64,000 bases of DNA from Allobrachymonas sp. (GTDB lineage: Bacteria > Pseudomonadota > Gammaproteobacteria > Burkholderiales > Burkholderiaceae_C): positions 62,001 through 126,000 of the forward strand of contig JAUMWT010000002.1 in the NCBI GenBank assembly GCA_030529505.1, written 5' to 3'. Shown in pieces: positions 1 through 64,000 of the stretch. The position numbers were made by a program, and so were the translations under genes. Under the pieces are notes generated by a model, which was not told the DNA's origin, did not search any database, and saw only the letters and a list, made by a program, of their open reading frames with translations. Within the stretch, counting starts at the first letter, position 1, and each line of letters starts with the position of its first letter.

Positions 1-373
1 ACGCCAAGTGTAGGGGGCTTGACGGGGATTTGACGGGGGCTTGGGGCCCACATATTTGCGCAGGCAGACCGTGCGCCAGTCACTGCCCTCCCCAAGCCGT
101 TGCTGCGAATGTGCAATGCGGCGCATGCCGCAACCCGCCAGATCCAAGCTCAAGCAGGGTTCCATGAGCCTGCGAGCAGAAAGCGGCGTTGGCCGCACAT
201 GGCGCTGGCACGCCAGCAAACGGCAGGGCGTTTCCGGCACAGGTTCTAGAATCGTTGCCCCAGCCGCTGAATGCTTCAGTTCGGCGCATGTTTCACGCCC
301 CGGCGGCGTTGCCTGGGCCCACACAGGGCATGGGCCGTGCAGCGCGGGGCGCTTGTCTGCCTGTTTGCTTGCC

Positions 374-1792
374 ATGTCTTCAAGGTCTTTGCTGTCTTCT
401 TCCGCCCCCGATCTGTTGCAGCGCAGCCTGGCTGCGGTGTGGCACCCCTGCACGCAGATGCAACACCATCTGGCCGCAGGCCCCAATGCCTTGCCGTTGC
501 TGCCCATCGTGCGCGGGCAGGGCGTGTGGCTGTATGGCGAGGCGGGCCAGCGTTGGCTGGACGGCATCAGCTCGTGGTGGACGAATCTGTTCGGCCACGC
601 CAACCCGCGCATCAATGTCGCGCTGCGCGCGCAGCTGGATCAGCTGGAGCATGTCATGCTCGCGGGCTTCACGCACGAGCCGGTGGTGGCTTTGTCCGAG
701 CGTTTAAGCGCACTCACGGGCGGGGCGTTGGGCCATGCCTTTTATGCATCGGATGGCGCATCGGCGGTGGAGATTGCGCTCAAGATGTCTTTCCACTACT
801 GGCAAAACCGCGGCCAGAGCGCCAAGCGCCGCTACGTGTGCGTGGCGGGCAGCTACCACGGTGAAACGGTGGGTGCGTTGGCCGTGACCGATGTGGCCTT
901 GTTCAAAGAGGCCTACGGCCCGCTCACGCAGCCCGCTTTTGTGGTGCCCAGCCCCGATGCCCGGCGGGCCCAGCCTGACGAAACAGCGGCCGACGTGGCC
1001 CGGCGCGCCGCGCAAGCGCTGGAAGAATTGCTGGCACGCGAGCACGAACAGATTGCCGCGTTGATTGTGGAGCCGCTGGTGCAATGCGCCAGCGGCATGG
1101 CGATGCACGACCCGGCCTATCTGGCGCAGGTGCGCGCCCTGTGCGACCGTTATCAGGTGCATTTCATCGCCGACGAAATCGCCGTGGGCTTTGGTCGCAC
1201 CGGCAGCTTCTTTGCGCACGAGCAGGCGGTGGTGGATGGCAAGCCCATCCGCCCAGATCTGCTGTGCTTGTCCAAAGGCATCACGGGCGGCTATCTGCCG
1301 TTGTCGGTGGTGCTGGCCAGCGACGCGATTTACGAAGCGTTTTTGGATGACCAACTCGCGCGCGGCTTTTTGCACTCGCACTCCTACACCGGCAACCCGC
1401 TGGCCTGCCGCGCGGCGCTGGCCGTGCTCGACATTTTCGCCAGCGACGATGTGCTGACTGCCAACCGCGCTAAGGCCGCGACGTTTAACGACATGCTGCG
1501 ACCGCTGGCGGCCCACCCGCGCGTGCGCCACCTGCGCCAGCGCGGCATGATCTGGGCGCTGGATGTGCAGACCAGCGACGCGGCCTTTGGCCGCCGCTTT
1601 TACCGCGAGGCCCTGGCGCGTGGCGTGCTGCTGCGCCCGCTGGGGCACACGGTCTATTTCATGCCGCCCTATGTGGCGACGCTGGATGAGCTGGAATTTT
1701 TGGCGACCCGCGCCATGCAAGCGCTGGAGGCTGCCTTGGCCGATGATGGCGCTGCGCCCAATGCCACCGCATCGCCCGTGTTTGCCGCGTGA
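374..1792 (+). CDS. bioA: Adenosylmethionine-8-amino-7-oxononanoate aminotransferase
   Basis: BioA transfers the amino group of S-adenosylmethionine to 7-keto-8-aminopelargonate (KAPA), giving 7,8-diaminopelargonate, the antepenultimate step of biotin synthesis; cytosolic and PLP-dependent. The 472-residue product from ATG 374 carries the family hallmark WHPCTQM (residues 23-29), the SWW motif near 67, FIADEIAVGFGRTG (264-277, PLP Asp267) and the Schiff-base lysine in LSKGITGG (Lys301). The reading frame is open upstream to position 41, but that stretch has no family similarity, so 374 is the chosen start; no strong ribosome site precedes it. It is the first gene of a five-gene overlapping biotin operon. 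A TAGAAT box at 247-252 could be a -10, but no good -35 accompanies it. Confidence 0.95.
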   Translation: MSSRSLLSSSAPDLLQRSLAAVWHPCTQMQHHLAAGPNALPLLPIVRGQGVWLYGEAGQRWLDGISSWWTNLFGHANPRINVALRAQLDQLEHVMLAGFTHEPVVALSERLSALTGGALGHAFYASDGASAVEIALKMSFHYWQNRGQSAKRRYVCVAGSYHGETVGALAVTDVALFKEAYGPLTQPAFVVPSPDARRAQPDETAADVARRAAQALEELLAREHEQIAALIVEPLVQCASGMAMHDPAYLAQVRALCDRYQVHFIADEIAVGFGRTGSFFAHEQAVVDGKPIRPDLLCLSKGITGGYLPLSVVLASDAIYEAFLDDQLARGFLHSHSYTGNPLACRAALAVLDIFASDDVLTANRAKAATFNDMLRPLAAHPRVRHLRQRGMIWALDVQTSDAAFGRRFYREALARGVLLRPLGHTVYFMPPYVATLDELEFLATRAMQALEAALADDGAAPNATASPVFAA

Positions 1793-1836
1793 TGGAAGTA
1801 ATGGAAGTGACGCAAGAAACGGAACAAGGGCCGCCC

Positions 1837-3207
1837 ATGATCTGGAACGAACTCGAATCCGCCCTGGCCCAGCGCCGCGCGCAAGGCCTGCTGCGCACGC
1901 GCCGCACCGTGCAATCGCCCGCAGGGCCGCAAGCGGTGGTGGATGGGCAAGCGCTGCTCTCCTTTTGCAGCAACGACTATCTGGGCCTGGCCGCCGATGC
2001 GCGCGTGGCCGCTGCCGTGGCCGAGGGCGCGCAGCGTTGGGGCGCGGGCAGCGGCGCTTCGCATTTGGTGTCGGGCCATCTGGAGCCGTTCGATCGGCTT
2101 GAAGAGCGGCTCGCGATCTTCACCGGCTTTGAGCGCGCGCTGTTTTTTTCCACTGGCTACATGGCCAATCTGGCCATCGTGCCCGCGTTGGCGGGGCGGG
2201 GCGATGCGGTGTTTGCCGACCGGCTCAACCACGCTTCGCTGATCGATGCGGTGCAACTTTCTCGCGCCGAGCATGTGCGCTACGCCCACAAGGACATGGT
2301 CGCGCTGGAACGTTTATTGGCGCAATCCACCGCGCGCCGCAAACTGATTGTGAGCGATGCTGTTTTCAGCATGGATGGCGACCTGGCCCCCTTGCGCGAA
2401 CTGCTGGCGCTGGCCGAACGCTTCGACGCCTGGCTGGTGATTGACGACGCCCACGGCCTGGGCGTGCTCGGGCCGCAGGGCCGGGGCAGCCTGGCGCACT
2501 TGGGGCTGTCAGCAACGCCGCGCATCATCCTCATGGGCACGCTGGGCAAGGCTGTGGGCGTGAGCGGCGCTTTCGTCGCCGCATCGGCCCCGGTGATCGA
2601 ATGGCTGCTGCAAACCGCGCGCACCTACATCTTCACCACCGCCGCCAGCCCCGCCGTGGCTTGCGGCGTGCTGGCCGCGCTGGAGGTATTGGCCAGCCCC
2701 GATGGCGATGCGCGCCGCGCCCATTTGCAGCGCTTGATCGCGCATCTGCGCAGCGCCCTGGCCGATTCGCCCTGGCGCTTGCTGCCATCGGCTACGGCCA
2801 TTCAACCCCTGCATGTGGGCGATAACCATGCCGCGCTGGCGCTGCAACATCGCCTGATGCAGCAAGGGCTGTGGGTGCCTGCCATTCGCCCGCCCACCGT
2901 GCCGCCGGGCACGGCGCGGCTGCGCATCTCTTTATCGGCGGCGCACACGCTGGCCGATGTGGATCGGCTGGTGGCTGCCCTGCCTGAGAGTGCCCTGCAC
3001 GAATCCAGTAGCCAAGTGGTCGCTGCGGATCGGGATGGGATGCGAGGCACGAGCCGCAGCAACGGCTCCAGCCATTGCGAGGACGAGCAACGAAGCAGAG
3101 CGCCCAAGTCCGCAGATGCGCGCGGCGCGGTGATTGGTGCAAAGCATCCCAACCATTTGTTGATGCCGCCAGCGGCAGCAGAGGCCAAGGCCCCGCCATG
3201 CGTTTGA
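1837..3207 (+). CDS. bioF: 8-amino-7-oxononanoate synthase with C-terminal extension
   Basis: BioF condenses pimeloyl-ACP (or -CoA) with L-alanine to give KAPA; alpha-oxoamine synthase family, PLP-dependent. Visible motifs: SNDYLG (45-50), GSGASHLVSG (71-80), DDAHG (203-207) and the PLP lysine in GTLGKAVG (Lys238). ATG 1837 (MIWNELESAL) has AAGGG about six bases upstream and matches the usual family start. An ATG at 1792 overlapping the bioA stop is the alternative. The family normally ends near residue 383 (VDRLVAAL), but this protein runs on for about 73 low-complexity residues rich in Ser, Arg, Ala and Lys. That tail's DNA shares a 13-mer (3031-3043) with the family A repeats found elsewhere in the window, so it may be a decayed repeat read in frame. 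The enzyme core is complete. Confidence 0.93.
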   Translation: MIWNELESALAQRRAQGLLRTRRTVQSPAGPQAVVDGQALLSFCSNDYLGLAADARVAAAVAEGAQRWGAGSGASHLVSGHLEPFDRLEERLAIFTGFERALFFSTGYMANLAIVPALAGRGDAVFADRLNHASLIDAVQLSRAEHVRYAHKDMVALERLLAQSTARRKLIVSDAVFSMDGDLAPLRELLALAERFDAWLVIDDAHGLGVLGPQGRGSLAHLGLSATPRIILMGTLGKAVGVSGAFVAASAPVIEWLLQTARTYIFTTAASPAVACGVLAALEVLASPDGDARRAHLQRLIAHLRSALADSPWRLLPSATAIQPLHVGDNHAALALQHRLMQQGLWVPAIRPPTVPPGTARLRISLSAAHTLADVDRLVAALPESALHESSSQVVAADRDGMRGTSRSNGSSHCEDEQRSRAPKSADARGAVIGAKHPNHLLMPPAAAEAKAPPCV

Positions 3208-4094
3208 CTCTTACACCGATGGATGCTTGCGTGCCGGCCATCTCCGGCCATGCGGCGGCCACCGCGCCTGTTGGCTTGAATGAAGCCGTGAGCCAAGCAA
3301 GCACGGGCATGCGCGCACCGCTGGTGTTGCTGCACGGCTGGGGGCTGGATCGCCGTGTGTGGCAACCCTTGCTGCCCCACTTGCAAGCCTGCGCGCCGCA
3401 CTTGCCCGTGTGCCTGGCCGATTTGCCCGGCTACCACGGCAGCAGCTATGCAGGCGAAGATGCGCAAGCCGTGGCGCACGCCTTGGCCACGCAACTGCCG
3501 ACCGGTTGCACGCTGGCGGGCTGGTCGCTGGGTGGCATGCTGGCGCAATTGGCGGCAGTGCGTTCGGCTGCGGTGCGGTCAGCGTCGGGGCAGCCAAGCA
3601 GTCGCATCGCCCGCCTGGTGCTCGTCGGCAGCACGCCCAGCTTTGTGCGGCGCGAGGGCTTTGCTTGCGCCCAGCAGCCCGTTTTGCTCAGCGCCTTTGC
3701 CAAGGCCGTGCGTGCCCTGCCCGCCAGCGTGCTGCCGCGCTTTGCCACGCTCAGCAACCAGGGCGACAGCCGCGCCAAAGCCATCAATCGCCAGCTGCTG
3801 GCGCTGACCCAGCCGCCGCTGCCCGATCAAGCCGCGCTGCTGGCCGGGCTGGATTGGCTGCAAACCTTGGATCTGCGCGCACAAGCTGCCCGCATCACGC
3901 AGCCGACGCTGCTCATCCACGGCGGGCAAGACGGGCTGATGCCCTTGGCCGCGGCCCAATGGCTGGCCGATCATCTGCCGCAGGCCGAGCTGCTGACCCT
4001 GCCTGACGCCGCACACGCTCCTTTCTTGCACGACCCCGCCCAATGCGCCGCTGCGCTGGCGCGCTGGGCGGGTGCCATGGATGTTGAGGCATGA
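3198..4094 (+). CDS. bioH: Alpha/beta hydrolase, pimeloyl-ACP methyl ester esterase
   Basis: Likely BioH, which removes the methyl ester from pimeloyl-ACP methyl ester made through BioC and so ends pimelate-moiety synthesis. The 298-residue protein shows the oxyanion region LLHGWGLDRRVW (44-55), the nucleophile elbow GWSLGG (Ser110), a late HGGQDGLMP acid-bearing loop and the catalytic-histidine segment AAHAPF. ATG 3198 overlaps the end of bioF by ten bases and has AAGG seven bases upstream. An internal ATG at 3309, just before the LLHG motif, would give a length nearer the usual 255, so the exact start is open. Location between bioF and bioC supports BioH over a generic esterase; BioG-type esterases lack this sequence pattern. 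Confidence 0.88.
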   Translation: MRLTLTPMDACVPAISGHAAATAPVGLNEAVSQASTGMRAPLVLLHGWGLDRRVWQPLLPHLQACAPHLPVCLADLPGYHGSSYAGEDAQAVAHALATQLPTGCTLAGWSLGGMLAQLAAVRSAAVRSASGQPSSRIARLVLVGSTPSFVRREGFACAQQPVLLSAFAKAVRALPASVLPRFATLSNQGDSRAKAINRQLLALTQPPLPDQAALLAGLDWLQTLDLRAQAARITQPTLLIHGGQDGLMPLAAAQWLADHLPQAELLTLPDAAHAPFLHDPAQCAAALARWAGAMDVEA

Positions 4095-5074
4095 AACGAG
4101 CGCCTGCAACCATGTGTTCCGCATCCCCGCCTGCATCTGGCCTGGCTTCGCCCATCACGGCAATCATTTCGGCGCCCGTCTCGGCGCCTGATACCGCGCG
4201 CCCGGCCCGTGTGCAGATTCAGGCCGCATTCGACCGCGCCGCCGCCAGCTACGATGCGGCCGCCCAAGTGCAGCGCCAGGCCGTGCATGGCTTGCTGGCA
4301 CTGCTACAAACGCAAGGTCTGGCCAGCGTTTGGCCCGTGGCTGGGCCGGTGCTGGATGCGGGCAGTGGCACGGGCTATGCCCTGCCTTTGCTGAGTGAAT
4401 ATTGGGCTGCGCATGTGCATGCGCCTCGTTCAGCTCAGCCCCTGCTGGCACTGGACGCCGCCCCGGCCATGTGCCAGCGCAGCCAGCGGGCGCTGGCGGG
4501 CGGTGCGCAGCGCGGGGCCAGCATCTGCGCAGCCATATGCGCTGATTTGCACGCCCTGCCCTTGGCGGCGGGCAGCGTGGGGCTGTATTGGTCGAGCCTC
4601 GCGTGGCAGTGGTGCCATCTGCCCAAGGTGTTGGCCGAGGCGCGGCGGGTGCTGCGCCCTGGCGGCGTGCTGGCAGTGGCCACCCTTGGCCCCGGCACCT
4701 TGGATGAATTGGCGCAGGCCTTTGCCGCAGTCGATGCCCATCGCCATGTATTGCACTTTGAAGAAGAGGTGAGCTTGCGCGCGGCCTTGGCCGCCGCTGG
4801 CTTTGTGGACGTGCGCGTGCAGCGCGCCACGCTCACCGCACATTACCCCAGCGTGCGCGCCGTGCTGCAAGCCCTCAAGGCCGTAGGCGCCAACCGCGTG
4901 GGGCCAGGGGCGCGCACCACGCCGCTGGGCCGGGCGGGCTGGGCGCGGCTGGAGCAAGCTTACGAGCGCCTGCGCACCCCGAAGGGCCTGCCCTTGAGTT
5001 ACGAAGTGATCTACCTGCTGGCGCGGGCCGGTGCTGCCGCGCCCCCAACGCCAACAACCCGCATCCAGCCATGA
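4091..5074 (+). CDS. bioC: Malonyl-ACP O-methyltransferase
   Basis: BioC methylates the free carboxyl of malonyl-ACP with SAM, disguising it so that fatty-acid synthase can extend it to pimeloyl-ACP methyl ester. The 327-residue product has the BioC opening pattern AAFDRAAASYDAAAQVQRQ, the SAM-binding motif I VLDAGSGTGY, and the mid-domain WSSLAWQWC and RRVLRPGGVLAVATLGPGTL elements. ATG 4091 overlaps the bioH stop (ATGA), indicating translational coupling. The first 35-40 residues are a Pro/Ala/Ser-rich extension before the conserved start of the family, so an internal start is possible, but the overlap favours 4091. Confidence 0.92.
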   Translation: MKRAPATMCSASPPASGLASPITAIISAPVSAPDTARPARVQIQAAFDRAAASYDAAAQVQRQAVHGLLALLQTQGLASVWPVAGPVLDAGSGTGYALPLLSEYWAAHVHAPRSAQPLLALDAAPAMCQRSQRALAGGAQRGASICAAICADLHALPLAAGSVGLYWSSLAWQWCHLPKVLAEARRVLRPGGVLAVATLGPGTLDELAQAFAAVDAHRHVLHFEEEVSLRAALAAAGFVDVRVQRATLTAHYPSVRAVLQALKAVGANRVGPGARTTPLGRAGWARLEQAYERLRTPKGLPLSYEVIYLLARAGAAAPPTPTTRIQP

Positions 5075-5862
5075 CCGACGCACACGCCTGCACCCACGCC
5101 TACTTCATCGCCGGCACCGATACCGGTGTTGGCAAAACCTTCGTCACCGCTTTGCTGCTGCGCACGGCGCATCTGTCGGGCCTGCGCGCCCTGGGCATGA
5201 AGCCCGTGGCCGCCGGGGTGGATGCCCACGGCCGCAACGAAGATGTGCTGGCCTTGATGGCCGCCAGCAGCGTGGCGGCTGCCCCCGAAGATGTGAACCC
5301 GTTTCTCTACCAGGCGGCCGTTTCGCCCCACATCGCCGCGCGCGATGAAGGCCGCCCCGTCGATCTGGCTGTCATCGCCGCTGCCTGCCAGCGTCTGGCC
5401 GCGCAGGCCGATGTGCTGCTGGTGGAGGGCGTGGGCGGCTGGCGCGCACCCTTGTCCGACACGCTGGACAGCGCCGACCTGGCCTGCGCCCTGCAACGCC
5501 CGCAGATGCCCGTGATTTTGGTGGTGGGCCTGCGTCTGGGTTGCCTGAACCATGCCTTGCTCACGGCCGAGGCCATTGCCGCGCGCGGGCTGCGGCTGGC
5601 CGGTTGGCTGGGCAACCACATCGACCCCGCGATGCAGCGCCAAACCGACAATGTGCAGTATCTGCAAACACAATTGCAGCAAACTTTTGGCGCGCCTTGC
5701 CTCGGCTTGGTGCCGCATGCACCCAAAGGGTCGAATCTGCTTGGCCATGCCGACAAGGCAAGCGCTGCACGGGAATCACTCGATGCCCTGGCGCAACGCC
5801 TGCTGCCCAGCCTGCATCTGCCGTGGCTGCCATCGCCTGAATCACCCCTGGCCCGGCGCTGA
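5071..5862 (+). CDS. bioD: ATP-dependent dethiobiotin synthetase
   Basis: BioD carboxylates 7,8-diaminopelargonate with CO2 and ATP, closing the ureido ring of dethiobiotin. The 263-residue protein begins with the P-loop FIAGTDTGVGKT, followed by the substrate lysine in GMKPVAAG and the VEGVGGWRAPL motif. Its ATG at 5071 overlaps the bioC stop (ATGA). It is the last gene of the operon; biotin synthase (bioB) is not in this window and must lie elsewhere if present. Two stable hairpins follow directly after the stop. Confidence 0.95.
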   Translation: MTDAHACTHAYFIAGTDTGVGKTFVTALLLRTAHLSGLRALGMKPVAAGVDAHGRNEDVLALMAASSVAAAPEDVNPFLYQAAVSPHIAARDEGRPVDLAVIAAACQRLAAQADVLLVEGVGGWRAPLSDTLDSADLACALQRPQMPVILVVGLRLGCLNHALLTAEAIAARGLRLAGWLGNHIDPAMQRQTDNVQYLQTQLQQTFGAPCLGLVPHAPKGSNLLGHADKASAARESLDALAQRLLPSLHLPWLPSPESPLARR

Positions 5863-5898
5863 GCGGCTGGTGCCAGCCGCAGCGGCCCATCCCGCTGC
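5863..5898 (+). terminator. Tandem hairpins after the bio operon
   Basis: Two consecutive inverted repeats follow the bioD stop: GCGGCTG-GTGC-CAGCCGC at 5863-5880 and GCAGCGG-CCCATC-CCGCTGC at 5879-5898, sharing two bases. Neither has a downstream T-run, so intrinsic termination is uncertain; they could equally stabilise the mRNA 3' end. The remaining sequence to 6083 shows nothing else. Confidence 0.35.
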
Positions 5899-6083
5899 AT
5901 CCGAACCATGTGCCCCATCGCGGATCGCGGGCCTCTGGCACGTGCGCTCATCCTTCCATGCCGCACAACCATTGCATGACAAGGTTGCGGTTTTTGCTGG
6001 TTGGGGGGCCATCTGCAGCCGCCTGTTGTTGCCAGTTTCAGCAGCATGCCTGAAAGACACGGCAGCTGTTTGACCGGGCAGCT

Positions 6084-7010
6084 TCACAGATTCGGCCGCT
6101 GCGCCTGCACCATCTTCATGGCCGAAGCAATCAGGGTCGAGACTTCCGTCATGTTCGACGGCACCACCAGCGTGGTCGAAGCGTCTTGCGCGAGCTTGCC
6201 GTAGGCCTCCACCGCGCGCTCGGCCACTTTGAGTTGCACGGCCTGCTCGCCGCCGGGTTGGCGAATGGCCTGGCCCACGCGCTCCAGCGCTTGCGCGGTG
6301 GCTTCGGCCACGGCCAGGATGGCGGCGGCTTCACCTTGCGCGTTGTTAATTTGCGCCTGCTGCTCGCCTTCGGATTTGGCGATGGCGGCCTGCTTCTGGC
6401 CCTCGGCCAGGTTGATCTGTTCCTGGCGCTTGCCTTCGGAAGTGGCAATCACCGCGCGCTTTTCGCGCTCGGCTGTGATCTGCGCCTGCATGGCGCGCAG
6501 GATGTCGGCCGGTGGCGTCAAATCCTTGATTTCGTAGCGCAGCACTTTCACGCCCCAGTTGAGCGCGGCTTCGTCAATGGCGTTGACGACTTGCGCGTTG
6601 ATCGAATCGCGCTCTTCAAAAGTGCGGTCCAGTTCCAGGCGGCCGATGACCGAGCGCAGCGTGGTCTGCGCCAGTTGCGTGATCGCCATCACGTAGTTGC
6701 TGGAGCCGTAGCTCGCGCGCATGGCGTCCGTCACCTGAAAGTACAAGATGCCATCGACCTGCAGCTGCGTGTTGTCGCGCGTGATGCAGATCTGGCTGGG
6801 CACGTCCAGCGGAATTTCTTTCAGGCTGTGGCGATAGGCCACCTTGTCGATGAAAGGCAGCAGAAAGTTCAGCCCCGGGTTGAGCGTGGCGTGGTATTTG
6901 CCCAGGCGCTCAACCACCCAGGCGCTTTGCTGGGGCACGACTTTGACGGTTTTGATGATGAACAGAACCACCACCACCGCCAGCACAACGACATAAAACA
7001 GAGAGTCCAC
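6084..7010 (-). CDS. qmcA: SPFH/stomatin-like membrane protein (QmcA/paraslipin type)
   Basis: A band-7/SPFH protein anchored by one N-terminal transmembrane segment (residues about 5-20, very Val/Leu rich) with the SPFH core (VVPQQSAWVVERLGKYHATLNPGLNFLLPFID onward, quoted here in the part VVERLGKYHA) and a coiled-coil, Ala/Glu/Gln-rich C-terminal half. These proteins oligomerise in the membrane and scaffold proteases or lipid microdomains. The frame opens with GTG at 7019, but that codon abuts the AAGGAG; the GTG at 7010 lies eight bases from it and is the better start (308 residues). The gene lies downstream of nfeD, its usual partner, but a family A repeat sits between them. Confidence 0.88.
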   Translation of the reverse strand: MDSLFYVVVLAVVVVLFIIKTVKVVPQQSAWVVERLGKYHATLNPGLNFLLPFIDKVAYRHSLKEIPLDVPSQICITRDNTQLQVDGILYFQVTDAMRASYGSSNYVMAITQLAQTTLRSVIGRLELDRTFEERDSINAQVVNAIDEAALNWGVKVLRYEIKDLTPPADILRAMQAQITAEREKRAVIATSEGKRQEQINLAEGQKQAAIAKSEGEQQAQINNAQGEAAAILAVAEATAQALERVGQAIRQPGGEQAVQLKVAERAVEAYGKLAQDASTTLVVPSNMTEVSTLIASAMKMVQAQRPNL

Positions 7011-7061
7011 GTGATCCACTCCTTTCCAGAGAGAACTTGTTTTAAAAAGAAAACGCTTGGA

Positions 7062-7245
7062 GCCTATTCACAATCTTCTCACGGGCGCTTGAATACGGAT
7101 GCGGGCGGCCTGCAGCGTTGCAAATCTTGCCAACATTTTGTCTATGTTGCACGGGCCATGCGCTTCGCTCATGCACTTTGATGTGCGCCTTGCATCCCAT
7201 CCCGCTCCATCCCCGGTCGCCTCGCGTTGAGATCGTGAACAGCGC
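7062..7245 (-). mobile_element. Family A palindromic-ended repeat, copy 2
   Basis: A 184-bp element bounded by imperfect inverted ends: GCCTATTCACAATCTTCT at the left and TGAGATCGTGAACAGCGC at the right. Read on the minus strand it aligns along its length with the copy at 33219-33375, sharing the 13-mer CGGGATGGGATGC, a GCATGGCCCGTGC block and an AGATTTGCAACGC block; this copy has a small internal insertion. It encodes no plausible protein. The pattern is that of a non-autonomous MITE-like element. It occupies the space between nfeD and the stomatin gene. Confidence 0.7.
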
Positions 7246-7299
7246 CTTGCTGCGTTCGGGCATTCGGATCAATCTGGCCGGAAACTATCAGGCCAGGCA

Positions 7300-7770
7300 T
7301 CAAGCCGAAGGGGCAGGTGGCGCTTCAGCCTGCAACACCAATTGGTTGTGGCGAATGTCGATCACCACGTGGCGGCCGGGCTGCTGCGGGGCGGCGGGAT
7401 CGGCCGCAATGGCGCTCCAGATCGCGCCGCGGTAGGACACGCTGGTGCTGCCATCGCGCATCCAGGTTTGCACCAGCACGGTGCCGCCGATATCCAGCCG
7501 GTTGTGGGTGGCGTTGGGCGCAGAAGCTGCGGCCAATGCCGCGCGCTTGGCCGGTTTTTTTCTGGCGCACCACAGATACCAGATCAGCACGCCAGCCACG
7601 CCCACGGCCGAGGCAATGGTCATTTGCAGCGTCGGGTTCAGCCCCAGGTGGGCGGCCACAGCGCCAGCGGCTGCACCCAGCGCAATCACCAGCAGATACA
7701 CCGTGCCGGTGAACATTTCAGCGCCGACCAGTATGCCGGCGGCAACCCACCAAAACATTGCATCATGCAT
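7300..7770 (-). CDS. nfeD: NfeD-like membrane protein
   Basis: A short NfeD-type protein of 156 residues: two to three N-terminal hydrophobic segments (residues about 5-70, starting MFWWVAAGILVGAEMF) and a C-terminal OB-fold domain (LDIGGTVLVQTW ... GRHVVIDIRHNQLVLQ). NfeD partners with SPFH proteins in the membrane. ATG 7770 has a good ribosome site, GGAGG, nine bases upstream; the upstream in-frame extension to 7845 lacks similarity. It precedes the stomatin gene on the same strand. Confidence 0.88.
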   Translation of the reverse strand: MHDAMFWWVAAGILVGAEMFTGTVYLLVIALGAAAGAVAAHLGLNPTLQMTIASAVGVAGVLIWYLWCARKKPAKRAALAAASAPNATHNRLDIGGTVLVQTWMRDGSTSVSYRGAIWSAIAADPAAPQQPGRHVVIDIRHNQLVLQAEAPPAPSA

Positions 7771-8192
7771 CCGTGTTCTCCTCCTGTTGTTGGGGGTGAA
7801 AAAGGGGCTTGAAAAGCGTGCAAAAGAATGGCGCAAGTATGGCACAAGGCGCTGTTGCGCATGCTTGGGGCGGGGGGCTTGCGGTCAGGGCCTGCGCGCT
7901 TGGCCAGCGCCGTTCGTGTGCGGCTGGCTGGATGCCCGCCATGCCATGCGATGCCGCACTGGCGGCCTGTGCGACCAAACCGTAGCGGACTGTTCATGCT
8001 TTGTGCCTGTGCGCCGCTGGCCCCGTGGATACGGGCGCTTGGCGCTGCTTGGCACAGCGGTTCCGGCGGGCGCGGCGCTTCCGTTTCGCGCCCTGTGCCA
8101 TCGCCCTATCCCATCGTCTTGTGCCACGCTCATGAAGCGCAGTCAACAAGCCTTGCCCGTCTTTTAACGGGTGCGGCTGCGGGCGGCTGGGG
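7771..8192. other. Intergenic stretch, no gene seen
   Basis: Between the starts of nfeD and the end of yceD there are 422 bases with no convincing coding sequence, terminator or RNA gene. The ribosomal protein L32 gene (rpmF), which usually follows yceD, is not here: no minus-strand frame reads the conserved MAVQQNK/SKRGMRRSHD-type sequence. Confidence 0.5.
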
Positions 8193-8756
8193 TTATTGCG
8201 GCGGCTTGTGCTTGAGCTGTTGCAGCACGGCAAAGGGATGGGGCTGCGCGTCGGCTTGGGCGCTTTGATCTTGCAAGCTGGCGGCGGGCTGGCAGTCGGC
8301 ATGGCGCGGGGCAAAAGGCAGGGCCATGATGAGTTCGTCTTCGATCAGCTCCAGCAGATCGAACTGGCGGCTGATCACGAGTACATCTTCTTCGATCTCT
8401 TCATCCAGCCGGGCGGCCGTGGCCTCGTCCGGCGCGAAGCGAAAGGCGCGCTGCACCTGCAAAGGCTCGGGCATGGCCTGCAGGCAACGCTGGCATTCCA
8501 GCGTGAGCGGCACTGCGGCTTGCAAGTCCAGCCACACCGCCTTGCTTTGGCCGGGGGGTTGGCGTGTGCTGCACTGCGCTTGCCAATTGATGACTGCGTC
8601 GGCCGGGCTGGAAGGGCAGGCGCTGGCCAGACGCGGCAACTCGCACAAGGGCGTTTGGCCTTGCAGCGTAGCGCCCGCATCGGCCAGGGCGGCGATGGGC
8701 AGGCGGCGCGGATTGTGCTCAGAAGCGGATGGGGGCTGTGGTGTGTGTGCGTTCAT
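8193..8756 (-). CDS. yceD: YceD/DUF177 family protein (23S rRNA accumulation)
   Basis: A 187-residue DUF177 protein. The family is implicated in 23S rRNA accumulation and is normally co-transcribed with rpmF. Visible features: the paired-cysteine segment LTLECQRCLQAM, the acidic stretch DEEIEEDVLVISRQFDLLELIEDELIMALPF (part EEIEEDVLV), and the late PFAVLQQLK ending typical of the family. The start at 8756 (MNAHTPQPP) is preferred to the longer open frame because the extra 74 residues have no family match. It diverges from maf. The expected downstream rpmF-plsX-fab genes are absent here. Confidence 0.88.
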   Translation of the reverse strand: MNAHTPQPPSASEHNPRRLPIAALADAGATLQGQTPLCELPRLASACPSSPADAVINWQAQCSTRQPPGQSKAVWLDLQAAVPLTLECQRCLQAMPEPLQVQRAFRFAPDEATAARLDEEIEEDVLVISRQFDLLELIEDELIMALPFAPRHADCQPAASLQDQSAQADAQPHPFAVLQQLKHKPPQ

Positions 8757-8904
8757 GAGAGCAGTGTAGGCAAAAACGCGATGCAAAGCCGGCCGTTTGG
8801 TGGCAAAGGCAAGCCAAGGGGTTCCGCGGCTTTGGTGCGCAGTTGCGGGGCCTGCTTGCGCGACAATGCGCCTCTTTGTGTTGCATTGTTTGTTGGCAGG
8901 CGCC

Positions 8905-9573
8905 ATGTCTTCTTCCGTTTCAGCCACTGCAGGCGCAGCAGCGTCTTTATCCTCGCCCCCATTGATTCTAGCTTCCACCTCGCCCTATCGGCGCGAATTG
9001 CTGGCGCGCTTGCGCCTGCCTTTTAGCTGCGTGGCCCCGGCGGTGGACGAAAGCCGCCTGCCAGGCGAGGCGCCTGCCGATCTGGCGCAGCGTTTGGCGC
9101 TGGCCAAGGCGCAAGCCGTGGCCCGCTTGCATCCGGGCGCGGTCGTGATCGGCTCTGATCAGGTGGCCGATTTGCAGGGCGAGCCGCTGGGCAAGCCGCA
9201 CAGCCACGAAAAAGCCTTTGCGCAGCTGCAGCGCCAGCGCGGGCAAACCGTGCTGTTTCACACCGCCGTGGCCGTGGTGCGGCACGACGCGGGCCTGGCC
9301 CTGACGGACATGGCCACCATTCGCACCCGCTTTCGCAGCGCGATCGATGGCATGAGCGACGCCGCCATTGAAGCCTATTTGCAGGCCGAGCAACCCTACG
9401 ACTGCGCGGGCAGCATCAAGAGCGAAGGGCTGGGCATTGTGCTCATGGCCAGCATCGACAACGACGATCCAACTGCGCTCATCGGCCTGCCGCTGATGCG
9501 CACCTGCACCTTGCTGCGCGCGGCAGGTGTGCAACTGTTGCCCTCAGTGCTTGCGCCCAAGGAGCCTGCATGA
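8905..9573 (+). CDS. maf: Maf-family nucleoside triphosphate pyrophosphatase (YceF type, m7GTP)
   Basis: A 222-residue Maf protein hydrolysing non-canonical nucleotides to monophosphates, a house-cleaning role. The motifs ILASTSPYRRELL, VDES, GSDQVADLQG and the late PLMRTCTLLR segment match the YceF subfamily, which prefers 7-methyl-GTP; pairing with yceD also fits YceF. ATG 8905 follows GGCAGG; an ATG at 8866 would add 13 hydrophobic residues and is less likely. Its stop overlaps the next start (ATGA). Confidence 0.9.
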   Translation: MSSSVSATAGAAASLSSPPLILASTSPYRRELLARLRLPFSCVAPAVDESRLPGEAPADLAQRLALAKAQAVARLHPGAVVIGSDQVADLQGEPLGKPHSHEKAFAQLQRQRGQTVLFHTAVAVVRHDAGLALTDMATIRTRFRSAIDGMSDAAIEAYLQAEQPYDCAGSIKSEGLGIVLMASIDNDDPTALIGLPLMRTCTLLRAAGVQLLPSVLAPKEPA

Positions 9574-10361
9574 CGACGCCCGGCACGCTCTATCTGGCGC
9601 CCGCCCCGCTGGACTTTGGCTGTGACGGCGCCGCCCCCCTGCCGCCCGTGAGCGAGGTGCTGCCGCAAGCCACCTTGCAGCACATGGCGCGCCTACCGCA
9701 TTGGGTGTGCGAAAACGCGCGCACGCTGCGTGCCTTGCTCAAGCGCGTGCACGCCGTGCAGCCTTTGGCGCAGCCCCTGCAAAGCCTGGATATCCAGGAA
9801 ATCCCCCGCGCCTGGCACAAAAAGGGCGACCACCGTGGCGCGCCCGATATGGCCGTGGCACGCGCTTTGCTGGCTCCCGCCCTGCAAGGGCAAGACATGG
9901 CGTTGGCCAGCGAAGCGGGCATGCCCGCCGTGGCCGACCCCGGCGCATCGCTGGTGCGGGCCGCGCATGCGCTGCGTATCCCCGTGGTGCCGCTGGTGGG
10001 GCCGTCGTCCATCCTGCTGGCGCTGGCCGCCAGCGGCTTGAACGGGCAGCACTTTGCCTTTCACGGCTATCTGCCGCAAGACGCTGCTGCCCGCGCCAAG
10101 CGCCTGCACGAGCTGGAGCGCACGGCCATCGCCACCGGCCAATCGCAATGGTGGATTGAAACGCCCTATCGCAACCAAGCCCTGTTGCAGCATGCGCTGC
10201 AGGTGCTGCGCCCCAGTACCTTGCTCTGCGTGGCCAGCGGCCTGACGTTGCCGCAAGGCCAGGTGCTGACCCGTTCCGTCAAAACCTGGTGCGAGCAGAA
10301 TCTGGCCGCAGACCTCAAACAGTTGCCTGCGCTATTCGGCCTGGGCCACGACGGCGCATGA
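9570..10361 (+). CDS. SAM-dependent methyltransferase, tetrapyrrole methylase family (RsmI paralogue)
   Basis: A 263-residue protein of the class III (tetrapyrrole methylase) fold. The central part, DMALASEAGMPAVADPGASLVRAAH and PVVPLVGPSSILLALAASGLNGQHFAFHGYLP (excerpts EAGMPAVADPG, GPSSILLALAASG, FHGYLP), follows RsmI, the 16S rRNA 2'-O-methyltransferase for C1402, but the N-terminus differs (TLYLAPAPLDFG) and the C-terminal RsmI region is missing. It is the shorter paralogue often found beside maf in beta-proteobacteria; its substrate is not established to my knowledge. Translationally coupled to maf by a four-base overlap. Confidence 0.82.
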   Translation: MTTPGTLYLAPAPLDFGCDGAAPLPPVSEVLPQATLQHMARLPHWVCENARTLRALLKRVHAVQPLAQPLQSLDIQEIPRAWHKKGDHRGAPDMAVARALLAPALQGQDMALASEAGMPAVADPGASLVRAAHALRIPVVPLVGPSSILLALAASGLNGQHFAFHGYLPQDAAARAKRLHELERTAIATGQSQWWIETPYRNQALLQHALQVLRPSTLLCVASGLTLPQGQVLTRSVKTWCEQNLAADLKQLPALFGLGHDGA

Positions 10362-10450
10362 GCCTGGGGCCGCTCTTGCGGCTTGAGCACGCAAGCATCG
10401 ATTGATACGCGCGCTTTTTCTTTTTTTGGCGTGTGCGAACAAGGCATAAG

Positions 10451-10494
10451 AGCCTGTTCACAACCTCCTCACGGGCGCTTGAATATGGATGCGG
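10451..10494 (+). repeat. Half copy of the family A repeat
   Basis: These 44 bases match the left end of the element at 7062-7245 in 40 positions (AGCCTGTTCACAACCTCCTC then ACGGGCGCTTGAATATGG). After 10494 the similarity stops abruptly and no matching right end is seen downstream, so this is a truncated copy. Confidence 0.6.
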
Positions 10495-11444
10495 ACGTGC
10501 TTGGTGGACGCAGAAGACGCAAAGGGATCGCAGAAGCCACGCAGAAGGCGCTGAATGTTCAAAAAAGCACAGATTTGGCTCGCCCAGAACGGCTGCTTCC
10601 CTGCCTCAAGTGGTTTGCCATTGCGATGTGCTCATATCACACAGAGAGATCCAAAGAACGCTGCGCATCTCTGCGCCCTCTGTCCCTATGCGGTGAAAAC
10701 AGCTTTGAAAAACCTCTGCGCCCTGATTCCAATCTTGCCCTCTCCAAGCGCCTCGCGAGGAGATTTTGAGCAGCTTCTCGGAAGAGAAAGACAGCAAAAA
10801 CAGGCTTGCCAGTTTGGCGGCATCAATGGCGATAGCCTGAATCGGCAGCAAGCATGCGCCGCCCTGATGACGGGAGGCGGATTTTTAGCGACTTTAAACA
10901 ATGCAGTCAAAGGATGTTGAGCGGGCCGTGTGCAGAGAGCACAACGCATGAATGTTTGCGGCAATATGTATCTATTATTTGTTTCAAATTAAAGAAAGAT
11001 TTTGTGCCGCCGGGCAAACGGGCTTGAATCGCAAAAATGCCGCGAATGAGAGGGAAGATGGGTGGATTGGATTTGCCTATTGATTGAAAACATTTGTTTT
11101 CAAGACAAGCCGGATCAGCCATGGCCCATTGGGATGGCTGGGGATGTGATCGGCATATGCATGGGCGATTGCCTTGCCTGTTTGATTGCCCAATCGAAGC
11201 TCTGGCCCCTATAGTGCAAAAGAAAAACCATGCGCCAGAAAATGGCAATGGATTGTTTGCACAAAAGAAATAGGGGAAATAGCGTGCGCGGCTGAAGCCA
11301 GTCGTGTGTCAGCCGCTGGCGGCGAGGCATGTGGGCCGGGTCGCGCCGGGGGGCTTCAGCCTTGTTTCAGCGTGCATATCTCATGCCTCACATGGCATGT
11401 GCCATGCGGCCCCATTGGCCTTGGCGTTTGGGCATTTGCCCATG
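10495..11444. other. Long intergenic region without recognisable genes
   Basis: About 950 bases between the family A fragment and the hns terminator. At 10505-10555 there is an iterated GCAGAAG-type sequence (GACGCAGAAGACGCAAAGGG and GCCACGCAGAAGGCGC), and at 10655-10690 a roughly complementary CTGCGCATCTCTGCGCCC stretch, so the segment could fold into a long imperfect hairpin. From about 10960 to 11110 the sequence is AT-rich. All open frames here lack family similarity and codon bias. Confidence 0.5.
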
Positions 11445-11475
11445 AAAAAAGCCGCTGCCTGAATCAGGCAGCGGC
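11445..11475 (-). terminator. Intrinsic terminator of the H-NS-like gene
   Basis: On the minus strand a perfect stem GCCGCTGCCTGA/TCAGGCAGCGGC (11451-11475) is followed by six T residues (11445-11450). It lies 27 bases after the stop of the H-NS-like gene. Confidence 0.88.
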
Positions 11476-11502
11476 CCGGATGGGTGGCAATTGGCAAAGC
11501 CT

Positions 11503-11802
11503 TTATTTGATCAGCAGGGCTTCACGATCGCCGCTTTCCAGAATCCACTTGGGCGGTTTGCCGCGGCCGGTCCAGGTTTCGCCAGTGGCGGGGTTGCGGT
11601 ATTTGGGCGCCACTTTGGTGCCGGCGGTGGCCGATTTTTTGCGGCGGCCTTTGCCGCTGAACAAATCGCTTTCGGTCAATTCATGTTCGGCGATCAGGCG
11701 GCGGCAGGTGGCAATGGCTTGATCCACTTGCTGGCGGCGGGCTTCACGGATTTTGCTTTCGAGCAATTCACGCTCTTGCAGCAGGGTTTGCAGGTCGGTC
11801 AT
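11503..11802 (-). CDS. H-NS family nucleoid-associated protein
   Basis: A 99-residue H-NS-type DNA-binding protein of the short beta-proteobacterial class. Residues 1-50 form the coiled-coil oligomerisation region (LLQERELLESKIREARRQQ); a basic linker GKGRRKKS follows at about 50-57; the C-terminal DNA-binding motif YRNPATGETWTGRGKPPKWI (68-87) contains the characteristic AT-hook-like GRGKPP. Such proteins bind AT-rich DNA and silence acquired genes. ATG 11802 has AGGAG seven bases upstream. It is a single-gene unit with its own promoter and terminator. Confidence 0.93.
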   Translation of the reverse strand: MTDLQTLLQERELLESKIREARRQQVDQAIATCRRLIAEHELTESDLFSGKGRRKKSATAGTKVAPKYRNPATGETWTGRGKPPKWILESGDREALLIK

Positions 11803-11840
11803 GATGCACTCCTGATTAAAAAAACAACAAAACGGGGAAG

Positions 11841-11846
11841 ATTATA
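11841..11846 (-). promoter_or_regulatory. Predicted -10 box of the H-NS-like gene
   Basis: On the minus strand a perfect TATAAT lies at 11846-11841, about 38 bases before the start codon, within an AT-rich stretch (11816-11890). No good -35 hexamer is seen at 16-18 bases upstream. The AT-rich surroundings would suit autoregulation, which is inference. Confidence 0.5.
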
Positions 11847-12021
11847 GCGCGATCCATTATTTCTTGATTATCGAATAGGGGATTGGCGCATTTATCGGCG
11901 ATTGAATAGAGAAGCGCGCAGTTGTTAATTGCCGGATCGATTGGGCGCATAGGTGTCAGCCATGCGTGCCATGTGGATGTGTGATTGCTGCACGGCCATT
12001 GCATGGCGCAATGCCATTCAC

Positions 12022-12070
12022 CAGGGGCTGTTCACGCTCCTTTGAATGATGCGTTGCGCTGAAAATGCGC
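12022..12070 (+). repeat. Half copy of the family B repeat
   Basis: The sequence CAGGGGCTGTTCACGCTCC followed by TTTGAATGATGCGTTGCGCT matches the left end of the element at 60917-61199 (CTGGGGTCTGTTCACGCTTC then TTTGAGCGATGCCTTGCGCT). Similarity ends near 12070 and no right end follows. It lies between the H-NS-like and CorC-type genes. Confidence 0.6.
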
Positions 12071-12161
12071 GGGGGCTGCCGATTCGACAAGGACCGACCC
12101 CATGCAGCGTGGGCCGCATTTTCTGATTCAGGCAAACAGGATATGAGAAAACAGGCGCCGC

Positions 12162-13478
12162 TCAGCCGTTTTCTTGGGAATCGGGCATGGCCTGGGCGAG
12201 TTTGTGCGCCTGAACTTGTTCGGCGCGCTTGCCGTCGAGTGATTGAATCACGAAGCGCCAGCCCGCGCAGTGCACTTCCTGCCCGGCAAAGGGCAGTTCG
12301 CCCGATACGAACATCAAGAGGCCGCCCAGGGTGTTATAGAGGTTTTCGTCTTCCTGCGGCAGGGCCTCTTCGATATCGAGTTTGTTCTTGAGTTCGTTGA
12401 CGGGAATCATGCCGTCAAACAGCCAGGAGCCATTGTCCTGCCGCGTGCCCCAGGCGTCCTGGGCGGTGTGGGCGTGCAGTTCGCCGGTGATGGCTTCGAG
12501 CAAATCGCGCGGGGTGAGGATGCCCTGCACCTCGCCATATTCGTCCACGACGAAAACCAGGCGGTGCGCGCGGCCGCGAAACTGTTCGAGCAATTCCATG
12601 CCGCTGATGGTTTCGGGCACGAAGCTGGCGGGCAGGGCAATGTCTTCGAGCGCGTGCAGGGCGTTGTCGGGCAGCAGCAATTGGCTGATGCCGACGATGC
12701 CCACCACTTCGTCGAGCGAGCCTTTGCACACCGGGTACCAGGATTGCACGCGCATGTGGCCGCTGGCCAGGTTCTGCAGGGCCTGCGCCACGGTGGTGTG
12801 CGCTTCCAGCCACAGCACTTCGTTGCGCGGCACCATGATGGAGGAGAGCTCGCGCTCGTCGAGCTTGAACACATTGCGCACCATGCGATGTTCGTGTTCT
12901 TCGATCAGGCCGGCGTCCACTCCCTCAACCAGGCTGGCGGCGATTTCTTCCTGCGTCACGCTGCGGGCCGCCTGCGTGTCAAAGGGCAGCAGGCGCAGCA
13001 CCGCCTGCGTGGTGTTCGAGAGCAGCAGCACAAAGGGCCGCGCCGCGCGCGACAGCCAGGTCATGGGCCGCGCCATGAGGGCGGCGATCTGCTCGGGGTA
13101 GAGCTGGCCGATGCGCTTGGGCACCAGCTCGCCAAAAATCAGCGTCACGAAGGTGATGGCCGCCACCACCAGCGCCGTGGCCGTGAAGTGGGCCATGCGC
13201 TCGGGCAGGCCGGCGCGCAGCAGCCAGCCGCCCACGATGGGGCTGAAGGCCGAATCGCCCACGATGCCGTTGAGCAGGCTGATGGAGGTGATGCCCACCT
13301 GCACGGTTGAAAGGAAGTTGGTGGGCTGCTCCATCAAGGCCAGGGCCGCGCTGGCCCCGGGCTTTTGGGCATTGGCCAGGGCGTCGAGCCGGGCTTTGCG
13401 GCTGGCGGCCAGCGCCATCTCCGACATGGCAAACAGGCCGTTGAGCAATGTCAGAAACAGAATCAGAAGCAGGTTCAT
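12162..13478 (-). CDS. CorC/HlyC (UPF0053) family membrane protein with CBS domains
   Basis: A 438-residue protein with the order DUF21/CNNM transmembrane domain (residues about 1-180, NLLLILFLTLLNGLFAMSEMALAASRK opening, excerpt NGLFAMSEMAL), a CBS pair (about 200-335, with MVPRNEVLWL and HRLVFVVDEYGEVQGILTPRDLLE, excerpt VVDEYGEVQG) and a C-terminal CorC_HlyC transporter-associated domain. The family is linked to magnesium/cobalt tolerance and, for CNNM-type members, sodium-coupled magnesium export. The historical name haemolysin is not informative. ATG 13478 begins right at the first membrane segment and matches the family; the frame extends upstream without similarity. Confidence 0.88.
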   Translation of the reverse strand: MNLLLILFLTLLNGLFAMSEMALAASRKARLDALANAQKPGASAALALMEQPTNFLSTVQVGITSISLLNGIVGDSAFSPIVGGWLLRAGLPERMAHFTATALVVAAITFVTLIFGELVPKRIGQLYPEQIAALMARPMTWLSRAARPFVLLLSNTTQAVLRLLPFDTQAARSVTQEEIAASLVEGVDAGLIEEHEHRMVRNVFKLDERELSSIMVPRNEVLWLEAHTTVAQALQNLASGHMRVQSWYPVCKGSLDEVVGIVGISQLLLPDNALHALEDIALPASFVPETISGMELLEQFRGRAHRLVFVVDEYGEVQGILTPRDLLEAITGELHAHTAQDAWGTRQDNGSWLFDGMIPVNELKNKLDIEEALPQEDENLYNTLGGLLMFVSGELPFAGQEVHCAGWRFVIQSLDGKRAEQVQAHKLAQAMPDSQENG

Positions 13479-13828
13479 GGCATGCGCAGATAATCCAAGG
13501 CTGGCAAGCTGCGCGGGCTGCCAGCCCAAGCAGGCTCAGCGCCTGCCATCAACAAACAGCAGGAATCGAAAGCACCGTTCAAAAAGCGCTTGGCGGGACC
13601 TTCGCACACGGTTGAAGGGCTTGAGACGAAGTGGCGGCCAAGGGGTGCGCCCCTGTGCCTGGCTTGCCAGCCAGACGCTGTGCACCCTGTGCCGCGCAAC
13701 GGGATGGCGCCGAATGCTGGCATGCAGGCCCTGTCCATCTTCAAGCGCCGATTGCCTCGGGTGTTGAAATCGTCAACAGCGTTTGACAAAAACAGCTCAC
13801 AAACAGCAAGTAAACAGGAAATTCATGC
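13479..13828. other. Intergenic stretch with possible decayed family A end
   Basis: No gene is visible. At 13722-13785 the sequence CATGCAGGCC...TTCAAGCGCC...GTTGAAATCGTCAACAGCG resembles the right end of family A elements (GATGAGATCGTGAACAGGCG), with many changes. The opposite end is not recognisable, so this assignment is tentative. Confidence 0.3.
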
Positions 13829-14659
13829 ATGGGAATGTACTGCATCGGCGACATTCATGGCTGCCACGCCGAGTTTCAGGCCTTGTTGCAGGCGCTGGAC
13901 TTTTCGCCCAGCCGCGACACCCTGTACGTGCTGGGCGATCTGGTCAACCGCGGGCCGAACTCGGCCGGTGTGGTGCGCAGCCTCATGGCCCTGGAAGGCA
14001 GCGCCTGCTGCCTGCTGGGCAATCACGATGTGCATCTGCTGGCCGTGGCCGCAGGCGCGCGCAAGCTCAATCCCAAAGACACGCTCACCCCCCTGCTGCA
14101 AGCCCACGATGCGCCGCAGATGCTCGACTGGCTGCGCCGCCAGCCCCTGGCGCTGTACGCCAACCAGTGCCTGATGGTGCATGCGGGCGTGCAGCCGCAG
14201 TGGGATGTGGCGCAAACCCTGGCCTGCGCGCACGAAATCAGCCAGCTGCTGCGTGCGGATGATTGGCAGCGCAACCTGGCGCCCCTGTTCGGCAATCAGC
14301 CCGATGTCTGGGACGAGAGCCTGTGCGGCATGAACCGCTGGCGCTGCAGCTTGAACACCCTCACGCGCATGCGCATGCTGGATGGCAAGGGTCGCATCAA
14401 CTTCACGCACAAATTCGGTTCGGATGCCCGCAGCGCGCGCGAGGGCCTGCTGCCGTGGTTCGACGCGTCCGGGCGGCGCACGGCGCTGACGACGGTGGCG
14501 TTTGGCCACTGGTCCACCCTGGGCCTGTTGCAGCGCCCGCATCTGCTGTGCCTGGACACGAGCTGCGTCTGGGGCGGGCAGCTCACTGCGGCCGAGATTC
14601 TGCCCGGCGGCGTGCCGGGGCGCATCGTGCAAGTGTCGCGCCAGCCGCGTGCAGGCTAG
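13829..14659 (+). CDS. apaH: Symmetrical bis(5'-nucleosyl)-tetraphosphatase
   Basis: ApaH cleaves Ap4A symmetrically to two ADP and removes Np4N RNA caps. The 276-residue protein shows the metallophosphatase signature in order: GDIHGC near the start, LGDLVNRGP, LLGNHDVHLL, and later HAGV and FGHWSTLG, matching the family throughout. ATG 13829 (MGMYCIGDIHG) has AGGAA eight bases upstream; ATG 13835 two codons later is equally close to the family start. No apaG or ksgA neighbour is present, so it is detached from the order known in enterics. Confidence 0.95.
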   Translation: MGMYCIGDIHGCHAEFQALLQALDFSPSRDTLYVLGDLVNRGPNSAGVVRSLMALEGSACCLLGNHDVHLLAVAAGARKLNPKDTLTPLLQAHDAPQMLDWLRRQPLALYANQCLMVHAGVQPQWDVAQTLACAHEISQLLRADDWQRNLAPLFGNQPDVWDESLCGMNRWRCSLNTLTRMRMLDGKGRINFTHKFGSDARSAREGLLPWFDASGRRTALTTVAFGHWSTLGLLQRPHLLCLDTSCVWGGQLTAAEILPGGVPGRIVQVSRQPRAG

Positions 14660-14933
14660 GATGGCAGGCTGCGCCCCGAGCCAAGCGGGCAGCGGGCTGC
14701 ACAAGCCGTATGCCATCATCTGCCCGCCCGGCCCGGTTCCGCAGCGGCATAACAACGGCACAATGTGCCTGAAGCCGCAGTGGCTGCCCGAGGGGCTGGC
14801 TGCATCGCCAAGCGCTTGGCCCTGCGCGGCATGCGCCAGATACGCCCGAAGCGACAGCCAGCGGCCACGACCCGGATCTTTTCGATCCGCCTGCTACTGA
14901 TTGATGACCAACCATTCCACAAGGAAACACGCC

Positions 14934-16148
14934 ATGAAAGACTGGTACCTTGCCGCCCGCGCCAACCGCATGGATCCATCGGTGCTGCGCAACATCCTCA
15001 AAATCACCGAGCAGCCCCACATCATCAGTTTTGCCGGCGGCCTGCCCTCGCCCGACACCTTTCCGGTCGAGGCCTTCAACGCCGCTTACGAGCGGGTGAT
15101 GAGCAGCCACCCGCGCGAGGCCCTGCAATACGCCGCCAGCGAAGGCTATGGCCCCCTGCGCGAATGGGTGGCGCAATCGCTGCCCTGGGAGGTGTCGCCC
15201 GATCAGGTGCTCATCACCACCGGCTCGCAGCAGGCGCTGGATCTGGTGGGCAAGCTCTTCATCGACGAAGGCAGTCGCATCGCCGTGCAAACCCCGTCTT
15301 ACCTGGGCGCACTGCAAGCCTTTGCCGTTTATGGCCCCGAAATCTGGAGCGTGCCCAACGACCCCGACAGCGGCGAGATGCAACTCGATCTTCTGGAGCG
15401 CGAACAGCTCCAGCACGCTGCGCGCTTCTTGTACGTGCTGGCCAATTTCCAGAACCCGTCCGGCCAAACGCTGTCGGCCGAAATGCGCGAGCAACTGGCC
15501 CGCACCTGCAACGCCCTGCAGCTGCCCGTGGTGGAAGACAACCCCTATGGCGAACTCTGGTTCGACCAGCCCCCGCCGCCGCCGGTGAGCAGTTACTTCC
15601 CCGACAACAGCCTCTACATCGGCTCGCTCTCTAAAGTGCTGGCGCCGGGCCTGCGCCTGGGCTTTGTGGTGGCGCCGCCGTCCATCTACCCGCAGCTGCT
15701 GCAAGCCAAGCAGGCGGCCGATCTGCACAGCCCCAGCCTCAACCAGCGCCTGGCCGTCGAGGTGCTGAACACCCCCGGTTTTCTGGACGCGCACCTGCCG
15801 CGCATCCGCCAGCTCTACAAAACGCAGTGCCAGGCCATGCTGGCGGCCTTGCAGAAATACATGCCCGACAACGTGACCTGGAACACCCCGCGCGGCGGCA
15901 TGTTCCTGTGGCTGCGCCTGCCCCCGGGGCTGGACAGCGCCGCCCTGCTGCCGCAAGCCGTGGCGCGCGGCGTGGCCTATGTGCCGGGCATGGCCTTTTA
16001 CAGCAGCACGCCCGACGTGCGCACCCTGCGCCTGAGCTTCGTCACCGCCAGCGCCGAAGAAATCGACCGCGGCATTGCCGCGCTGGCGCAAACCGTGCGC
16101 GAAGCATCGGCCCAGCAGGCCCCGGCCGATGCCAGCGGCGCGGCTTGA
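14934..16148 (+). CDS. PLP-dependent aminotransferase, class I/II (2-aminoadipate/LysN-like)
   Basis: A 404-residue fold-type I aminotransferase of the group related to 2-aminoadipate transaminase and to the catalytic part of MocR regulators, but without their N-terminal winged-helix. Visible are SFAGGLPSPDTFP near residue 32, LQYAASEGYGPLREW, TTGSQQALDL, NFQNPSGQT (substrate/PLP contact), VEDNPYGELWF and the PLP lysine in IGSLSKVLAPGLRLG. ATG 14934 has AAGGAA seven bases upstream. The amino acid handled cannot be told from sequence. An AraC regulator gene follows 48 bases downstream on the same strand. Confidence 0.85.
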   Translation: MKDWYLAARANRMDPSVLRNILKITEQPHIISFAGGLPSPDTFPVEAFNAAYERVMSSHPREALQYAASEGYGPLREWVAQSLPWEVSPDQVLITTGSQQALDLVGKLFIDEGSRIAVQTPSYLGALQAFAVYGPEIWSVPNDPDSGEMQLDLLEREQLQHAARFLYVLANFQNPSGQTLSAEMREQLARTCNALQLPVVEDNPYGELWFDQPPPPPVSSYFPDNSLYIGSLSKVLAPGLRLGFVVAPPSIYPQLLQAKQAADLHSPSLNQRLAVEVLNTPGFLDAHLPRIRQLYKTQCQAMLAALQKYMPDNVTWNTPRGGMFLWLRLPPGLDSAALLPQAVARGVAYVPGMAFYSSTPDVRTLRLSFVTASAEEIDRGIAALAQTVREASAQQAPADASGAA

Positions 16149-16196
16149 GGCCGCTTGGGCCATCCGCACCCTGGCACACGCACGCCGCCGCGCCAA

Positions 16197-17207
16197 ATGG
16201 ACACATCCGATGGGGTGAAGCGCGGCGCGGGCCTCGGCGCTCGCACAGGCCTTGCGGCTGCGCTTCCCCTGCACACAGCCCTGCCTGCCGAACCCTTGCG
16301 CGCCTGCATCAGCCACTATTGGTTGTGCCTGTACAACGGCGATGCGCATTGCGCCATCGTGCCCGATGGCGCCGTGGACATCGTCTGGCCATTGGGCGCA
16401 ACGGATGATGCGCTGGCGGATGGCGCTGGCCAGCACATCGGTCGCAACACAAGCCATCCCAACAAGCAAGCGCACGTCCCGCCACAGGCCCTGGTCTTTG
16501 GCGCCAGCCGCACACGCACACTGTGGCCGCTGCTGCGTGGTTGCCACTACCTCGGCATCCGTTTCCGGCCAGGGCAGGCCCGGCATTTTCTGGACGTGCC
16601 AGCCAGTGAATTGACCGATGCGGTGCACGCTGCCGACGCGGCTCTGCTGCCCTCTCTGCGCGGCCTGTGCCAGGCGGGTGGAGATTTCGTCTCGAGCATT
16701 GCCGCCACTGTTGCAAGCGCCATCGCAACGGGCGATGCGTCAGGGGGTATAGGCCGCGCAGCCATTGCCCCGCTCTGGGCGCAGCTTGACGCCCTGCTGC
16801 TGGCGCATGTGCGCCGCTGCCCATTGCGCCCCACGCGCATGGATGAATTGATCCGCCACATGCAAGCCACGCCCACGGCCGAACACAGCTGGCGCGTGGC
16901 CCCGCTGGTGGATGTGTACGGCAAAAGCCGCCGTCAATTCGAAAGGCATTTTCTGGACGCCGTGGGTCTGTCGCCCAAGCGTTTTGCCGATGTGCTGCGC
17001 TTTCAGCGGGCGCTGGCCTTGCTGGCGCAGGCGCATTGGCCGCTGGCGCAAATCGCGGCCGAACTGGGTTACGCCGATCAAAGTCATTTCAGCCGCGCCT
17101 TTGCCCGTTTTTACGGAGCGCCACCCGCGCGGGCGCGCCAGGATGCCGCATTTGTACAAGACGTGCAGCATTTCACTGCCCAGAATGCCTCGCTCTTATC
17201 CCATTGA
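16197..17207 (+). CDS. AraC family transcriptional regulator
   Basis: About 336 residues: an N-terminal sensory region (SHYWLCLYNG, VPDGAVDIVWPLG, HYLGIRFRPGQARHFL), like the domain joined to AraC HTHs in DUF6597-type regulators, and a C-terminal pair of helix-turn-helices with GKSRRQFERHFLDAVGLSPK and the canonical IAAELGYADQSHFSRAFARF (excerpt GYADQSHFSRAF). The start is uncertain; ATG 16197 has no clear ribosome site and the frame is open to 16155. Its position before the VOC gene, only 14 bases apart, suggests joint transcription and perhaps regulation of it. Confidence 0.82.
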   Translation: MDTSDGVKRGAGLGARTGLAAALPLHTALPAEPLRACISHYWLCLYNGDAHCAIVPDGAVDIVWPLGATDDALADGAGQHIGRNTSHPNKQAHVPPQALVFGASRTRTLWPLLRGCHYLGIRFRPGQARHFLDVPASELTDAVHAADAALLPSLRGLCQAGGDFVSSIAATVASAIATGDASGGIGRAAIAPLWAQLDALLLAHVRRCPLRPTRMDELIRHMQATPTAEHSWRVAPLVDVYGKSRRQFERHFLDAVGLSPKRFADVLRFQRALALLAQAHWPLAQIAAELGYADQSHFSRAFARFYGAPPARARQDAAFVQDVQHFTAQNASLLSH

Positions 17208-17221
17208 ATCAGGAGCGAAAC

Positions 17222-17602
17222 ATGAAATTCTGGACAGGCATCGTCACACCCAAGGTGCAGGAATCGAAGGATTTTTACGTGCGGCTGTTTGGCTGCGAGG
17301 TGATTTACGAAGGCGAAGGCGGCTGGTTCGTGCTGCTGCAACTGGGCGAGAGCGAATTGGGCCTGATGCAACCCGATCTGCCCACGCAAGCGCCGCTGTT
17401 TCGCCAGCCCCTGCAAGGGCCGGGCCTGTGGATCAGCGTGGACGTGGACGATGTGGATGCGCAGTACGAACGCCTGCGCGCGCTGGGCGTGCCGATTGAA
17501 GTGGCGCTGCGCGACGAGCCCTGGGGCGATCGCCACTTCGTGGTGCTGGACCCGAATGGCGTGGCGGTGGATGTGGTGGAGCATCGCAGCCCGGCGGCGT
17601 AG
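17222..17602 (+). CDS. VOC family protein (glyoxalase/bleomycin-resistance fold)
   Basis: A 126-residue vicinal-oxygen-chelate domain protein with the two beta-alpha-beta-beta-beta modules: WTGIVTPKVQESKDFYVRLFGCEVIYEGEGGWFVLL (excerpt SKDFYVRLFGCEV) and ISVDVDDVDAQYERLRALGV ... DRHFVVLDPNGVAVDVVEH (excerpt FVVLDPNGVAVD). These act in dioxygenase, isomerase or antibiotic-binding roles; substrate unknown. ATG 17222 has AGGAGCGAAAC upstream. It follows the AraC gene closely. Confidence 0.85.
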   Translation: MKFWTGIVTPKVQESKDFYVRLFGCEVIYEGEGGWFVLLQLGESELGLMQPDLPTQAPLFRQPLQGPGLWISVDVDDVDAQYERLRALGVPIEVALRDEPWGDRHFVVLDPNGVAVDVVEHRSPAA

Positions 17603-17786
17603 CGCGCTCAGCCATGCCGGGCAGGCCAAGACAGCCTGTTGACTGGTTTGGGGCCGCCTGATTTTTGCGCAATCGGTCTCAGACCCGGCTTGCGCCCTGG
17701 ATGATGTGGGGCAGGCAACTCCCTGAAGCCGACCGGGTTGGGTTGGTTGTGTGGGGCCAGTCTTTGGGGCCAATCAGCCCTTGAGG

Positions 17787-17826
17787 CCAACAAAACACAC
17801 GGGGGCAGCTTGTGTGCTGCTCCCGT
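17787..17826 (-). terminator. Probable terminator of the thiolase gene
   Basis: On the minus strand ACGGGAGCAGC-ACACAA-GCTGCCCCCGT forms a strong stem (17799-17826, one mismatch), followed by the T-rich GTGTTTTGTTGG. It lies 24 bases beyond the stop of the thiolase gene. Confidence 0.6.
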
Positions 17827-17850
17827 TTGCTTGCGGTGATTTCCGGTGAT

Positions 17851-19035
17851 TTACAGGCGCTCGAAAATCGCGGCAATGCCCTGGCCCGCACCAATGCACA
17901 TGGTCACCAGCGCATAGCGCCCGCCCGTGCGTTGCAGTTCGTGCACGGCCTTCACGGTCAGGATGTTGCCGGTGGCGCCAATGGGGTGGCCCAGGCCAAT
18001 GCCCGATCCGTTGGGGTTGAGCTTGACGGGATCGAACTGCAATTCGCGCGCCACGGCCAGTGCCTGTGCGGCAAAGGCTTCGTTGGCTTCGATCACATCG
18101 ATGTCGGCCAATTGCAAGCCCGCTTTTTGCAGCGCCAGGCGGCAGGCGGGCACGGGGCCAATGCCCATGTATTCGGGCTCCACGCCCGCGTGTGCGTACG
18201 ACACCAGCCGCGCCAGCGGCTGGATGCCGCGCGCTTTGGCCGCGCCTGCTTCCATCAGCAGCACGACCGATGCCGCATCGTTGATGCCCGATGCATTGGC
18301 CGCCGTGACCGTGCCGTTTTCTTTCACGAACACGGACTTCATCTTCTGAAAGTCTTCGATCTTGGCGCCTGCACGCAGGTGTTCGTCGCGGTCGAACACG
18401 ATATCGCCCTTGCGGATTTTGATCGTTACGGGCACGATCTGATCCTTGAAGCGGTTTTCGGCCCAGGCTTGCTCGGCGCGTTGGTGGCTCAGCAACGCTA
18501 GCTCATCCTGATCCTCGCGGCTGATTTGCCATTTGGCCGCCACGTTCTCGGCGGTGATGCCCATGTGCGTGCCGGTGAAAGGGTCGGTGAGCGCGCCCAC
18601 CATCATGTCCACCAGCTTGCTGTCGCCCATGCGTGCGCCCCAGCGGCTGGCCAGGCTGGCGTAGGGGCCGCGGCTCATGTTCTCGGCGCCGCCGCCCAGG
18701 GCCACATCGCAATCGCCCAGCAAGATCGCTTGCGCGGCCGACACCACCGCTTGCAGGCCCGAGCCGCACAGGCGGTTCACGTTCATCGCCACCGTTTCCT
18801 TGGGGCAGCCGCCTTCGATGGCGGCAAAGCGCGACAGGTACATGTCCTTCGGCTCGGTATTGACCACGTGGCCAAACAACACTTGCTCCACGTCTTTGCC
18901 CTCAAGGCCCGCGCGGGCAATGGCCTCGCGCACGACGAGCGCGGCCAGCTCGGTGGGCGGCACATCTTTCAGGCTGCCGCCAAAGGCGCCAATGGCGGTA
19001 CGAAGGGCGCTGACAACGACGACTTCACGGCTCAT
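17851..19035 (-). CDS. bktB: Acetyl-CoA C-acyltransferase (beta-ketothiolase, BktB type)
   Basis: A 394-residue thiolase condensing two acyl-CoA units or cleaving 3-ketoacyl-CoA. The catalytic set is complete: nucleophile Cys90 in NRLCGSG, His350 in GLGHPIGATG and Cys380 in MCIGAGQG, plus NEAFAAQ. The sequence (MSREVVVVSALRTAIGAFGG, VNTEPKDMYLSR, MKSVFVKENGTVTAANASG) resembles BktB of Cupriavidus, the broader thiolase used for 3-hydroxyvalerate-type polyhydroxyalkanoates, more than PhaA. No phaC or phaB is adjacent. ATG 19035 has AAGGAG at seven bases. Confidence 0.9.
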   Translation of the reverse strand: MSREVVVVSALRTAIGAFGGSLKDVPPTELAALVVREAIARAGLEGKDVEQVLFGHVVNTEPKDMYLSRFAAIEGGCPKETVAMNVNRLCGSGLQAVVSAAQAILLGDCDVALGGGAENMSRGPYASLASRWGARMGDSKLVDMMVGALTDPFTGTHMGITAENVAAKWQISREDQDELALLSHQRAEQAWAENRFKDQIVPVTIKIRKGDIVFDRDEHLRAGAKIEDFQKMKSVFVKENGTVTAANASGINDAASVVLLMEAGAAKARGIQPLARLVSYAHAGVEPEYMGIGPVPACRLALQKAGLQLADIDVIEANEAFAAQALAVARELQFDPVKLNPNGSGIGLGHPIGATGNILTVKAVHELQRTGGRYALVTMCIGAGQGIAAIFERL

Positions 19036-19684
19036 GCGAATCTCCTTTCAAGACAGGCCAAACAAACAGAAAGAACTGGCAAATGCGCAAGGATTTGCGC
19101 CCGATCCATCATAGCGGAAGGCCCTTCCTCCTCCTGCGTCTTCCTCCTGCATCTGCATGGCAGGCGTATGACGCCAATGACCCTTGGGGCCGGGATGTTG
19201 GGCCGTGGCTCGCGATCTTCAGACAGGCGCTTGCTAATGGGCGCTTGAATCGCGGGCGGGTGGTTCGTGGACGGGTGATTTGCGGTCTCTCCCATCTTGC
19301 GCATCGCATGATCCATTGCGGCATGCGTCTGGCATCCTTTTCCGCCTCACATGCGAATCGCTGCGCGCGGCAGAAGCGCGAGCAGATTCTGGGCGGGGCG
19401 CAAACGGCACCCAAAACAGATCTGAAAAATGGGTGCGCGACAATACGCGGCTGGTTGTGTGCCTGCGTCCTGAGTGTCTGCGCCGCTGTGCGCATCGGCG
19501 CAGCCCATGCCGTCGTGGGTGCATCAAGGCGGGCCTGCGCTTGCACGGGGCGTGCGGCGGGGTCTGGATGCACGGCTGGCCCAGTGGGCCATTGGCGATG
19601 ACGTTGCAAGCACAAGCGTTTGCGCTGCCTGCGCCCCGCGTATTGAAACGAAAGAACGAAACGGAAGAAACGGGATCGTTTGCC
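19036..19684. other. Intergenic region between bktB and cobS
   Basis: About 650 bases carrying the divergent control regions of bktB and cobS. An open frame continuous with cobS runs through 19280-19684 but reads a Cys/Arg-rich sequence with no family match. I looked for a cobalamin riboswitch before cobS and did not find the B12-box pattern. Nothing else is recognised. Confidence 0.5.
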
Positions 19685-20530
19685 ATGTCCGATCTTTTGC
19701 GCACGCTGTTGCTGGCACTGCAATTTTTCACCCGCATTCCGCTGCCTGCGGCCTGGGCGCAGTGGGCCGATTTTTCGCCTGCGCGCCTGCGCGCGGCCAT
19801 TGCCTGCATGCCCATCGTGGGCTGGCTGGTGGGGGGCGTGGCGGCTGCCGTATTCGCCGCCGTTCTGCAACTGTGGGGCACGCCGTGGATGTGGCGCCAC
19901 GCGCCCGGCCTGCTGCTGGCGCTGGCTGCGCTGCTGAGTACGGCCGCCACCATCGGCCTGACCGGCGCCATGCACGAAGACGGCCTGGCCGACGTGGCCG
20001 ATGCCCTGTTGGGCAGTGCCGATGCCGAGCGCGCCTTGCAGATCATGAAAGACCCGCGCGTGGGCAGCTACGCCGTGCTGGCGCTGGTGCTGGCTTTGCT
20101 GCTCAAAACCGCGCTGCTGGCCGTGCTGGCTTTGTTGAACGTGCAGGCGGCGCTGTATCTGCTGCTGGCCGCGCATGTGCTGTCGCGGTTTTTTCCGCTG
20201 CTGCTGGTCAACCGCTTGCCGCATGTGGGGCTGGCCGGGCAATCCAAAACGCAGCAGATGGCCGGCGTGATTGATCGCATCCAGCTCTGGCCGGCGACCC
20301 TGTGCTGCCTGCCGTTGGTGGTCGTTTGCTGGTGGCTGCCGCAAGGCCCACGCCTGCTGCTGGCCACGGGCTTGTGCGCCCTGGCCGCAGGCGCGGTGGC
20401 GCTGGGCATGGGGCATTGGTTCAAGCGGCGCTTGCAAGGCTTTACCGGCGATTGCTTGGGCGCAACGCAGCAAGTGTGCGAGCTGGCCTGCTACGCCACG
20501 GCGCTGACGGTGCTGCTGCATCTGGGCTAG
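19685..20530 (+). CDS. cobS: Adenosylcobinamide-GDP ribazoletransferase (cobalamin synthase)
   Basis: CobS joins adenosylcobinamide-GDP with alpha-ribazole (or its phosphate) to give adenosylcobalamin (phosphate), in the inner membrane. The 281-residue polytopic protein opens with LLLALQFFTRIPLP, carries the acidic active-site motif GAMHEDGLADVADAL (about 98-112) and ends with GFTGDCLGATQQVCELA, all typical. ATG 19685 begins at the family start; the upstream frame is non-homologous. Three bases separate it from cobC. Confidence 0.93.
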   Translation: MSDLLRTLLLALQFFTRIPLPAAWAQWADFSPARLRAAIACMPIVGWLVGGVAAAVFAAVLQLWGTPWMWRHAPGLLLALAALLSTAATIGLTGAMHEDGLADVADALLGSADAERALQIMKDPRVGSYAVLALVLALLLKTALLAVLALLNVQAALYLLLAAHVLSRFFPLLLVNRLPHVGLAGQSKTQQMAGVIDRIQLWPATLCCLPLVVVCWWLPQGPRLLLATGLCALAAGAVALGMGHWFKRRLQGFTGDCLGATQQVCELACYATALTVLLHLG

Positions 20531-20533
20531 GCC

Positions 20534-21295
20534 ATGCCGGCAGCGACTCGCCCCTGCTGGGCAAGCGATTGCGGCGCGGCGCGCTGGTATCTGCTGCGCC
20601 ATGCCCAGCCCATGATCGCGCCGGGCGTTTGCTACGGGCAGCTGGATGTGGCGGCTGATGTGGCAGCCACAGCCCAGGCTGCGGCGGCCTTTGCTGCGCA
20701 TTGGCAGGCGGCGCATGCGAGCAAAGTTGAAGCTGGGGGCGCACAGCTGCAGTTGCTGGCCTCGCCCCTGCAGCGTTGCCAGCAATTGGCGCAGCGAGTG
20801 TTGCGGCAGTTGGGGCCGCCACCGCCTCAACCGTCAACCCGTGCCCCCACACCAGAGCCAACTCCAACACCCCTCGGCTGGACGCTGCACACCCATGCGG
20901 GCCTGGCCGAAATCCATTTCGGCGCGTGGGAAGGCGTGGCCTGGAACGACTTGCCCGCCCACGCCTGGCAAGCGTGGATGAGCAACTTTGCCCAGCATCA
21001 GCCCACGGGGGGCGAATCGCTGGCGCAATTGCTGCAACGGGTGCTGGCGGCGGCGCAACACACGGCGCAGTGGTTGCGGCAGCAGCCGCAAGGCGTGGCG
21101 GTGTGGGTCACGCACGCAGGCGTGATGCGCGCGCTGCACTGGCTGCTGCAACATGGCCATGCGCTGCCTGCGTCGGCCGATCAGTGGCCGCAAGATGGCG
21201 CTTGCGACTACGGGCAATGGCTGGCGCTGGATGCCGCCGCCGTTGAGGGCGCTGTGCGCCAGCTGCTGAGTCTGGAGCCGCTGCGCAGTCTTTGA
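20534..21295 (+). CDS. cobC: Histidine phosphatase, putative alpha-ribazole phosphatase
   Basis: A 253-residue histidine-phosphatase-superfamily protein: the phosphohistidine motif is LLRHAQP, with the partner arginine in SPLQRCQQLA, the acid EIHFGAWEG, and the second histidine in VTHAGVMRALHW. Directly behind cobS it fits CobC, which dephosphorylates alpha-ribazole 5'-phosphate or adenosylcobalamin 5'-phosphate. A Pro/Thr-rich insertion (PPPPQPSTRAPTPEPTPTP region, about 96-113) interrupts the fold between core motifs. No cobT, cobU or other B12 gene is nearby. Confidence 0.85.
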   Translation: MPAATRPCWASDCGAARWYLLRHAQPMIAPGVCYGQLDVAADVAATAQAAAAFAAHWQAAHASKVEAGGAQLQLLASPLQRCQQLAQRVLRQLGPPPPQPSTRAPTPEPTPTPLGWTLHTHAGLAEIHFGAWEGVAWNDLPAHAWQAWMSNFAQHQPTGGESLAQLLQRVLAAAQHTAQWLRQQPQGVAVWVTHAGVMRALHWLLQHGHALPASADQWPQDGACDYGQWLALDAAAVEGAVRQLLSLEPLRSL

Positions 21296-21364
21296 TGCAA
21301 GCGATGCGGGCGTGCATCGGTGCGCTTCATCGGCGCACGGATCCAGGCATGAATCGGCACGTGA

Positions 21365-22702
<1,338 letters not shown>

Positions 22703-22726
22703 GCCAGGGCCACAGGCAACTGTTTT

Positions 22727-23338
22727 TTAGCGGGGCGGGGCGTTTCCAGCAACGCCGCTAAATGGTGCCTTATGGGTGCGGCCTTGGGCAGCGCCATATT
22801 GTTTGTGGTATTGGCGGCACAGCTCGTGCAGTTCGTCAAAGCCAATCTGCAAGGCGTTGGCGGAAAGCGCCACGGGGCTGCCGCACATGCGGGTGCTGGC
22901 TTGACGCATCTTGCGCACGAGTGGATTGCGGCTGGCCGTGATGTATTTGTTCGGATCGTGCAGCATCACCACTAGCACTCTCTGCCCCTGCATGTGATAG
23001 ACATCAAACCCGGCAATATCTGACCAGGGTACAAACCCCGCTGCCAACAAGCTGGCGTTTTCGTCAATGCCTCGGGCGGTGAGCAGCAGGCCGGGCTTGG
23101 TGTCGAACAGTTTTTTGACAAAAAACAGGGCGAATGCGCCAAAACATACGATGCTGCCCATGCCCGCGCCATGCGCCAGCCAGGGAGACTTGTAGCGTCC
23201 CCGCGCTGCAATTTCTGCCGGATCCAGTTGCACCATCCAAACACCCACTGCCACAAACAGACAGGCTAGCAGCAGTAACAGGAGCAGCTTGGTTTTGCTC
23301 AACGCAATGGCGCGTGGGGGCAAGGGGAGATCGTTCAT
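22727..23338 (-). CDS. STM3941-like membrane protein of unknown function
   Basis: A 203-residue protein with two hydrophobic segments (about 14-34, LLLLLLLACLFVAVGVWMV excerpt; and about 57-77, GSIVCFGAFALFFVKKLF) followed by a soluble domain (LLLTARGIDENASLLAAGFVPWSDI, HDPNKYI). This layout and the GFVPWSDI-type motif fit the STM3941 family, whose role is unknown. ATG 23338 is chosen because the 59 residues upstream in frame overlap the next gene's end and show no similarity. It converges on hemB with 24 bases between stops. Confidence 0.7.
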   Translation of the reverse strand: MNDLPLPPRAIALSKTKLLLLLLLACLFVAVGVWMVQLDPAEIAARGRYKSPWLAHGAGMGSIVCFGAFALFFVKKLFDTKPGLLLTARGIDENASLLAAGFVPWSDIAGFDVYHMQGQRVLVVMLHDPNKYITASRNPLVRKMRQASTRMCGSPVALSANALQIGFDELHELCRQYHKQYGAAQGRTHKAPFSGVAGNAPPR

Positions 23339-23372
23339 GTGGGCAAGGGATGGGGTTGTGGGCCGCGGCTGC

Positions 23373-24239
23373 TCATGAATGCCGAATGGCGGCTTGCAAA
23401 GAGCTGGCCTCCCACACCGGCACCAGGCCAGCGGGCAAGGGCGGCAGCGCGCCCAGGTCGATGCGGCTTTCGCGCGGGTCGTGAAAGTCGCTGCCGCACG
23501 AGGCGTACAGCTCACGCTGTTGTGCCAGCCGGGCGTAGTGCGCGATTTCGGTGGCGTTGTGCGCGCTGGTCACCACCTCTACAGCCTGCCCGCCCAGGGC
23601 GATGAATTCGTCGAAAAAAGCCTGCTCTTGCGCGGGTGAAAAATCGTAGCGCGCGGGGTGCGCCACCACGGCCAGGCCGCCTGCGGCGTGAATCCATTGC
23701 AGCGCATCGCCCAGGCTGGCCCATTGGTGCGGCACAAAGCCGGCTTGGCCGTCGCCCAGATAACGCTGAAACACTTCGCCCATGCTGCGGCAGGCGCCGC
23801 TTTCCACCAGATAACGCGCCAGATGCGCGCGCGAAATCAGTTCGGGGTTGCTGACGTAGCGCAGCGCCCCCTGCCACACGCCTTCAATGCCTAGTGCCGC
23901 CAGTTTGCGCGACATGGCCTGCGCCCGCTCGGCGCGGCCCATGCGGTTGCGGCGCAAGTGCTCAACCAGGGCAGCATCGTTTTCATCCACGCCCAGGCCC
24001 ACGATGTGAATGGTTTTTTCCCGCCAGGTAACGGACACTTCCACGCCCGAAACAAACGCCACACCCAGCCGCGCAGCCGCTGCAGCGGCTTCGGCCACGC
24101 CGCCCACTTCGTCGTGATCGGTCAGCGCCCACACATCCACGCCGCGGCTGTGCGCCCGCTCGGCCAGTTCGGTGGGCGTGCAGGTGCCGTCGGAGACGAG
24201 GGAGTGGCAGTGCAGATCGGGGCGTTGGGGCGGGTTCAC
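23373..24239 (-). CDS. rnm: PHP-domain 3',5'-nucleoside bisphosphate phosphatase/RNase AM-like
   Basis: A 288-residue PHP-superfamily protein of the YciV/TrpH group. Metal ligands are visible in PDLHCHSLVSDGT (near the start), LTDHDEVGG, SGVEVSV, AHPARYDF and GSDFHDP near the C-terminus. Relatives hydrolyse 3',5'-nucleotide bisphosphates such as pAp and trim 5' ends of rRNA. The start is inferred as GTG 24239, a few codons before the first motif; the open frame reaches 24689 but the extra part overlaps odhA's leader and is not conserved. It diverges from odhA. Confidence 0.82.
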   Translation of the reverse strand: MNPPQRPDLHCHSLVSDGTCTPTELAERAHSRGVDVWALTDHDEVGGVAEAAAAAARLGVAFVSGVEVSVTWREKTIHIVGLGVDENDAALVEHLRRNRMGRAERAQAMSRKLAALGIEGVWQGALRYVSNPELISRAHLARYLVESGACRSMGEVFQRYLGDGQAGFVPHQWASLGDALQWIHAAGGLAVVAHPARYDFSPAQEQAFFDEFIALGGQAVEVVTSAHNATEIAHYARLAQQRELYASCGSDFHDPRESRIDLGALPPLPAGLVPVWEASSLQAAIRHS

Positions 24240-24663
24240 GGTGTCAGGCCAAGATAGGGAGGATGAAAGGGCGAGTTCAATACAGGCGCTGAATGAGCCC
24301 GGTCGTGGGCCAAGGCTTTGCAAAACGAAAGATAACAGCTGCGCGGCAGGCGCTTTCAGCAGATTTTCCCTGATGCCAGCGCGTGTTATGGCTGGATACA
24401 AAGTGGCACAATGTGTCGCATTTGCCCGGTGCGGGGCGGCAGGCGTATGCATGGCATGTGCGGCCGTTGCTGGCCGGGCAAGCGGAGTTGGTTGCTGCAA
24501 TGGCTTTGGCAATGGCGCCTGATGCTTGCGGCCTAAGCATTGCGCCTGACTGTTGCCGTACCTGTATGTGCGGCAGGTGTCGGGATATTTGCCAGCCAGC
24601 CCCGAATGCAAGAACCTGCCCATCCGTCTGTGCGCCCGTATCGGCGCAAACCACGAGCCCACC
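24240..24663. other. Divergent control region of rnm and odhA
   Basis: About 424 bases separate the two divergent genes. No ribosome-site-led gene is seen. The odhA frame is open to 24553, but the extra 37 residues do not resemble the family. Promoter elements could not be assigned with confidence. Confidence 0.4.
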
Positions 24664-27537
24664 ATGAGCGAACCCACGGTATACGACACCTACCGATCCA
24701 ACACCTACCTGTTTGGCGGCAACGCCCCGTATGTGGAGGAGATGTACGAAAACTACCTTGCCAACCCGGCCAGCGTGCCCGAAACCTGGCGCGACTATTT
24801 CGACAACTTGCAGCATCTGCCCGCCACCGACGGCAGCAACAGCAAAGACGTGGCACACCAGCCCGTGGTCAACGCCTTTGCCGAGCGTGCCAAGCAGGGC
24901 CGCAGCTATGTGCAATACGCCAACCCCAGCCTGGATATTGGCCGCAAGCGCACGGCCGTGCAGCAGCTGATTGCGGCTTACCGCAATTCGGGCAGCCGCT
25001 GGGCCAATCTCGATCCACTCAAGCGCGCCGAGCGCCCGCTGATTCCCGAACTGGAGTTGGATTTTTACGGCTTTACCGATACCGATCTGGAAACCAAGTT
25101 CAACACCAGCAACACCTTCTTCGGCAAAGACCGCATGTCGCTGCGTGAGCTGCTCAATGCCTTGCGCGAAACCTATTCGGGCTGCATCGGTGTGGAATTC
25201 ATGCACACCAGCGATTTCAACCAGAAGCGCTGGTGGCAGCAAAAACTTGAAAGCAGCCGCGCCACGCCCGTGTTGGATGCCGAGCACAAGCTGCGCATTC
25301 TCGATCGCCTGACTGCGGCTGAAGGGCTGGAGCGTTTTCTGCACAGCAAATACGTGGGGCAAAAGCGCTTTTCGCTTGAGGGCGGCGAGAGCTTCATCGT
25401 CGCCATGGACGAAGTGGTGCGCGAAGCGGGCAAGCGCGGCCTGCAAGAAGTGGTGATCGGCATGGCCCACCGCGGGCGGCTGAATGTGCTCGTGAACATG
25501 CTGGGCAAGCTGCCCAAGGATTTGTTTGCCGAATTCGAGCAGACCGCGCCCGAGAAATTGTCCAGCGGCGACGTGAAATACCACCAGGGCTTCAGCTCCA
25601 ACGTGGCCACGCCCAATGGGCCGCTGCACCTCACGCTGCTGTTCAACCCCTCGCACCTGGAGATTGTCGATCCCGTGGTGCAGGGTAGCGTGCGAGCGCG
25701 GCTGGATCGCCGCGGCGACCCCGAAGGCAAGCACGTGCTGCCGCTTCTTGTGCATGGCGATGCGGCCTTTGCCGGCCAGGGCGTGGTGATGGAAACCCTG
25801 GCCCTGGCCGAAACGCGCGGCTATCACACCGGCGGCACGCTGCATATCGTCATCAACAACCAGATCGGCTTTACCACCAGCGACCCGCGCGACAGCCGCT
25901 CCACCCTGTACTGCACCGACGTGGTCAAGATGATGGAAGCGCCCGTGCTGCATGTGAACGCCGACGAGCCCGAGGCCGTGGCCCTGTGCGTGCAGTGGGC
26001 GATGGAATACCGTGCCACCTTCCACAAGGACGTGGTGATCGACATCATCTGCTACCGCAAGCTGGGCCACAACGAGCAGGACACGCCCATGCTCACCCAG
26101 CCGCTGATGTACAAGAAGATCGGCCAGCACCCCGGCACGCGCAAGCTCTATGCCGACCGGCTGGCCGCGCAGGGCCTGGGCGACACCCTGGGCGACGACA
26201 TGGTGCAGGCCTACCGCAGCGCGCTGGATGAAGGCCGCCACACCGTTGACCCGGTAGTAGGGGGCTTCAAGCGCCACTTCAGCGCCAATTGGGCGCAGTT
26301 TCTCGACCAGCCGTGGACGGACACGGCCGCCACCGCCATTCCGCTGGCGGAATGGAAGCGTCTGGCCGAGCGCATCACGCAAGTGCCGGCCGATTTCAGC
26401 GTGCACCCGCTGGCGCGCAAGGTGCTCGACGACCGCGCCGCCATGGGCCGCGGCGACATCCAGGTGGACTGGGGCATGGGCGAGCACATGGCTTTTGCCA
26501 CGCTGCTGGCCGAGGGCTTTCCGATTCGCATCTCGGGACAGGACTGCGGCCGCGGCACCTTCACCCACCGCCACGCCGTGCTGCACGACCAGCGCCGCGA
26601 AAGGTTTGATGAGGGCATCTACATCCCCCTGCAAAACCTGGAACCCGACCAGCCGCAGTTCACGGTGATTGACTCCATCCTTTCGGAAGAGGCCGTGCTG
26701 GGCTTTGAATACGGCTACGCCTCCAACGCGCCGCGCACCCTGGTGATTTGGGAGGCGCAGTTTGGCGACTTCGCCAATGGCGCGCAGGTGGTGATCGACC
26801 AGTTCATCGCCAGCGGCGAAGTGAAGTGGGGCCGCTTGAACGGCCTCACCCTCATGCTGCCGCACGGCTACGAGGGCCAGGGCCCCGAGCACAGCTCGGC
26901 GCGGCTGGAGCGCTTCATGCAGCTTGCGGCCGACCACAACATGCAAATCGTGCAGCCCACCACGGCCAGCCAGATCTTTCACGTGCTGCGCCGCCAGATG
27001 ATTCGCGATTTGCGCAAGCCCCTCATCATCATGACGCCCAAATCCCTGCTGCGCAGCAAAGACGCCACCTCGCCGCTGGAAGCGTTCACGCACGGGGGCT
27101 TTCAAACCGTCATCCCCGAGCAGAAAGCCAGCGTCGTCAAGAACGCCAAAAAGGTCAAGCGCGTGCTGGTGTGCTCGGGCAAGGTCTATTACGACCTGGC
27201 CAAAAAGCGCGACGAGCTGGGCACAGACGATGTGGCGCTGATCCGCATCGAGCAGCTCTACCCCTTCCCGCACAAGGCTTTTGCCGCCGAGCTGAAGAAA
27301 TACCCCAAGGCCACCGAGGTGCTGTGGTGCCAGGACGAACCCAAGAACCAGGGCGCCTGGTTCTTCGTGCAGCACTCGCTGCTCGAAGACATGGCCCCCG
27401 GGCAAAAGCTTGGCTATGCGGGCCGCGCCGCGTCAGCCTCGCCTGCGGTGGGCTACATCCGCCTGCACCAGGAACAGCAAAAGAATCTGGTGGAAGACGC
27501 CTTCGCCCCCATCCAGGGCCGGGCGCTGGAGCGTTGA
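24664..27537 (+). CDS. odhA: 2-oxoglutarate dehydrogenase E1 component
   Basis: E1 (957 residues) decarboxylates 2-oxoglutarate with thiamine diphosphate and passes the succinyl group to the lipoyl domain of E2 in the citric-acid cycle. The N-terminal E2-binding segment (YLFGGNAPYVEEMYENYL), the E1-specific EFMHTSDFNQKRWWQQKLE region, the ThDP motif HGDAAFAGQGVVMETLAL with NNQIGFTTSD, and the C-terminal transketolase-like part (LPHGYEGQGPEHSSARLERFMQL, excerpt GYEGQGPEHSSAR) are all present and full length. ATG 24664 matches the family start. First gene of an odhA-odhB unit. Confidence 0.97.
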   Translation: MSEPTVYDTYRSNTYLFGGNAPYVEEMYENYLANPASVPETWRDYFDNLQHLPATDGSNSKDVAHQPVVNAFAERAKQGRSYVQYANPSLDIGRKRTAVQQLIAAYRNSGSRWANLDPLKRAERPLIPELELDFYGFTDTDLETKFNTSNTFFGKDRMSLRELLNALRETYSGCIGVEFMHTSDFNQKRWWQQKLESSRATPVLDAEHKLRILDRLTAAEGLERFLHSKYVGQKRFSLEGGESFIVAMDEVVREAGKRGLQEVVIGMAHRGRLNVLVNMLGKLPKDLFAEFEQTAPEKLSSGDVKYHQGFSSNVATPNGPLHLTLLFNPSHLEIVDPVVQGSVRARLDRRGDPEGKHVLPLLVHGDAAFAGQGVVMETLALAETRGYHTGGTLHIVINNQIGFTTSDPRDSRSTLYCTDVVKMMEAPVLHVNADEPEAVALCVQWAMEYRATFHKDVVIDIICYRKLGHNEQDTPMLTQPLMYKKIGQHPGTRKLYADRLAAQGLGDTLGDDMVQAYRSALDEGRHTVDPVVGGFKRHFSANWAQFLDQPWTDTAATAIPLAEWKRLAERITQVPADFSVHPLARKVLDDRAAMGRGDIQVDWGMGEHMAFATLLAEGFPIRISGQDCGRGTFTHRHAVLHDQRRERFDEGIYIPLQNLEPDQPQFTVIDSILSEEAVLGFEYGYASNAPRTLVIWEAQFGDFANGAQVVIDQFIASGEVKWGRLNGLTLMLPHGYEGQGPEHSSARLERFMQLAADHNMQIVQPTTASQIFHVLRRQMIRDLRKPLIIMTPKSLLRSKDATSPLEAFTHGGFQTVIPEQKASVVKNAKKVKRVLVCSGKVYYDLAKKRDELGTDDVALIRIEQLYPFPHKAFAAELKKYPKATEVLWCQDEPKNQGAWFFVQHSLLEDMAPGQKLGYAGRAASASPAVGYIRLHQEQQKNLVEDAFAPIQGRALER

Positions 27538-27608
27538 TCGCGCCGAAAACACACGCCCCCAAGCGCCTACCCCTTTGAACCGTTCACTGAAATTGCGAGA
27601 AACACCCC

Positions 27609-28958
27609 ATGTCCATCGTAGAAGTCAAAGTCCCGCAGCTGTCTGAATCCGTGGCCGAAGCCACCCTGTTGCAATGGAAGAAAAAAGTCGGCGACGCCGT
27701 TGCCGCAGATGAAATCCTGGTTGATGTAGAAACCGACAAGGTCGTGCTCGAAGTGCCCGCGCCCGCTGCGGGCGTGCTGGCATCCATTGAGCAAGGCGAT
27801 GGCGCCACCGTTACCTCGGGCCAGCTCATTGCCCGCATCGACACGGCTGCCGGGGCAGGCGCAGCAGCCGCAGCGCCCGTTCATTCACCCGCTGCGGTGG
27901 TGAGCAGCCCTGTGCCGCACCCGGCCGCCGCGCCCACTCCTACGGCTGCTGCCGCCATCAGCCACGCCACGCAGGCAGCGGGTGCGGCAGCTGTAGCGGC
28001 AGGCAGCAAGGCCGATGTGCGCATGCCCGCAGCGGCCAAACTCATGGCCGATCATCAACTGCCCGCAGGCTCGGTGGTGGGCACGGGCAAAGACGGCCGC
28101 GTGACCAAGGGCGATGTGCTGGGCGCGCTGCAAGCAGGCACCGCTGCGGCAGCCACAGCCGGTGCAGCCACCGCTGCGCCCAAGGCCGCGCACATTCCCA
28201 CCGGCGTGCCCACCAGCAGCCTGCCGCAAGCGGCCGCGGCCGTGCCCGACCTGGGCGAGCGCCCGCTGGAACGCGTGCCCATGAGCCGCCTGCGCGCGCG
28301 CATTGCCGAGCGCCTGCTGCAATCGCAGGCCAGCAACGCCATCCTCACCACCTTCAATGAAGTGAACATGCAGCCGGTGATGGAGATGCGCAAGAAGTTT
28401 CAGGAACAGTTCGAGAAAGAGCACGGCGTCAAGCTTGGCTTCATGAGCTTTTTCGTCAAGGCCGCCGTGCACGCGCTGAAAAAATTCCCCATCCTCAACG
28501 CCAGCGTGGACGGCAACGACATCGTCTATCACGGCTACTTCGACATCGGCATTGCCGTGGGCAGCCCGCGCGGCCTGGTCGTGCCCATTCTGCGCAACGC
28601 CGACCAGATGCGCTTTGCCGACATCGAGAAGAAGATTGCCGAACTGGGCGCCAAAGCGCGCGACGGCAAGCTGGGCCTTGAAGAGATGAGCGGCGGCACC
28701 TTCTCGATCAGCAACGGCGGCGTGTTCGGTTCCATGATGTCCACCCCCATCATCAACCCGCCGCAATCGGCCATTCTGGGCGTGCACGCCACCAAAGAGC
28801 GCCCAGTGGTCGAAAACGGCCAGATCGTCATTCGCCCCATCAACTACCTGGCGCTGAGCTACGACCACCGCATCATCGACGGGCGCGAAGCCGTGCTGGG
28901 CCTGGTGGCGATGAAAGAAGCGCTCGAAGACCCCGCCCGCCTGCTGTTCGACATCTGA
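27609..28958 (+). CDS. odhB: Dihydrolipoyllysine-residue succinyltransferase (E2)
   Basis: E2 (449 residues) accepts succinyl from E1 and transfers it to CoA. Domain order: lipoyl domain (1-77, lipoyl Lys44 in VETDKVVLE), an Ala/Pro-rich linker, peripheral-subunit-binding domain (about 137-177, [13 protein letters not shown]), a second Ala-rich linker, and the catalytic core (about 215-449) ending with the active-site [13 protein letters not shown]. It starts 71 bases after odhA. The linkers are long and alanine-rich, as usual for mobile lipoyl arms. Confidence 0.97.
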
Positions 28959-28971
28959 AGGGGCCGCTTGC

Positions 28972-29295
28972 GTGACTAGCCCTTGGCTTTTGCTCGTGCT
29001 GGCTGGCCTGTTTGAAATGGGCTGGCCGCTGGGCTTTAAGCTCACTGAACAGCCCGCCTTCAAACTCTGGGGCTGGCTCATCGCCATCGTGTGCATAGGC
29101 TTGTCGGGCTGGCTGCTGTGGCTGGCGCAAAAGCACATTCCCATTGGCACAGCCTACGCGGTGTGGACGGGCATTGGCGGCGCAGGCACCTTTGTGGTGG
29201 GTGTACTGTTTTTTGGCGATGCTTTGTCCGTCTGGCGCACGCTGGGCGTGTGTCTGATCGTGGGTGGGGTGGTCACGCTCAAGCTGGCGCATTGA
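28972..29295 (+). CDS. sugE: SMR family exporter, SugE/Gdx type
   Basis: A 107-residue, four-helix small multidrug resistance protein. The membrane-embedded glutamate is in LAGLFEMGWPLG (Glu15), and GTAYAVWTGIGGAGTFVVG is the classical SMR signature (excerpt AYAVWTGIGGAG). The sequence is nearer to SugE/Gdx guanidinium/proton exchangers than to EmrE, an inference from the helix-1 pattern. GTG 28972 has AAGGGG nine bases upstream, and only 13 bases follow the odhB stop, so it is transcribed within the odh operon; no guanidine riboswitch can be seen there. Confidence 0.85.
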   Translation: MTSPWLLLVLAGLFEMGWPLGFKLTEQPAFKLWGWLIAIVCIGLSGWLLWLAQKHIPIGTAYAVWTGIGGAGTFVVGVLFFGDALSVWRTLGVCLIVGGVVTLKLAH

Positions 29296-29323
29296 TTCAC
29301 GCAATAAGGAAAGATTGTTTGCA

Positions 29324-29695
29324 ATGCCCCATCTCACCCTTGAAGTGACCAATAACCTTCGGTCAAGCATTAACGCGACAACGTTGTTGCAAGCGGCGCA
29401 CCAGGCCCTGCTGGTATCGGGCGTGTTTGCGGCTGCCGACGTGAAAAGCCGCCTGCTGTGGCTGGACACTTTCTGCGTGGGGCAGGCAGATGCTGCCGAA
29501 AAGGCCGAAGGCTTCATCCACGCCCGGCTTGATTTGCTGGCGGGCCGCCCGCCCGAAGTGCGGCAGAGCTTGGCTGAAGCGGTGGTAGCGACACTCAAAG
29601 CTCACATCACGCCCAGCCAGCCCGTGCAAATCAGCTGCCTAGTGCGTGAAATGGAACGCAGCCACTACGCCAAATACTGTTCTCATCGTTCATGA
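29324..29695 (+). CDS. 5-carboxymethyl-2-hydroxymuconate delta-isomerase family protein
   Basis: A 123-residue CHMI-like member of the tautomerase superfamily. It begins MPHLTLEVTNN, so after methionine removal Pro1 would be the general base, as in CHMI of the homoprotocatechuate pathway. Later segments (FIHARLDLLAGRPPEVRQSLAEAV and QISCLVREMERSHYAK) also follow the family. ATG 29324 has AAGGAAAG about ten bases upstream. It lies between the SMR gene and lpdA, overlapping lpdA's open frame, with no other aromatic-degradation gene nearby, so the true substrate is uncertain. Confidence 0.8.
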   Translation: MPHLTLEVTNNLRSSINATTLLQAAHQALLVSGVFAAADVKSRLLWLDTFCVGQADAAEKAEGFIHARLDLLAGRPPEVRQSLAEAVVATLKAHITPSQPVQISCLVREMERSHYAKYCSHRS

Positions 29696-29715
29696 TTTTT
29701 TCGAAGGAAATGGCC

Positions 29716-31158
29716 ATGACCCCATCATTCGACCTCATCGTCATCGGCGCGGGCCCCGGCGGCTACATCGCCGCCATTCGCGCCGCGCAGTTGGGCCTGC
29801 ACGTGGCCTGTATTGACGATTGGACAAACGCCAACGGCAAGCCCGCCCCTGGCGGCACCTGCACCAATGTGGGCTGCATCCCCAGCAAGGCGCTGCTGCA
29901 AAGCTCTGAGCATTACGAGCAGGCCGCCAAGCACTTTGGCGAGCACGGCATCAGCCTCAAAGACCTGAAGATGGACGTGGCGAAGATGATCGCCCGCAAA
30001 GACCAGGTCGTGCAGCAGAACAACGACGGCATCCTCTATCTGTTCAAAAAGAACAAGGTGCAGTTCTTCCACGGCCGCGGCAGCTTCGCCCAGGCCATGC
30101 CGGGCGGCTACGAAATTCGCGTCAGCGGCAGCGCGGGCGAAGAAACGCTCACCGCCAAGCAGGTGGTCGTGGCTACGGGCTCCAGTGCGCGCGCGCTGCC
30201 GGGCGCGCCGTTTGATGAAGAGGCCATTCTCAGCAACGCGGGGGCCCTGCGCATGGGGGCCGTGCCCAAAAAACTGGGCGTGATCGGCTCGGGCGTGATC
30301 GGGCTGGAAATGGGCAGCGTGTGGCGCAGGCTGGGGGCCGAAGTCACGATTCTGGAAGGGCAGCCCACCTTCCTCGGCGCGGTGGACGAGCAGATCGCCA
30401 AAGAGGCGAAAAAGGCTTTCGACAAACAGGGCCTGAAGATCGCGCTGGGCGTGAAAGTGGGCGAGGTCAAGGTCAGCAGAAAAGGCAAAGCCACGCAAGT
30501 GAGCGTGGCCTATACCGATGCCCAGGGTGCCGAGCAAAAGCTGGTGGTGGACAAGCTCATCGTCAGCATTGGCCGCGTGCCCAACACCGAGGGCCTGAAC
30601 GCCCAGGCCGTGGGCCTGCAGCTGGACGAGCGCGGCGCCATCGTGGTGGATGACGATTGCCGCACCAGCCTGCCCGGCGTGTGGGCCGTGGGTGACGTGG
30701 TGCGCGGCCCCATGCTCGCGCACAAGGCCGAAGAAGAAGGCGTGGCCGTGGCCGAGCGCATCGCGGGCCAGCACGGGCATGTGGATTTCAGGCTGATTCC
30801 CTGGGTCATCTACACCAGCCCCGAAATCGCCTGGGTGGGCCAGACCGAACAGCAGCTCAAGGCGCAGGGCCTGGCCTACAAGGCGGGCACCTTTCCCTTC
30901 ATGGCCAATGGCCGCGCGCGTGCGCTGGGCGATACCACGGGCCTGGTCAAGTTCCTGGCCGATGCGGCCACGGATGAAATCTTGGGCGTGCACATCATCG
31001 GCCCCAGCGCCAGCGAACTGATTGCCGAAGCCTGCGTGGCCATGGCCTTCCGCGCCAGCAGCGAAGACATTGCCCGCATCTGCCATGCGCACCCCAGCTT
31101 GAGCGAGGCCACCAAAGAAGCCGCGCTGGCCGTGGACAAGCGCACATTGAATTTCTGA
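29716..31158 (+). CDS. lpdA: Dihydrolipoyl dehydrogenase (E3)
   Basis: E3 (480 residues) reoxidises dihydrolipoamide on E2 with FAD and NAD+. It shows the FAD motif GAGPGGYIAAIRAAQ, the redox disulphide GGTCTNVGCIPSKALL (Cys49/Cys54), the NAD motif GVIGSGVIGLEMGSVW, the second FAD segment WAVGDVVRGPMLAHKA and the interface His-Glu pair in CHAHPSLSEA. ATG 29716 has AAGGAAA about six bases upstream; an ATG at 29692 overlapping the isomerase stop is an alternative adding eight residues. It closes the odhA-odhB-sugE-CHMI-lpdA array. Confidence 0.96.
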   Translation: MTPSFDLIVIGAGPGGYIAAIRAAQLGLHVACIDDWTNANGKPAPGGTCTNVGCIPSKALLQSSEHYEQAAKHFGEHGISLKDLKMDVAKMIARKDQVVQQNNDGILYLFKKNKVQFFHGRGSFAQAMPGGYEIRVSGSAGEETLTAKQVVVATGSSARALPGAPFDEEAILSNAGALRMGAVPKKLGVIGSGVIGLEMGSVWRRLGAEVTILEGQPTFLGAVDEQIAKEAKKAFDKQGLKIALGVKVGEVKVSRKGKATQVSVAYTDAQGAEQKLVVDKLIVSIGRVPNTEGLNAQAVGLQLDERGAIVVDDDCRTSLPGVWAVGDVVRGPMLAHKAEEEGVAVAERIAGQHGHVDFRLIPWVIYTSPEIAWVGQTEQQLKAQGLAYKAGTFPFMANGRARALGDTTGLVKFLADAATDEILGVHIIGPSASELIAEACVAMAFRASSEDIARICHAHPSLSEATKEAALAVDKRTLNF

Positions 31159-31436
31159 TCGGCGCAGGCAGTAAGCGCATCGGCAGGCGCGCCGTGCCTG
31201 TACAAAGCCAGTACTGCGTGCGTGGCCCATGCGCCAACCCAATGGGGTGGGCGCTATCATGGGCCTTGCAAATGCGATTGTTGATGCAGCGCAGCGCCCG
31301 CCGTTTTGATGCAAGCAATGCAAGCGGCACAGCGGCCATTTGTCATTTGTACTGCGATTCACCCTGTGATTGGCCCTGTGCCCCAAGCCGAGCCTGCAAG
31401 CGTTTAATCCCAAGTTGACCACTCCCAGCCACCACC

Positions 31437-32546
31437 ATGCAAACCGTTGAACAGATTTACCACCGCGAAATTGCCGCGCGCGGCTTTCAAAGCGACCCCG
31501 CCCAACTGCACGCCGTGGCTGCGCTGGATCGCTGCGTGCGCGAATGGGCCGGGTTCGAGCAGGCGCGTTCCAGCTTTTTGAAAAAGCTGTTCAGCAAGCC
31601 CAGCATTCCGCGCGGCGTGTATATGTACGGCGGCGTGGGCCGAGGCAAAAGCTTCTTGATGGATTGCTTTTACGAGGCCGTGCCGGTGCAACTCAAAACG
31701 CGCCTGCACTTCCACGAATTCATGCGCGAGGTGCACCGCGAGCTGGGCAAGCTGCAAGGCGTGGCCGACCCCCTGCAAGTGCTCGGCGCCAAAATGGCGC
31801 AGCGCTTTCGCCTGATCTGCTTCGACGAATTCCACGTGGCCGACGTGACCGACGCCATGATCCTGCATCGCCTGCTCGAAGCCCTGTTCAGCAATGGCGT
31901 GGGCTTCGTCACCACCTCCAACTTCAAGCCCGACGAGCTCTATCCCAACGGCCTGCACCGCGATCGCATCCTGCCCGCCATCGATCTGCTCAATGCGCGG
32001 CTGGAAGTCATCAACGTCGATCACGGGGTGGACTACCGCCAGCGCCCGCTGGAATATTTGTCCACCTACATCACCGATCCGCAACCGCAGGCCGACGAGC
32101 AAATGCAGCACATCTTTGCGCAACTGGCCACCGGGGCCGATGCGCCCGGCGCCCAGCACGATGTGGAACTGGGATCGCGCCAGATTGCCGTGCGCAAGCG
32201 GTCGGGCCATGTGGCCTGGTTCGACTTTCGCGAGCTGTGCGACAAGCCCCTGTCGCAAAACGACTATCTGGAGCTGGCCGGCCTGTTCCAGACCATCATG
32301 GTCTCGGGCGTGCCCAAAATGGGGCCGGCCATGGCCTCGATGGCGCGGCGCTTCACCCTGCTGGTGGACGTGCTCTACGACCGGCGCGTCAAACTCGTGG
32401 TCGCGGCCGAAGTGCCCGCGCCCGATTTGTATACCGAGGGCACGCTTGCGCACGAATTCGTGCGCACCGTCTCGCGCCTGCAAGAAATGCAATCGGCCGA
32501 ATACCAGGCTCTGGAGTACCGCCATGTGGACAGTTCCATCACCTGA
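31437..32546 (+). CDS. zapE: Cell division protein ZapE (AFG1-like ATPase)
   Basis: A 369-residue AFG1/LACE1-family P-loop ATPase. ZapE associates with the division ring and destabilises FtsZ bundles; mitochondrial relatives are AFG1. Walker A is YGGVGRGKS (64-72), Walker B is RLICFDEFHV, sensor-1 region FVTTSNFKPDELYPNGL, and the C-terminal FDFRELCDKPLSQNDYL is characteristic. ATG 31437 matches the usual start. The 278 bases upstream of it show no gene or clear terminator for lpdA. Confidence 0.93.
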   Translation: MQTVEQIYHREIAARGFQSDPAQLHAVAALDRCVREWAGFEQARSSFLKKLFSKPSIPRGVYMYGGVGRGKSFLMDCFYEAVPVQLKTRLHFHEFMREVHRELGKLQGVADPLQVLGAKMAQRFRLICFDEFHVADVTDAMILHRLLEALFSNGVGFVTTSNFKPDELYPNGLHRDRILPAIDLLNARLEVINVDHGVDYRQRPLEYLSTYITDPQPQADEQMQHIFAQLATGADAPGAQHDVELGSRQIAVRKRSGHVAWFDFRELCDKPLSQNDYLELAGLFQTIMVSGVPKMGPAMASMARRFTLLVDVLYDRRVKLVVAAEVPAPDLYTEGTLAHEFVRTVSRLQEMQSAEYQALEYRHVDSSIT

Positions 32547-32565
32547 AGCCTCTTTGCATGCATCC

Positions 32566-32997
32566 GTGGCGCACCGCCCCCTGCGCCATCCACGCCGCCA
32601 GCGCCATCACTCGGCCTTGCGTGCAGTTGCCGTAACGGCTGCGCTCAGTCTGGCGGGCCTGCTGGCCGCCTGCACGCCCCCAACATTTCCAGACCCGGCC
32701 CCCACGAAAGAAGAAGTGCCCTTTCTCGGCCAGCAGATGACGCACGCGCAAATCGGCCAATGGCTGGCCAAAGTGGCTGCCCAGCGCGCGCAGTTGCAGC
32801 AAACCCTGCAAGCGCAAAAGATGGGGTGCTACCAGCGCTTTTTCGTCAACACCTGCTTGCGCCAAAGCCGGCAAAGCTACCAACAGCAAGCCGCCATCTT
32901 GCGCAAGCAAGAAATCGAATTGCGCCGCCAGGAGCGCGTACTCGTTGAAATCGACAAGCAACTGCGCCTGAAAGAGCGCGGGCAGAGCGCGCAGTAA
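32566..32997 (+). CDS. Small putative lipoprotein, unknown function
   Basis: A 143-residue protein from GTG 32566: a basic N-terminus (PRRQRHHSALR), a hydrophobic stretch (AVAVTAALSLAGLLAAC) with lipobox LLAAC, then a charged helical body rich in Gln, Arg and Glu with two cysteines (KMGCYQRFFVNTCLRQSR) and a likely coiled-coil tail (AAILRKQEIELRRQERVLVEIDKQL, excerpt RKQEIELRRQERV). It is predicted to be lipid-anchored in the cell envelope. It begins 19 bases after zapE in the same direction. No family is recognised. The frame extends upstream inside zapE, so the start rests on the signal peptide. Confidence 0.65.
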   Translation: MAHRPLRHPRRQRHHSALRAVAVTAALSLAGLLAACTPPTFPDPAPTKEEVPFLGQQMTHAQIGQWLAKVAAQRAQLQQTLQAQKMGCYQRFFVNTCLRQSRQSYQQQAAILRKQEIELRRQERVLVEIDKQLRLKERGQSAQ

Positions 32998-33218
32998 GCG
33001 ATTGGCCAAACAGAGCACGGATCGCTTTCAGCCACTGGACGTCAGCGTTTGCTTCGCTGCCAACGATTTGCGCCGGATGATTGCTGTTGTGCGGGTCATT
33101 GCGTGCAAGGTGCCAGCAACCAGTGGTCGCGTCAACAGCCTGTGCCTTTTACCGGTGGGCTTATGCGCCGCTTGGCACGATGGGCTTTGCCCACTACCAT
33201 TTGCCCCATTGCTCTAGA

Positions 33219-33375
33219 GCCTGTTCACGATCTCATGGTGAGGTGATTGGAAATGGAGCGGGATGGGATGCAGGGCGCAAATTGCAGTGCATGGCCCGTG
33301 CTATGGACAAGATTTGCAACGCAGCAGACCGCCCGCTTCCATGTTCAGGCGCACGCGATGAGATCGTGAACAGGC
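33219..33375 (+). mobile_element. Family A palindromic-ended repeat, copy 1
   Basis: A 157-bp element with perfect 17-bp terminal inverted repeats: GCCTGTTCACGATCTCA at 33219-33235 and TGAGATCGTGAACAGGC at 33359-33375. The interior aligns with the copy at 7062-7245 (opposite strand). It has no coding capacity and fits a MITE. Its right end stops two bases short of the TAA of the ABC ATPase gene. The rest of the 32998-33218 spacer shows no gene. Confidence 0.8.
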
Positions 33376-33377
33376 GC

Positions 33378-35399
33378 TTACGCCGCCACCGGACGGCGCA
33401 CCAGATGGCTGCTGCCGGGGTGGATGGGCAGCAGGGCGGTTTCGGGCTGCTTGCCCGCCGCATCGGGCGTGCCGTTCTGAGCGTCGTTGTAGCGTACGAA
33501 ACGCTTGCGCTCGACCGTGGGATCGGGCACGGGCACGGCCGAGAGCAGGGCTTGCGTGTAAGGGTGCTGAGGGTTGGCAAAGAGATCTTCCACTTCGGCC
33601 GTTTCCACGATCTGGCCGCGGTACATCACGGCCACGCGGTGGGCGATGTGCCGCACCACCGACAGATCGTGTGCGATGAAGAGGTAGCTCATGCCCAGTT
33701 CAGCCTGCAAATCGCCCAGCAGATTGATGATTTGCGCGCGGATGGACACGTCGAGCGCGGACACCGGCTCGTCGCAAATCACGAGCTTGGGGTTGAGCGC
33801 AATGGCGCGCGCGATGCCGATGCGCTGCAACTGCCCGCCCGAAAACTCGTGCGGGTAGCGGCTGGCGTGTTCGGGCGCCAGGCCCACGCGGCGCAGCAGC
33901 TCGTCGATGCGTTCGGCGCTGATGGGCAGCCCGTGGATGATGAAAGGCTCGCTCAGCAATTCGCGCACGGTGTAGCGCGGGTCGAGGCAGCCGTGCGGGT
34001 CTTGAAACACCATCTGCATGTGCTGGCGCGCGGTGCGCAGCTGCTCGCGGTTCATGCGCAGCAGGTCTTGCCCGCAGAAGCGCACAACGCCGCTGCTGGG
34101 CTCGTGCAGGCGCAGGATGCAGCGGCTCAGGCTGGATTTGCCGCAGCCCGATTCGCCCACAACGCCCAGCGTTTCACCGGCGCGCACCTGCAGGCTGACA
34201 TTGCGCACGGCGTGTACGGCATGCGGTTTTTTCCAAGGCAAAAGCGGGCGCCCGCCGTGAAAGGTTTTGCACAAACGCTCCACTTCCAGCACGGGGGGCG
34301 CGTTGTTTGCATCGTCCGCGTGCGGGGTGTGGCTGTAGGGCAGGTGGTGGTCGCAGCCGTGCGCCTTGCCGGGGTGCCGGATGCTGGCGCTGCAGAACTG
34401 GCTGGGGTGGTGGCAGGCCGTGGCGTGGCCTTGATCATCTGCCTGGAGGGTGGGAACGGCGTGGCGGCAGGTGTCGCTGGCTTGCGCGCAGCGCGGGTGA
34501 AAGGCGCAGCCTGCAGGCAGATCGGTGAGCGAAGGCGGCTGCCCCGGGATGGGGTGCAGGCGCTGCTGGCGCTGGGCGTCGATGCGCGTGAGCGAATCGA
34601 GCAGGCCGTGCGTGTAGTGGTGGCGCGGGGCGCTGAACAGGGTTTTGACCGCGGCGCTTTCGACCACGCGCCCGGCGTACATCACCAGCACGCGGTCGGC
34701 CTGGCTGGCCACCAGGCCCAGATCGTGCGTGATGAGCACGAGCGCGGTGTTGCGCTTCTCGCGCAGGCGCGCGAGCAGTTCCATGATTTGCGCCTGCACG
34801 GTCACGTCCAGCGCGGTGGTGGGCTCGTCGGCGATGAGGATGCGCGGGTTGTTGGCCAGGGCCATGGCGATCACCACGCGCTGGCGCATGCCGCCCGAGA
34901 ACTGGTGCGGGTAGTCGCGGGCGCGCTCTTGCGGGTTGGGAATGCCCACTTCGTGCAGCAGCTCCACGGCCTGGGCCAGCGCGGCTTTCTGGCTCATGCG
35001 CCGGTGCGAGCGAATGGCCTCGGCGATTTGCTCGCCCACGCGGTGCACGGGGTTCAGGGCCGAGAGCGGATCCTGAAACACCATGCCGATGTCTTTGCCG
35101 CGCAGCTGGCGGCGCTGGGCCTCGGGCAATTGCAGGATGTCGCGGCCATCGAGCAGCACCCGCCCGCTGATGTGCGCCGTTGGGGGCAGCAGGCCCATGA
35201 TGCTCAGGGACGAAATCGATTTGCCCGATCCGCTTTCGCCCACGATGGCCAGGCACTCGCCCGCGTGCAATTGCCAGTTGGCGCCATTGACGGCATGTAC
35301 CACGCCGTGGGCGGAGTCGAAAGCGACGGACAGATGCTGCACGTCCAGCAGCGGCGCGTGCTGGGGCGGGTGGTGGCAGTGGGAGCAGGTGGCGGGCAT
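33378..35399 (-). CDS. Dipeptide/nickel-type ABC transporter, fused double ATP-binding protein
   Basis: A 673-residue cytosolic protein holding two complete Dpp/Opp-type nucleotide-binding domains (DppD- and DppF-like) in one chain. First domain: Walker A GESGSGKS, signature FSGGMRQRV, Walker [13 protein letters not shown], followed by the oligopeptide C-terminal motif [14 protein letters not shown]. Second domain: [30 protein letters not shown] His/Asp-rich linker ([19 protein letters not shown] region, about 335-355) joins them and could bind metal, which is inference. ATG 35399 lies one base after the MFS stop, so it is the last gene of the transporter operon. Confidence 0.92.
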
Positions 35400-35400
35400 G

Positions 35401-37122
35401 TCAGGATGCGGCTGGCTTGGGAGGAGTGGATGAATCGCGGCCCAGTTGGTAGCGCATGATCAGCAGGATGATGATGCCGGCGCTGAAGGCCAGCAGCAGA
35501 ATCGTCACGAACCAGGGCAGCGCCACGTGTGCGCCGTGGCTGTCTTTGCTCAGCAGGGCGCCAATGCCCGTGCTGCCCAGCAATACGGCCAGGCCGCCAA
35601 AGGAATTGAGCAGGCCGTAGTAGGAGCCGAGCCGCCGCTCGTGCGCCAGGCGCGCCACCAGATCGTTGGTGAAGGGGTTGGCCAGCATCTTGCCCAGGGT
35701 GAACAGCACGATCATGGCCAGCGCGGGCGCGACGGCCCAGGGCTTGGCCAAAGGCGGCAGCAGGCTGGCCAGCGCAATGGCGGCAAAGCCCGCAGCCATG
35801 ATCGAAAAGCCCATCGGAATGGCGCGCTTCCAGCCCAGGGTGCGGCGCGCCCAGGCCGTGAGGCTGACCTGTCCCACGATCACCATGCCCGAGCTGATGG
35901 CCATCATCACGCCCAGCATCTTGTCGTGGCCCATGGAGCGCGTGAGCTCCACCGGCAGCGCCAGATAGAGCTGGTTGTAGGCCAGCAGATAGGTGCTGTT
36001 GGCCAGCGCAAACCACAGGAACATGCGGTTGCCCAGCACCTCGCCCCAGCCCTTGAGCACGGATTCGTTCCGGTGCAGCGGCGCCAGATCGGGGAACAGG
36101 AAATAATAAGCCAGCCACACGCCCACGAAAATGCCCGCCGCCACCAGGCAGGCGAAGCGGTAATCCACCAGCAGCACCAGCGTGCCGATCAAGGGGCCGA
36201 GCGTGGCGCCCAGTTGCAGCGTGACCGAACTCATGGCAAACACCTGCGTGCGCGGCAGGCCGGTGTCGTGCTCCACCTCGCCGGCGGCGCGGGCGATGGA
36301 TGATTCCACCGCGGGCGAAAACAGCGCGGCGGCAAAGCCGATCAGCAACACCCCGGTGACCACGCCCGCGAGTTGCGTGCTCAGGCCCAGCATCACGAAA
36401 CCGGCGATGCGAATGGGCACGCCTACCAGAATCACCTGGCGCGGGCCGTAGCGATCAGTCAGCGTGCCGCCCAGCACAAACAGGCCCTGTTGCGAGAACG
36501 AGCGCAGGCCCAGAATCAGGCCGATGGTGGCGCCGGGCAGGCCCAGCGTTTGCCCCAGATAGGTGGCCAGATAGGGCAGCACCATGTAAAAGCCGATGTT
36601 GAAACACAGCTGCGTGACCAGCAGCAGCTGCACATAGGTGGGCAGGCCCGAAAAATCGCGCAGCACGGCAAAGCGCGCCGCCAGGCCTGCCAGCAGCCCG
36701 GCGGGCGGTGTGGATGCAGAAGCAGGCGGCGTTGCGGGGGGCGAGGCGGTTGAGGCGCCTGGCTGGGCAGAGGTAGTGGTGGCAGCGGCAGTGGCTGGCC
36801 CTGCCGCCGTTGGCCTGCCGGCTTGTGCGCCGTGCGGCGCGGCATGAGGTGCCGGGGTGGGCGGCTCGTTGCCGCTTGTGCCATTTGCTTCATTTGCGCC
36901 ACTGGTGTCATTTGCCGACGTGACCGCTGCGCTTGCGGCAACTGCCCGGACATGCGCCGTCTCCCGGGCCGGGCCGTTGGGCTTGCCTGGCTTGGGGTGG
37001 CCTTGCTCGCCCAGGCCCGCTGCCGTTGCAGCCGCAGGGGCATCGGGCGCGGCCGCAGCAGTGTGCGCTGCGGCAGAAGGCTCGGCAGAAAACAGATCAG
37101 GGTGCGAGGGCTTGGCGCTCAT
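35401..37122 (-). CDS. MFS transporter with long disordered N-terminus
   Basis: A 573-residue major facilitator with about 12 hydrophobic segments from residue 145 onward. The cytoplasmic loop motif GGTLTDRYGPRQ between helices 2 and 3 is the MFS signature A region. The first ~130 residues are low complexity, rich in Ala, Pro, Thr, Gly and Ser. ATG 37122 overlaps the upstream permease stop (ATGA). Placement inside a peptide/nickel-type ABC importer operon mirrors CntE, the metallophore exporter of staphylopine loci, so export of a product that the ABC system then re-imports is inferred. Confidence 0.85.
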   Translation of the reverse strand: MSAKPSHPDLFSAEPSAAAHTAAAAPDAPAAATAAGLGEQGHPKPGKPNGPARETAHVRAVAASAAVTSANDTSGANEANGTSGNEPPTPAPHAAPHGAQAGRPTAAGPATAAATTTSAQPGASTASPPATPPASASTPPAGLLAGLAARFAVLRDFSGLPTYVQLLLVTQLCFNIGFYMVLPYLATYLGQTLGLPGATIGLILGLRSFSQQGLFVLGGTLTDRYGPRQVILVGVPIRIAGFVMLGLSTQLAGVVTGVLLIGFAAALFSPAVESSIARAAGEVEHDTGLPRTQVFAMSSVTLQLGATLGPLIGTLVLLVDYRFACLVAAGIFVGVWLAYYFLFPDLAPLHRNESVLKGWGEVLGNRMFLWFALANSTYLLAYNQLYLALPVELTRSMGHDKMLGVMMAISSGMVIVGQVSLTAWARRTLGWKRAIPMGFSIMAAGFAAIALASLLPPLAKPWAVAPALAMIVLFTLGKMLANPFTNDLVARLAHERRLGSYYGLLNSFGGLAVLLGSTGIGALLSKDSHGAHVALPWFVTILLLAFSAGIIILLIMRYQLGRDSSTPPKPAAS

Positions 37123-38012
37123 TTGGATTGGATTTCGACGTCGGTGGCGTTGGAGCCCAGCGCCGCAAACAGAATGCTGATGATCACGATGGTGGCCGCC
37201 GGGGCCACCAGCACCAGCGGGGCGCGGTCGGCGAAGCCGCGCGCTTCGGACAGCATGGCGCCCCACTCGGCCTGCGGCGGACGCGGGCCCAGACCCAGAA
37301 AGGACAGGCCGGAAAACGCCAGCAGCTTGCTGGGCAGGCGCAGCGCCATGTAGGTGAGCAGGGGGCGCGCGATATTGGGCCAAACGTGGTGCAGCAAAAT
37401 CCGGCGCGAGCCAGCGCCCAGCGCAATGGCCGCTTCCACGTAACCGGCGGCCAGCGTGCGCGTGGTGAGCTGGTAGGCCAGGCGCGCAAACACCACCCAG
37501 CCCAGCGCCGTCATGCCCACGGCCAGCGTCAGCGTGCCGGTGCCAAAGGCGGCCACGAAGCCCAGCATGACGAGGATGTTGGGGATGATGACCAGGGTGT
37601 CGTTGAGCGTGAGCGCGACGGTGGCCAGCAGGCCGCCGCGCCAGGCCGCCAGGATGCCGATGGCCGCGCCGATGATGAAGCTCACCGCCAGCGACAGCGC
37701 GGCCACGCCCACCGACAGCACCGCGCCGTGCGCCAGCCGCGTGAGCACGTCGCGCCCGAACTGGTCGGTGCCCAGCGGGTGCTGCAGCGAGGCGGGCAAG
37801 AGCCGCTTGCCCAGCGCCACCTGATTGGGGTCGTAGGGGCTGAACAGCAGCACGGCGGCAAACAGCAGGGCCAGCGCCAGCAGGCCGCCCAGCGGCAGCC
37901 AGAACTGCCACTGAAAAGGTTTTTTGCGCCGCGCCGGGCGCGCAGCCGCCGCAGGGGGCGGGCAGCCCGCAGCAGCGGGGGCGGATGAAGGGGAGGGGCA
38001 GCTCGTCGTCAT
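37119..38012 (-). CDS. Dipeptide/nickel-type ABC transporter permease (DppC-like)
   Basis: A 297-residue inner-membrane permease. After a Pro/Ala-rich cytosolic start (about 30 residues) comes the first helix (WLPLGGLLALALLFAAVLLF), the conserved HPLGTDQFGRDVLTRLAHGA motif of OppC/DppC proteins, four to five further helices, and the EAA loop in YVEAAIALGAGSRRILLHHVWPN (excerpt EAAIALGAGSRRI). ATG 38012 is preferred over an in-frame TTG at 38033. It starts 26 bases after the partner permease and overlaps the MFS start. Confidence 0.9.
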   Translation of the reverse strand: MTTSCPSPSSAPAAAGCPPPAAAARPARRKKPFQWQFWLPLGGLLALALLFAAVLLFSPYDPNQVALGKRLLPASLQHPLGTDQFGRDVLTRLAHGAVLSVGVAALSLAVSFIIGAAIGILAAWRGGLLATVALTLNDTLVIIPNILVMLGFVAAFGTGTLTLAVGMTALGWVVFARLAYQLTTRTLAAGYVEAAIALGAGSRRILLHHVWPNIARPLLTYMALRLPSKLLAFSGLSFLGLGPRPPQAEWGAMLSEARGFADRAPLVLVAPAATIVIISILFAALGSNATDVEIQSK

Positions 38013-38037
38013 GGCAGGAAATGAATGCGGCAAAGCC

Positions 38038-38970
38038 TCAGCGGTAGCGGATGCGGGGATCGATCAGCACGGCCAGCACGTCGCTCAACAGGCCCACGCC
38101 CAGGCCCGCCACCAGCGTGACGAAGAGGCCGCCCTGCAGCATGGGCAGGTCGAGGTTGGTCACGGCGTCGTACAGCAGATTGCCCATGCCGGGAATGGTG
38201 AAGATCACTTCGGTGACCACGCTGCCGCCCATCAGGCTGGCCAGAAAGGTGCTGCCAATGGCCATCGTGCCCGTGAGCGACACGCGCCCGGCGTGCCAGA
38301 GCACGCGCCACGGCGGCAGGCCCTTGGCGCGCGCCGTGCGGATGAAGGATTGCTTGAGCGCGTCCACCGTTTCGCTGCGCACCAGTTGGGCCAGCAGGCC
38401 CATGGGCACGAGCGAGGTGGCAATGACCGGCAGCACCATGTGCCTGGGCGTTGCCCAGCCGCCCGTGGGCAGCCAGCGCAACTGCACGGCCAGAACCAGA
38501 ATCAGCAAGGGCGCCAGCACGTGCATGGGCACGGAAATGACCGTGCGCGTGAGCAGATTGAGCGCCCGGTCGAACCAGCCGCCTTGCCGCGCCGCGGCGA
38601 ACAGGCCCAGCGGCACGGCCATGATCACGGCCAGCGCCATGGCCAGGCCGCCGAGCAGGCCCGAGATGCCCAGCGCCTTCATCACCGCCGGCCGCACGGG
38701 CTTGCGGCTGGCGTAGCCGTAACCAAAATCGCCCTTGAGCAATTGTTTGGTGAAGCTGGCGTACTGCACCAGCAAGGGGCGATCCAGTGCCAGCTCTTCG
38801 CGGATGGCTTGCAGCACCTTCGGGTCGGGCTCGGACTCGGCGATGCGCGCGCGCAGCGTGGCGCGCGCCACATCGGTGCCGGTGAGCGTGGGCAGTGCAA
38901 AAACGAACACCGACAAAGCCAACAGCACCAGCGGCACGGCCACGAGTCGTCGCAGCAAAACGGCGAGCAT
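38038..38970 (-). CDS. Dipeptide/nickel-type ABC transporter permease (DppB-like)
   Basis: A 310-residue inner-membrane permease of the OppB/DppB/NikB group: an N-terminal helix (RRLVAVPLVLLALSVFVFAL), the DPKVLQAIREELALDRPLLVQYASF segment (excerpt REELALDRPLLVQY), GDFGYGYASRKPV, and the EAA motif region FIRTARAKGLPPWRVLWHAGR. ATG 38970 begins 13 bases after the binding-protein stop. Together with the DppC-like partner it forms the translocation pore. Confidence 0.92.
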   Translation of the reverse strand: MLAVLLRRLVAVPLVLLALSVFVFALPTLTGTDVARATLRARIAESEPDPKVLQAIREELALDRPLLVQYASFTKQLLKGDFGYGYASRKPVRPAVMKALGISGLLGGLAMALAVIMAVPLGLFAAARQGGWFDRALNLLTRTVISVPMHVLAPLLILVLAVQLRWLPTGGWATPRHMVLPVIATSLVPMGLLAQLVRSETVDALKQSFIRTARAKGLPPWRVLWHAGRVSLTGTMAIGSTFLASLMGGSVVTEVIFTIPGMGNLLYDAVTNLDLPMLQGGLFVTLVAGLGVGLLSDVLAVLIDPRIRYR

Positions 38971-38982
38971 GGCACGCTTTCC

Positions 38983-40572
38983 TTAGGGGTTCAGCGTGGT
39001 GGTATGCGTCACCAGGTGCTGGTCCAGCGGATCGTGCACGGCCTCTTTCACGCGGCTGGAGAAGACGCGGCGCGAGGTGTCGTTGTACACCGGCAGGCCC
39101 ACCTTGTGGTCGATCAGGTATTGCGCGGCCTTGGCGAAGATGGCGGCGCGGTCTTCGGGCTTCTCGGCCGTGGCCGCGCTTTGCCAGATGGCGTCAAAGT
39201 CTTTTTCGCAGAAGGCGTTCAGGTTGTAGGAACCTTCGCAGCCGAAGTCGCTGGCCAGGAAGCTGGCGGCATCGGGCATGTCGGTGTAGAAGCTGCGCGA
39301 GAGCAGCACCAGATCGTGCTCCTTGGCCATGACCTTGGGCTCGAACACGGTGTTGTAGTCCACCACGTCCAGCGTGATGGCAAAGCCGCCTTGCTCCAGA
39401 TTGTCTTTGATGACGTTGGCGGTGGCGGCCAGTTCGGGGCGGCCGGGGTAGGTCATGAGGTTGAGCTTCAGGTCTTCGGGCTTGACGCCGGATTCGGCAA
39501 TCAGCTTCTTGGCCTGATCCAGAAAGTCGGCCGGGCGGGCGGCGGCCTTGGGCGCCCAGCTCACGCCGCCGAAGTAGCCGGCGGCCGGCGCGCCCATGCC
39601 TTCGAGCACGGCGGCCACGATGGCGTCGCGGTCGATCAGCAGGTCAATGGCCTGGCGGATTTTCTCGTTCTTGAGCGTGGGCTTGGTGAAGTTGACGTAG
39701 AGCGTGGAAGCGCGCGGCAGCTCGATGTTGTCGGCCACCAGGGCGCTGTCTTTCTTGGCCTCGAGCACGTTGTTGGGCGCGATGGAGTTGGCCACGTGCA
39801 CTTCGCTCACTTTCAGGGCATTGAAGCGGGCGGCTGCATCAGCGATGAAGCGCACTTCCACACCGGCCAGTTGGGGCTTGCCGCCCCAGTAGTCGTCAAA
39901 GCGTTCCAGCGTCAGGCCCACGCCGGCTTCGTGTTTGCTGATTTTGTAGGGGCCGCTGCTGAAGCCGATGGGGTTGACGGGGTCGCTGGCGAAAGCGCCC
40001 TTGGCCAGAATGGCGGTGCTCGGGCCGCCCAGGCGCAGGGGCAGGACGGGGTCGGGCTTGGTGGTGGAGATTTTGACGGTGTCGGCATCCACCGCTTCGG
40101 CCACGAGGCCCGTGCCTTTGAGGGCGCGCGGCGGCGTGGCGGCTTTCATGATGTGGCTCAGCGAGGCGACGACGGCTTCTGAATCCAGCATGCTGCCGTC
40201 GTGGAATTTCACGTCGGTGCGCAGGTCGAATTCCCAGCTCGTGTCGCCAGTGCGGCGCCATTGCGTGGCCAGGGCGGGATGGGCCTTGCCGTCGAGCGTG
40301 ACGCGCACCAGGGCTTCGGTCGCGCCGGCTTGCATCAGGTTGTAGGCGGCGTCGCCTTCAATGGCCAGTGTGCCTCTGTCTTTGAAGGACGTGGCAATGC
40401 GCAGGACGTTGTCGCCCGCAGGCGCGGCGCTGGCTGCAGGGGCCGAGCCGGGCGCGGAGGCGGCTGGCGGCGCGGCTTTTTCGCCGCAGGCCACCAGCGC
40501 CACGGCCAGCGACAGGGCCGAAAGCCCGTAGGCAAAGGGGCGGCTGACAAAAGAATGTTTGGAGGTTTGCAT
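38983..40572 (-). CDS. ABC transporter substrate-binding lipoprotein, family 5
   Basis: A 529-residue SBP_bac_5 (DppA/NikA/CntA fold) protein. The signal peptide ends in the lipobox ALVAC (Cys29), followed by an Ala/Pro/Ser linker (30-55). Body motifs: LVRVTLDGKAHPALATQWRR, WEFDLRTDVKFHDGSMLDSEAVV (excerpt DLRTDVKFHDG), GSGPYKI-like FSSGPYKISKH and FVNFTKP-like YVNFTKPTLKNEKIRQAIDLLIDRDAIV (excerpt LKNEKIRQAIDLLIDR), typical of the family. It would bind the imported ligand at the inner-membrane face. ATG 40572 is chosen over an upstream in-frame start because of the signal peptide. Ligand unknown. Confidence 0.92.
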   Translation of the reverse strand: MQTSKHSFVSRPFAYGLSALSLAVALVACGEKAAPPAASAPGSAPAASAAPAGDNVLRIATSFKDRGTLAIEGDAAYNLMQAGATEALVRVTLDGKAHPALATQWRRTGDTSWEFDLRTDVKFHDGSMLDSEAVVASLSHIMKAATPPRALKGTGLVAEAVDADTVKISTTKPDPVLPLRLGGPSTAILAKGAFASDPVNPIGFSSGPYKISKHEAGVGLTLERFDDYWGGKPQLAGVEVRFIADAAARFNALKVSEVHVANSIAPNNVLEAKKDSALVADNIELPRASTLYVNFTKPTLKNEKIRQAIDLLIDRDAIVAAVLEGMGAPAAGYFGGVSWAPKAAARPADFLDQAKKLIAESGVKPEDLKLNLMTYPGRPELAATANVIKDNLEQGGFAITLDVVDYNTVFEPKVMAKEHDLVLLSRSFYTDMPDAASFLASDFGCEGSYNLNAFCEKDFDAIWQSAATAEKPEDRAAIFAKAAQYLIDHKVGLPVYNDTSRRVFSSRVKEAVHDPLDQHLVTHTTTLNP

Positions 40573-40944
40573 GGCTGTGAAATCACCTTTCTTTTGGGTC
40601 AATGGATGCGCTGACAAAGCAGAAAAAACATCCCGTGCTGCATCCATCGTTCAAAGCGCGGGATAGAGAAAAGAATTTGAAAAGAACCGGCATCGGGGGC
40701 CTGAGCCGTTTGGGACGATGGCTTGAGCGGCCTGGCGAATCCGGCGGCAACCCCGGCTTGCAGTGATTGGGCATGGGATAACGGCTTGGCTGCGGCGGCT
40801 GGAGGGCGGCGAGCCGCGCAGGGCGGTTTGCGCCAAGCCAGGCCGTTGCGGGGCTCGGGCGCGGCTCGCGTCCGGCTGCAGCTTCCGACCGCGTTCAACC
40901 CAGGTTCCATGCCAGTGTGCCGCCACCATCATCAATCCCCTGGC
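40573..40944. other. Spacer between methyltransferase and transporter genes
   Basis: About 372 bases separate the double methyltransferase from the binding-protein gene. An ATCCCG...CGGGAT pair at 40631-40665 could form a loose hairpin; no T-run or gene is visible. A promoter for the transporter genes may lie here, but I could not identify one. Confidence 0.4.
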
Positions 40945-42501
40945 TCATGCCTTTGGCGCATGGCCCCAAACGACGTAGGTTTCGCCATCGTCGTGCTCGC
41001 TGCCCATGGTGCGCAGATTCATGGCGTGCACTTCGTCGAGCAAGCGCCACTGCACGTTGGTGTAGCCCGCGGCTTCGAGCAGGGCGGCCACCTTGGGCGC
41101 GTGGTTGTCTTGCATCAGCGGCAGGTTGTTGCGGGTGCGGGCGTTGTACACCTCGTGCCACAGCTCGTACCAGGGCTTGCCCACGTAGTCGCTTTGCTTC
41201 CAGCCCTTGGCGAACCAGGTGCCGTCAAACACGGCCAGCACGCCGCCGGGCTTGAGCAGCTTCTTGGCCTCGGTGAGGGTGCGCATGGGGTCGGGCAGGG
41301 TCCAGAACAGGTAGCGGCTCACCACCGCGTCGTAAGAGGCAGGCTCGCCCGTGGGGGTGGTGGCATTGCCCAGTTCAAACGTCACGTTGTTCAGGCCCTG
41401 CGCCTGCGCGTCCTGGCGGGCGCGCTTGAGCATGTTTTCGGCGGTGTCGATGCCGCGCACCTGATGGCCCATGTGCGCCAGGTTCAGGCTCACGAAGCCG
41501 GGGCCGCAGCCCAGGTCGAGCACATTGGCGGGCGCGGGCGGCAGCACGCTGGCGAATTCCTTGCGCCAGGCCGCATCGGCTTCTTCGCGGTTGTAGCCGG
41601 GGGCGTGCTGCACTTCGGTGTCGTACTCCTGCGAGCGTTTGGGGTCGTTCCAGTAATTGAGGATTTGCTCGGTAACGGAATTTTTGCCCTGCTCCACAAA
41701 GGGCCGGCTCTTGATGCCCATGAGCACGCGGTCGTCAAAGCGTTGCCAGATGGTGTTGACTTCGGTGCAGCCGGCCTGGCGCAAGGCCAGCGCGTGCAGG
41801 CTCAGGGTGTTGAGCTTGGAGGTGTGGCGGTCGCCGTAGAGCTTGTCGGCCTCGGCCTGGCGCTGGGCGCGCTCGGCAAAGGCGGGCTTGAGCGCGGCTT
41901 CCTGCTCCATCGCCTGCCACCAGGCATCCCAGTCCAGCACGTCGGGCTGGGCCAGCGAGCGTTTGAGGGCGCGGTCTTTGTCGGCCTCGGCCAGATGGCG
42001 CGAGACGCGGTCGGGCAGCTCGTAGGCGAAATGGTCGCCATTCAAAAACATGCCGCCTTCGGGCATGAGGGCGGCAACGTCGCTGTAAGCCTTGATGAGC
42101 TGCTCGGGCCGCAGCCAGTGCAGGGCGGTGGTGGAAACGGCCGCGTCGATCTGCTGCGTGGGCAGTTGCGCCGTCCAGTCGGGCGCGCGCATGTCCACGT
42201 CCACGATCGTGACGCGATCGCCAAAACGCGCCAGAAAATGGCGCGCCATGGTCAGCAGCACGGGGTCGGAATCGACCGCAATGGCCTTGGCCAGCGGAAA
42301 GGCATCGAGCATGCGCTGGGTGAGCGAACCCGGGCCGCAGCCCAGGTCGATGAAGGTGAATTGCGTGCCCACATGGTCGGCCAGGGCCTGCTGCATCACG
42401 GCAAAGCGGTCTTCGCGAAATTCGATGTAGGCGGTCTGCTGCCGGTCCCACGAGGCCAGCAGGGCGGCCCAATCGGTGTTGGCGTTGTTTGAGGCGTTCA
42501 T
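40945..42501 (-). CDS. Tandem two-domain class I SAM-dependent methyltransferase
   Basis: A 518-residue protein made of two Rossmann methyltransferase domains. Domain 1 (about 25-265) has motif I FIDLGCGPGSL (50-60) and the acidic SAM-ribose contact AVDSDP. Domain 2 (about 275-515) has VLDLGCGPGFVSLNL (327-341), GIDTAENML, and the late VFDGTWF and LPLMQDN motifs. Domain 2 closely resembles the separate methyltransferase encoded just upstream, so one arose by duplication. ATG 42501 has AGGAG at six bases and overlaps the upstream stop (ATGA). Substrate unknown; linkage to importer and exporter genes suggests modification of a transported small molecule. Confidence 0.85.
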   Translation of the reverse strand: MNASNNANTDWAALLASWDRQQTAYIEFREDRFAVMQQALADHVGTQFTFIDLGCGPGSLTQRMLDAFPLAKAIAVDSDPVLLTMARHFLARFGDRVTIVDVDMRAPDWTAQLPTQQIDAAVSTTALHWLRPEQLIKAYSDVAALMPEGGMFLNGDHFAYELPDRVSRHLAEADKDRALKRSLAQPDVLDWDAWWQAMEQEAALKPAFAERAQRQAEADKLYGDRHTSKLNTLSLHALALRQAGCTEVNTIWQRFDDRVLMGIKSRPFVEQGKNSVTEQILNYWNDPKRSQEYDTEVQHAPGYNREEADAAWRKEFASVLPPAPANVLDLGCGPGFVSLNLAHMGHQVRGIDTAENMLKRARQDAQAQGLNNVTFELGNATTPTGEPASYDAVVSRYLFWTLPDPMRTLTEAKKLLKPGGVLAVFDGTWFAKGWKQSDYVGKPWYELWHEVYNARTRNNLPLMQDNHAPKVAALLEAAGYTNVQWRLLDEVHAMNLRTMGSEHDDGETYVVWGHAPKA

Positions 42502-43247
42502 TTTTTCTCCTGGGGTTTGAAGCCGCGCACGACGTACAGGCTGTCTTGCGGCCATTCCTGGCTGTGGTATTGGCGATAGACGGCGTTGGCGTGCGCCATC
42601 ATTTCGAACTGCACGTCCACGAAGCCCGCGTCTTGCAGGATGGCGGCCACTTTTTCGGGCGGGTTGTCGTGCATCAGGGGCAGGCTGGCCTGCACCTCGG
42701 GCGTGTAGGAATCAAGCCAGATCTTGTCGCGCGGCTTGCTGGGGTCGCGCTGCTGCCACATCTCGCGGTTTTTGTACCAGGTGCCATCGAACACGGCCAG
42801 CATGCCGCCCGGGCGCAGCAGTTGCAGCGCGCCGCGCGCGGCGGCCAGCGGGTCGGGCAGCGTCCAGTACACCCAGCGGGCGGTGACGACGTCGAAATGA
42901 TTGGCGGGCAGGCTGGCCTGCGGCTGCATGGCATTGCCTTGCACGAAGCGGATGTCGAGCTGGCGATCCGCGGCTTTCTGGCGGGCGGCGGCGAGCATGT
43001 TCTCGCCCTGATCCAGCCCCGTGACCCGATGCCCCAGCCCGGCCAGCAATACGCTGGCAAAGCCCGTGCCGCAGCCGATGTCGGCGATTTGCACGGGCGC
43101 AGGGGGCAGATAGCGTTGGAATTCTTCGCGCCAGACGGCGTCGTCGCGTTCCACGCCAATGCCTTCGGCATGGCCCGCGTCGTATTCATCGACGCAAAGA
43201 TGTGAATTCCAGAAGGCATTGACCTGTCGGGTGGCGCTGGCAGTCAT
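42498..43247 (-). CDS. Class I SAM-dependent methyltransferase
   Basis: A 249-residue single-domain methyltransferase: IADIGCGTGFASVLLAGLGH (54-73) is motif I, followed by GLDQGENML, WVYWTLPDP (125-133), LLRPGGMLAVFDGTWY (143-158) and LPLMHDN. The last motifs are shared with the second domain of the neighbouring double methyltransferase (RYLFWTLPDP, VFDGTWF, LPLMQDN). No ribosome site is visible before ATG 43247. Its stop overlaps the next start, so the two are translationally coupled; it heads the cluster. The 249-base region upstream to marC carries no gene. Confidence 0.85.
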   Translation of the reverse strand: MTASATRQVNAFWNSHLCVDEYDAGHAEGIGVERDDAVWREEFQRYLPPAPVQIADIGCGTGFASVLLAGLGHRVTGLDQGENMLAAARQKAADRQLDIRFVQGNAMQPQASLPANHFDVVTARWVYWTLPDPLAAARGALQLLRPGGMLAVFDGTWYKNREMWQQRDPSKPRDKIWLDSYTPEVQASLPLMHDNPPEKVAAILQDAGFVDVQFEMMAHANAVYRQYHSQEWPQDSLYVVRGFKPQEKK

Positions 43248-43496
43248 GGTTTTTGAGGAGATGTTGGGGACAGTTTGTATGACACATGGGTGAATGTATC
43301 ACCCTTGGGATTGAGAGGCAATCTCAGGCCCATTTTCAGAGGGGCGCGCTCTGGTTTGGGCGGGTGCGCCCTTGTTATGGGCTGGCTGGCGTTCTGCGTG
43401 CGTTTGCGGCGCGCGCCGGGGAGGCGCGGCGCAGCTTGCACGGGCCGGTGAGGCGGCCGAGCCGGCGCATCAAGCGCATCAAGCCCGGCAGGCCCA

Positions 43497-44144
43497 TCAG
43501 CCCATGATGGCGGGGAACATTTTCTTCAGCCCCTCGCTGATCACTTCCACGCTCATCGAGGCCAGCACCAGGCCCATGAGGCGCGTCATCACATTGATGC
43601 CGGTGCGCCCCATGAAGCGGGCGATGTGCGGCGCGGCGGAATAGCTCAGGTACACCGAGGCGGCCACCAGCGCGGTGTAGAGCAGCAGCACGAGCATTTC
43701 GAGCCAGTTTTGCGTGCGGTTGGCAAAAATCACCATGGTGGACATGCTGGCCGGCCCCGTGAGCATGGGAATGGCCAGCGGAATCACCGCGATGCTGGCC
43801 TGGCTGGCGGCGTAGCTGGTTTCTTCGACATTGGTTTTGGATTTGACCGGCTGGGCGTTGAGCATGCTCAGCGCGCTCATGATGAGCAGGATGCCGCCGG
43901 CGACCTGAAAGCTTGCCAGCGAAATGCCGAAGAAGGACAGGATGCGCAGGCCCAGCAGGGCGCAGACGAGCAGCACCACCAGCACCGTCAGGCTGGTGGC
44001 GCGGATGGTCTTCTTGCGCTCCAGATCGCTGAAGCCGTTGGTCAGGTGGATGAAGATGGGGATGCTCGCCAGCGGGTTGACCAGCGCCAGCAGCGTGATC
44101 AGCGGTTGCAGAGAAAGGGATGACAGATCGAAGGTGAAAGACAT
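43497..44144 (-). CDS. MarC family integral membrane protein
   Basis: A 215-residue MarC/UPF0056 protein with about six hydrophobic helices. The conserved openings PLITLLALVNPLASIPIFI and IPLAIPMLTGPASMSTMVI, and the late GRTGINVMTRLMGLVLASMSVEVI (excerpt INVMTRLMGLVLASMSVE) are characteristic. Function is unsettled; the older link to multiple antibiotic resistance has not held up. ATG 44144 matches the family start, upstream in-frame sequence does not. Confidence 0.9.
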   Translation of the reverse strand: MSFTFDLSSLSLQPLITLLALVNPLASIPIFIHLTNGFSDLERKKTIRATSLTVLVVLLVCALLGLRILSFFGISLASFQVAGGILLIMSALSMLNAQPVKSKTNVEETSYAASQASIAVIPLAIPMLTGPASMSTMVIFANRTQNWLEMLVLLLYTALVAASVYLSYSAAPHIARFMGRTGINVMTRLMGLVLASMSVEVISEGLKKMFPAIMG

Positions 44145-44409
44145 GGTGGCGGGGTGGCTAGTGGTTGGGGGCAGAAAGAAAAGAAAGGCGCTTGCGCGGC
44201 GGATTGTGAATGGGCTGGGAAGAAGAGCTTGCAGCGGGGCGTGACGATAGGGGCAATGGTGTGGGGCCGGGGAGCTTGCGTGATGGCTGCGGATTGACGT
44301 GATGGGGCAGAGAGCGGCTGAGCGGCCGCACGAATCATGCAGCACTGCGCTTAGTGCGTCCCGGCGGCTTCAGTCCATGCGCTCAGTCTGGGGTCTTGCA
44401 TTTTTTTGC

Positions 44410-46296
44410 TTAATGGCCTGCGCCGCCAGCCGATGCGCCACCAGGCACCACGGCCTGCGGCGCGTAGGCGCCCGGAAAGGCGGTGGCAAAAGGGTCTTGC
44501 TCGGCCGGGGTGAGGGCGCGGCTGGTGCTTGGGCTGGCGCTGCCTGCGTCGCTTGTGTGGGCGGCATCGGCCGGGTGGGCAGGCATGTCGGGGGTGATGC
44601 TGGGTACGGCCCCGTCACCGGCCGGGGCAAAGGCCGCTGCGGGTGCAGGCAAGGCTGCGGTGGAGGCAGCAGGAGCGTCGGCGGGCCGCTCCATCGTCCA
44701 GTCCACCAGCGCCTCGAACGCGGGGCGTGCGGCGGCCGCGCCTGCGCCATTGGCCATGGCCACCAGCACATAGTGTTTGCCGTTGTTGGCCAGCACATAG
44801 CCCGCCAGGGCCGAAGCGTTGTTGAGCGTGCCCGTTTTCAGGTGCGAGCTGCCGGGCTGGCGCACGCGGCTGCGGCGCAGGGTGCCGTCAATGCCCGCAA
44901 TGGGCATGGATGAGACGAATTCGGACATCGAAGGCGACTTCCACATTGCCTGCAACATCGCGCCCATGGAAGAGGCGCTGATGCGATCCGTGCGCGACAG
45001 GCCCGAACCGTTGCTGATCGTGGGCGGCGGCGCATCGCCCAGGCGCGAGCGCCACCATTGCTGCACGGTGGCGTTGGCGCTGTCGTAGCTGCCGCGGCCA
45101 GTGGCGTGCAGGCCCATGCTCAAAAACACCTGGCTGGCCATCACGTTGTTGCTGTATTTGTTGATGTCGCGAATGACTTCGGTGAGCGCAGGCGAGACGG
45201 CCTCGGCCAGCGGCGGGCGCTGGCGCAGCGCTTCGGGCACGGGGGCAAAGCGCACCTGGCCCGTGATGCGCCCGCCCAGTTGCAGCCACATGCCGGCAAT
45301 GGCGCGCGCGGCAAACTCATCGGGCGCGGCATAGGCCAGGGCCCAGCTCTTGCTGCCGCAAGCGCTGGGGTAGTGGCCGCTGAAGCTGATGGTGCGGCTG
45401 CTGCCAACGGCAGCGCCCAGCTTGTTGTGCCAGGCGCCGCAATCGCTGTTTGACAGGGGCAGGGTGGGCGTGACCGTGACGCCCGCCAGCGGCGGCGTGA
45501 GGCCCACGCGAGCCACCCCCTGCGCCGGGTCGGGCGTGAAGTTGAGCACCAAAGCCTTGAAATTGACGAGCAGCGCATCAGGCGCGGCGTTGTAGGGGCG
45601 CAGCGGCTCGCCATCAAAGGCGCCCGCCTCGTGCGGCGGCAGGGCAAAGGCGGTGTTGTCCAGCACCAGGTCGCCCTCGATGTGTTGAATGCCCGCCTGG
45701 CGGATTTGTTGCAGCAGCAGCCACAAGCGCTCCACCACCAGCTTGGGGTCGCCCTGGCCCTGGATGTAGAGGTTGCCGCGCAAAGTGTCGTGCTGCAGGC
45801 TGCCATCGGCCCATACCGGCGTGCGCCAGGTGTAGGCTGCGCCCAGCACATCCAGCGCAGCGGCGGTGGTCACCAGCTTCATGACCGAAGCGGGGTTCAG
45901 CGCCGTGCCCGTGTTCAGGTTCACCAGCGGTGCGCCGCCATCGGCCGGGGCCACCAGCAGGGCCACCTGCTCGATCGGCAGGCGCGCGCGCGCCAAGGCA
46001 GCCGTCACTTCGGGCGGCACACCTGTGGCGGCAGCCAGCTCGGCCAAAGCGGGCGTGGGCGCATCGTCAAACACCTGGTGCTGCGCGGCTGCTGGGGCAC
46101 TGGCCGGTGCCGATGCACTGCGCACTGCCGCGGCAGATGTTGCGCTGGAAGCCGTGTTACCCGCCGGGGCGTTGGCGCTGCATGCGGCCAACAGGTGCAG
46201 AAAGCAGGAGGCAGCCACGCAGGCCCACCAGCTCATGCGCGGTTTGCGATGGTTGAATGAAGAAAGGGGCTGTGCAGTGAAACAGTGCGGGCGCAT
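44410..46296 (-). CDS. dacB: D-alanyl-D-alanine carboxypeptidase/endopeptidase (PBP4, S13)
   Basis: A 628-residue class C low-molecular-mass penicillin-binding protein, periplasmic, trimming or cleaving peptidoglycan cross-links. Active-site motifs: SVMK (137-140), SNN in INKYSNNVMA, and KTG in HLKTGTLNNA. A signal sequence ends at LLAAC (Cys39), so it may be lipid-anchored. ATG 46296 supplies the basic n-region HRKPR that the later Met21 lacks, hence the choice. Both ends carry extra Ala/Pro/Ser-rich stretches (about 40-75 and 535-628), making it longer than the usual 480. Confidence 0.9.
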   Translation of the reverse strand: MRPHCFTAQPLSSFNHRKPRMSWWACVAASCFLHLLAACSANAPAGNTASSATSAAAVRSASAPASAPAAAQHQVFDDAPTPALAELAAATGVPPEVTAALARARLPIEQVALLVAPADGGAPLVNLNTGTALNPASVMKLVTTAAALDVLGAAYTWRTPVWADGSLQHDTLRGNLYIQGQGDPKLVVERLWLLLQQIRQAGIQHIEGDLVLDNTAFALPPHEAGAFDGEPLRPYNAAPDALLVNFKALVLNFTPDPAQGVARVGLTPPLAGVTVTPTLPLSNSDCGAWHNKLGAAVGSSRTISFSGHYPSACGSKSWALAYAAPDEFAARAIAGMWLQLGGRITGQVRFAPVPEALRQRPPLAEAVSPALTEVIRDINKYSNNVMASQVFLSMGLHATGRGSYDSANATVQQWWRSRLGDAPPPTISNGSGLSRTDRISASSMGAMLQAMWKSPSMSEFVSSMPIAGIDGTLRRSRVRQPGSSHLKTGTLNNASALAGYVLANNGKHYVLVAMANGAGAAAARPAFEALVDWTMERPADAPAASTAALPAPAAAFAPAGDGAVPSITPDMPAHPADAAHTSDAGSASPSTSRALTPAEQDPFATAFPGAYAPQAVVPGGASAGGAGH

Positions 46297-46649
46297 GGCG
46301 CGTGGGGCAGGGCGGAATCATCAAAAGGTGAAAGTGTAGTGGTTTGTGACAAACGGTTGTGCAGAGAAAGAGAGTTCTAAGCATTGGCCAGCAATACAAA
46401 CAGATCAGGCCGCTGAGGCTGATGTTTTGAACCATACGAACGGCACAAGTGCTGACCTTTCATTGGCCGCCAATCAGACAACGATGGGAAAAACGTAAAA
46501 ACATTGGCCCCAATTGGCAGCAAGAACAGATTGGCTGTTCATGATGTCCGTTCTCGTTCATTTCCTGTCATCGCAGTACACTGCGCTGGGGTTTGTGGCT
46601 TCAATAACGAGGTGGCCGTTTCAACATCCGATTTGAATGAAGGCAAAAA
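46297..46649. other. AT-richer intergenic region before the FAH gene
   Basis: Base composition drops noticeably here relative to the flanks and stays low through 47705. The short phrase ATTGGC/GCCAAT recurs (CATTGGCC, CATTGGCCGCCAAT, CATTGGCCCCAATTGGC at 46382-46515), giving several overlapping palindromes. No gene is seen; this may be a regulatory region for the downstream gene. Confidence 0.4.
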
Positions 46650-47321
46650 ATGGCTATGCACAACGTGATATTGCGTGATCGTGTTTCAGGCGATAAAACC
46701 GTGCCGGTGAACAATATCTATTGCATCGGCCGCAATTATGTGGATCATGTTGCTGAATTGAAAAATGAAATGCCCGAAGAGCTCGTGGTGTTCATGAAAC
46801 CCAATAACAGCCTTTTGCCCTCGGGTGGCACCATTCATTTGCCAGCATACAGCCAATCTGTGCATTATGAGTGTGAATTGTTGTTGCTGATTGGGCGTGA
46901 TTCAGATGCGGCGAGTATTGAAAATCCACTGGATTGCGTTGCTGCTTATGGTGTGGGGCTGGATTTAACGGCGCGCGACGTGCAAATACGCCTGAAAGAA
47001 AAGGGTTTGCCGTGGACCAAGGCCAAAGGTTTTCGCGGCGCAGCTTGCGTCTCGGATTTTGTACCGGCCAGGCAAATAAGCGATCCCCAAAACTGCGAAT
47101 TCACTTTGCACATCAATGGCGAGTTGCGTCAGCATGGCCGCTGTATGCACATGATCCATTCGCTGCCTGATATTTTGAGAGAGTTAGCGGACACTTACGG
47201 TCTATGCGCAGGAGATGTGGTGTTTACTGGCACGCCAGCCGGCGTGGGGCTGTTGCACGCAGGTGATCGGCTGCTGCTGGATTTGGCTGGTCAAGTGCAA
47301 GCCACTTTTAATGTGTGTTAA
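46650..47321 (+). CDS. Fumarylacetoacetate hydrolase family protein
   Basis: A 223-residue FAH-fold hydrolase of the YcgM/FAHD1 kind (acylpyruvate hydrolase or oxaloacetate decarboxylase activities are known in the group). Motifs: YCIGRNYVDHVAELKNEMP, FMKPNNSLLPSG, HYECELLLLIGR (metal-binding E-E pair), WTKAKGFRGAACVSDFV and FTGTPAGVG. Its codons are clearly poorer in third-position G/C than its neighbours, and both flanks are AT-rich, suggesting acquisition from another source. It stands alone on its strand with no adjoining catabolic genes. Confidence 0.88.
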   Translation: MAMHNVILRDRVSGDKTVPVNNIYCIGRNYVDHVAELKNEMPEELVVFMKPNNSLLPSGGTIHLPAYSQSVHYECELLLLIGRDSDAASIENPLDCVAAYGVGLDLTARDVQIRLKEKGLPWTKAKGFRGAACVSDFVPARQISDPQNCEFTLHINGELRQHGRCMHMIHSLPDILRELADTYGLCAGDVVFTGTPAGVGLLHAGDRLLLDLAGQVQATFNVC

Positions 47322-47705
47322 TGCTGGAGATGGATCGCGCTGCATCTATTCATATCGGATGCACAAACAAAGATTGATGTTGAAAAATTGGTTTTCATTA
47401 CCTGGATTTTTATTTGTTAGTTCAATTAAATTGGATTAATTTCAAGTGTTTGAAAAATTTTATTGACTCAATATCTTTTCTGAGAGAGGTTGGCACCATT
47501 TATATGGCTTTATGGGGGTGTAAATGAATGGTGTGATCTGATTCTGAATTGATTAAAGACCAATAAATATTGAATAAAAAAGGAGCAAAATGAATGCTCG
47601 AACACAAACGAAAATCTGAGCCGTATTTGATTCACTACGTTTGAGTGTTCGTTCGTGACACTTATATTGAGTATTTGGCAAGTTTGAATCAGGCAGGGCA
47701 AAACC
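47322..47705. other. Strongly AT-rich spacer
   Basis: About 384 bases, mostly A and T, unlike the rest of the window. It holds a good ribosome site (AAAAAAGGAG, 47576-47585) followed by two tiny frames: ATG 47590 (nine codons) and ATG 47594 (MLEHKRKSEPYLIHYV, ending 47644). Neither is long enough to trust. It is the sort of DNA an H-NS-like protein would bind. Confidence 0.45.
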
Positions 47706-49337
47706 ATGCGTTTTTTTGAACATCAAACCCGGGCGCGCCGCGGCACGGCGCGATTGCTGGTGCTCTATGTCCTGGCTGTGTTATTGACGGTGGGGCTGCT
47801 GGTGTGGGTGTGCAGTTGGTTTTTTCCGCGCGATGCAGATCGCCTGCGCTATGCGCTGGTCACTGCCGTGCCGTTTGCTGTTGTGATATTGGGCGCGAGC
47901 CTGTATCGCCTGCGCGAGCTGTCGCAAGGCGGCGGAGCGGCGGTGGCGCTTTCGCTGGGCGGGCAGATGCTGCAAGATGGCCCGACGGCCACGCTGGCCG
48001 AGCGGCGGGCGCTCAATGTGGTGGAAGAAATGGCCTTGGCCGCGGGCGTGCGCCGCCCGGCGCTGTACGTGCTGCCCGATTCGAGCATCAACGCCTTTGC
48101 CGCGGGCATGGACGGCAAGGATGCCGTGATTGGCCTGACGCGCGGAGCGATCGAACAGCTCGACCGCGGCGAATTGCAAGCCGTGGTGGCGCATGAGTTC
48201 AGCCACATCCTCAACGGCGACATGCGCCTGAACATGCGCCTGGCGGGCTATTTGTTCGGCCTGCAAATGATCGCCGTGCTGGGCCAGTACCTGTTGAGCG
48301 ACCGCCCCACCCACCGCGCCTGGCGGCGCAGCAGTGATTCGGGCAGCGGCTCCAGCGGCTGGGTGCTGATCGTGGTGGGGCTGGCCTGCATGGTGCTGGG
48401 CTGGCTGGGCGCGCTGCTGGCGGGTTGGGTTCAGGCCGCCATCAGCCGCCAGCGCGAATACCTGGCCGATGCCTCGGCCGTGCAATTCACCCGCCAAACC
48501 GAAGGCATGGCTGGCGCCTTGTACAAGATTGCCCTTTCGCCCCAGCGCCGCCTGCGCCTGCTGCACGCCAGCGAATACGCGCACTTCATGTTCGGCAGCG
48601 TGGATCTGCCGCGTGTTTTCGAGGGCTTGTCGGCCACCCACCCCAAGCTGATCGATCGCATTCGCCGCGTCAACCCCGCGCGTGCCCATGAATGGGCAAA
48701 AGAATTGCAGGCCGCTCAAAGCTGGAGCGACCGGCGTCCCACGCCCGGCGTGCTGGCCATGTCGCGCCAGCGGCAAGAGCAGGCCTGGGCCAGCGCCGAG
48801 CAAGAGGCGCAGTGGCAAGCCCATTGGCAAGGACTGCAAGCGCAAGAGGCAGCACGCATGCAAGTGGCCGATGCCTTGCGTGCCCGCATCTTGCAAGATC
48901 AGCCCGATTACGCACGGCGGCAAAGCCTGTTGCGCCGCAGCGCGCCGGGCATCTGGCTGGCGCTGGCCGCCAAGGGCGAACGTGCCCCCTTGCTGCTGCA
49001 CGCCTTGTTGGCGCCCGCCGGTGTGGCGCCCAGTGCGGCGGGCGACGGCGTGGGCCAAGCCCTGTACCGCCGCTTGCTGCGCCGCCCGCTGCCCGAAACC
49101 TGCCAGCAGGATTTGTTGGCCTATTTGCTGCCTTTGGCTGTGGCCGCGCATGCCCCTGCCGATTTGCTGGCCGCAGCCGAAGCCGTTTACCGCAGCAATT
49201 TGCAGCCCACGCCCACGCAACAAGCCCTGTGGCAGACACTGCATGCCCATCTGGAAGAAGCCGCGCGCCTGGAGGCTGCAAGCGATGCGGCAGAGGACGA
49301 TGCGGAAAGCGCCACGGTGATGTGGCAAGCGGCTTGA
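47706..49337 (+). CDS. M48 family metallopeptidase, HtpX/BepA-like membrane protease
   Basis: A 543-residue zinc protease. Two N-terminal membrane helices (about 17-40 and 50-66) precede the catalytic core with AVVAHEFSHILNGD (HEFSH at 163-167) and the third ligand in REYLADASAVQFTRQ; two more hydrophobic segments lie between (about 178-195 and 218-245). The C-terminal 200 residues are an Ala/Gln-rich helical extension absent from HtpX itself. The catalytic part resembles the M48 proteins usually paired with lemA; no lemA is upstream here, only AT-rich DNA. Confidence 0.87.
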   Translation: MRFFEHQTRARRGTARLLVLYVLAVLLTVGLLVWVCSWFFPRDADRLRYALVTAVPFAVVILGASLYRLRELSQGGGAAVALSLGGQMLQDGPTATLAERRALNVVEEMALAAGVRRPALYVLPDSSINAFAAGMDGKDAVIGLTRGAIEQLDRGELQAVVAHEFSHILNGDMRLNMRLAGYLFGLQMIAVLGQYLLSDRPTHRAWRRSSDSGSGSSGWVLIVVGLACMVLGWLGALLAGWVQAAISRQREYLADASAVQFTRQTEGMAGALYKIALSPQRRLRLLHASEYAHFMFGSVDLPRVFEGLSATHPKLIDRIRRVNPARAHEWAKELQAAQSWSDRRPTPGVLAMSRQRQEQAWASAEQEAQWQAHWQGLQAQEAARMQVADALRARILQDQPDYARRQSLLRRSAPGIWLALAAKGERAPLLLHALLAPAGVAPSAAGDGVGQALYRRLLRRPLPETCQQDLLAYLLPLAVAAHAPADLLAAAEAVYRSNLQPTPTQQALWQTLHAHLEEAARLEAASDAAEDDAESATVMWQAA

Positions 49338-49356
49338 TCAAACGCCAGCGGCCAAC

Positions 49357-49396
49357 TGGGCAATTGGGCGATTAGGCGATTGGGCGATTGGGCGAT
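49357..49396 (+). repeat. Five 8-bp tandem repeats
   Basis: Perfectly phased units TGGGCAAT, TGGGCGAT, TAGGCGAT, TGGGCGAT, TGGGCGAT run head to tail, with a partial sixth TGGC. They lie 20 bases after the M48 gene in the 284-base spacer before tetR. They are outside coding sequence, so length changes would not shift a frame. Confidence 0.85.
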
Positions 49397-49596
49397 TGGC
49401 CCTGTGCGTGCGTGCCGCTTGCTCTTGAGCCGGCAAGGAGTTGGTGCTTTTGTAGCGCCAGTCGGGGGGCTTGCGTTGTGGCCGCCTGTTGACCACTCCG
49501 TGACTGCTGTCGCTTCACGTCGCGCTCAACGACGCACTTGGCCCAACCCTGCAGATGATGGAGCCATGAACTGCTTGCCAGCAAGGGCTGCCCCAT

Positions 49597-49620
49597 GTTA
49601 GATTGAGCGCTCAGTCTAAC
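49597..49620 (+). promoter_or_regulatory. Palindromic operator upstream of tetR
   Basis: A 24-bp near-perfect palindrome with outer arms GTTAGA/TCTAAC around the core TTGAGCGCTCAG. It ends two bases before the tetR start codon, where it would cover the ribosome site and probable promoter region. Such a site is typical for TetR autoregulation of a downstream efflux operon; the binding itself is inferred. Confidence 0.75.
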
Positions 49621-49621
49621 A

Positions 49622-50602
49622 ATGGCTTTTGTGTTTATGCGCACCCTCGATCCCGAAAAGCAAGAGGCCAAACGCCGCCACATCATGGATGCGGCCATAC
49701 GCTGTTTTGGCAAAAACGGTTTTCACGGCACCTCGACCAACGCCATTTGCGCCGAAGCGGGCATGAGCCCCGGCAACCTGTTCCATTACTTTGCGAGCAA
49801 GCAGGCGCTGATTGCCGCGATCATTGAAAGCGAGCACGCGGCCTATGCCGCCCGCTTTGCCGAATTGCGCACCGAGCCGGATGCTTTTGTGGCTTTGGAA
49901 AAAATCGCCCGCGCCGTGCTGGATCAATGCAGCAACCCGCTCTATGCCCGGCTGTGGCTGGAAATTGCCGCTGAAGCCGCTGCAAACGACGAGATCGGTC
50001 AGGTCATGGCGGCCAGCACGATTGCCTACCAGAAAGACCTGGCCGCCTTGGTGCGGCGCGGGCAAGCGGCCGGGCAAATCGCGGCGGACTTGAAGCCGAA
50101 AGACGTGGCCATGTGGCTGTTGGCCATGTCCGACGGTTTTGCCGTGCAAATGCTGGGCCGATCCAGCGACAGCCTGGCCAAGCACGCCGAGGTGCTGGTG
50201 CCGCTGGTGCGCCGTTTGCTGATGCCGCAAGCGACGGGTGGCCGCGGCGCTGCGCGCGCGCCGGGTGAAACCGGCAGGCGGAAAACAAGCCGCCAAACAG
50301 AACGTCAAATAGGACGCCAAACAAGCCGAGAAGCAAGCGATCAAGATTCGACAAGCCTGCGAAAAACAGCCGCACGTTCAGAGGGCGCACGTGCAGCAAC
50401 GCCACGAGCAGCCGCCGCGCGCAGGGCCAGCGAAGGCGCTGCCAGCCCAAGCGTGGCAGCACGCCCAAGGGGCAGCCGGGCCGCCGGCTCCGTCAGCAAG
50501 GTTCGCACCACAGCCCAGACCACAGGGCCGCGTCCAGAGGCGAGTGCGCCCCAGGCGACGCAGCGAACGCGACACGCCAGCACAGTCAGGAGGTCAACAT
50601 GA
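49622..50602 (+). CDS. TetR/AcrR family repressor with basic C-terminal tail
   Basis: A 326-residue regulator. Residues about 12-60 form the TetR helix-turn-helix (KRRHIMDAAIRCFGKNGFHGTSTNAICAEAGMSPGNLFHYFASK, excerpt AGMSPGNLFHYFASK); 65-205 is an all-helical ligand domain like CecR/YbiH-type regulators. After residue 205 a 120-residue tail rich in Arg, Ala, Thr and Ser follows, which is unusual for the family and probably disordered. The start may be ATG 49622 or ATG 49637 (MRTLDPEKQ), the latter leaving room for a ribosome site. Its stop overlaps the adaptor gene (ATGA), so it is co-transcribed with the efflux operon it presumably represses. Confidence 0.87.
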   Translation: MAFVFMRTLDPEKQEAKRRHIMDAAIRCFGKNGFHGTSTNAICAEAGMSPGNLFHYFASKQALIAAIIESEHAAYAARFAELRTEPDAFVALEKIARAVLDQCSNPLYARLWLEIAAEAAANDEIGQVMAASTIAYQKDLAALVRRGQAAGQIAADLKPKDVAMWLLAMSDGFAVQMLGRSSDSLAKHAEVLVPLVRRLLMPQATGGRGAARAPGETGRRKTSRQTERQIGRQTSREASDQDSTSLRKTAARSEGARAATPRAAAARRASEGAASPSVAARPRGSRAAGSVSKVRTTAQTTGPRPEASAPQATQRTRHASTVRRST

Positions 50603-51597
50603 ATCCACATCGCTTGCGGCCCAAGCTGGGCCTGATGCTGGCCGCCGCCTTGACGCTGGCCGGGGCGGCTTGGTATGCACATCAGGCACACAGTGCCAAG
50701 GCGCTGCCTGCGGGCTTTGTCCAATCCAACGGCCGCTTGGAGCTCAAACGCCTGGACGTGGCCAGCCTCTACCCCGGTCGCGTGCAAGCCATGCGTGTGG
50801 ACGAAGGCAGCGAGGTCAAAGCCGGCGATGTGCTGGCCGAGTTGTCGTCTGACGTGAGCAGCAGCCGTTTGGAGCTGGCCCGCGCGCAGAGGCAGCGCGC
50901 GCAAGAAAGCAGCGCCCGGGCCGAGGCCGAAATCAAGGCCCACGGCCAGCGCTTGAAAGTGGCGCAGCTGGAGTTGGATAACGCGCTGAAGCTGCGCCGC
51001 GACGAGCTGGTGTCTGACAGCGAAGTGAGCAAACGCCGGGCCGAGCGCGACAGCGCCGCTGCTGCCGTGCAGGCCGCGCGCGCGGCCCAGGCCGAATCGC
51101 TGGCCGCGGTGCAGGCCGCGCAGGCACAGATGAACGAGGCGGACTCAGCCAACAGCGACATGCTCATCCGCAGCCCGCAAGACGGGCGGGTGGAATACCG
51201 CCTGGCCGAAGCCGGCAGCGTCATCGCCGCAGGCAGCAAGGTGGTGAGCTTGCTCGATCCGGCCGATGCGTCGATGCATCTCTTTCTGCCCAATACGCAG
51301 GCCAGCCGCCTGAAAGTAGGGGACGAGGCGCGCATCGTGCTCGATGGCTGGGACGCCGTGTGGCCCGCGCGCATCAGCTTCATCGCGTCGGAAGCGCAGT
51401 TCACGCCCAAAAACGTGGAAACCGCCAACGAGCGTGCCAAGCTCGTTTTCAAGATCCGGCTCAAGCTGCCGCCCGAGGTGGCGCGCCAATACGCGGGCTG
51501 GCTCAAAGGCGGCATGACGGGCAATGGCTATGTGCGCACCGACGCCGCGCAATCCTGGCCCGCGCAGCTGGCCGTGAAGCTGCCGCAATCAAGGTGA
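50599..51597 (+). CDS. HlyD/YbhG-type periplasmic adaptor protein
   Basis: A 332-residue membrane-fusion protein linking an ABC efflux pump to an outer-membrane channel. One N-terminal membrane segment (about 9-24), a biotinyl-lipoyl-like half (YPGRVQAMRVDEGSEVKAGDVLAEL, excerpt VDEGSEVKAGDVLAEL), a long Ala/Gln/Glu coiled-coil hairpin (about 85-180), the second lipoyl half (IRSPQDGRVEYRLAEAGSVI) and a beta-barrel region. ATG 50599 follows AGGAGG by six bases and overlaps the tetR stop. The layout follows E. coli YbhG. Confidence 0.9.
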   Translation: MNPHRLRPKLGLMLAAALTLAGAAWYAHQAHSAKALPAGFVQSNGRLELKRLDVASLYPGRVQAMRVDEGSEVKAGDVLAELSSDVSSSRLELARAQRQRAQESSARAEAEIKAHGQRLKVAQLELDNALKLRRDELVSDSEVSKRRAERDSAAAAVQAARAAQAESLAAVQAAQAQMNEADSANSDMLIRSPQDGRVEYRLAEAGSVIAAGSKVVSLLDPADASMHLFLPNTQASRLKVGDEARIVLDGWDAVWPARISFIASEAQFTPKNVETANERAKLVFKIRLKLPPEVARQYAGWLKGGMTGNGYVRTDAAQSWPAQLAVKLPQSR

Positions 51598-51609
51598 AGG
51601 GGCCGGATC

Positions 51610-53100
51610 ATGCGCATGAAAACGCCATCACACAGCAGGGCCGCCAGCGTGTTGGCCAGCACCGTTGCACTGGCGCTGGCGGCTTGCAGCAGCACCCAGG
51701 TGGATTTGCGCAGCCAGGTGGCGCTGCCGCAAAACTTTGAGCAAGCATCTCAAGCCAACGGGCAGAAAAATCCCCAAGCCGCGCTGGATATCAGCCGCTG
51801 GTGGCAGCAGTGGAACGATCCGGTGCTCAGCCAACTGATCGAGCAGGGCTTGCAGCACGGCCACGACGCGCGCATCGCCCGCAGCCGCCTGCAAGAGGCG
51901 CGTGCCCAGAGCCGCCTGGCCTTTGCCGATCAAGGCCCCATGGCCGGTGCCAATGCCAGGCTGTCCCGCTTGGATGGGCGCATCAGCAACCCGCTGGAGG
52001 ATTCCAGTCGTGCGGCCCTGCGGCAATTGCCTGCGGCCTCCAGTCTGAGCAGCGACAGCTTCAAACTGGAAGGCAGCAGCCTCACGGGCGGCCTCACTGC
52101 TTCGTGGGAGCCCGACTTTTTTGGCCAAAAACGCAGCGATGCCGACGCCGCCCGCCACGCTGCCCTGGGCGTGCAAGAGCAACTGCACGGTGCGCAATTG
52201 CTGCTGGCGGCTGATATGGCCGAGCACTACTTTCAGGCCCGCGCCGCGCAAAGCCGCTTGCACAGTTCTGAGCGTCACATCGCCACGCTGCAACGCCTGC
52301 TGCAATACGCGCAAGGGCGCTTTCAGGCCGGGCAAGTCAATGCCTACCATGTGCAGCAAGTGCGCATGCAGCTGGCGGCCGCGCAAGCCCGCCACAGCAC
52401 CATCGGGGCCGAATACGCCGCACACGTGCGCAGCATCGCCGTGCTGGCGGGGCAAACGCCACAGGGCTTTCGCCTGCCCGATAGCGGCGTGGATGTATTG
52501 GCCGTGCAAGCCGCAGCGCCCGCTGGCACTACTCCGCAGGGCCTGCTGGAGCGCCGCCCCGATCTGCGCGCGCATGCCGCGCAGGTACAGGCCCACGCGG
52601 CCAAACTGGCCAGCGCCAAGGCCGATTTGCTGCCGCGCTTTTCGATCGAATTTTTGGGGCAGGGCAGCATTGGCGTGGACAGCGCCACCGACTTGGAAGG
52701 CTGGGGCAGCTTGCTGCGCTTGGGTATTCAGGTGCCGCTGTTCACCAACGGGCGCATTCAGGCCAACATCGCCGCGGCCGATGCGCGCCTGCAAACCGCC
52801 TTGCTGCAATACGACCAGACCCTGCTGCGCGCGCTGGGCGAAGTGGATAGCGCCTACCAGGCCCATGCGGCGCTGCTGCGCCAAAACACGCTGCTGGCCA
52901 GCGCCCATCAGCAGGCAGAGCGGCAGGTGCGTGCTGCCGAGCAACTCTTTCGCCACGGCCAGCACACGCTGGACGATGCCTTGCGCGCCCGCCTGAACGA
53001 AGCTGATCTGCACAGTCAATTAACACAGTCGCGTCTGAGCCAAGCCCAAGCCGCCGTGGCCTTGTACAAGGCTCTGGGCGGAGGATGGAGTGCAGAGTGA
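51610..53100 (+). CDS. Outer-membrane efflux lipoprotein (NodT/OprM family)
   Basis: A 496-residue TolC-like channel subunit. The signal peptide ends at ALAAC (Cys19 or near), marking an outer-membrane lipoprotein. Two OEP repeats follow: WWQQWNDPVLSQLIEQGLQHGHDARIARSRLQEARAQ (excerpt DPVLSQLIEQGLQ) and the second half with GLLERRPDLRAHAAQVQAHAAKLASAKADLLPRFSI (excerpt LLERRPDLRAH), both diagnostic of the NodT family. It starts 13 bases after the adaptor gene and overlaps the ABC gene. Confidence 0.92.
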   Translation: MRMKTPSHSRAASVLASTVALALAACSSTQVDLRSQVALPQNFEQASQANGQKNPQAALDISRWWQQWNDPVLSQLIEQGLQHGHDARIARSRLQEARAQSRLAFADQGPMAGANARLSRLDGRISNPLEDSSRAALRQLPAASSLSSDSFKLEGSSLTGGLTASWEPDFFGQKRSDADAARHAALGVQEQLHGAQLLLAADMAEHYFQARAAQSRLHSSERHIATLQRLLQYAQGRFQAGQVNAYHVQQVRMQLAAAQARHSTIGAEYAAHVRSIAVLAGQTPQGFRLPDSGVDVLAVQAAAPAGTTPQGLLERRPDLRAHAAQVQAHAAKLASAKADLLPRFSIEFLGQGSIGVDSATDLEGWGSLLRLGIQVPLFTNGRIQANIAAADARLQTALLQYDQTLLRALGEVDSAYQAHAALLRQNTLLASAHQQAERQVRAAEQLFRHGQHTLDDALRARLNEADLHSQLTQSRLSQAQAAVALYKALGGGWSAE

Positions 53101-56100
53101 GCAAGAACGACGCGGCTCATCCAGTCAGCCCGATTGATCACCCCGACCGGGCTGGGGATCCTGAATCGGGCGGCGCACAGACAAAAGCCAGCGGGCATGT
53201 CCGTGCCCAGCACGCACCGGCGGTTGTTGTCCAATCCGTCTCTCACCGCTACGGGCCAACACAGGCGCTGGATGCGGTGTCACTCACCATTCCGCGCGGG
53301 GGCACGGTGGGCCTGATCGGGCCAGATGGCGTGGGCAAATCCACGCTGCTGGGCCTGATCGCGGGCGTGCGCCGCATTCAGACCGGAACGGTTGAAGTGC
53401 TGGGCGGCGATATGGCCAACAAGCGGGTGCGCCAGCAGCTGTCGCACCGCATCGCCTACATGCCGCAAGGGCTGGGCAAGAATCTGTACCCGACGCTGAG
53501 CGTGCACGAAAACGTGGATTTTCACGCGCGCCTGTTCGGTTTGAAGGCGCGTGAGCGCAAGGCGCGCATCCGGCACTTGCTCGCCGCCACGGGGCTGGCA
53601 CCGTTTGCCGGGCGGGCAGCGGGCAAGCTCTCGGGCGGCATGAAGCAAAAACTCAGCCTGTGCTGCGCGCTGGTGCACTCGCCCGATTTGCTGATTCTGG
53701 ATGAGCCCACCACGGGCGTGGACCCGCTCTCGCGCCGCCAGTTCTGGGCGTTGGTGCGCAGCCTGCGCGCGCAAACCGCGCAGATGACAGTGATTGTTGC
53801 CACCGCCTACATCGACGAGGCCGAGCAGTTCGAGCGCTTGCTGGCCATGGACGATGGCAAGCTGCTCGTCAACCAGCCCACGCAAGCGGTGCTGGCGCAG
53901 TACCAAGCTGCCAGTCTGGAAGAGGCCTACATCCAGATGCTGCCGCCCGAAAAACGCCAGGGCGTGGGCCACCTGGAAATCACGCCCTTTGTGCCCGACC
54001 CGCAATCGCCGCCCGCGATCGAAGCGCACGGGCTGACCAAACGCTTTGGCCGCTTCACGGCGGTGGACCATGTGAGCTTTCGCATCGAAAAGGGCGAGAT
54101 CTTTGGCTTCCTCGGCGCCAATGGCTGCGGCAAATCCACCACCATGAAAATGCTCACGGGCCTGCTCGATGCGAGCGCGGGCAGCGCTCAATTGCTGGGC
54201 CGCCCCGTGGATGCCAGTGACAGGAGCAGCCGCCTGCGCGTGGGCTATATGTCGCAGGCGTTTTCGCTGTACGAAGAGCTGAGCGTGCGCCAGAACCTGC
54301 AATTGCATGCACGGCTGTACCAAATGGGCGCGGCCGGTGCGCAAGCCGTGCGCGATGCGCTGGTGCAGTTTGACCTGGAGCATGTGGCCGACACCAAGCC
54401 CGAAGCCCTGCCACTGGGCATGCGCCAGCGCTTGCAACTGGCAGCGGCCTGTCTGCACCGGCCCGAGGTGCTGATTCTGGACGAGCCTACCTCGGGTGTG
54501 GACCCTGCCGCGCGCGACTTGTTCTGGCGCATCTTGGTGCGGCTGTCGCGGCAAGATCGCATGACCATTTTCGTTTCCACCCACTTCATGAACGAGGTGG
54601 AACGTTGCGACCGCATGTCGCTGATGAACCGCGGGCGCGTGCTGGTGATGGGCACGCCAGCCGAAGTGCTGGCCCAAAGCGGGCAGCCCAATACCGAAGA
54701 AGCCTTCATCCACTTCTTGCAGCAAGATGCCGCGCGCGAGGCCGCCGAACTGAGAGCCGATATGCAGGCCGAGATGGCGGGCGAGACGGTGTACGCCAGA
54801 GCGGATGAAGCTGCAAAGGAAAGAACGATCGACGCAGGCGCTGAGCGACCGGAGCGTGTAGCAGCTGCCGCGAGTAATAAGCCAGGCGCAGCGGATGCAG
54901 CAGAAGCAGCAGAAGCGGCGGGTACCGAAACTGTGCGTGATGATGAAGCCCAGGCATCAACAGCCATGCATGCGCCGCCTGAAGCACAGCCCGAAACAGT
55001 GCCCAACGCCATGTCTGCTGTTGCGGTTTGCGCTTCTGCCTCTTTGTGCACGCGGGCTGCGACTGCCCGCAAGCACAGCCTGCGTGATCGTTTGGGCACG
55101 GTCTGGACCTTTGCCCGGCGCGAAACCAAGGAGTTGCTGCGCGATCCCATCCGTCTGTTCTTTGCCGTGATGGGGCCAGTCATCATGCTCGCAGCCGTGG
55201 GCTGGAGCATTTCTTACGACGTGAGCCATCTGCGTTTCAGCCTGCTGGATCGCGACCAAAGCGCGGAAAGCCGCCGTCTGGCCGAATCGTTTCGCGGCTC
55301 GGCCTATTTTGTGGAAGGTCCGCCCGTGGCATCGCAGGCCGAAGCCGAGGCTGCCTTGCAAGGTCGGCAGGCCGATCTGGTGCTGGACATCGCTCCCGGC
55401 TTTGGCCGCGATGTGGCCCTGGGCCGCCAGCCGCTGCTGGCGATCTACATCGATGGCACCGATCCTTTCAACGCCAACACCGCTGCAGGCTATGCCACGG
55501 CCTTGCTGGAAGGCTACAAGCGCGAGTTGCTGGCCGAGCGCGGCATCGAGCTGCCCACGCTGGCGGCGCTGGAGTCGCGCTTCATGTACAACCCCGACTT
55601 CAAAAGCACCCACGGCGTGGTGCCCAATATCCTGGTGCTGGTGCTGGTGATGATTCCGGCCATCATGACGGCGCTGTCGGTTGTGCGCGAGCGCGAAATC
55701 GGCTCCATCGCTAATCTGTACGCCTCGCCCGCCTCGGTGGCGCAATACCTGCTGGGCAAGCAACTGCCCTATCTGGCGATGGGGCTGCTCAACTTCGTGA
55801 TGTTGAGCGCGATGGTGGTGCTCTGGTTCGGCGTGCCGCTCAAGGGGTCTTTCTTGGCGCTGCTGCTGGGCGCGCTGCTGCTGGTGGGGGCCTCCACCGG
55901 GCTGGGGCTCTTGGTGTCCTCATTCACGCGATCGCAAACGGCCGCCTTCTTCATCGCCGCGCTGGGCACCATGATTCCCACGCTCAACTTCTCCGGCATC
56001 ATCCATCCGCTCTCGAGCATGGAAGGCAGCGCCTACGCGATTGGTGTGGGTTTTCCGGCCTCGTGGTTTCAGCGCATCAGCAGCGGCGGCTTTGCCAAAG

Positions 56101-56204
56101 GGCTGGGCCTGGGCGACTTTGTGGCCGAATACGCCATGCTGGCGCTGTTTGGCCTGCTGTATCTGGGGCTGGCATCGCTGCTGCTGAAAAAACAGGAGAA
56201 GTAG
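53097..56204 (+). CDS. ABC exporter: two ATPase domains fused to ABC-2 permease (YbhFS/RbbA-like)
   Basis: A 1035-residue protein. NBD1 (about 45-275) has GPDGVGKST, KLSGGMKQKL and LLILDEPTTGVDP. NBD2 (about 300-545) has GANGCGKST, a degenerate signature ALPLGMRQRL and VLILDEPTSGVDP, as in YbhF. An Ala/Glu-rich linker (about 550-650) leads to an ABC-2 permease (about 655-1035) with a large extracytoplasmic loop and six helices. Domain order matches RbbA or a fusion of YbhF with YbhS. GTG 53097 overlaps the preceding stop (GTGA) and has ATGGAG six bases upstream; ATG 53085 is less well spaced. Probable drug or lipid exporter. Confidence 0.9.
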   Translation: MSKNDAAHPVSPIDHPDRAGDPESGGAQTKASGHVRAQHAPAVVVQSVSHRYGPTQALDAVSLTIPRGGTVGLIGPDGVGKSTLLGLIAGVRRIQTGTVEVLGGDMANKRVRQQLSHRIAYMPQGLGKNLYPTLSVHENVDFHARLFGLKARERKARIRHLLAATGLAPFAGRAAGKLSGGMKQKLSLCCALVHSPDLLILDEPTTGVDPLSRRQFWALVRSLRAQTAQMTVIVATAYIDEAEQFERLLAMDDGKLLVNQPTQAVLAQYQAASLEEAYIQMLPPEKRQGVGHLEITPFVPDPQSPPAIEAHGLTKRFGRFTAVDHVSFRIEKGEIFGFLGANGCGKSTTMKMLTGLLDASAGSAQLLGRPVDASDRSSRLRVGYMSQAFSLYEELSVRQNLQLHARLYQMGAAGAQAVRDALVQFDLEHVADTKPEALPLGMRQRLQLAAACLHRPEVLILDEPTSGVDPAARDLFWRILVRLSRQDRMTIFVSTHFMNEVERCDRMSLMNRGRVLVMGTPAEVLAQSGQPNTEEAFIHFLQQDAAREAAELRADMQAEMAGETVYARADEAAKERTIDAGAERPERVAAAASNKPGAADAAEAAEAAGTETVRDDEAQASTAMHAPPEAQPETVPNAMSAVAVCASASLCTRAATARKHSLRDRLGTVWTFARRETKELLRDPIRLFFAVMGPVIMLAAVGWSISYDVSHLRFSLLDRDQSAESRRLAESFRGSAYFVEGPPVASQAEAEAALQGRQADLVLDIAPGFGRDVALGRQPLLAIYIDGTDPFNANTAAGYATALLEGYKRELLAERGIELPTLAALESRFMYNPDFKSTHGVVPNILVLVLVMIPAIMTALSVVREREIGSIANLYASPASVAQYLLGKQLPYLAMGLLNFVMLSAMVVLWFGVPLKGSFLALLLGALLLVGASTGLGLLVSSFTRSQTAAFFIAALGTMIPTLNFSGIIHPLSSMEGSAYAIGVGFPASWFQRISSGGFAKGLGLGDFVAEYAMLALFGLLYLGLASLLLKKQEK

Positions 56205-56320
56205 TCGTGAGCCAAGCACCATGTAGCGCAAGCCAAGCAGGCCCGGCCAAACGCCCAGGCCAGCCGCCGCAGGTTCTGCCAAGCCCTGATTGGACGAGGC
56301 CCATTGAACAAGGAAAGCCC

Positions 56321-57013
56321 ATGAAACATCCGATTGAAATCTACCGGGGCGCCGATGGCCAGGCGCAAGTGGAAGTGCGCTTCGGGCAGGAGACGGTGTG
56401 GCTGAGCCTGCAACAAATGGCCGACCTCTTCGGGCGCGACAAATCCGTCATCTCCCGCCACTTGAAAAACATCTTTGCCGAAGGCGAATTGGAGCGAGAT
56501 TCAGTTGTTGCAAAAAATGCAACAGTTCAAATGGAAGGCAAGCGGCAGGTGAGTCGTGAAATCGAGTACTACAACCTGGATGCCATCCTTTCCGTCGGCT
56601 ATCGCGTCAACTCCAAGGCGGGTACCCAATTCCGCATCTGGGCCACTGCCCGCCTCAAAGACTATTTGTTGAAGGGCTATGCCCTCAACCACCAGCGTTT
56701 GCAGCAAAACGCGGCCGAGCTGGCGCAGAGCGTGTTTGGTGAAGCGGCCTACCCCAGCGTGGAAAGCAAGGCCGCGCATCTACTGTATTTCGTGGTCAAG
56801 AACCACCCCTTCACCGATGGCAACAAGCGCAGCGGCGCCTTCTTGTTTGTCGACTTTCTGAATCGCAACGGCCGCTTGCTCAATGCCTGCGGCCAACCCA
56901 TCATCAACGATACCGGTCTGGCTGCTCTCACCCTGCTGGTGGCCGAGTCCGACCCGCAGCAAAAAGAAGTGCTGATTCGCCTGGTGATGCACATGCTGCA
57001 TCGCCCGGATTGA
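56321..57013 (+). CDS. RhuM/Fic fusion protein with internal deletion
   Basis: A 230-residue protein. The N-terminal part (1-135) is RhuM-like with a DNA-binding-type segment (VWLSLQQMADLFGRDKSVISRHLKNIF, excerpt MADLFGRDKSVISRHLKNIF) and YYNLDAILSVGYRVNS. The C-terminal part carries the Fic motif HPFTDGNKRSG (162-172) of AMP-transferring or Doc-type enzymes. Full RhuM/Fic proteins that I know have roughly 100 more residues between LAQ and the YPS-AAHLLYF segment; here they join directly near residue 138 (about 56732). ATG 56321 has AAGGAAA upstream. It sits between two efflux-pump genes, an unusual place. Confidence 0.82.
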   Translation: MKHPIEIYRGADGQAQVEVRFGQETVWLSLQQMADLFGRDKSVISRHLKNIFAEGELERDSVVAKNATVQMEGKRQVSREIEYYNLDAILSVGYRVNSKAGTQFRIWATARLKDYLLKGYALNHQRLQQNAAELAQSVFGEAAYPSVESKAAHLLYFVVKNHPFTDGNKRSGAFLFVDFLNRNGRLLNACGQPIINDTGLAALTLLVAESDPQQKEVLIRLVMHMLHRPD

Positions 57014-57062
57014 GGCCACTTTCCCACTCGCCCAAGTGTGAAACAACTGCGAAAGATCCGCC

Positions 57063-58190
57063 ATGCGTAGCCTGCACAACATCCTGGCCTTGAGCGCCAA
57101 AGAACTGCGCAGCCTGTTGGGCGATACGGTGCTGCTCGTGCTGATCGTGTTTGCCTTCACCGGTCTGGTGTGTTCGGCCGCCACGGGCGTGAGCCGCGAC
57201 GTGCACAACGCCCCGGTGGGCGTGGTGGATCTGGATCAATCGCCGCTGAGCCGCCAGATGGTGGCGGCCTTGCAGCCACCGCATTTTCAAAAGCCTGTGC
57301 CGGTTCAGCGCGAAGAAGTCGATGCGCTGATGGACAAGGGCCAGATGCTGTTCGTGATCGAATTTCCCCCCCACTTTCAGCGCGATGTGGAACTGGGCCG
57401 CGCGCCGCAAGTGCAACTGTTGGCCGATGCCACCACCATTGCGCAGGCGGGGCAGGGGCAGGTTTATATCGGGCGCATTTTTCAGAACGAGATCGTCGAT
57501 TTCTTGCAGAAAAAGCGTCTCATCGAAAGCCTCACGCCCGTGAGGCCGGTCATCAAGCTGCAGTTCAACCCCAATGGCAACGATGTGTGGCCGATGGCCA
57601 TCATGGAGGTGGACAACATGATCGCCATGATCACGCTCGTGCTGGTGGGCGCGGCCGTGATTCGCGAGCGCGAGCGCGGCACCATCGAGCACTTGCTGGT
57701 CATGCCCGTGGGCGCGTTCGAGATCGTGCTGGCCAAAATCCTGGCCAACGGCCTGGTGATTTGCACGGTGGCGCTGCTGTCCATGCGCTTCATGGTCGGC
57801 GGCCTGCTGGGCGTGCCGCTGGCCGGTTCGCTGGGGCTGTTTGCGCTGGGCGCGGCCGTGTTCATGTTTGCCATGGCGGCGCTGGCCATCATGCTGGCAA
57901 CACTGGCGCCCACCATGCCGCAGTACAGCTTGCTGATGATGCCCGTGTACATCATCGCGCTGATGTTTTCGGGCTCGTCTTCGCCGCGCAGCAACATGCC
58001 TGCTGCGGCGCAATGGATCAGCGAATACTGGCCCACCACGCAGTTCGTGTCGCTGGCGCAAAGCGTGCTGCTGCGCGGTGCGGGCATCGACGTGGTGTGG
58101 CCGCAACTGGCCGTGATGGCCGCCACCGGCCTGCTGTTTCTGGGCTATGCCCTGTTCCGCTTCAGAAAGATGCTGGAGCAGCAGGGTTAG
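57063..58190 (+). CDS. ABC-2 type permease (YbhR-like)
   Basis: A 375-residue integral membrane protein: N-terminal helix (LLVLIVFAFTGLVCSAA), a large extracytoplasmic domain (PVGVVDLDQSPLSRQMVAALQPPHF, excerpt VVDLDQSPLSRQM), then five helices including IAMITLVLVGAAVIRERERGTIEHLLVMPV (excerpt RERERGTIEHLLVMPV), the ABC-2 hallmark. Partner of the permease domain in the fused ABC protein upstream, making the YbhR half of the pump. It begins 49 bases after the Fic gene. Confidence 0.9.
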   Translation: MRSLHNILALSAKELRSLLGDTVLLVLIVFAFTGLVCSAATGVSRDVHNAPVGVVDLDQSPLSRQMVAALQPPHFQKPVPVQREEVDALMDKGQMLFVIEFPPHFQRDVELGRAPQVQLLADATTIAQAGQGQVYIGRIFQNEIVDFLQKKRLIESLTPVRPVIKLQFNPNGNDVWPMAIMEVDNMIAMITLVLVGAAVIRERERGTIEHLLVMPVGAFEIVLAKILANGLVICTVALLSMRFMVGGLLGVPLAGSLGLFALGAAVFMFAMAALAIMLATLAPTMPQYSLLMMPVYIIALMFSGSSSPRSNMPAAAQWISEYWPTTQFVSLAQSVLLRGAGIDVVWPQLAVMAATGLLFLGYALFRFRKMLEQQG

Positions 58191-58297
58191 CCCTGTTGGG
58201 CGAATGGCGCCATCGTGTTCACAATGCGTGTGAGCCAGTACGCATCGCCCGCTTTGCCGTGGACGCGCCGCCTGCCACCCCAACCCGGAGAACCCGC

Positions 58298-58699
58298 ATG
58301 CCCCCAGCCTCAGCTTATCCACCTGCCATTGATCCCCATCGGGTCGGCGAATACGATGCCCATTGCTTTTCGGGTGGCGGCTATTTTTACGATGAAGTGC
58401 TGGAATACCGCGTGTGGTGCCACCCCGAACGCGGCGCGCCAGACGAGGCGGAGGGCAGCGACTATTTCTACGCCTTTGCCACTTACGAAGAGGCGCTGGC
58501 GTTTGCTGAGCAAACCGCAGGCGCAGAAGAGCCCGTGGTGCTGGTGCGGCAGCACGAATACATCAACGAGCCGCAGCCCGGCGTCTATCAACACTGCCGC
58601 AGCGTGCGCATCACCGAATGGCTGCCGCAATGGTTGGCAGGCGGAAAACGTGCAGCCAACAGCATTGCCCACTTTTTGCAAACCCAGCAACAGCCATGA
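58298..58699 (+). CDS. Conserved hypothetical protein
   Basis: A 133-residue soluble protein with a conserved-looking core: HCFSGGGYFYDEVLEYRVW, DYFYAFATYEEALAFAEQTAGAEEPVVLVRQHEYINEP (excerpts YAFATYEEALAF, LVRQHEYINEP) and RITEWLPQWLAGGKR. I recall similar proteins in proteobacteria, sometimes named GCN5-related, but the acetyltransferase fold is not evident in the sequence. ATG 58298 has GGAG about eight bases upstream. Function unknown. Confidence 0.7.
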   Translation: MPPASAYPPAIDPHRVGEYDAHCFSGGGYFYDEVLEYRVWCHPERGAPDEAEGSDYFYAFATYEEALAFAEQTAGAEEPVVLVRQHEYINEPQPGVYQHCRSVRITEWLPQWLAGGKRAANSIAHFLQTQQQP

Positions 58700-58821
58700 C
58701 ATCACCTGTGAACCTGCACGATTTGCCCGATCCGCAACAGCACCTGCCTGAGACGGCAGCCGGGCGTGCAAGCACAGGATGGCTGGATCTGGAAAGCAGG
58801 CAGGCCACCATTGATTCATGA
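58696..58821 (+). CDS. Possible 41-residue small protein
   Basis: An ATG overlapping the preceding stop (ATGA) opens a 41-codon frame, MTSPVNLHDLPDPQQHLPE onward, ending at 58821. The overlap suggests translational coupling, but there is no family recognition and codon bias cannot be judged at this length. It could be chance. Confidence 0.25.
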   Translation: MTSPVNLHDLPDPQQHLPETAAGRASTGWLDLESRQATIDS

Positions 58822-58870
58822 CCGACATGGAACCCATTCCGCCTTTAAAAACCAAAGGAGGAAGTCAAAG

Positions 58871-59197
58871 ATGAAAACCATTTATTTCTTGTTGTGCATC
58901 GCGGGCACTGTGCTGCCCTTGAGCCAATTCGTGCCATGGCTGGCAGCACATGGCTTGAATGCGCCACTGATGGTGCAGCAGATCGCCGCATCGCCCCTGT
59001 CGGCCTTTGCCTGGCTGGATGTGCTGGTATCCGCGCTGGCCGTGATCGCTTTTGTGCTTTACGAGGGGCGGCGTTTGCGCATGCCCCGCGCCTGGCTGGC
59101 GCTGCTGGGCCTGTGCGTGGGCGTGTCGCTGGCCTTGCCCCTGTTTTTGTGGATGCGCGAACGGCATGAGCAACGTCGGCCACACGGTGCCGTTTGA
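58871..59197 (+). CDS. DUF2834-type small membrane protein
   Basis: A 108-residue protein with three hydrophobic segments (about 3-20, 40-65 and 72-92). The pattern YFLLCIAGTVLPLSQFVPWLAAHG, FAWLDVLVSALAVIAFVLYEGRRL (excerpts LCIAGTVLPLSQFVPW, AFVLYEGRRL) is that of DUF2834 proteins. Function unknown. It has a strong ribosome site, AAAGGAGG, about ten bases upstream of ATG 58871. Confidence 0.8.
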   Translation: MKTIYFLLCIAGTVLPLSQFVPWLAAHGLNAPLMVQQIAASPLSAFAWLDVLVSALAVIAFVLYEGRRLRMPRAWLALLGLCVGVSLALPLFLWMRERHEQRRPHGAV

Positions 59198-59275
59198 AGT
59201 GCGCGCCATCGTGCTGATGGATGAAATGCGACCGTTGAACAAGGCTGTATAAACCGATCAAGGAGCAACACCACC

Positions 59276-59929
59276 ATGCACGCCGATGAACTGCTGGCCG
59301 AACTGAAGCGCCACGCTAACCCCGAACGTGCCGCGCCCATGGCGGCTTACATGAAGCATCGTTTCGACTACCTGGGCATTGCCAAGCCACAGTTGGCCAA
59401 AATTTGCAAACCGTTTCTTAAAAATGCGGTGGCGGAGCAGGTGGACTGGCGATTCATCAAGCAATGCTGGGCCAGCCCCTGGCGCGAGATGCAATACGCA
59501 GCGCTGCAATATCTGCAAGCAGTGCAGAAAAAGCTCACGCCGAAAGACATTCCGCGCCTGCAAAGGCTCATCAGCGAAAAATCGTGGTGGGATACGGCGG
59601 ATTGCCTCGACCGCATCGTGGGCGGCATCGCACTGGCCTATCCTGAAGTAAATGCAACATTGCTCACCTGGAGCCAGAGCGACAACCTCTGGCTGCGACG
59701 CGTGGCGATTGATCACCAACTGCTGCGCAAAGCGCAGACCGATACAGATCTGCTGGAGCAAATCCTCTGCAACAACCTGGGGCAGAGCGAGTTTTTCATC
59801 AATAAAGTCATTGGCTGGGCGCTGCGCGACTACAGCAAAACCAGTCCGCAATGGGTGCGCACGTTTATCGACAAGCACTGCAGCCGCATGGCCAAACTCA
59901 GCGTCCGTGAGGCCAGCAAATACCTTTGA
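59276..59929 (+). CDS. DNA alkylation repair protein (AlkD-like)
   Basis: A 217-residue all-helical HEAT-repeat protein of the AlkC/AlkD glycosylase superfamily, which removes bulky or cationic alkylated bases without base flipping. The YLGIAKPQLAKI segment, the SEKSWWDTADCLDRIVGG motif (Trp and Asp active-site region of AlkD) and FFINKVIGWALRDYSK are typical. It starts 78 bases after the DUF2834 gene, with GGAGC about ten bases before ATG 59276. Confidence 0.85.
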   Translation: MHADELLAELKRHANPERAAPMAAYMKHRFDYLGIAKPQLAKICKPFLKNAVAEQVDWRFIKQCWASPWREMQYAALQYLQAVQKKLTPKDIPRLQRLISEKSWWDTADCLDRIVGGIALAYPEVNATLLTWSQSDNLWLRRVAIDHQLLRKAQTDTDLLEQILCNNLGQSEFFINKVIGWALRDYSKTSPQWVRTFIDKHCSRMAKLSVREASKYL

Positions 59930-59964
59930 ACGGGTGCGGAGCTGCCAGCCTGTTCACGCCTTGT

Positions 59965-60360
59965 TCAGGGCTGTGCTTCGGCCTGTTGCTGGGCAAACAC
60001 TTCTTTGGCAACGAACACGGCGTTCAGCACCTTGGGAAAGCCCAGATACGGCACGCAGTGGATGAAGGTTTCGATGATCTGCTCGCGGCTCAGGCCCACA
60101 TTCAGTGCGGCATGGATGTGCACATGCAGCTGTTTTTCGCAGCTGCCCTGTGCAGCCAAGGCCGCCAGCGTGATCAGTTCGCGCTGTTGCAAATCCAGAT
60201 GCGGGCGCATGTAAATCTCGCCAAAGGCAAAGCCGATGATGTATTGCCCCAAGTCGGGCGCCACATCGGCCAGGGCCTGCATCACTTTGTCGCCCTGCTC
60301 GCCGTCGATTTCGTTCAGCTTGGTCAAGCCGCGTTGCAAGAGCTGGTGATCGTTCAGCAT
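59965..60360 (-). CDS. Carboxymuconolactone decarboxylase family protein
   Basis: A 131-residue AhpD-like/CMD-fold protein: GEIYMRPHLDLQQRELITLAALAAQGSCEKQLHVHIHAALNVG is the family core (excerpts LQQRELITLAALAA, LHVHIHAALNVG), and REQIIETFIHCVPYLGFPKVLNA closes it. The AhpD Cys-x-x-Cys pair is absent, so it belongs to the gamma-carboxymuconolactone-decarboxylase-like side; actual activity unknown. ATG 60360 has AAGGAG at seven bases. It is driven by the MerR-type promoter in the divergent merR spacer. Confidence 0.88.
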   Translation of the reverse strand: MLNDHQLLQRGLTKLNEIDGEQGDKVMQALADVAPDLGQYIIGFAFGEIYMRPHLDLQQRELITLAALAAQGSCEKQLHVHIHAALNVGLSREQIIETFIHCVPYLGFPKVLNAVFVAKEVFAQQQAEAQP

Positions 60361-60397
60361 GGTTCTCTCCTTGCGTGTTGAAAAAACAATGCGCACA

Positions 60398-60428
60398 ATG
60401 CTAGAACTTAGAGTGCACTCCAAGTCAA
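60398..60428 (-). promoter_or_regulatory. MerR-type promoter and operator
   Basis: On the minus strand, -35 TTGACT (60428-60423) and -10 TAGCAT (60403-60398) are separated by exactly 19 bases, the over-long spacing that MerR activators correct by twisting DNA. The spacer holds a near-perfect dyad, ACTTAGAGTGCACTCCAAGT on the plus strand (60406-60425, one mismatched pair). It lies between the divergent CMD-family and merR genes. Confidence 0.85.
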
Positions 60429-60433
60429 GCCCC

Positions 60434-60832
60434 ATGTACAAAATCCAGACCTTTGCCGAGCAGGTTGGTGTGAGCGCAGAGACGCTGCGCTATTATGAAA
60501 AACTGGGCCTGTTGCGGCCTGCGCGCAATGCGGGTGGGCAGCGGGTTTACAGCGATGCCGATGCGGCGTGGGTCGCTTTTTTGCTGCGCCTGAAAGCGAC
60601 GGACATGCCATTGGAGCAGATTGCCAAGTATTCGCAGCTGCGCCATGCGGGCGACAGCACCCTGCGCGAGCGCTACGCCCTGCTGCTGGCGCACAGCGAT
60701 CGCCTGGCCGAGAAGCAGCGGGCGTTGGCAGAGCACCAAGCCCACCTGGGCAACAAGCTGCGGATTTATCAGCAGATGCTGAATCAACAGCCCGCCCAAA
60801 AACGTGCAAAAAACGGCGGCAGAAAAAAATGA
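60434..60832 (+). CDS. MerR family transcriptional regulator
   Basis: A 132-residue MerR protein. The winged helix-turn-helix spans 1-70 (YKIQTFAEQVGVSAETLRYYEKLGLLRPAR, excerpt VSAETLRYYEKLGLLRPAR; RVYSDADAAWVAFLLRLKATDMPLEQI), followed by the dimerisation coiled coil (about 78-125). No cysteine metal-binding loop is visible, which speaks against a metal sensor and for a redox, aldehyde or organic signal. ATG 60434 is chosen by homology; the operator ends nine bases before it, so autorepression is likely. Confidence 0.88.
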   Translation: MYKIQTFAEQVGVSAETLRYYEKLGLLRPARNAGGQRVYSDADAAWVAFLLRLKATDMPLEQIAKYSQLRHAGDSTLRERYALLLAHSDRLAEKQRALAEHQAHLGNKLRIYQQMLNQQPAQKRAKNGGRKK

Positions 60833-60916
60833 GGTGTACATCGATTGGCTGCCGAGCAGCATCAGGCGGGGCTGCTGTGAACCGTTTTTTCGTGGCCCCG
60901 ATGCACGGTGCTGGGT

Positions 60917-61199
60917 CTGGGGTCTGTTCACGCTTCTTTGAGCGATGCCTTGCGCTTCAAAAGCGCTACTCGCCAAGGCGACGGGCGCATCGCCATGCGA
61001 CGCCTGGCCAAGCGGGCAAGGCAGGCGATGGCCTTTTGAGTACAACCCGGAGGCAAGCGGCTTGCCAGAGCGCTCCTCTTTGTTGTGCTTCTTGCGCGAC
61101 ACACCCGGTCTGCGCTGCCATTGCATGCATTTTTCTAGGCCTCGATTGGCACGCTGGCAGGCCGCTTCGCATGATCGAAGGAGCGTGAACAGACCCTGG
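60917..61199 (+). mobile_element. Family B palindromic-ended repeat, full copy
   Basis: A 283-bp element with imperfect ~31-bp terminal inverted repeats: the left begins CTGGGGTCTGTTCACGCTTC, and the right end read in reverse complement begins CCAGGGTCTGTTCACGCTCC; both continue to a GATGC/CATGC. No transposase is encoded. A half copy lies at 12022-12070. The rest of the 60833-61302 spacer shows no gene. Confidence 0.75.
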
Positions 61200-61302
61200 A
61201 GGAGAGTCGGGTGTCAGGTTTTTGCCGCAGGCTGCGACTACAGCCCTGTCGGCCGGTGCCCAATTAGGTTTTAACCGGCCACATCGCAACAAGGAGATCG
61301 AC

Positions 61303-61842
61303 ATGAAAACAAGCCAATGGAAAGTTCTGTCTTACGTCGCTGCCTTGGCGACTGGGGCCATTCTGTTCTTGCAACCCATACGCTCGGCCGAGGCGGCTTC
61401 GCCCACGTCTGCAGCCCTGAACCAGCTGCAAGACGTGCAGGGCAAGCCGGCCATCACTTACTTGAAGGCGGGCAAGCCCACTTTGGTGAAATTCTGGGCC
61501 AGCTGGTGCCCGCAGTGCCTGTCGGAGCTGGGGCATACCGAGGCCTGGGCGAAAGATGCACGATTCCAGAAAGCCAATCTGGTTACGCTGACTTCGCCGG
61601 GGCATTTCGGTGAAAAGAAACAGGGCGATTTCCAGAAGTGGTATCGCGGCCTGAATTACCCGGCCCTGCCGGTGCTGACGGACGAAGGCGGCGGCATTGC
61701 CAAGTCCCTCAAGGTCACGGGCTACCCTTCTTGGGCCGTGCTGGATCAAAAGGGCGAGGTGGTGCGCGTGGTCAAAGGCAGCATCAACGAGGCACAAGCC
61801 CTGGCCTTGATCGACAACCCCCAGGCCGATCTGGGGCGCTGA
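61303..61842 (+). CDS. Exported thioredoxin-like protein (truncated duplicate)
   Basis: A 179-residue protein: signal peptide (1-31, [19 protein letters not shown]), then a TlpA/PilB-type thioredoxin domain with FWASWCPQC (Cys69/Cys72) and the cis-proline region [10 protein letters not shown]. It is a near-identical copy of the first 170 residues of the next gene. Its stop arises at a point where, compared with the second copy, one base is missing (GGGGCGCTGA versus GGATCGTTTGA), so the linker and Msr domains were lost. ATG 61303 has AAGGAG seven bases upstream. It may act as a free periplasmic reductant for methionine sulphoxide reductases. Confidence 0.85.
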   Translation: MKTSQWKVLSYVAALATGAILFLQPIRSAEAASPTSAALNQLQDVQGKPAITYLKAGKPTLVKFWASWCPQCLSELGHTEAWAKDARFQKANLVTLTSPGHFGEKKQGDFQKWYRGLNYPALPVLTDEGGGIAKSLKVTGYPSWAVLDQKGEVVRVVKGSINEAQALALIDNPQADLGR

Positions 61843-61911
61843 AAACCGTTGTGGCCAGCAGTGCCAAGAAGGCGATTGTTTCGGCCAGCCACATTGCACA
61901 AGGAGATCGAC

Positions 61912-63504
61912 ATGAAAAGCAAATGGAAAGCCCTGGCTTTTGTCGCCGCTCTGGCGACCGGGGCCATTCTGTTCTTGCAACCCACGCGCCCGGCCGAGGC
62001 GGCCTCGCCCACGGCAGTGGCCTTGAACCAGCTGCAAGACGTGCAGGGCAAGCCGGCCACCACTTACTTGAAGGCGGGCAAGCCCACTTTGGTGAAGTTC
62101 TGGGCCAGCTGGTGCCCGCAGTGCCTGTCGGAACTGGGGCATACCGAGGCCTGGGCGAAAGATGCACGATTCCAGAAAGCCAATCTGGTTACGCTGACTT
62201 CGCCGGGGCATTTCGGTGAAAAGAAACAGGGCGATTTCCAGAAGTGGTATCGCGGCCTGAATTACCCGGCCCTGCCGGTGCTGACGGATGCGGGTGGCGG
62301 CATTGCCAAAGCCCTCAAGATCACGGGCTACCCCTCTTGGGCCGTGCTCGATAAAAAGGGTGAGGTGGTGCGCGTGGTCAAAGGCAGCATCAACGAGGCG
62401 CAAGCCCTGGCCTTGATCGACAACCCCAAGGCCGATTTGGATCGTTTGAAAACCGTTGCCGCCAGCAGCGCCAAGAAGGCAGCTGCTTCGGCCAGCAACA
62501 AGAAAGGCGTGAACAAAATGAATACCAAAACCATCTATCTGGCCGGCGGCTGCTTCTGGGGGCTGGAAGCCTACTTCCAGCGCATCGATGGCGTGGTGGA
62601 TGCCGTATCGGGCTATGCCAATGGCAAAACCAACAACCCTTCGTATGAGGATGTGACGCGCCGCAACACCGGCCACGCCGAAACGGTGAAGGTGGTGTAC
62701 GACAGCAGCAAGCTCAGCCTGGACGACATCCTGCAGTACTACTTCCGCGTGGTGGATCCCACCAGCCTGAACAAACAGGGCAACGACCGCGGCACGCAAT
62801 ACCGCACCGGCGTGTATTACACCGATGCGGCCGAGCAAGGCGTGATTGCCGCTGCGCTGAAAAAAGAGCAGGGCAAATACAGCCTGCCCATCGTGGTCGA
62901 GAACCTGCCGCTCAAGCACTTTTACGAGGCCGAGGAATACCATCAGGACTACCTGATCAAGAATCCCAACGGTTACTGCCACATCGACATCACCAAGGCC
63001 GACGAACCCCTGCCCGGCAAAAGCAAACCCGCGCCGGCCCAAAAAAAGGGCTTTGACGCAGCCACCTACCGCAAGCCTTCGGATGCCGAACTCAAGCGCA
63101 TCCTCACGCCTGCGCAATACAACGTGACGCAAAAGGCTGGTACCGAGCACGCCTTCAGCCACGAGTACGACCACTTGTTCGCCCCCGGCATCTATGTGGA
63201 CGTGGTGAGCGGCGAACCCCTGTTCAGCTCGGCTGACAAATACAACTCGGGCTGCGGCTGGCCCAGCTTCACGCGTCCGATCAATAAATCGGCCGTGACC
63301 GAGCACGAGGACCTGAGCTACAACATGCGCCGCACCGAAGTGCGCAGCCGCGCGGCCGATTCGCACCTGGGCCACGTCTTCAACGACGGCCCCAAAGACA
63401 AAGGCGGCTTGCGCTACTGCATCAATGGCGTGAGCCTGCGCTTCATCCCGCTGGCGCAGATGGACGCCGAAGGCTACGGCCACCTGAAATCGCTGGCGCG
63501 TTGA
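61912..63504 (+). CDS. msrAB: Trifunctional thioredoxin/MsrA/MsrB (PilB-like)
   Basis: A 530-residue exported protein repairing both stereoisomers of methionine sulphoxide. Signal peptide 1-31; thioredoxin domain with FWASWCPQC (Cys68/Cys71); an Ala/Lys linker (about 180-202); MsrA with AGGCFWG (Cys214) and the EEYHQDYL segment; MsrB with NSGCGWPSF and catalytic Cys503 in [11 protein letters not shown]. The order is that of Neisseria PilB. ATG 61912 has AAGGAG seven bases upstream. An internal ATG at 62518 (Met203) just before MsrA could yield a cytosolic MsrAB, which is speculation. It lies immediately downstream of its truncated duplicate. Confidence 0.95.
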
Positions 63505-63524
63505 TCGCAGCGCCCGGCCCAAGC

Positions 63525-63554
63525 AAGAGCCAGCCGCCGCGCTGGCTCTTTTTT
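63525..63554 (+). terminator. Intrinsic terminator of the msr operon
   Basis: A perfect ten-base stem AAGAGCCAGC/GCTGGCTCTT with loop CGCCGC ends in a run of six T residues (63549-63554), 21 bases after the msrAB stop. Confidence 0.92.
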
Positions 63555-63783
63555 GTGTGTGGATTGACGTGATGGATCGGTGTGGCTTGCGCGTGGCTAA
63601 CGTGTGGTTGGAGCGTGCGGCTGATACACATCAAATATGCGTTTGATGCATGGCCGATGCGCAGTGGATGTGCCGGGGCAAACATCAGCCGCGGCGGATA
63701 ATGCGCAGGTTTGTGCGCCACCCTGCCTCGGCCTGCGCTGGCTGTGTTGGGGCCGATGGTTGGCCTGTGATTTCCTGCTCGTG

Positions 63784-64000
63784 ATGGCTATGTCTGTATC
63801 CGAATCTTCTGCCGCAGCCGCGTATTTTTTGGCGATTGATACCAGCACCGAAGTGCTCAGCCTCGCGCTGGGCGCAGCTGCATTGTCTGCATCGGCCCGT
63901 GACGCGTCGCCGCCCCTGTGGCAATACACGGGCGCGGGCGGCAGCCACTCGTCAGCCACGCTGATCCCCGAAACCATGCGCCTGCTCGCGCAAGCGGGTT
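63784..64000 (+). CDS. tsaB: tRNA threonylcarbamoyladenosine biosynthesis protein TsaB (partial)
   Basis: The first 72 codons of a gene cut by the window edge. After a short leader (MAMSVSESSAAAAY) the frame reads FLAIDTSTEVLSLAL, the ASKHA-type start of TsaB/YeaZ, and further on GGSHSSATLIPETMRLLAQAG, equally typical. TsaB with TsaD and TsaE adds threonylcarbamoyl to A37 of ANN-decoding tRNAs. ATG 63784 or ATG 63790 are both possible. The 229 bases between the msr terminator and this gene show nothing else. Confidence 0.88.
   Translation, partial: MAMSVSESSAAAAYFLAIDTSTEVLSLALGAAALSASARDASPPLWQYTGAGGSHSSATLIPETMRLLAQAG

Follow-up and report, generated by a model that had tools for sequence, protein, structure and literature searches.

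Methyltransferase genes joined to a Nik-type importer and an MFS transporter in Brachymonas: a candidate metal-chelate uptake operon

What do methyltransferases contribute to an importer that resembles those for nickel? The question is raised by a string of seven genes in the window, i.e. the whole 64,000-nucleotide stretch of Brachymonas DNA that was analysed. Metallophore mining depends on known biosynthetic enzymes, namely nicotianamine synthase (NAS), opine dehydrogenase and NRPS. If a methyltransferase marker recurs next to metal importers with unrelated folds, it would expose uptake systems missed by such enzyme-based mining, and it bears on which ligand brings nickel into Nik-type importers. 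All seven genes lie on the minus strand and are read from 43247 to 33378 in the order MT1, MT2, SBP, NikB, NikC, MFS and ATPase:

43288..43304, minus strand: operator-like GGGTGA-TACAT-TCACCC, upstream of MT1
42498..43247, minus strand: MT1, 249 aa, class I SAM-dependent methyltransferase of the importer-linked family; Pfam Methyltransf_11/25
40945..42501, minus strand: MT2, 518 aa, N-terminal SAM domain (unrelated family) and C-terminal SAM domain (MT1 family)
40573..40944, minus strand: spacer from MT2 to the SBP gene, 372 bases, from the sequence itself
38983..40572, minus strand: binding-protein (SBP) lipoprotein, SBP_bac_5, closest to Opp5A/NikA; lipobox LVAC
38038..38970, minus strand: NikB/DppB-like permease, best NCBIfam model Opp2B
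37119..38012, minus strand: NikC/DppC-like permease, BPD_transp_1
35401..37122, minus strand: MFS transporter, MdtH-like, 573 aa, candidate ligand exporter
33378..35399, minus strand: fused two-ATPase subunit of NikDE/DppDF (GsiA-like) type, with two ABC_tran and two oligo_HPY stretches

The coordinates, read directly, bear out the set and order that the sequence-only reading had given, including the spacer, as well as its count of three class I SAM domains (one in MT1, two in MT2). Nearly all genes overlap or lie within 26 bases of each other, as had been stated: the MT1 stop and MT2 start codons overlap in ATGA, and the subsequent gaps are 12 (SBP-NikB), 25 (NikB-NikC), -4 (NikC-MFS) and 1 bases (MFS-ATPase). 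The open frames of MT2 and SBP extend further upstream, to 42555 and 40647, respectively. The MFS protein carries a long, low-complexity N-terminal tail; a longer MFS frame of 836 aa was rejected as a shadow over NikC.

For the SBP the best NCBIfam family was Opp5A_nikA (239 bits, cut-off 600), and the nearest solved structures were the nickel-binding proteins 3t66 and SaNikA (4ofj). NikB was best matched by Opp2B, a 'nickel ABC transporter permease' (224 bits vs a cut-off of 350). The SBP does not group with dipeptide or glutathione carriers, a grouping that would have counted against the earlier proposal: DppA was rejected by score (92.6 bits, cut-off 1005), as was GsiB (78.8 bits, cut-off 594). 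The CntA model NF047575 gave 65.9 bits, below its cut-off of 800. These comparisons support a putative importer of the metal (Opp5A/NikA) type, not of the dipeptide/glutathione type, with NCBIfam scores below the nickel cut-offs. At two haloarchaeal nik loci the ATPases are likewise fused, and the window's ATPase matched them at 40%.

MT1 and the C domain of MT2 are members of one rare methyltransferase family, while the N domain of MT2 belongs to a family unrelated to that of MT1. In a tree of 34 family rows and 10 generic class I methyltransferases the family branch obtained 90/87, which falls short of the support mark of 95/80. MT1, the MT2 C domain and a further copy on contig C52 of the same genome, 59% identical to MT1, formed a starred group with 100/97; copies from Proteus and G204 were long-branched and weakly placed. 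The top NCBIfam model for MT1, MT2 and the C52, Natrinema and Shinella copies was CpaM (NF043040, 'corrinoid protein-associated methyltransferase'), with scores of 66.4 (MT1), 115.9 (MT2) and 72.2 bits (C52 copy) below the cut-off of 180; for the copies of S. meliloti and Proteus, the matches listed (E <= 1e-15) did not include it. Arsenite methylation was rejected, the ArsM models scoring far below cut-off. The listed PDB matches of the family (E <= 1e-8) and of the MT2 N domain (E <= 0.001) included neither NAS nor CntL. A CntL-like aminobutyryl transferase is thus without sequence support in these matches and in the genome search with PF03059.

The C52 copy stands in a Znu-type operon of the order MT205-znuC-znuB-znuA-like-MT269-TonB receptor, directly upstream of which HlyD- and MacB-type export genes (MacAB-type) are located divergently. 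Among 200 drawn genomes of the bacterial family, MT2 and the SBP (E <= 1e-60) were found only in the window's own. A first scan of genome contigs with MT2 gave no relative; a second one with profile A1 gave two loci, L016 and L017, the latter a weak Bacteroidetes relative (29%) that had no importer match within 20 kb and was left out of the methyltransferase family. L016 has the order MT1, MT2 N domain (standing alone), SBP and NikB, its contig stopping inside NikB. In another close relative, L024, the MFS gene directly follows MT2, and the importer genes are missing. Both loci keep neighbours at 65-82% identity, and dN/dS (NG86) was 0.17-0.24 for MT1, MT2, the MT2 N domain, MFS and NikB, the SBP pair being left out as out of frame; the string is therefore more than a chance arrangement. 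Of all loci opened, only the Brachymonas Nik-type locus had the MFS gene.

Upstream of MT1, the 13-base core GTGATACATTCAC (43290-43302) occurs once in the window and is common to the promoter region of L016. It replaced a palindrome noted first, TGATACAT-N6-ATGTGTCA. Zur, Fur or NikR sites, which the sequence-only reading had proposed to look for here, were not seen on inspection by eye. Rfam gave no match in the window, cobalamin included. At relatives, TGA-N9-TCA occurred in 7/7 rhizobial-type methyltransferase/SBP intergenics (ICE-like in 5/7); it is not specific, because five of seven intergenics outside the rhizobial type carry it too.

Does the linkage recur elsewhere? Profile A2, for which no sequences but those of Brachymonas were used, was run on 398 evenly drawn Pseudomonadota genomes; it found nine copies in eight genomes besides the window's own (E 2e-35 to 4e-29), with no further match listed down to 1e-20. 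Each of the nine adjoins, within one gene run, FecCD and/or a gene for a FecB-type SBP; this SBP was recognised at eight, the exception being the second copy of G881. Among 52 class I methyltransferases taken as controls, not one had such an importer within 1.5 kb (0/23 others from the same genomes, 0/29 from other genomes of the class), a comparison in which importer detection is favoured at family loci because the importer references were drawn from them. The 29 were other loci matched by profile A6, which is too generic to define members: it matched in 81 of 229 genomes, generic methyltransferases reached 5e-29, and membership is plausible only for the three matches (E <= 9e-91) that fall in the window's own genome. 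The score gap of profile A3 is partly by construction, as A3 contains several members. One candidate, G837 (E 6e-26), had no importer match within 1.5 kb and was left out of the family. The gene-neighbourhood comparison thus shows a linkage far beyond the window's genome, as the sequence-only reading had anticipated.

From the plasmid searches 22 loci, chosen and not random, were opened out of the match rows listed (20 + 60). Nik/Opp-type importers adjoin relatives in Proteus mirabilis, G204 (same genus), Haloterrigena and Natronococcus, the last two representing two of five haloarchaeal plasmids. In Nonomuraea and one Streptomyces (2/6 plasmid records), relatives of the MT2 N domain are encoded within or next to importers. 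Both methyltransferase families are linked to metal-type importers elsewhere. A whole adjoining importer was lacking at 7 of 35 loci opened; none was next door at three of five haloarchaeal relatives, both Embleya relatives and L024, and Agrobacterium L140 had a NikC-like fragment only.

We regard it as somewhat probable that the window string is a metal-chelate uptake operon in which a small metal ligand is the target of the SAM-dependent methyltransferases. Because relatives often adjoin metal-type importers, the methyltransferases are suggested to synthesise, modify or unload a small molecule that carries metal. In the cytoplasm, MT1 and MT2 would add methyl groups to a small ligand, perhaps derived from an amino acid; the MFS protein would export the methylated ligand, and the SBP-NikBC-NikDE importer would recapture the metal-ligand complex. 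The substrate of the methyltransferases is presumably the metal ligand itself, the MFS protein's role and the direction of the cycle are assigned provisionally, and nickel or a similar divalent metal is the most likely cargo. Counting against such a cycle are the Fec-type relatives, at which no exporter was recognised, and the relatives that lack a neighbouring importer. Of the metallophore-type system proposed from the sequence, the recurrent linkage, the metal-type importer and the MFS gene staying by MT2 lend weight to the general outline; synthesis of the chelator, as opposed to its modification or unloading, gained no such backing. A bolder and unlikely form of this reading is a new class of small metallophores whose assembly would need only enzymes of methyltransferase fold and no nicotianamine synthase, opine dehydrogenase or NRPS: a portable module in bacteria and haloarchaea that would have been combined with Nik, Znu and Fec importers and with differing metal needs. 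Under the same unlikely proposal Brachymonas would complete the module with an MFS exporter of its own; at the second locus that part would fall to a TonB receptor and perhaps the adjacent MacAB-type exporter.

Somewhat unlikely, too, is an operon that produces no scavenging molecule: the importer would bring in a metal chelate of foreign or host origin, the methyltransferase would alter the ligand in the cytoplasm for metal release or as a mark of the spent ligand, and the Brachymonas MFS protein would expel the latter. This would suit the Fec-type relatives, where mostly no enzyme other than the methyltransferase is encoded right next to the importer (two loci also have a pseudoazurin gene there) and an exporter was not recognised (L044-L051 by BLAST with the window MFS, others by annotation), the S. 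meliloti SBP, best matched by a ferrichrome/ferrioxamine B carrier below cut-off (244 bits vs 374), and the iron-type motifs at relatives. However, L024 keeps MT2 and MFS without an importer, and one unloading step would hardly need the three SAM domains of the window locus. Iron-type motifs at the rhizobial-type copies in turn argue against cobalamin or cobalt salvage, with Nik, Znu and Fec importers carrying corrinoids or cobalt, which we consider quite improbable. Cobalamin riboswitches upstream of the importer-methyltransferase run at 5 of 13 Fec-type loci scanned, cobalamin-synthesis genes near the Cereibacter copy and CpaM as top, sub-cut-off family for MT1 and MT2 point towards it, whereas Rfam found no cobalamin match in the window, L012, L016 or four Nik/Opp-type loci scanned. 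In Shinella, BtuC models rank fairly high for the permease, behind an F420-0 permease model and below cut-off, but the SBP is closest to the siderophore SBP EitA, also below cut-off. That ordinary methyltransferases and a peptide importer were joined by chance in Brachymonas is hardly credible: class I methyltransferases are common, adjacency can be fortuitous and importers are missing at several relatives, yet family copies and controls differ as 9/9 to 0/52 in importer linkage, three importer folds and two unrelated methyltransferase families are involved, and gene order is conserved in relatives.

Among known systems, opine metallophore (Cnt-type zincophore) clusters share with the window an Opp-type importer and an MFS exporter at a single locus. 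Passages of one report describe zincophore clusters with Opp- and FecCD-type importers and MFS/EamA exporters, some with extra methyltransferases of unclear role (PMC7438024); the feature of an Opp- or FecCD-type importer with an exporter is present at the window locus. The locus differs by its three methyltransferase domains and by an SBP far below the CntA cut-off. CntL-type nicotianamine synthase and CntM, noted as absent from the outset, had no match by PF03059, which may not reach bacterial CntL, or by PF10100 (staphylopine/opine dehydrogenase) in the 83.5%-complete own genome; we therefore do not regard the string as a Cnt locus. A description of the methyltransferase-importer link was not found in the literature searched, extra methyltransferases in zincophore clusters being already published. 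CpaM is alike as the top model and different in score (66-116 bits for the family vs a cut-off of 180).

NikABCDE/Opp5A nickel importers are alike in the best SBP family (Opp5A_nikA), in structures 3t66 and 4ofj and in the nickel-type model for NikB; the window differs by sub-cut-off SBP and NikB scores, the fused ATPase and the joined methyltransferase and MFS genes. In the nik locus of Proteus mirabilis a methyltransferase of the wider family directly precedes the SBP-B-C-D-E run, and the SBP passes the NikA cut-off (624 vs 393; CntA 562, below 800). This locus has one methyltransferase, about 25% identical, unfused ATPases and no recognised MFS gene. It is probably the Nik locus of a report that in part describes Nik as one of two P. 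mirabilis nickel importers serving urease (PMC11026637). The FecBCD-type importers of rhizobia resemble the window in the methyltransferase gene beside SBP-FecCD-FecE, and on S. meliloti pSymB differ by the other importer fold, divergent orientation and lack of an MFS gene. From a binding protein in two pieces in strain 1021, the S. meliloti locus would correspond to SMb21429-21432, genes that are iron-related by name and, in sections of two reports, up under swarming conditions (PMC2848241) and up-regulated in a tolC mutant (PMC2912261).

The sequence-only reading had described seven genes on one strand at the window locus, and frame and domain reading bore this out, placing all of them on the minus strand: two methyltransferases (MT1, MT2), a binding protein (SBP), NikB- and NikC-like permeases, an MFS transporter and a fused NikDE-type ATPase. 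The locus lies on contig C45 of a 2.39 Mb genome (83.5% complete), whose genus also includes a genome titled Brachymonas sp. One class I SAM domain is found in MT1 and two in MT2. The C-terminal domain of MT2 (MT2-C) shares ~44% identity with MT1, while the N-terminal domain (MT2-N) showed no kinship with either in a tree and, among NCBIfam models, weakly resembles trans-aconitate methyltransferases. In the following, "the family" denotes MT1, MT2-C and their importer-linked relatives. The MFS gene encodes, at 37122-36700 (minus), a long Ala/Pro/Thr-rich N-terminal tail ahead of the first membrane segment; this tail is shorter in the related locus L024. A 373-aa frame at 31404-32525 (minus), overlapped by long opposite-strand frames, has no Pfam or NCBIfam match.

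An even draw of 398 Pseudomonadota genomes (E <= 1e-20) contained the family in 9 genomes, 8 besides the window's own, and all nine copies in these eight adjoin FecCD-type importer genes. A FecB-type SBP was recognised at eight of the nine; the second copy in genome G881 has FecCD and FecE only. Only a few candidates were scored in each genome, so the search may have overlooked distant copies. Methyltransferase profile A3 added one genome (G837, 6e-26), with no importer match there. A PF08241 search of the eight genomes yielded 30 loci, 7 being the family itself; at none of the other 23 did a binding protein or permease of an importer turn up within 1.5 kb, and four had an ABC-ATPase match alone. 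Generic methyltransferases in other genomes of the class gave 0/29, with an ATPase match in one. The importer references for these comparisons came from family loci, which favours the family.

Among the 35 loci opened, a non-random sample, an importer lies within one gene at 28: three of four Brachymonas loci, genome G204, Proteus, two of five haloarchaeal plasmids, none of two Embleya loci and 21/21 loci of Fec type. The Proteus copy heads an SBP-B-C-D-E run whose SBP scores above the NikA cut-off. The five haloarchaeal records are all those with a close relative (E <= 1e-45); in Natrinema, scored negative, three genes for binding proteins and one for a metal-dependent regulator lie 2-7 kb away. 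Two of the copies, in Natrinema and Haloterrigena, have a gene for an MMPL transporter no more than 4 kb away (L027 11260-14331; L056 4227-7259). An Agrobacterium plasmid locus (L140) was scored not positive, its importer part being just one NikC-like fragment next to a partial methyltransferase match; fragments of SIP-domain and NikC-like genes lie at 2699-2956 and 3291-3944. The S. meliloti 1021 pSymB locus (L052, 3766-4895) has its binding protein split in two, which fits the description of SMb21431/SMb21432, whereas strain ABS7 (L030) has it intact. On Paracoccus and Cereibacter plasmids (L136/L137, ~3570-3995) a pseudoazurin gene separates the methyltransferase from the FecBCD-type ATPase.

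The window's own genome holds a second operon of this kind on contig C52 (locus L012), with two divergent genes just upstream:

5939-12419: second operon; 205-aa methyltransferase, znuC, znuB, ZnuA-like SBP, 269-aa methyltransferase, TonB-dependent receptor
3811-5187, minus: HlyD-type gene
1798-3777, minus: MacB-type gene

The 269-aa methyltransferase is 59% identical to MT1. The ZnuA-like SBP is unusual in matching no NCBIfam model (E <= 1e-15). The HlyD- and MacB-type genes, components of an export system, are a possible exporter for the operon. With the Nik-type importer of the window and the Znu-type importer here, one cell thus pairs one methyltransferase family with two importers of unrelated fold.

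Within the genus, locus L016 (contig C20 of genome G201, reversed) has MT1 (65% identity), a stand-alone MT2-N (74%), SBP (65-67%) and NikB (71%), in which the contig stops. At L024 (genome G202) a MarC end lies upstream, as at the window locus, and MT2 (79% to the window) runs straight into the MFS gene (82%); SBP, permease and ATPase genes are absent from the locus, and the frame after the MFS gene was read by eye as chloride-channel-like. Because L024 keeps MT2-MFS without an importer, at dN/dS values (NG86, against the window) of 0.21 for MT2 and 0.24 for MFS, the MFS gene seems to belong with MT2 and not with the importer; possibly L024 is instead a deletion caught midway. Just 5' of its MT2 (~5520-5600, minus) lies a leftover of the MT1 C-terminus, the trace of a lost MT1 gene. 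In the G204 locus (L026 9823-9888, minus) an Rfam match to a Betaproteobacteria toxic small RNA is located just upstream of the methyltransferase frame.

MT2-N belongs to a separate family, with relatives at seven places on six plasmid records, of which the best place per record was examined. In Streptomyces NBC_01201 the relative is last in an SBP-permease-permease-ATPase operon (SBP5- and NikB-like), and in Nonomuraea it stands within a Peripla_BP_2 - MT - FecCD - ATPase run with a DUF1980-like gene ahead. The S. clavifer relative sits next to genes for salicylate synthase, GTP-binding proteins and an L32 protein and to two ABC genes, and a FecCD-type gene is ~5 kb away; an MFS gene flanked by ATP-grasp genes precedes the NBC_01717 relative. 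The remaining two records, both unannotated, gave no importer match. DUF1980, COG0523-type GTPases and extra L32 genes accompany zinc starvation.

These genes are rare. MT2 (E <= 1e-40) and the window SBP (E <= 1e-60) were each found in 1/200 genomes drawn from the taxonomic family, and the ZnuA-like protein in 1/150, in each case the window's own genome only. Profile A1 matched 1/399 genomes drawn from the order (E <= 1e-30) and 4/9 of the genus (E <= 1e-20), the G204 copy among the latter being divergent.

The control signals differ between loci. A cobalamin riboswitch (RF00174, 104-125 bits) precedes the importer-methyltransferase run at 5/13 Fec-type loci scanned (L046, second copy; L053; L136; L137; L139); scans of the window, of L012 and L016 and of four Nik/Opp-type loci found none. 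TGA-N9-TCA occurs in 7/7 rhizobial-type intergenics (shuffle frequency 0.02-0.05 each) and an ICE-like site in 5/7, these intergenics being related in sequence and hence not independent counts; we take the two to be RirA and Irr sites. TGA-N9-TCA is not specific, since 5/7 intergenics of the other, non-rhizobial type carry it, though Rhodobacterales are said to lack RirA (PMC3413700). Fur-like matches (14/19 positions) occur in 2/3 intergenics of group f113, which probably represents Rhodobacterales, as f91 does rhizobia. Upstream of MT1, GTGATACATTCAC is common to the window and L016 and occurs once within the window; 1/200 shuffle pairs shared an exact 13-mer.

The window SBP scored 239 bits with Opp5A/NikA (nearest), 95 with NikA, 93 with DppA, 79 with GsiB and 66 with CntA, and its closest solved structures are the nickel-binding proteins 3t66 and SaNikA. 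SaNikA takes nickel as a bis-histidine complex. Together, these points suggest that the cargo is a divalent metal complexed by a ligand of amino-acid type.

Across these loci it is the methyltransferases that stay constant; the fold of the importer, the control signal and the organism change. Their simplest common task would be to act on a small metal ligand, and that they do so as part of chelate import seems to us somewhat better than an even bet. In Brachymonas, three SAM domains and an exporter gene favour a cycle in which the ligand would be made, exported and recaptured. A less likely alternative is that the methyltransferase does nothing but process the ligand after import. This alternative draws on the Fec-type loci, where the methyltransferase is single and no exporter was recognised, so that there post-import processing would serve equally well.

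In the literature searched, seen in part and with most subscription journals outside it, we found no description of a family-wide methyltransferase-importer link; passages of papers on nickel and cobalt use (PMC2667541), Paracoccus iron homeostasis (PMC9409073) and Helicobacter NiuBDE (PMC7840056) do not mention it. The idea of methyltransferase-modified metallophores is itself already in print, as PMC7438024 describes additional methyltransferases in certain zincophore clusters.
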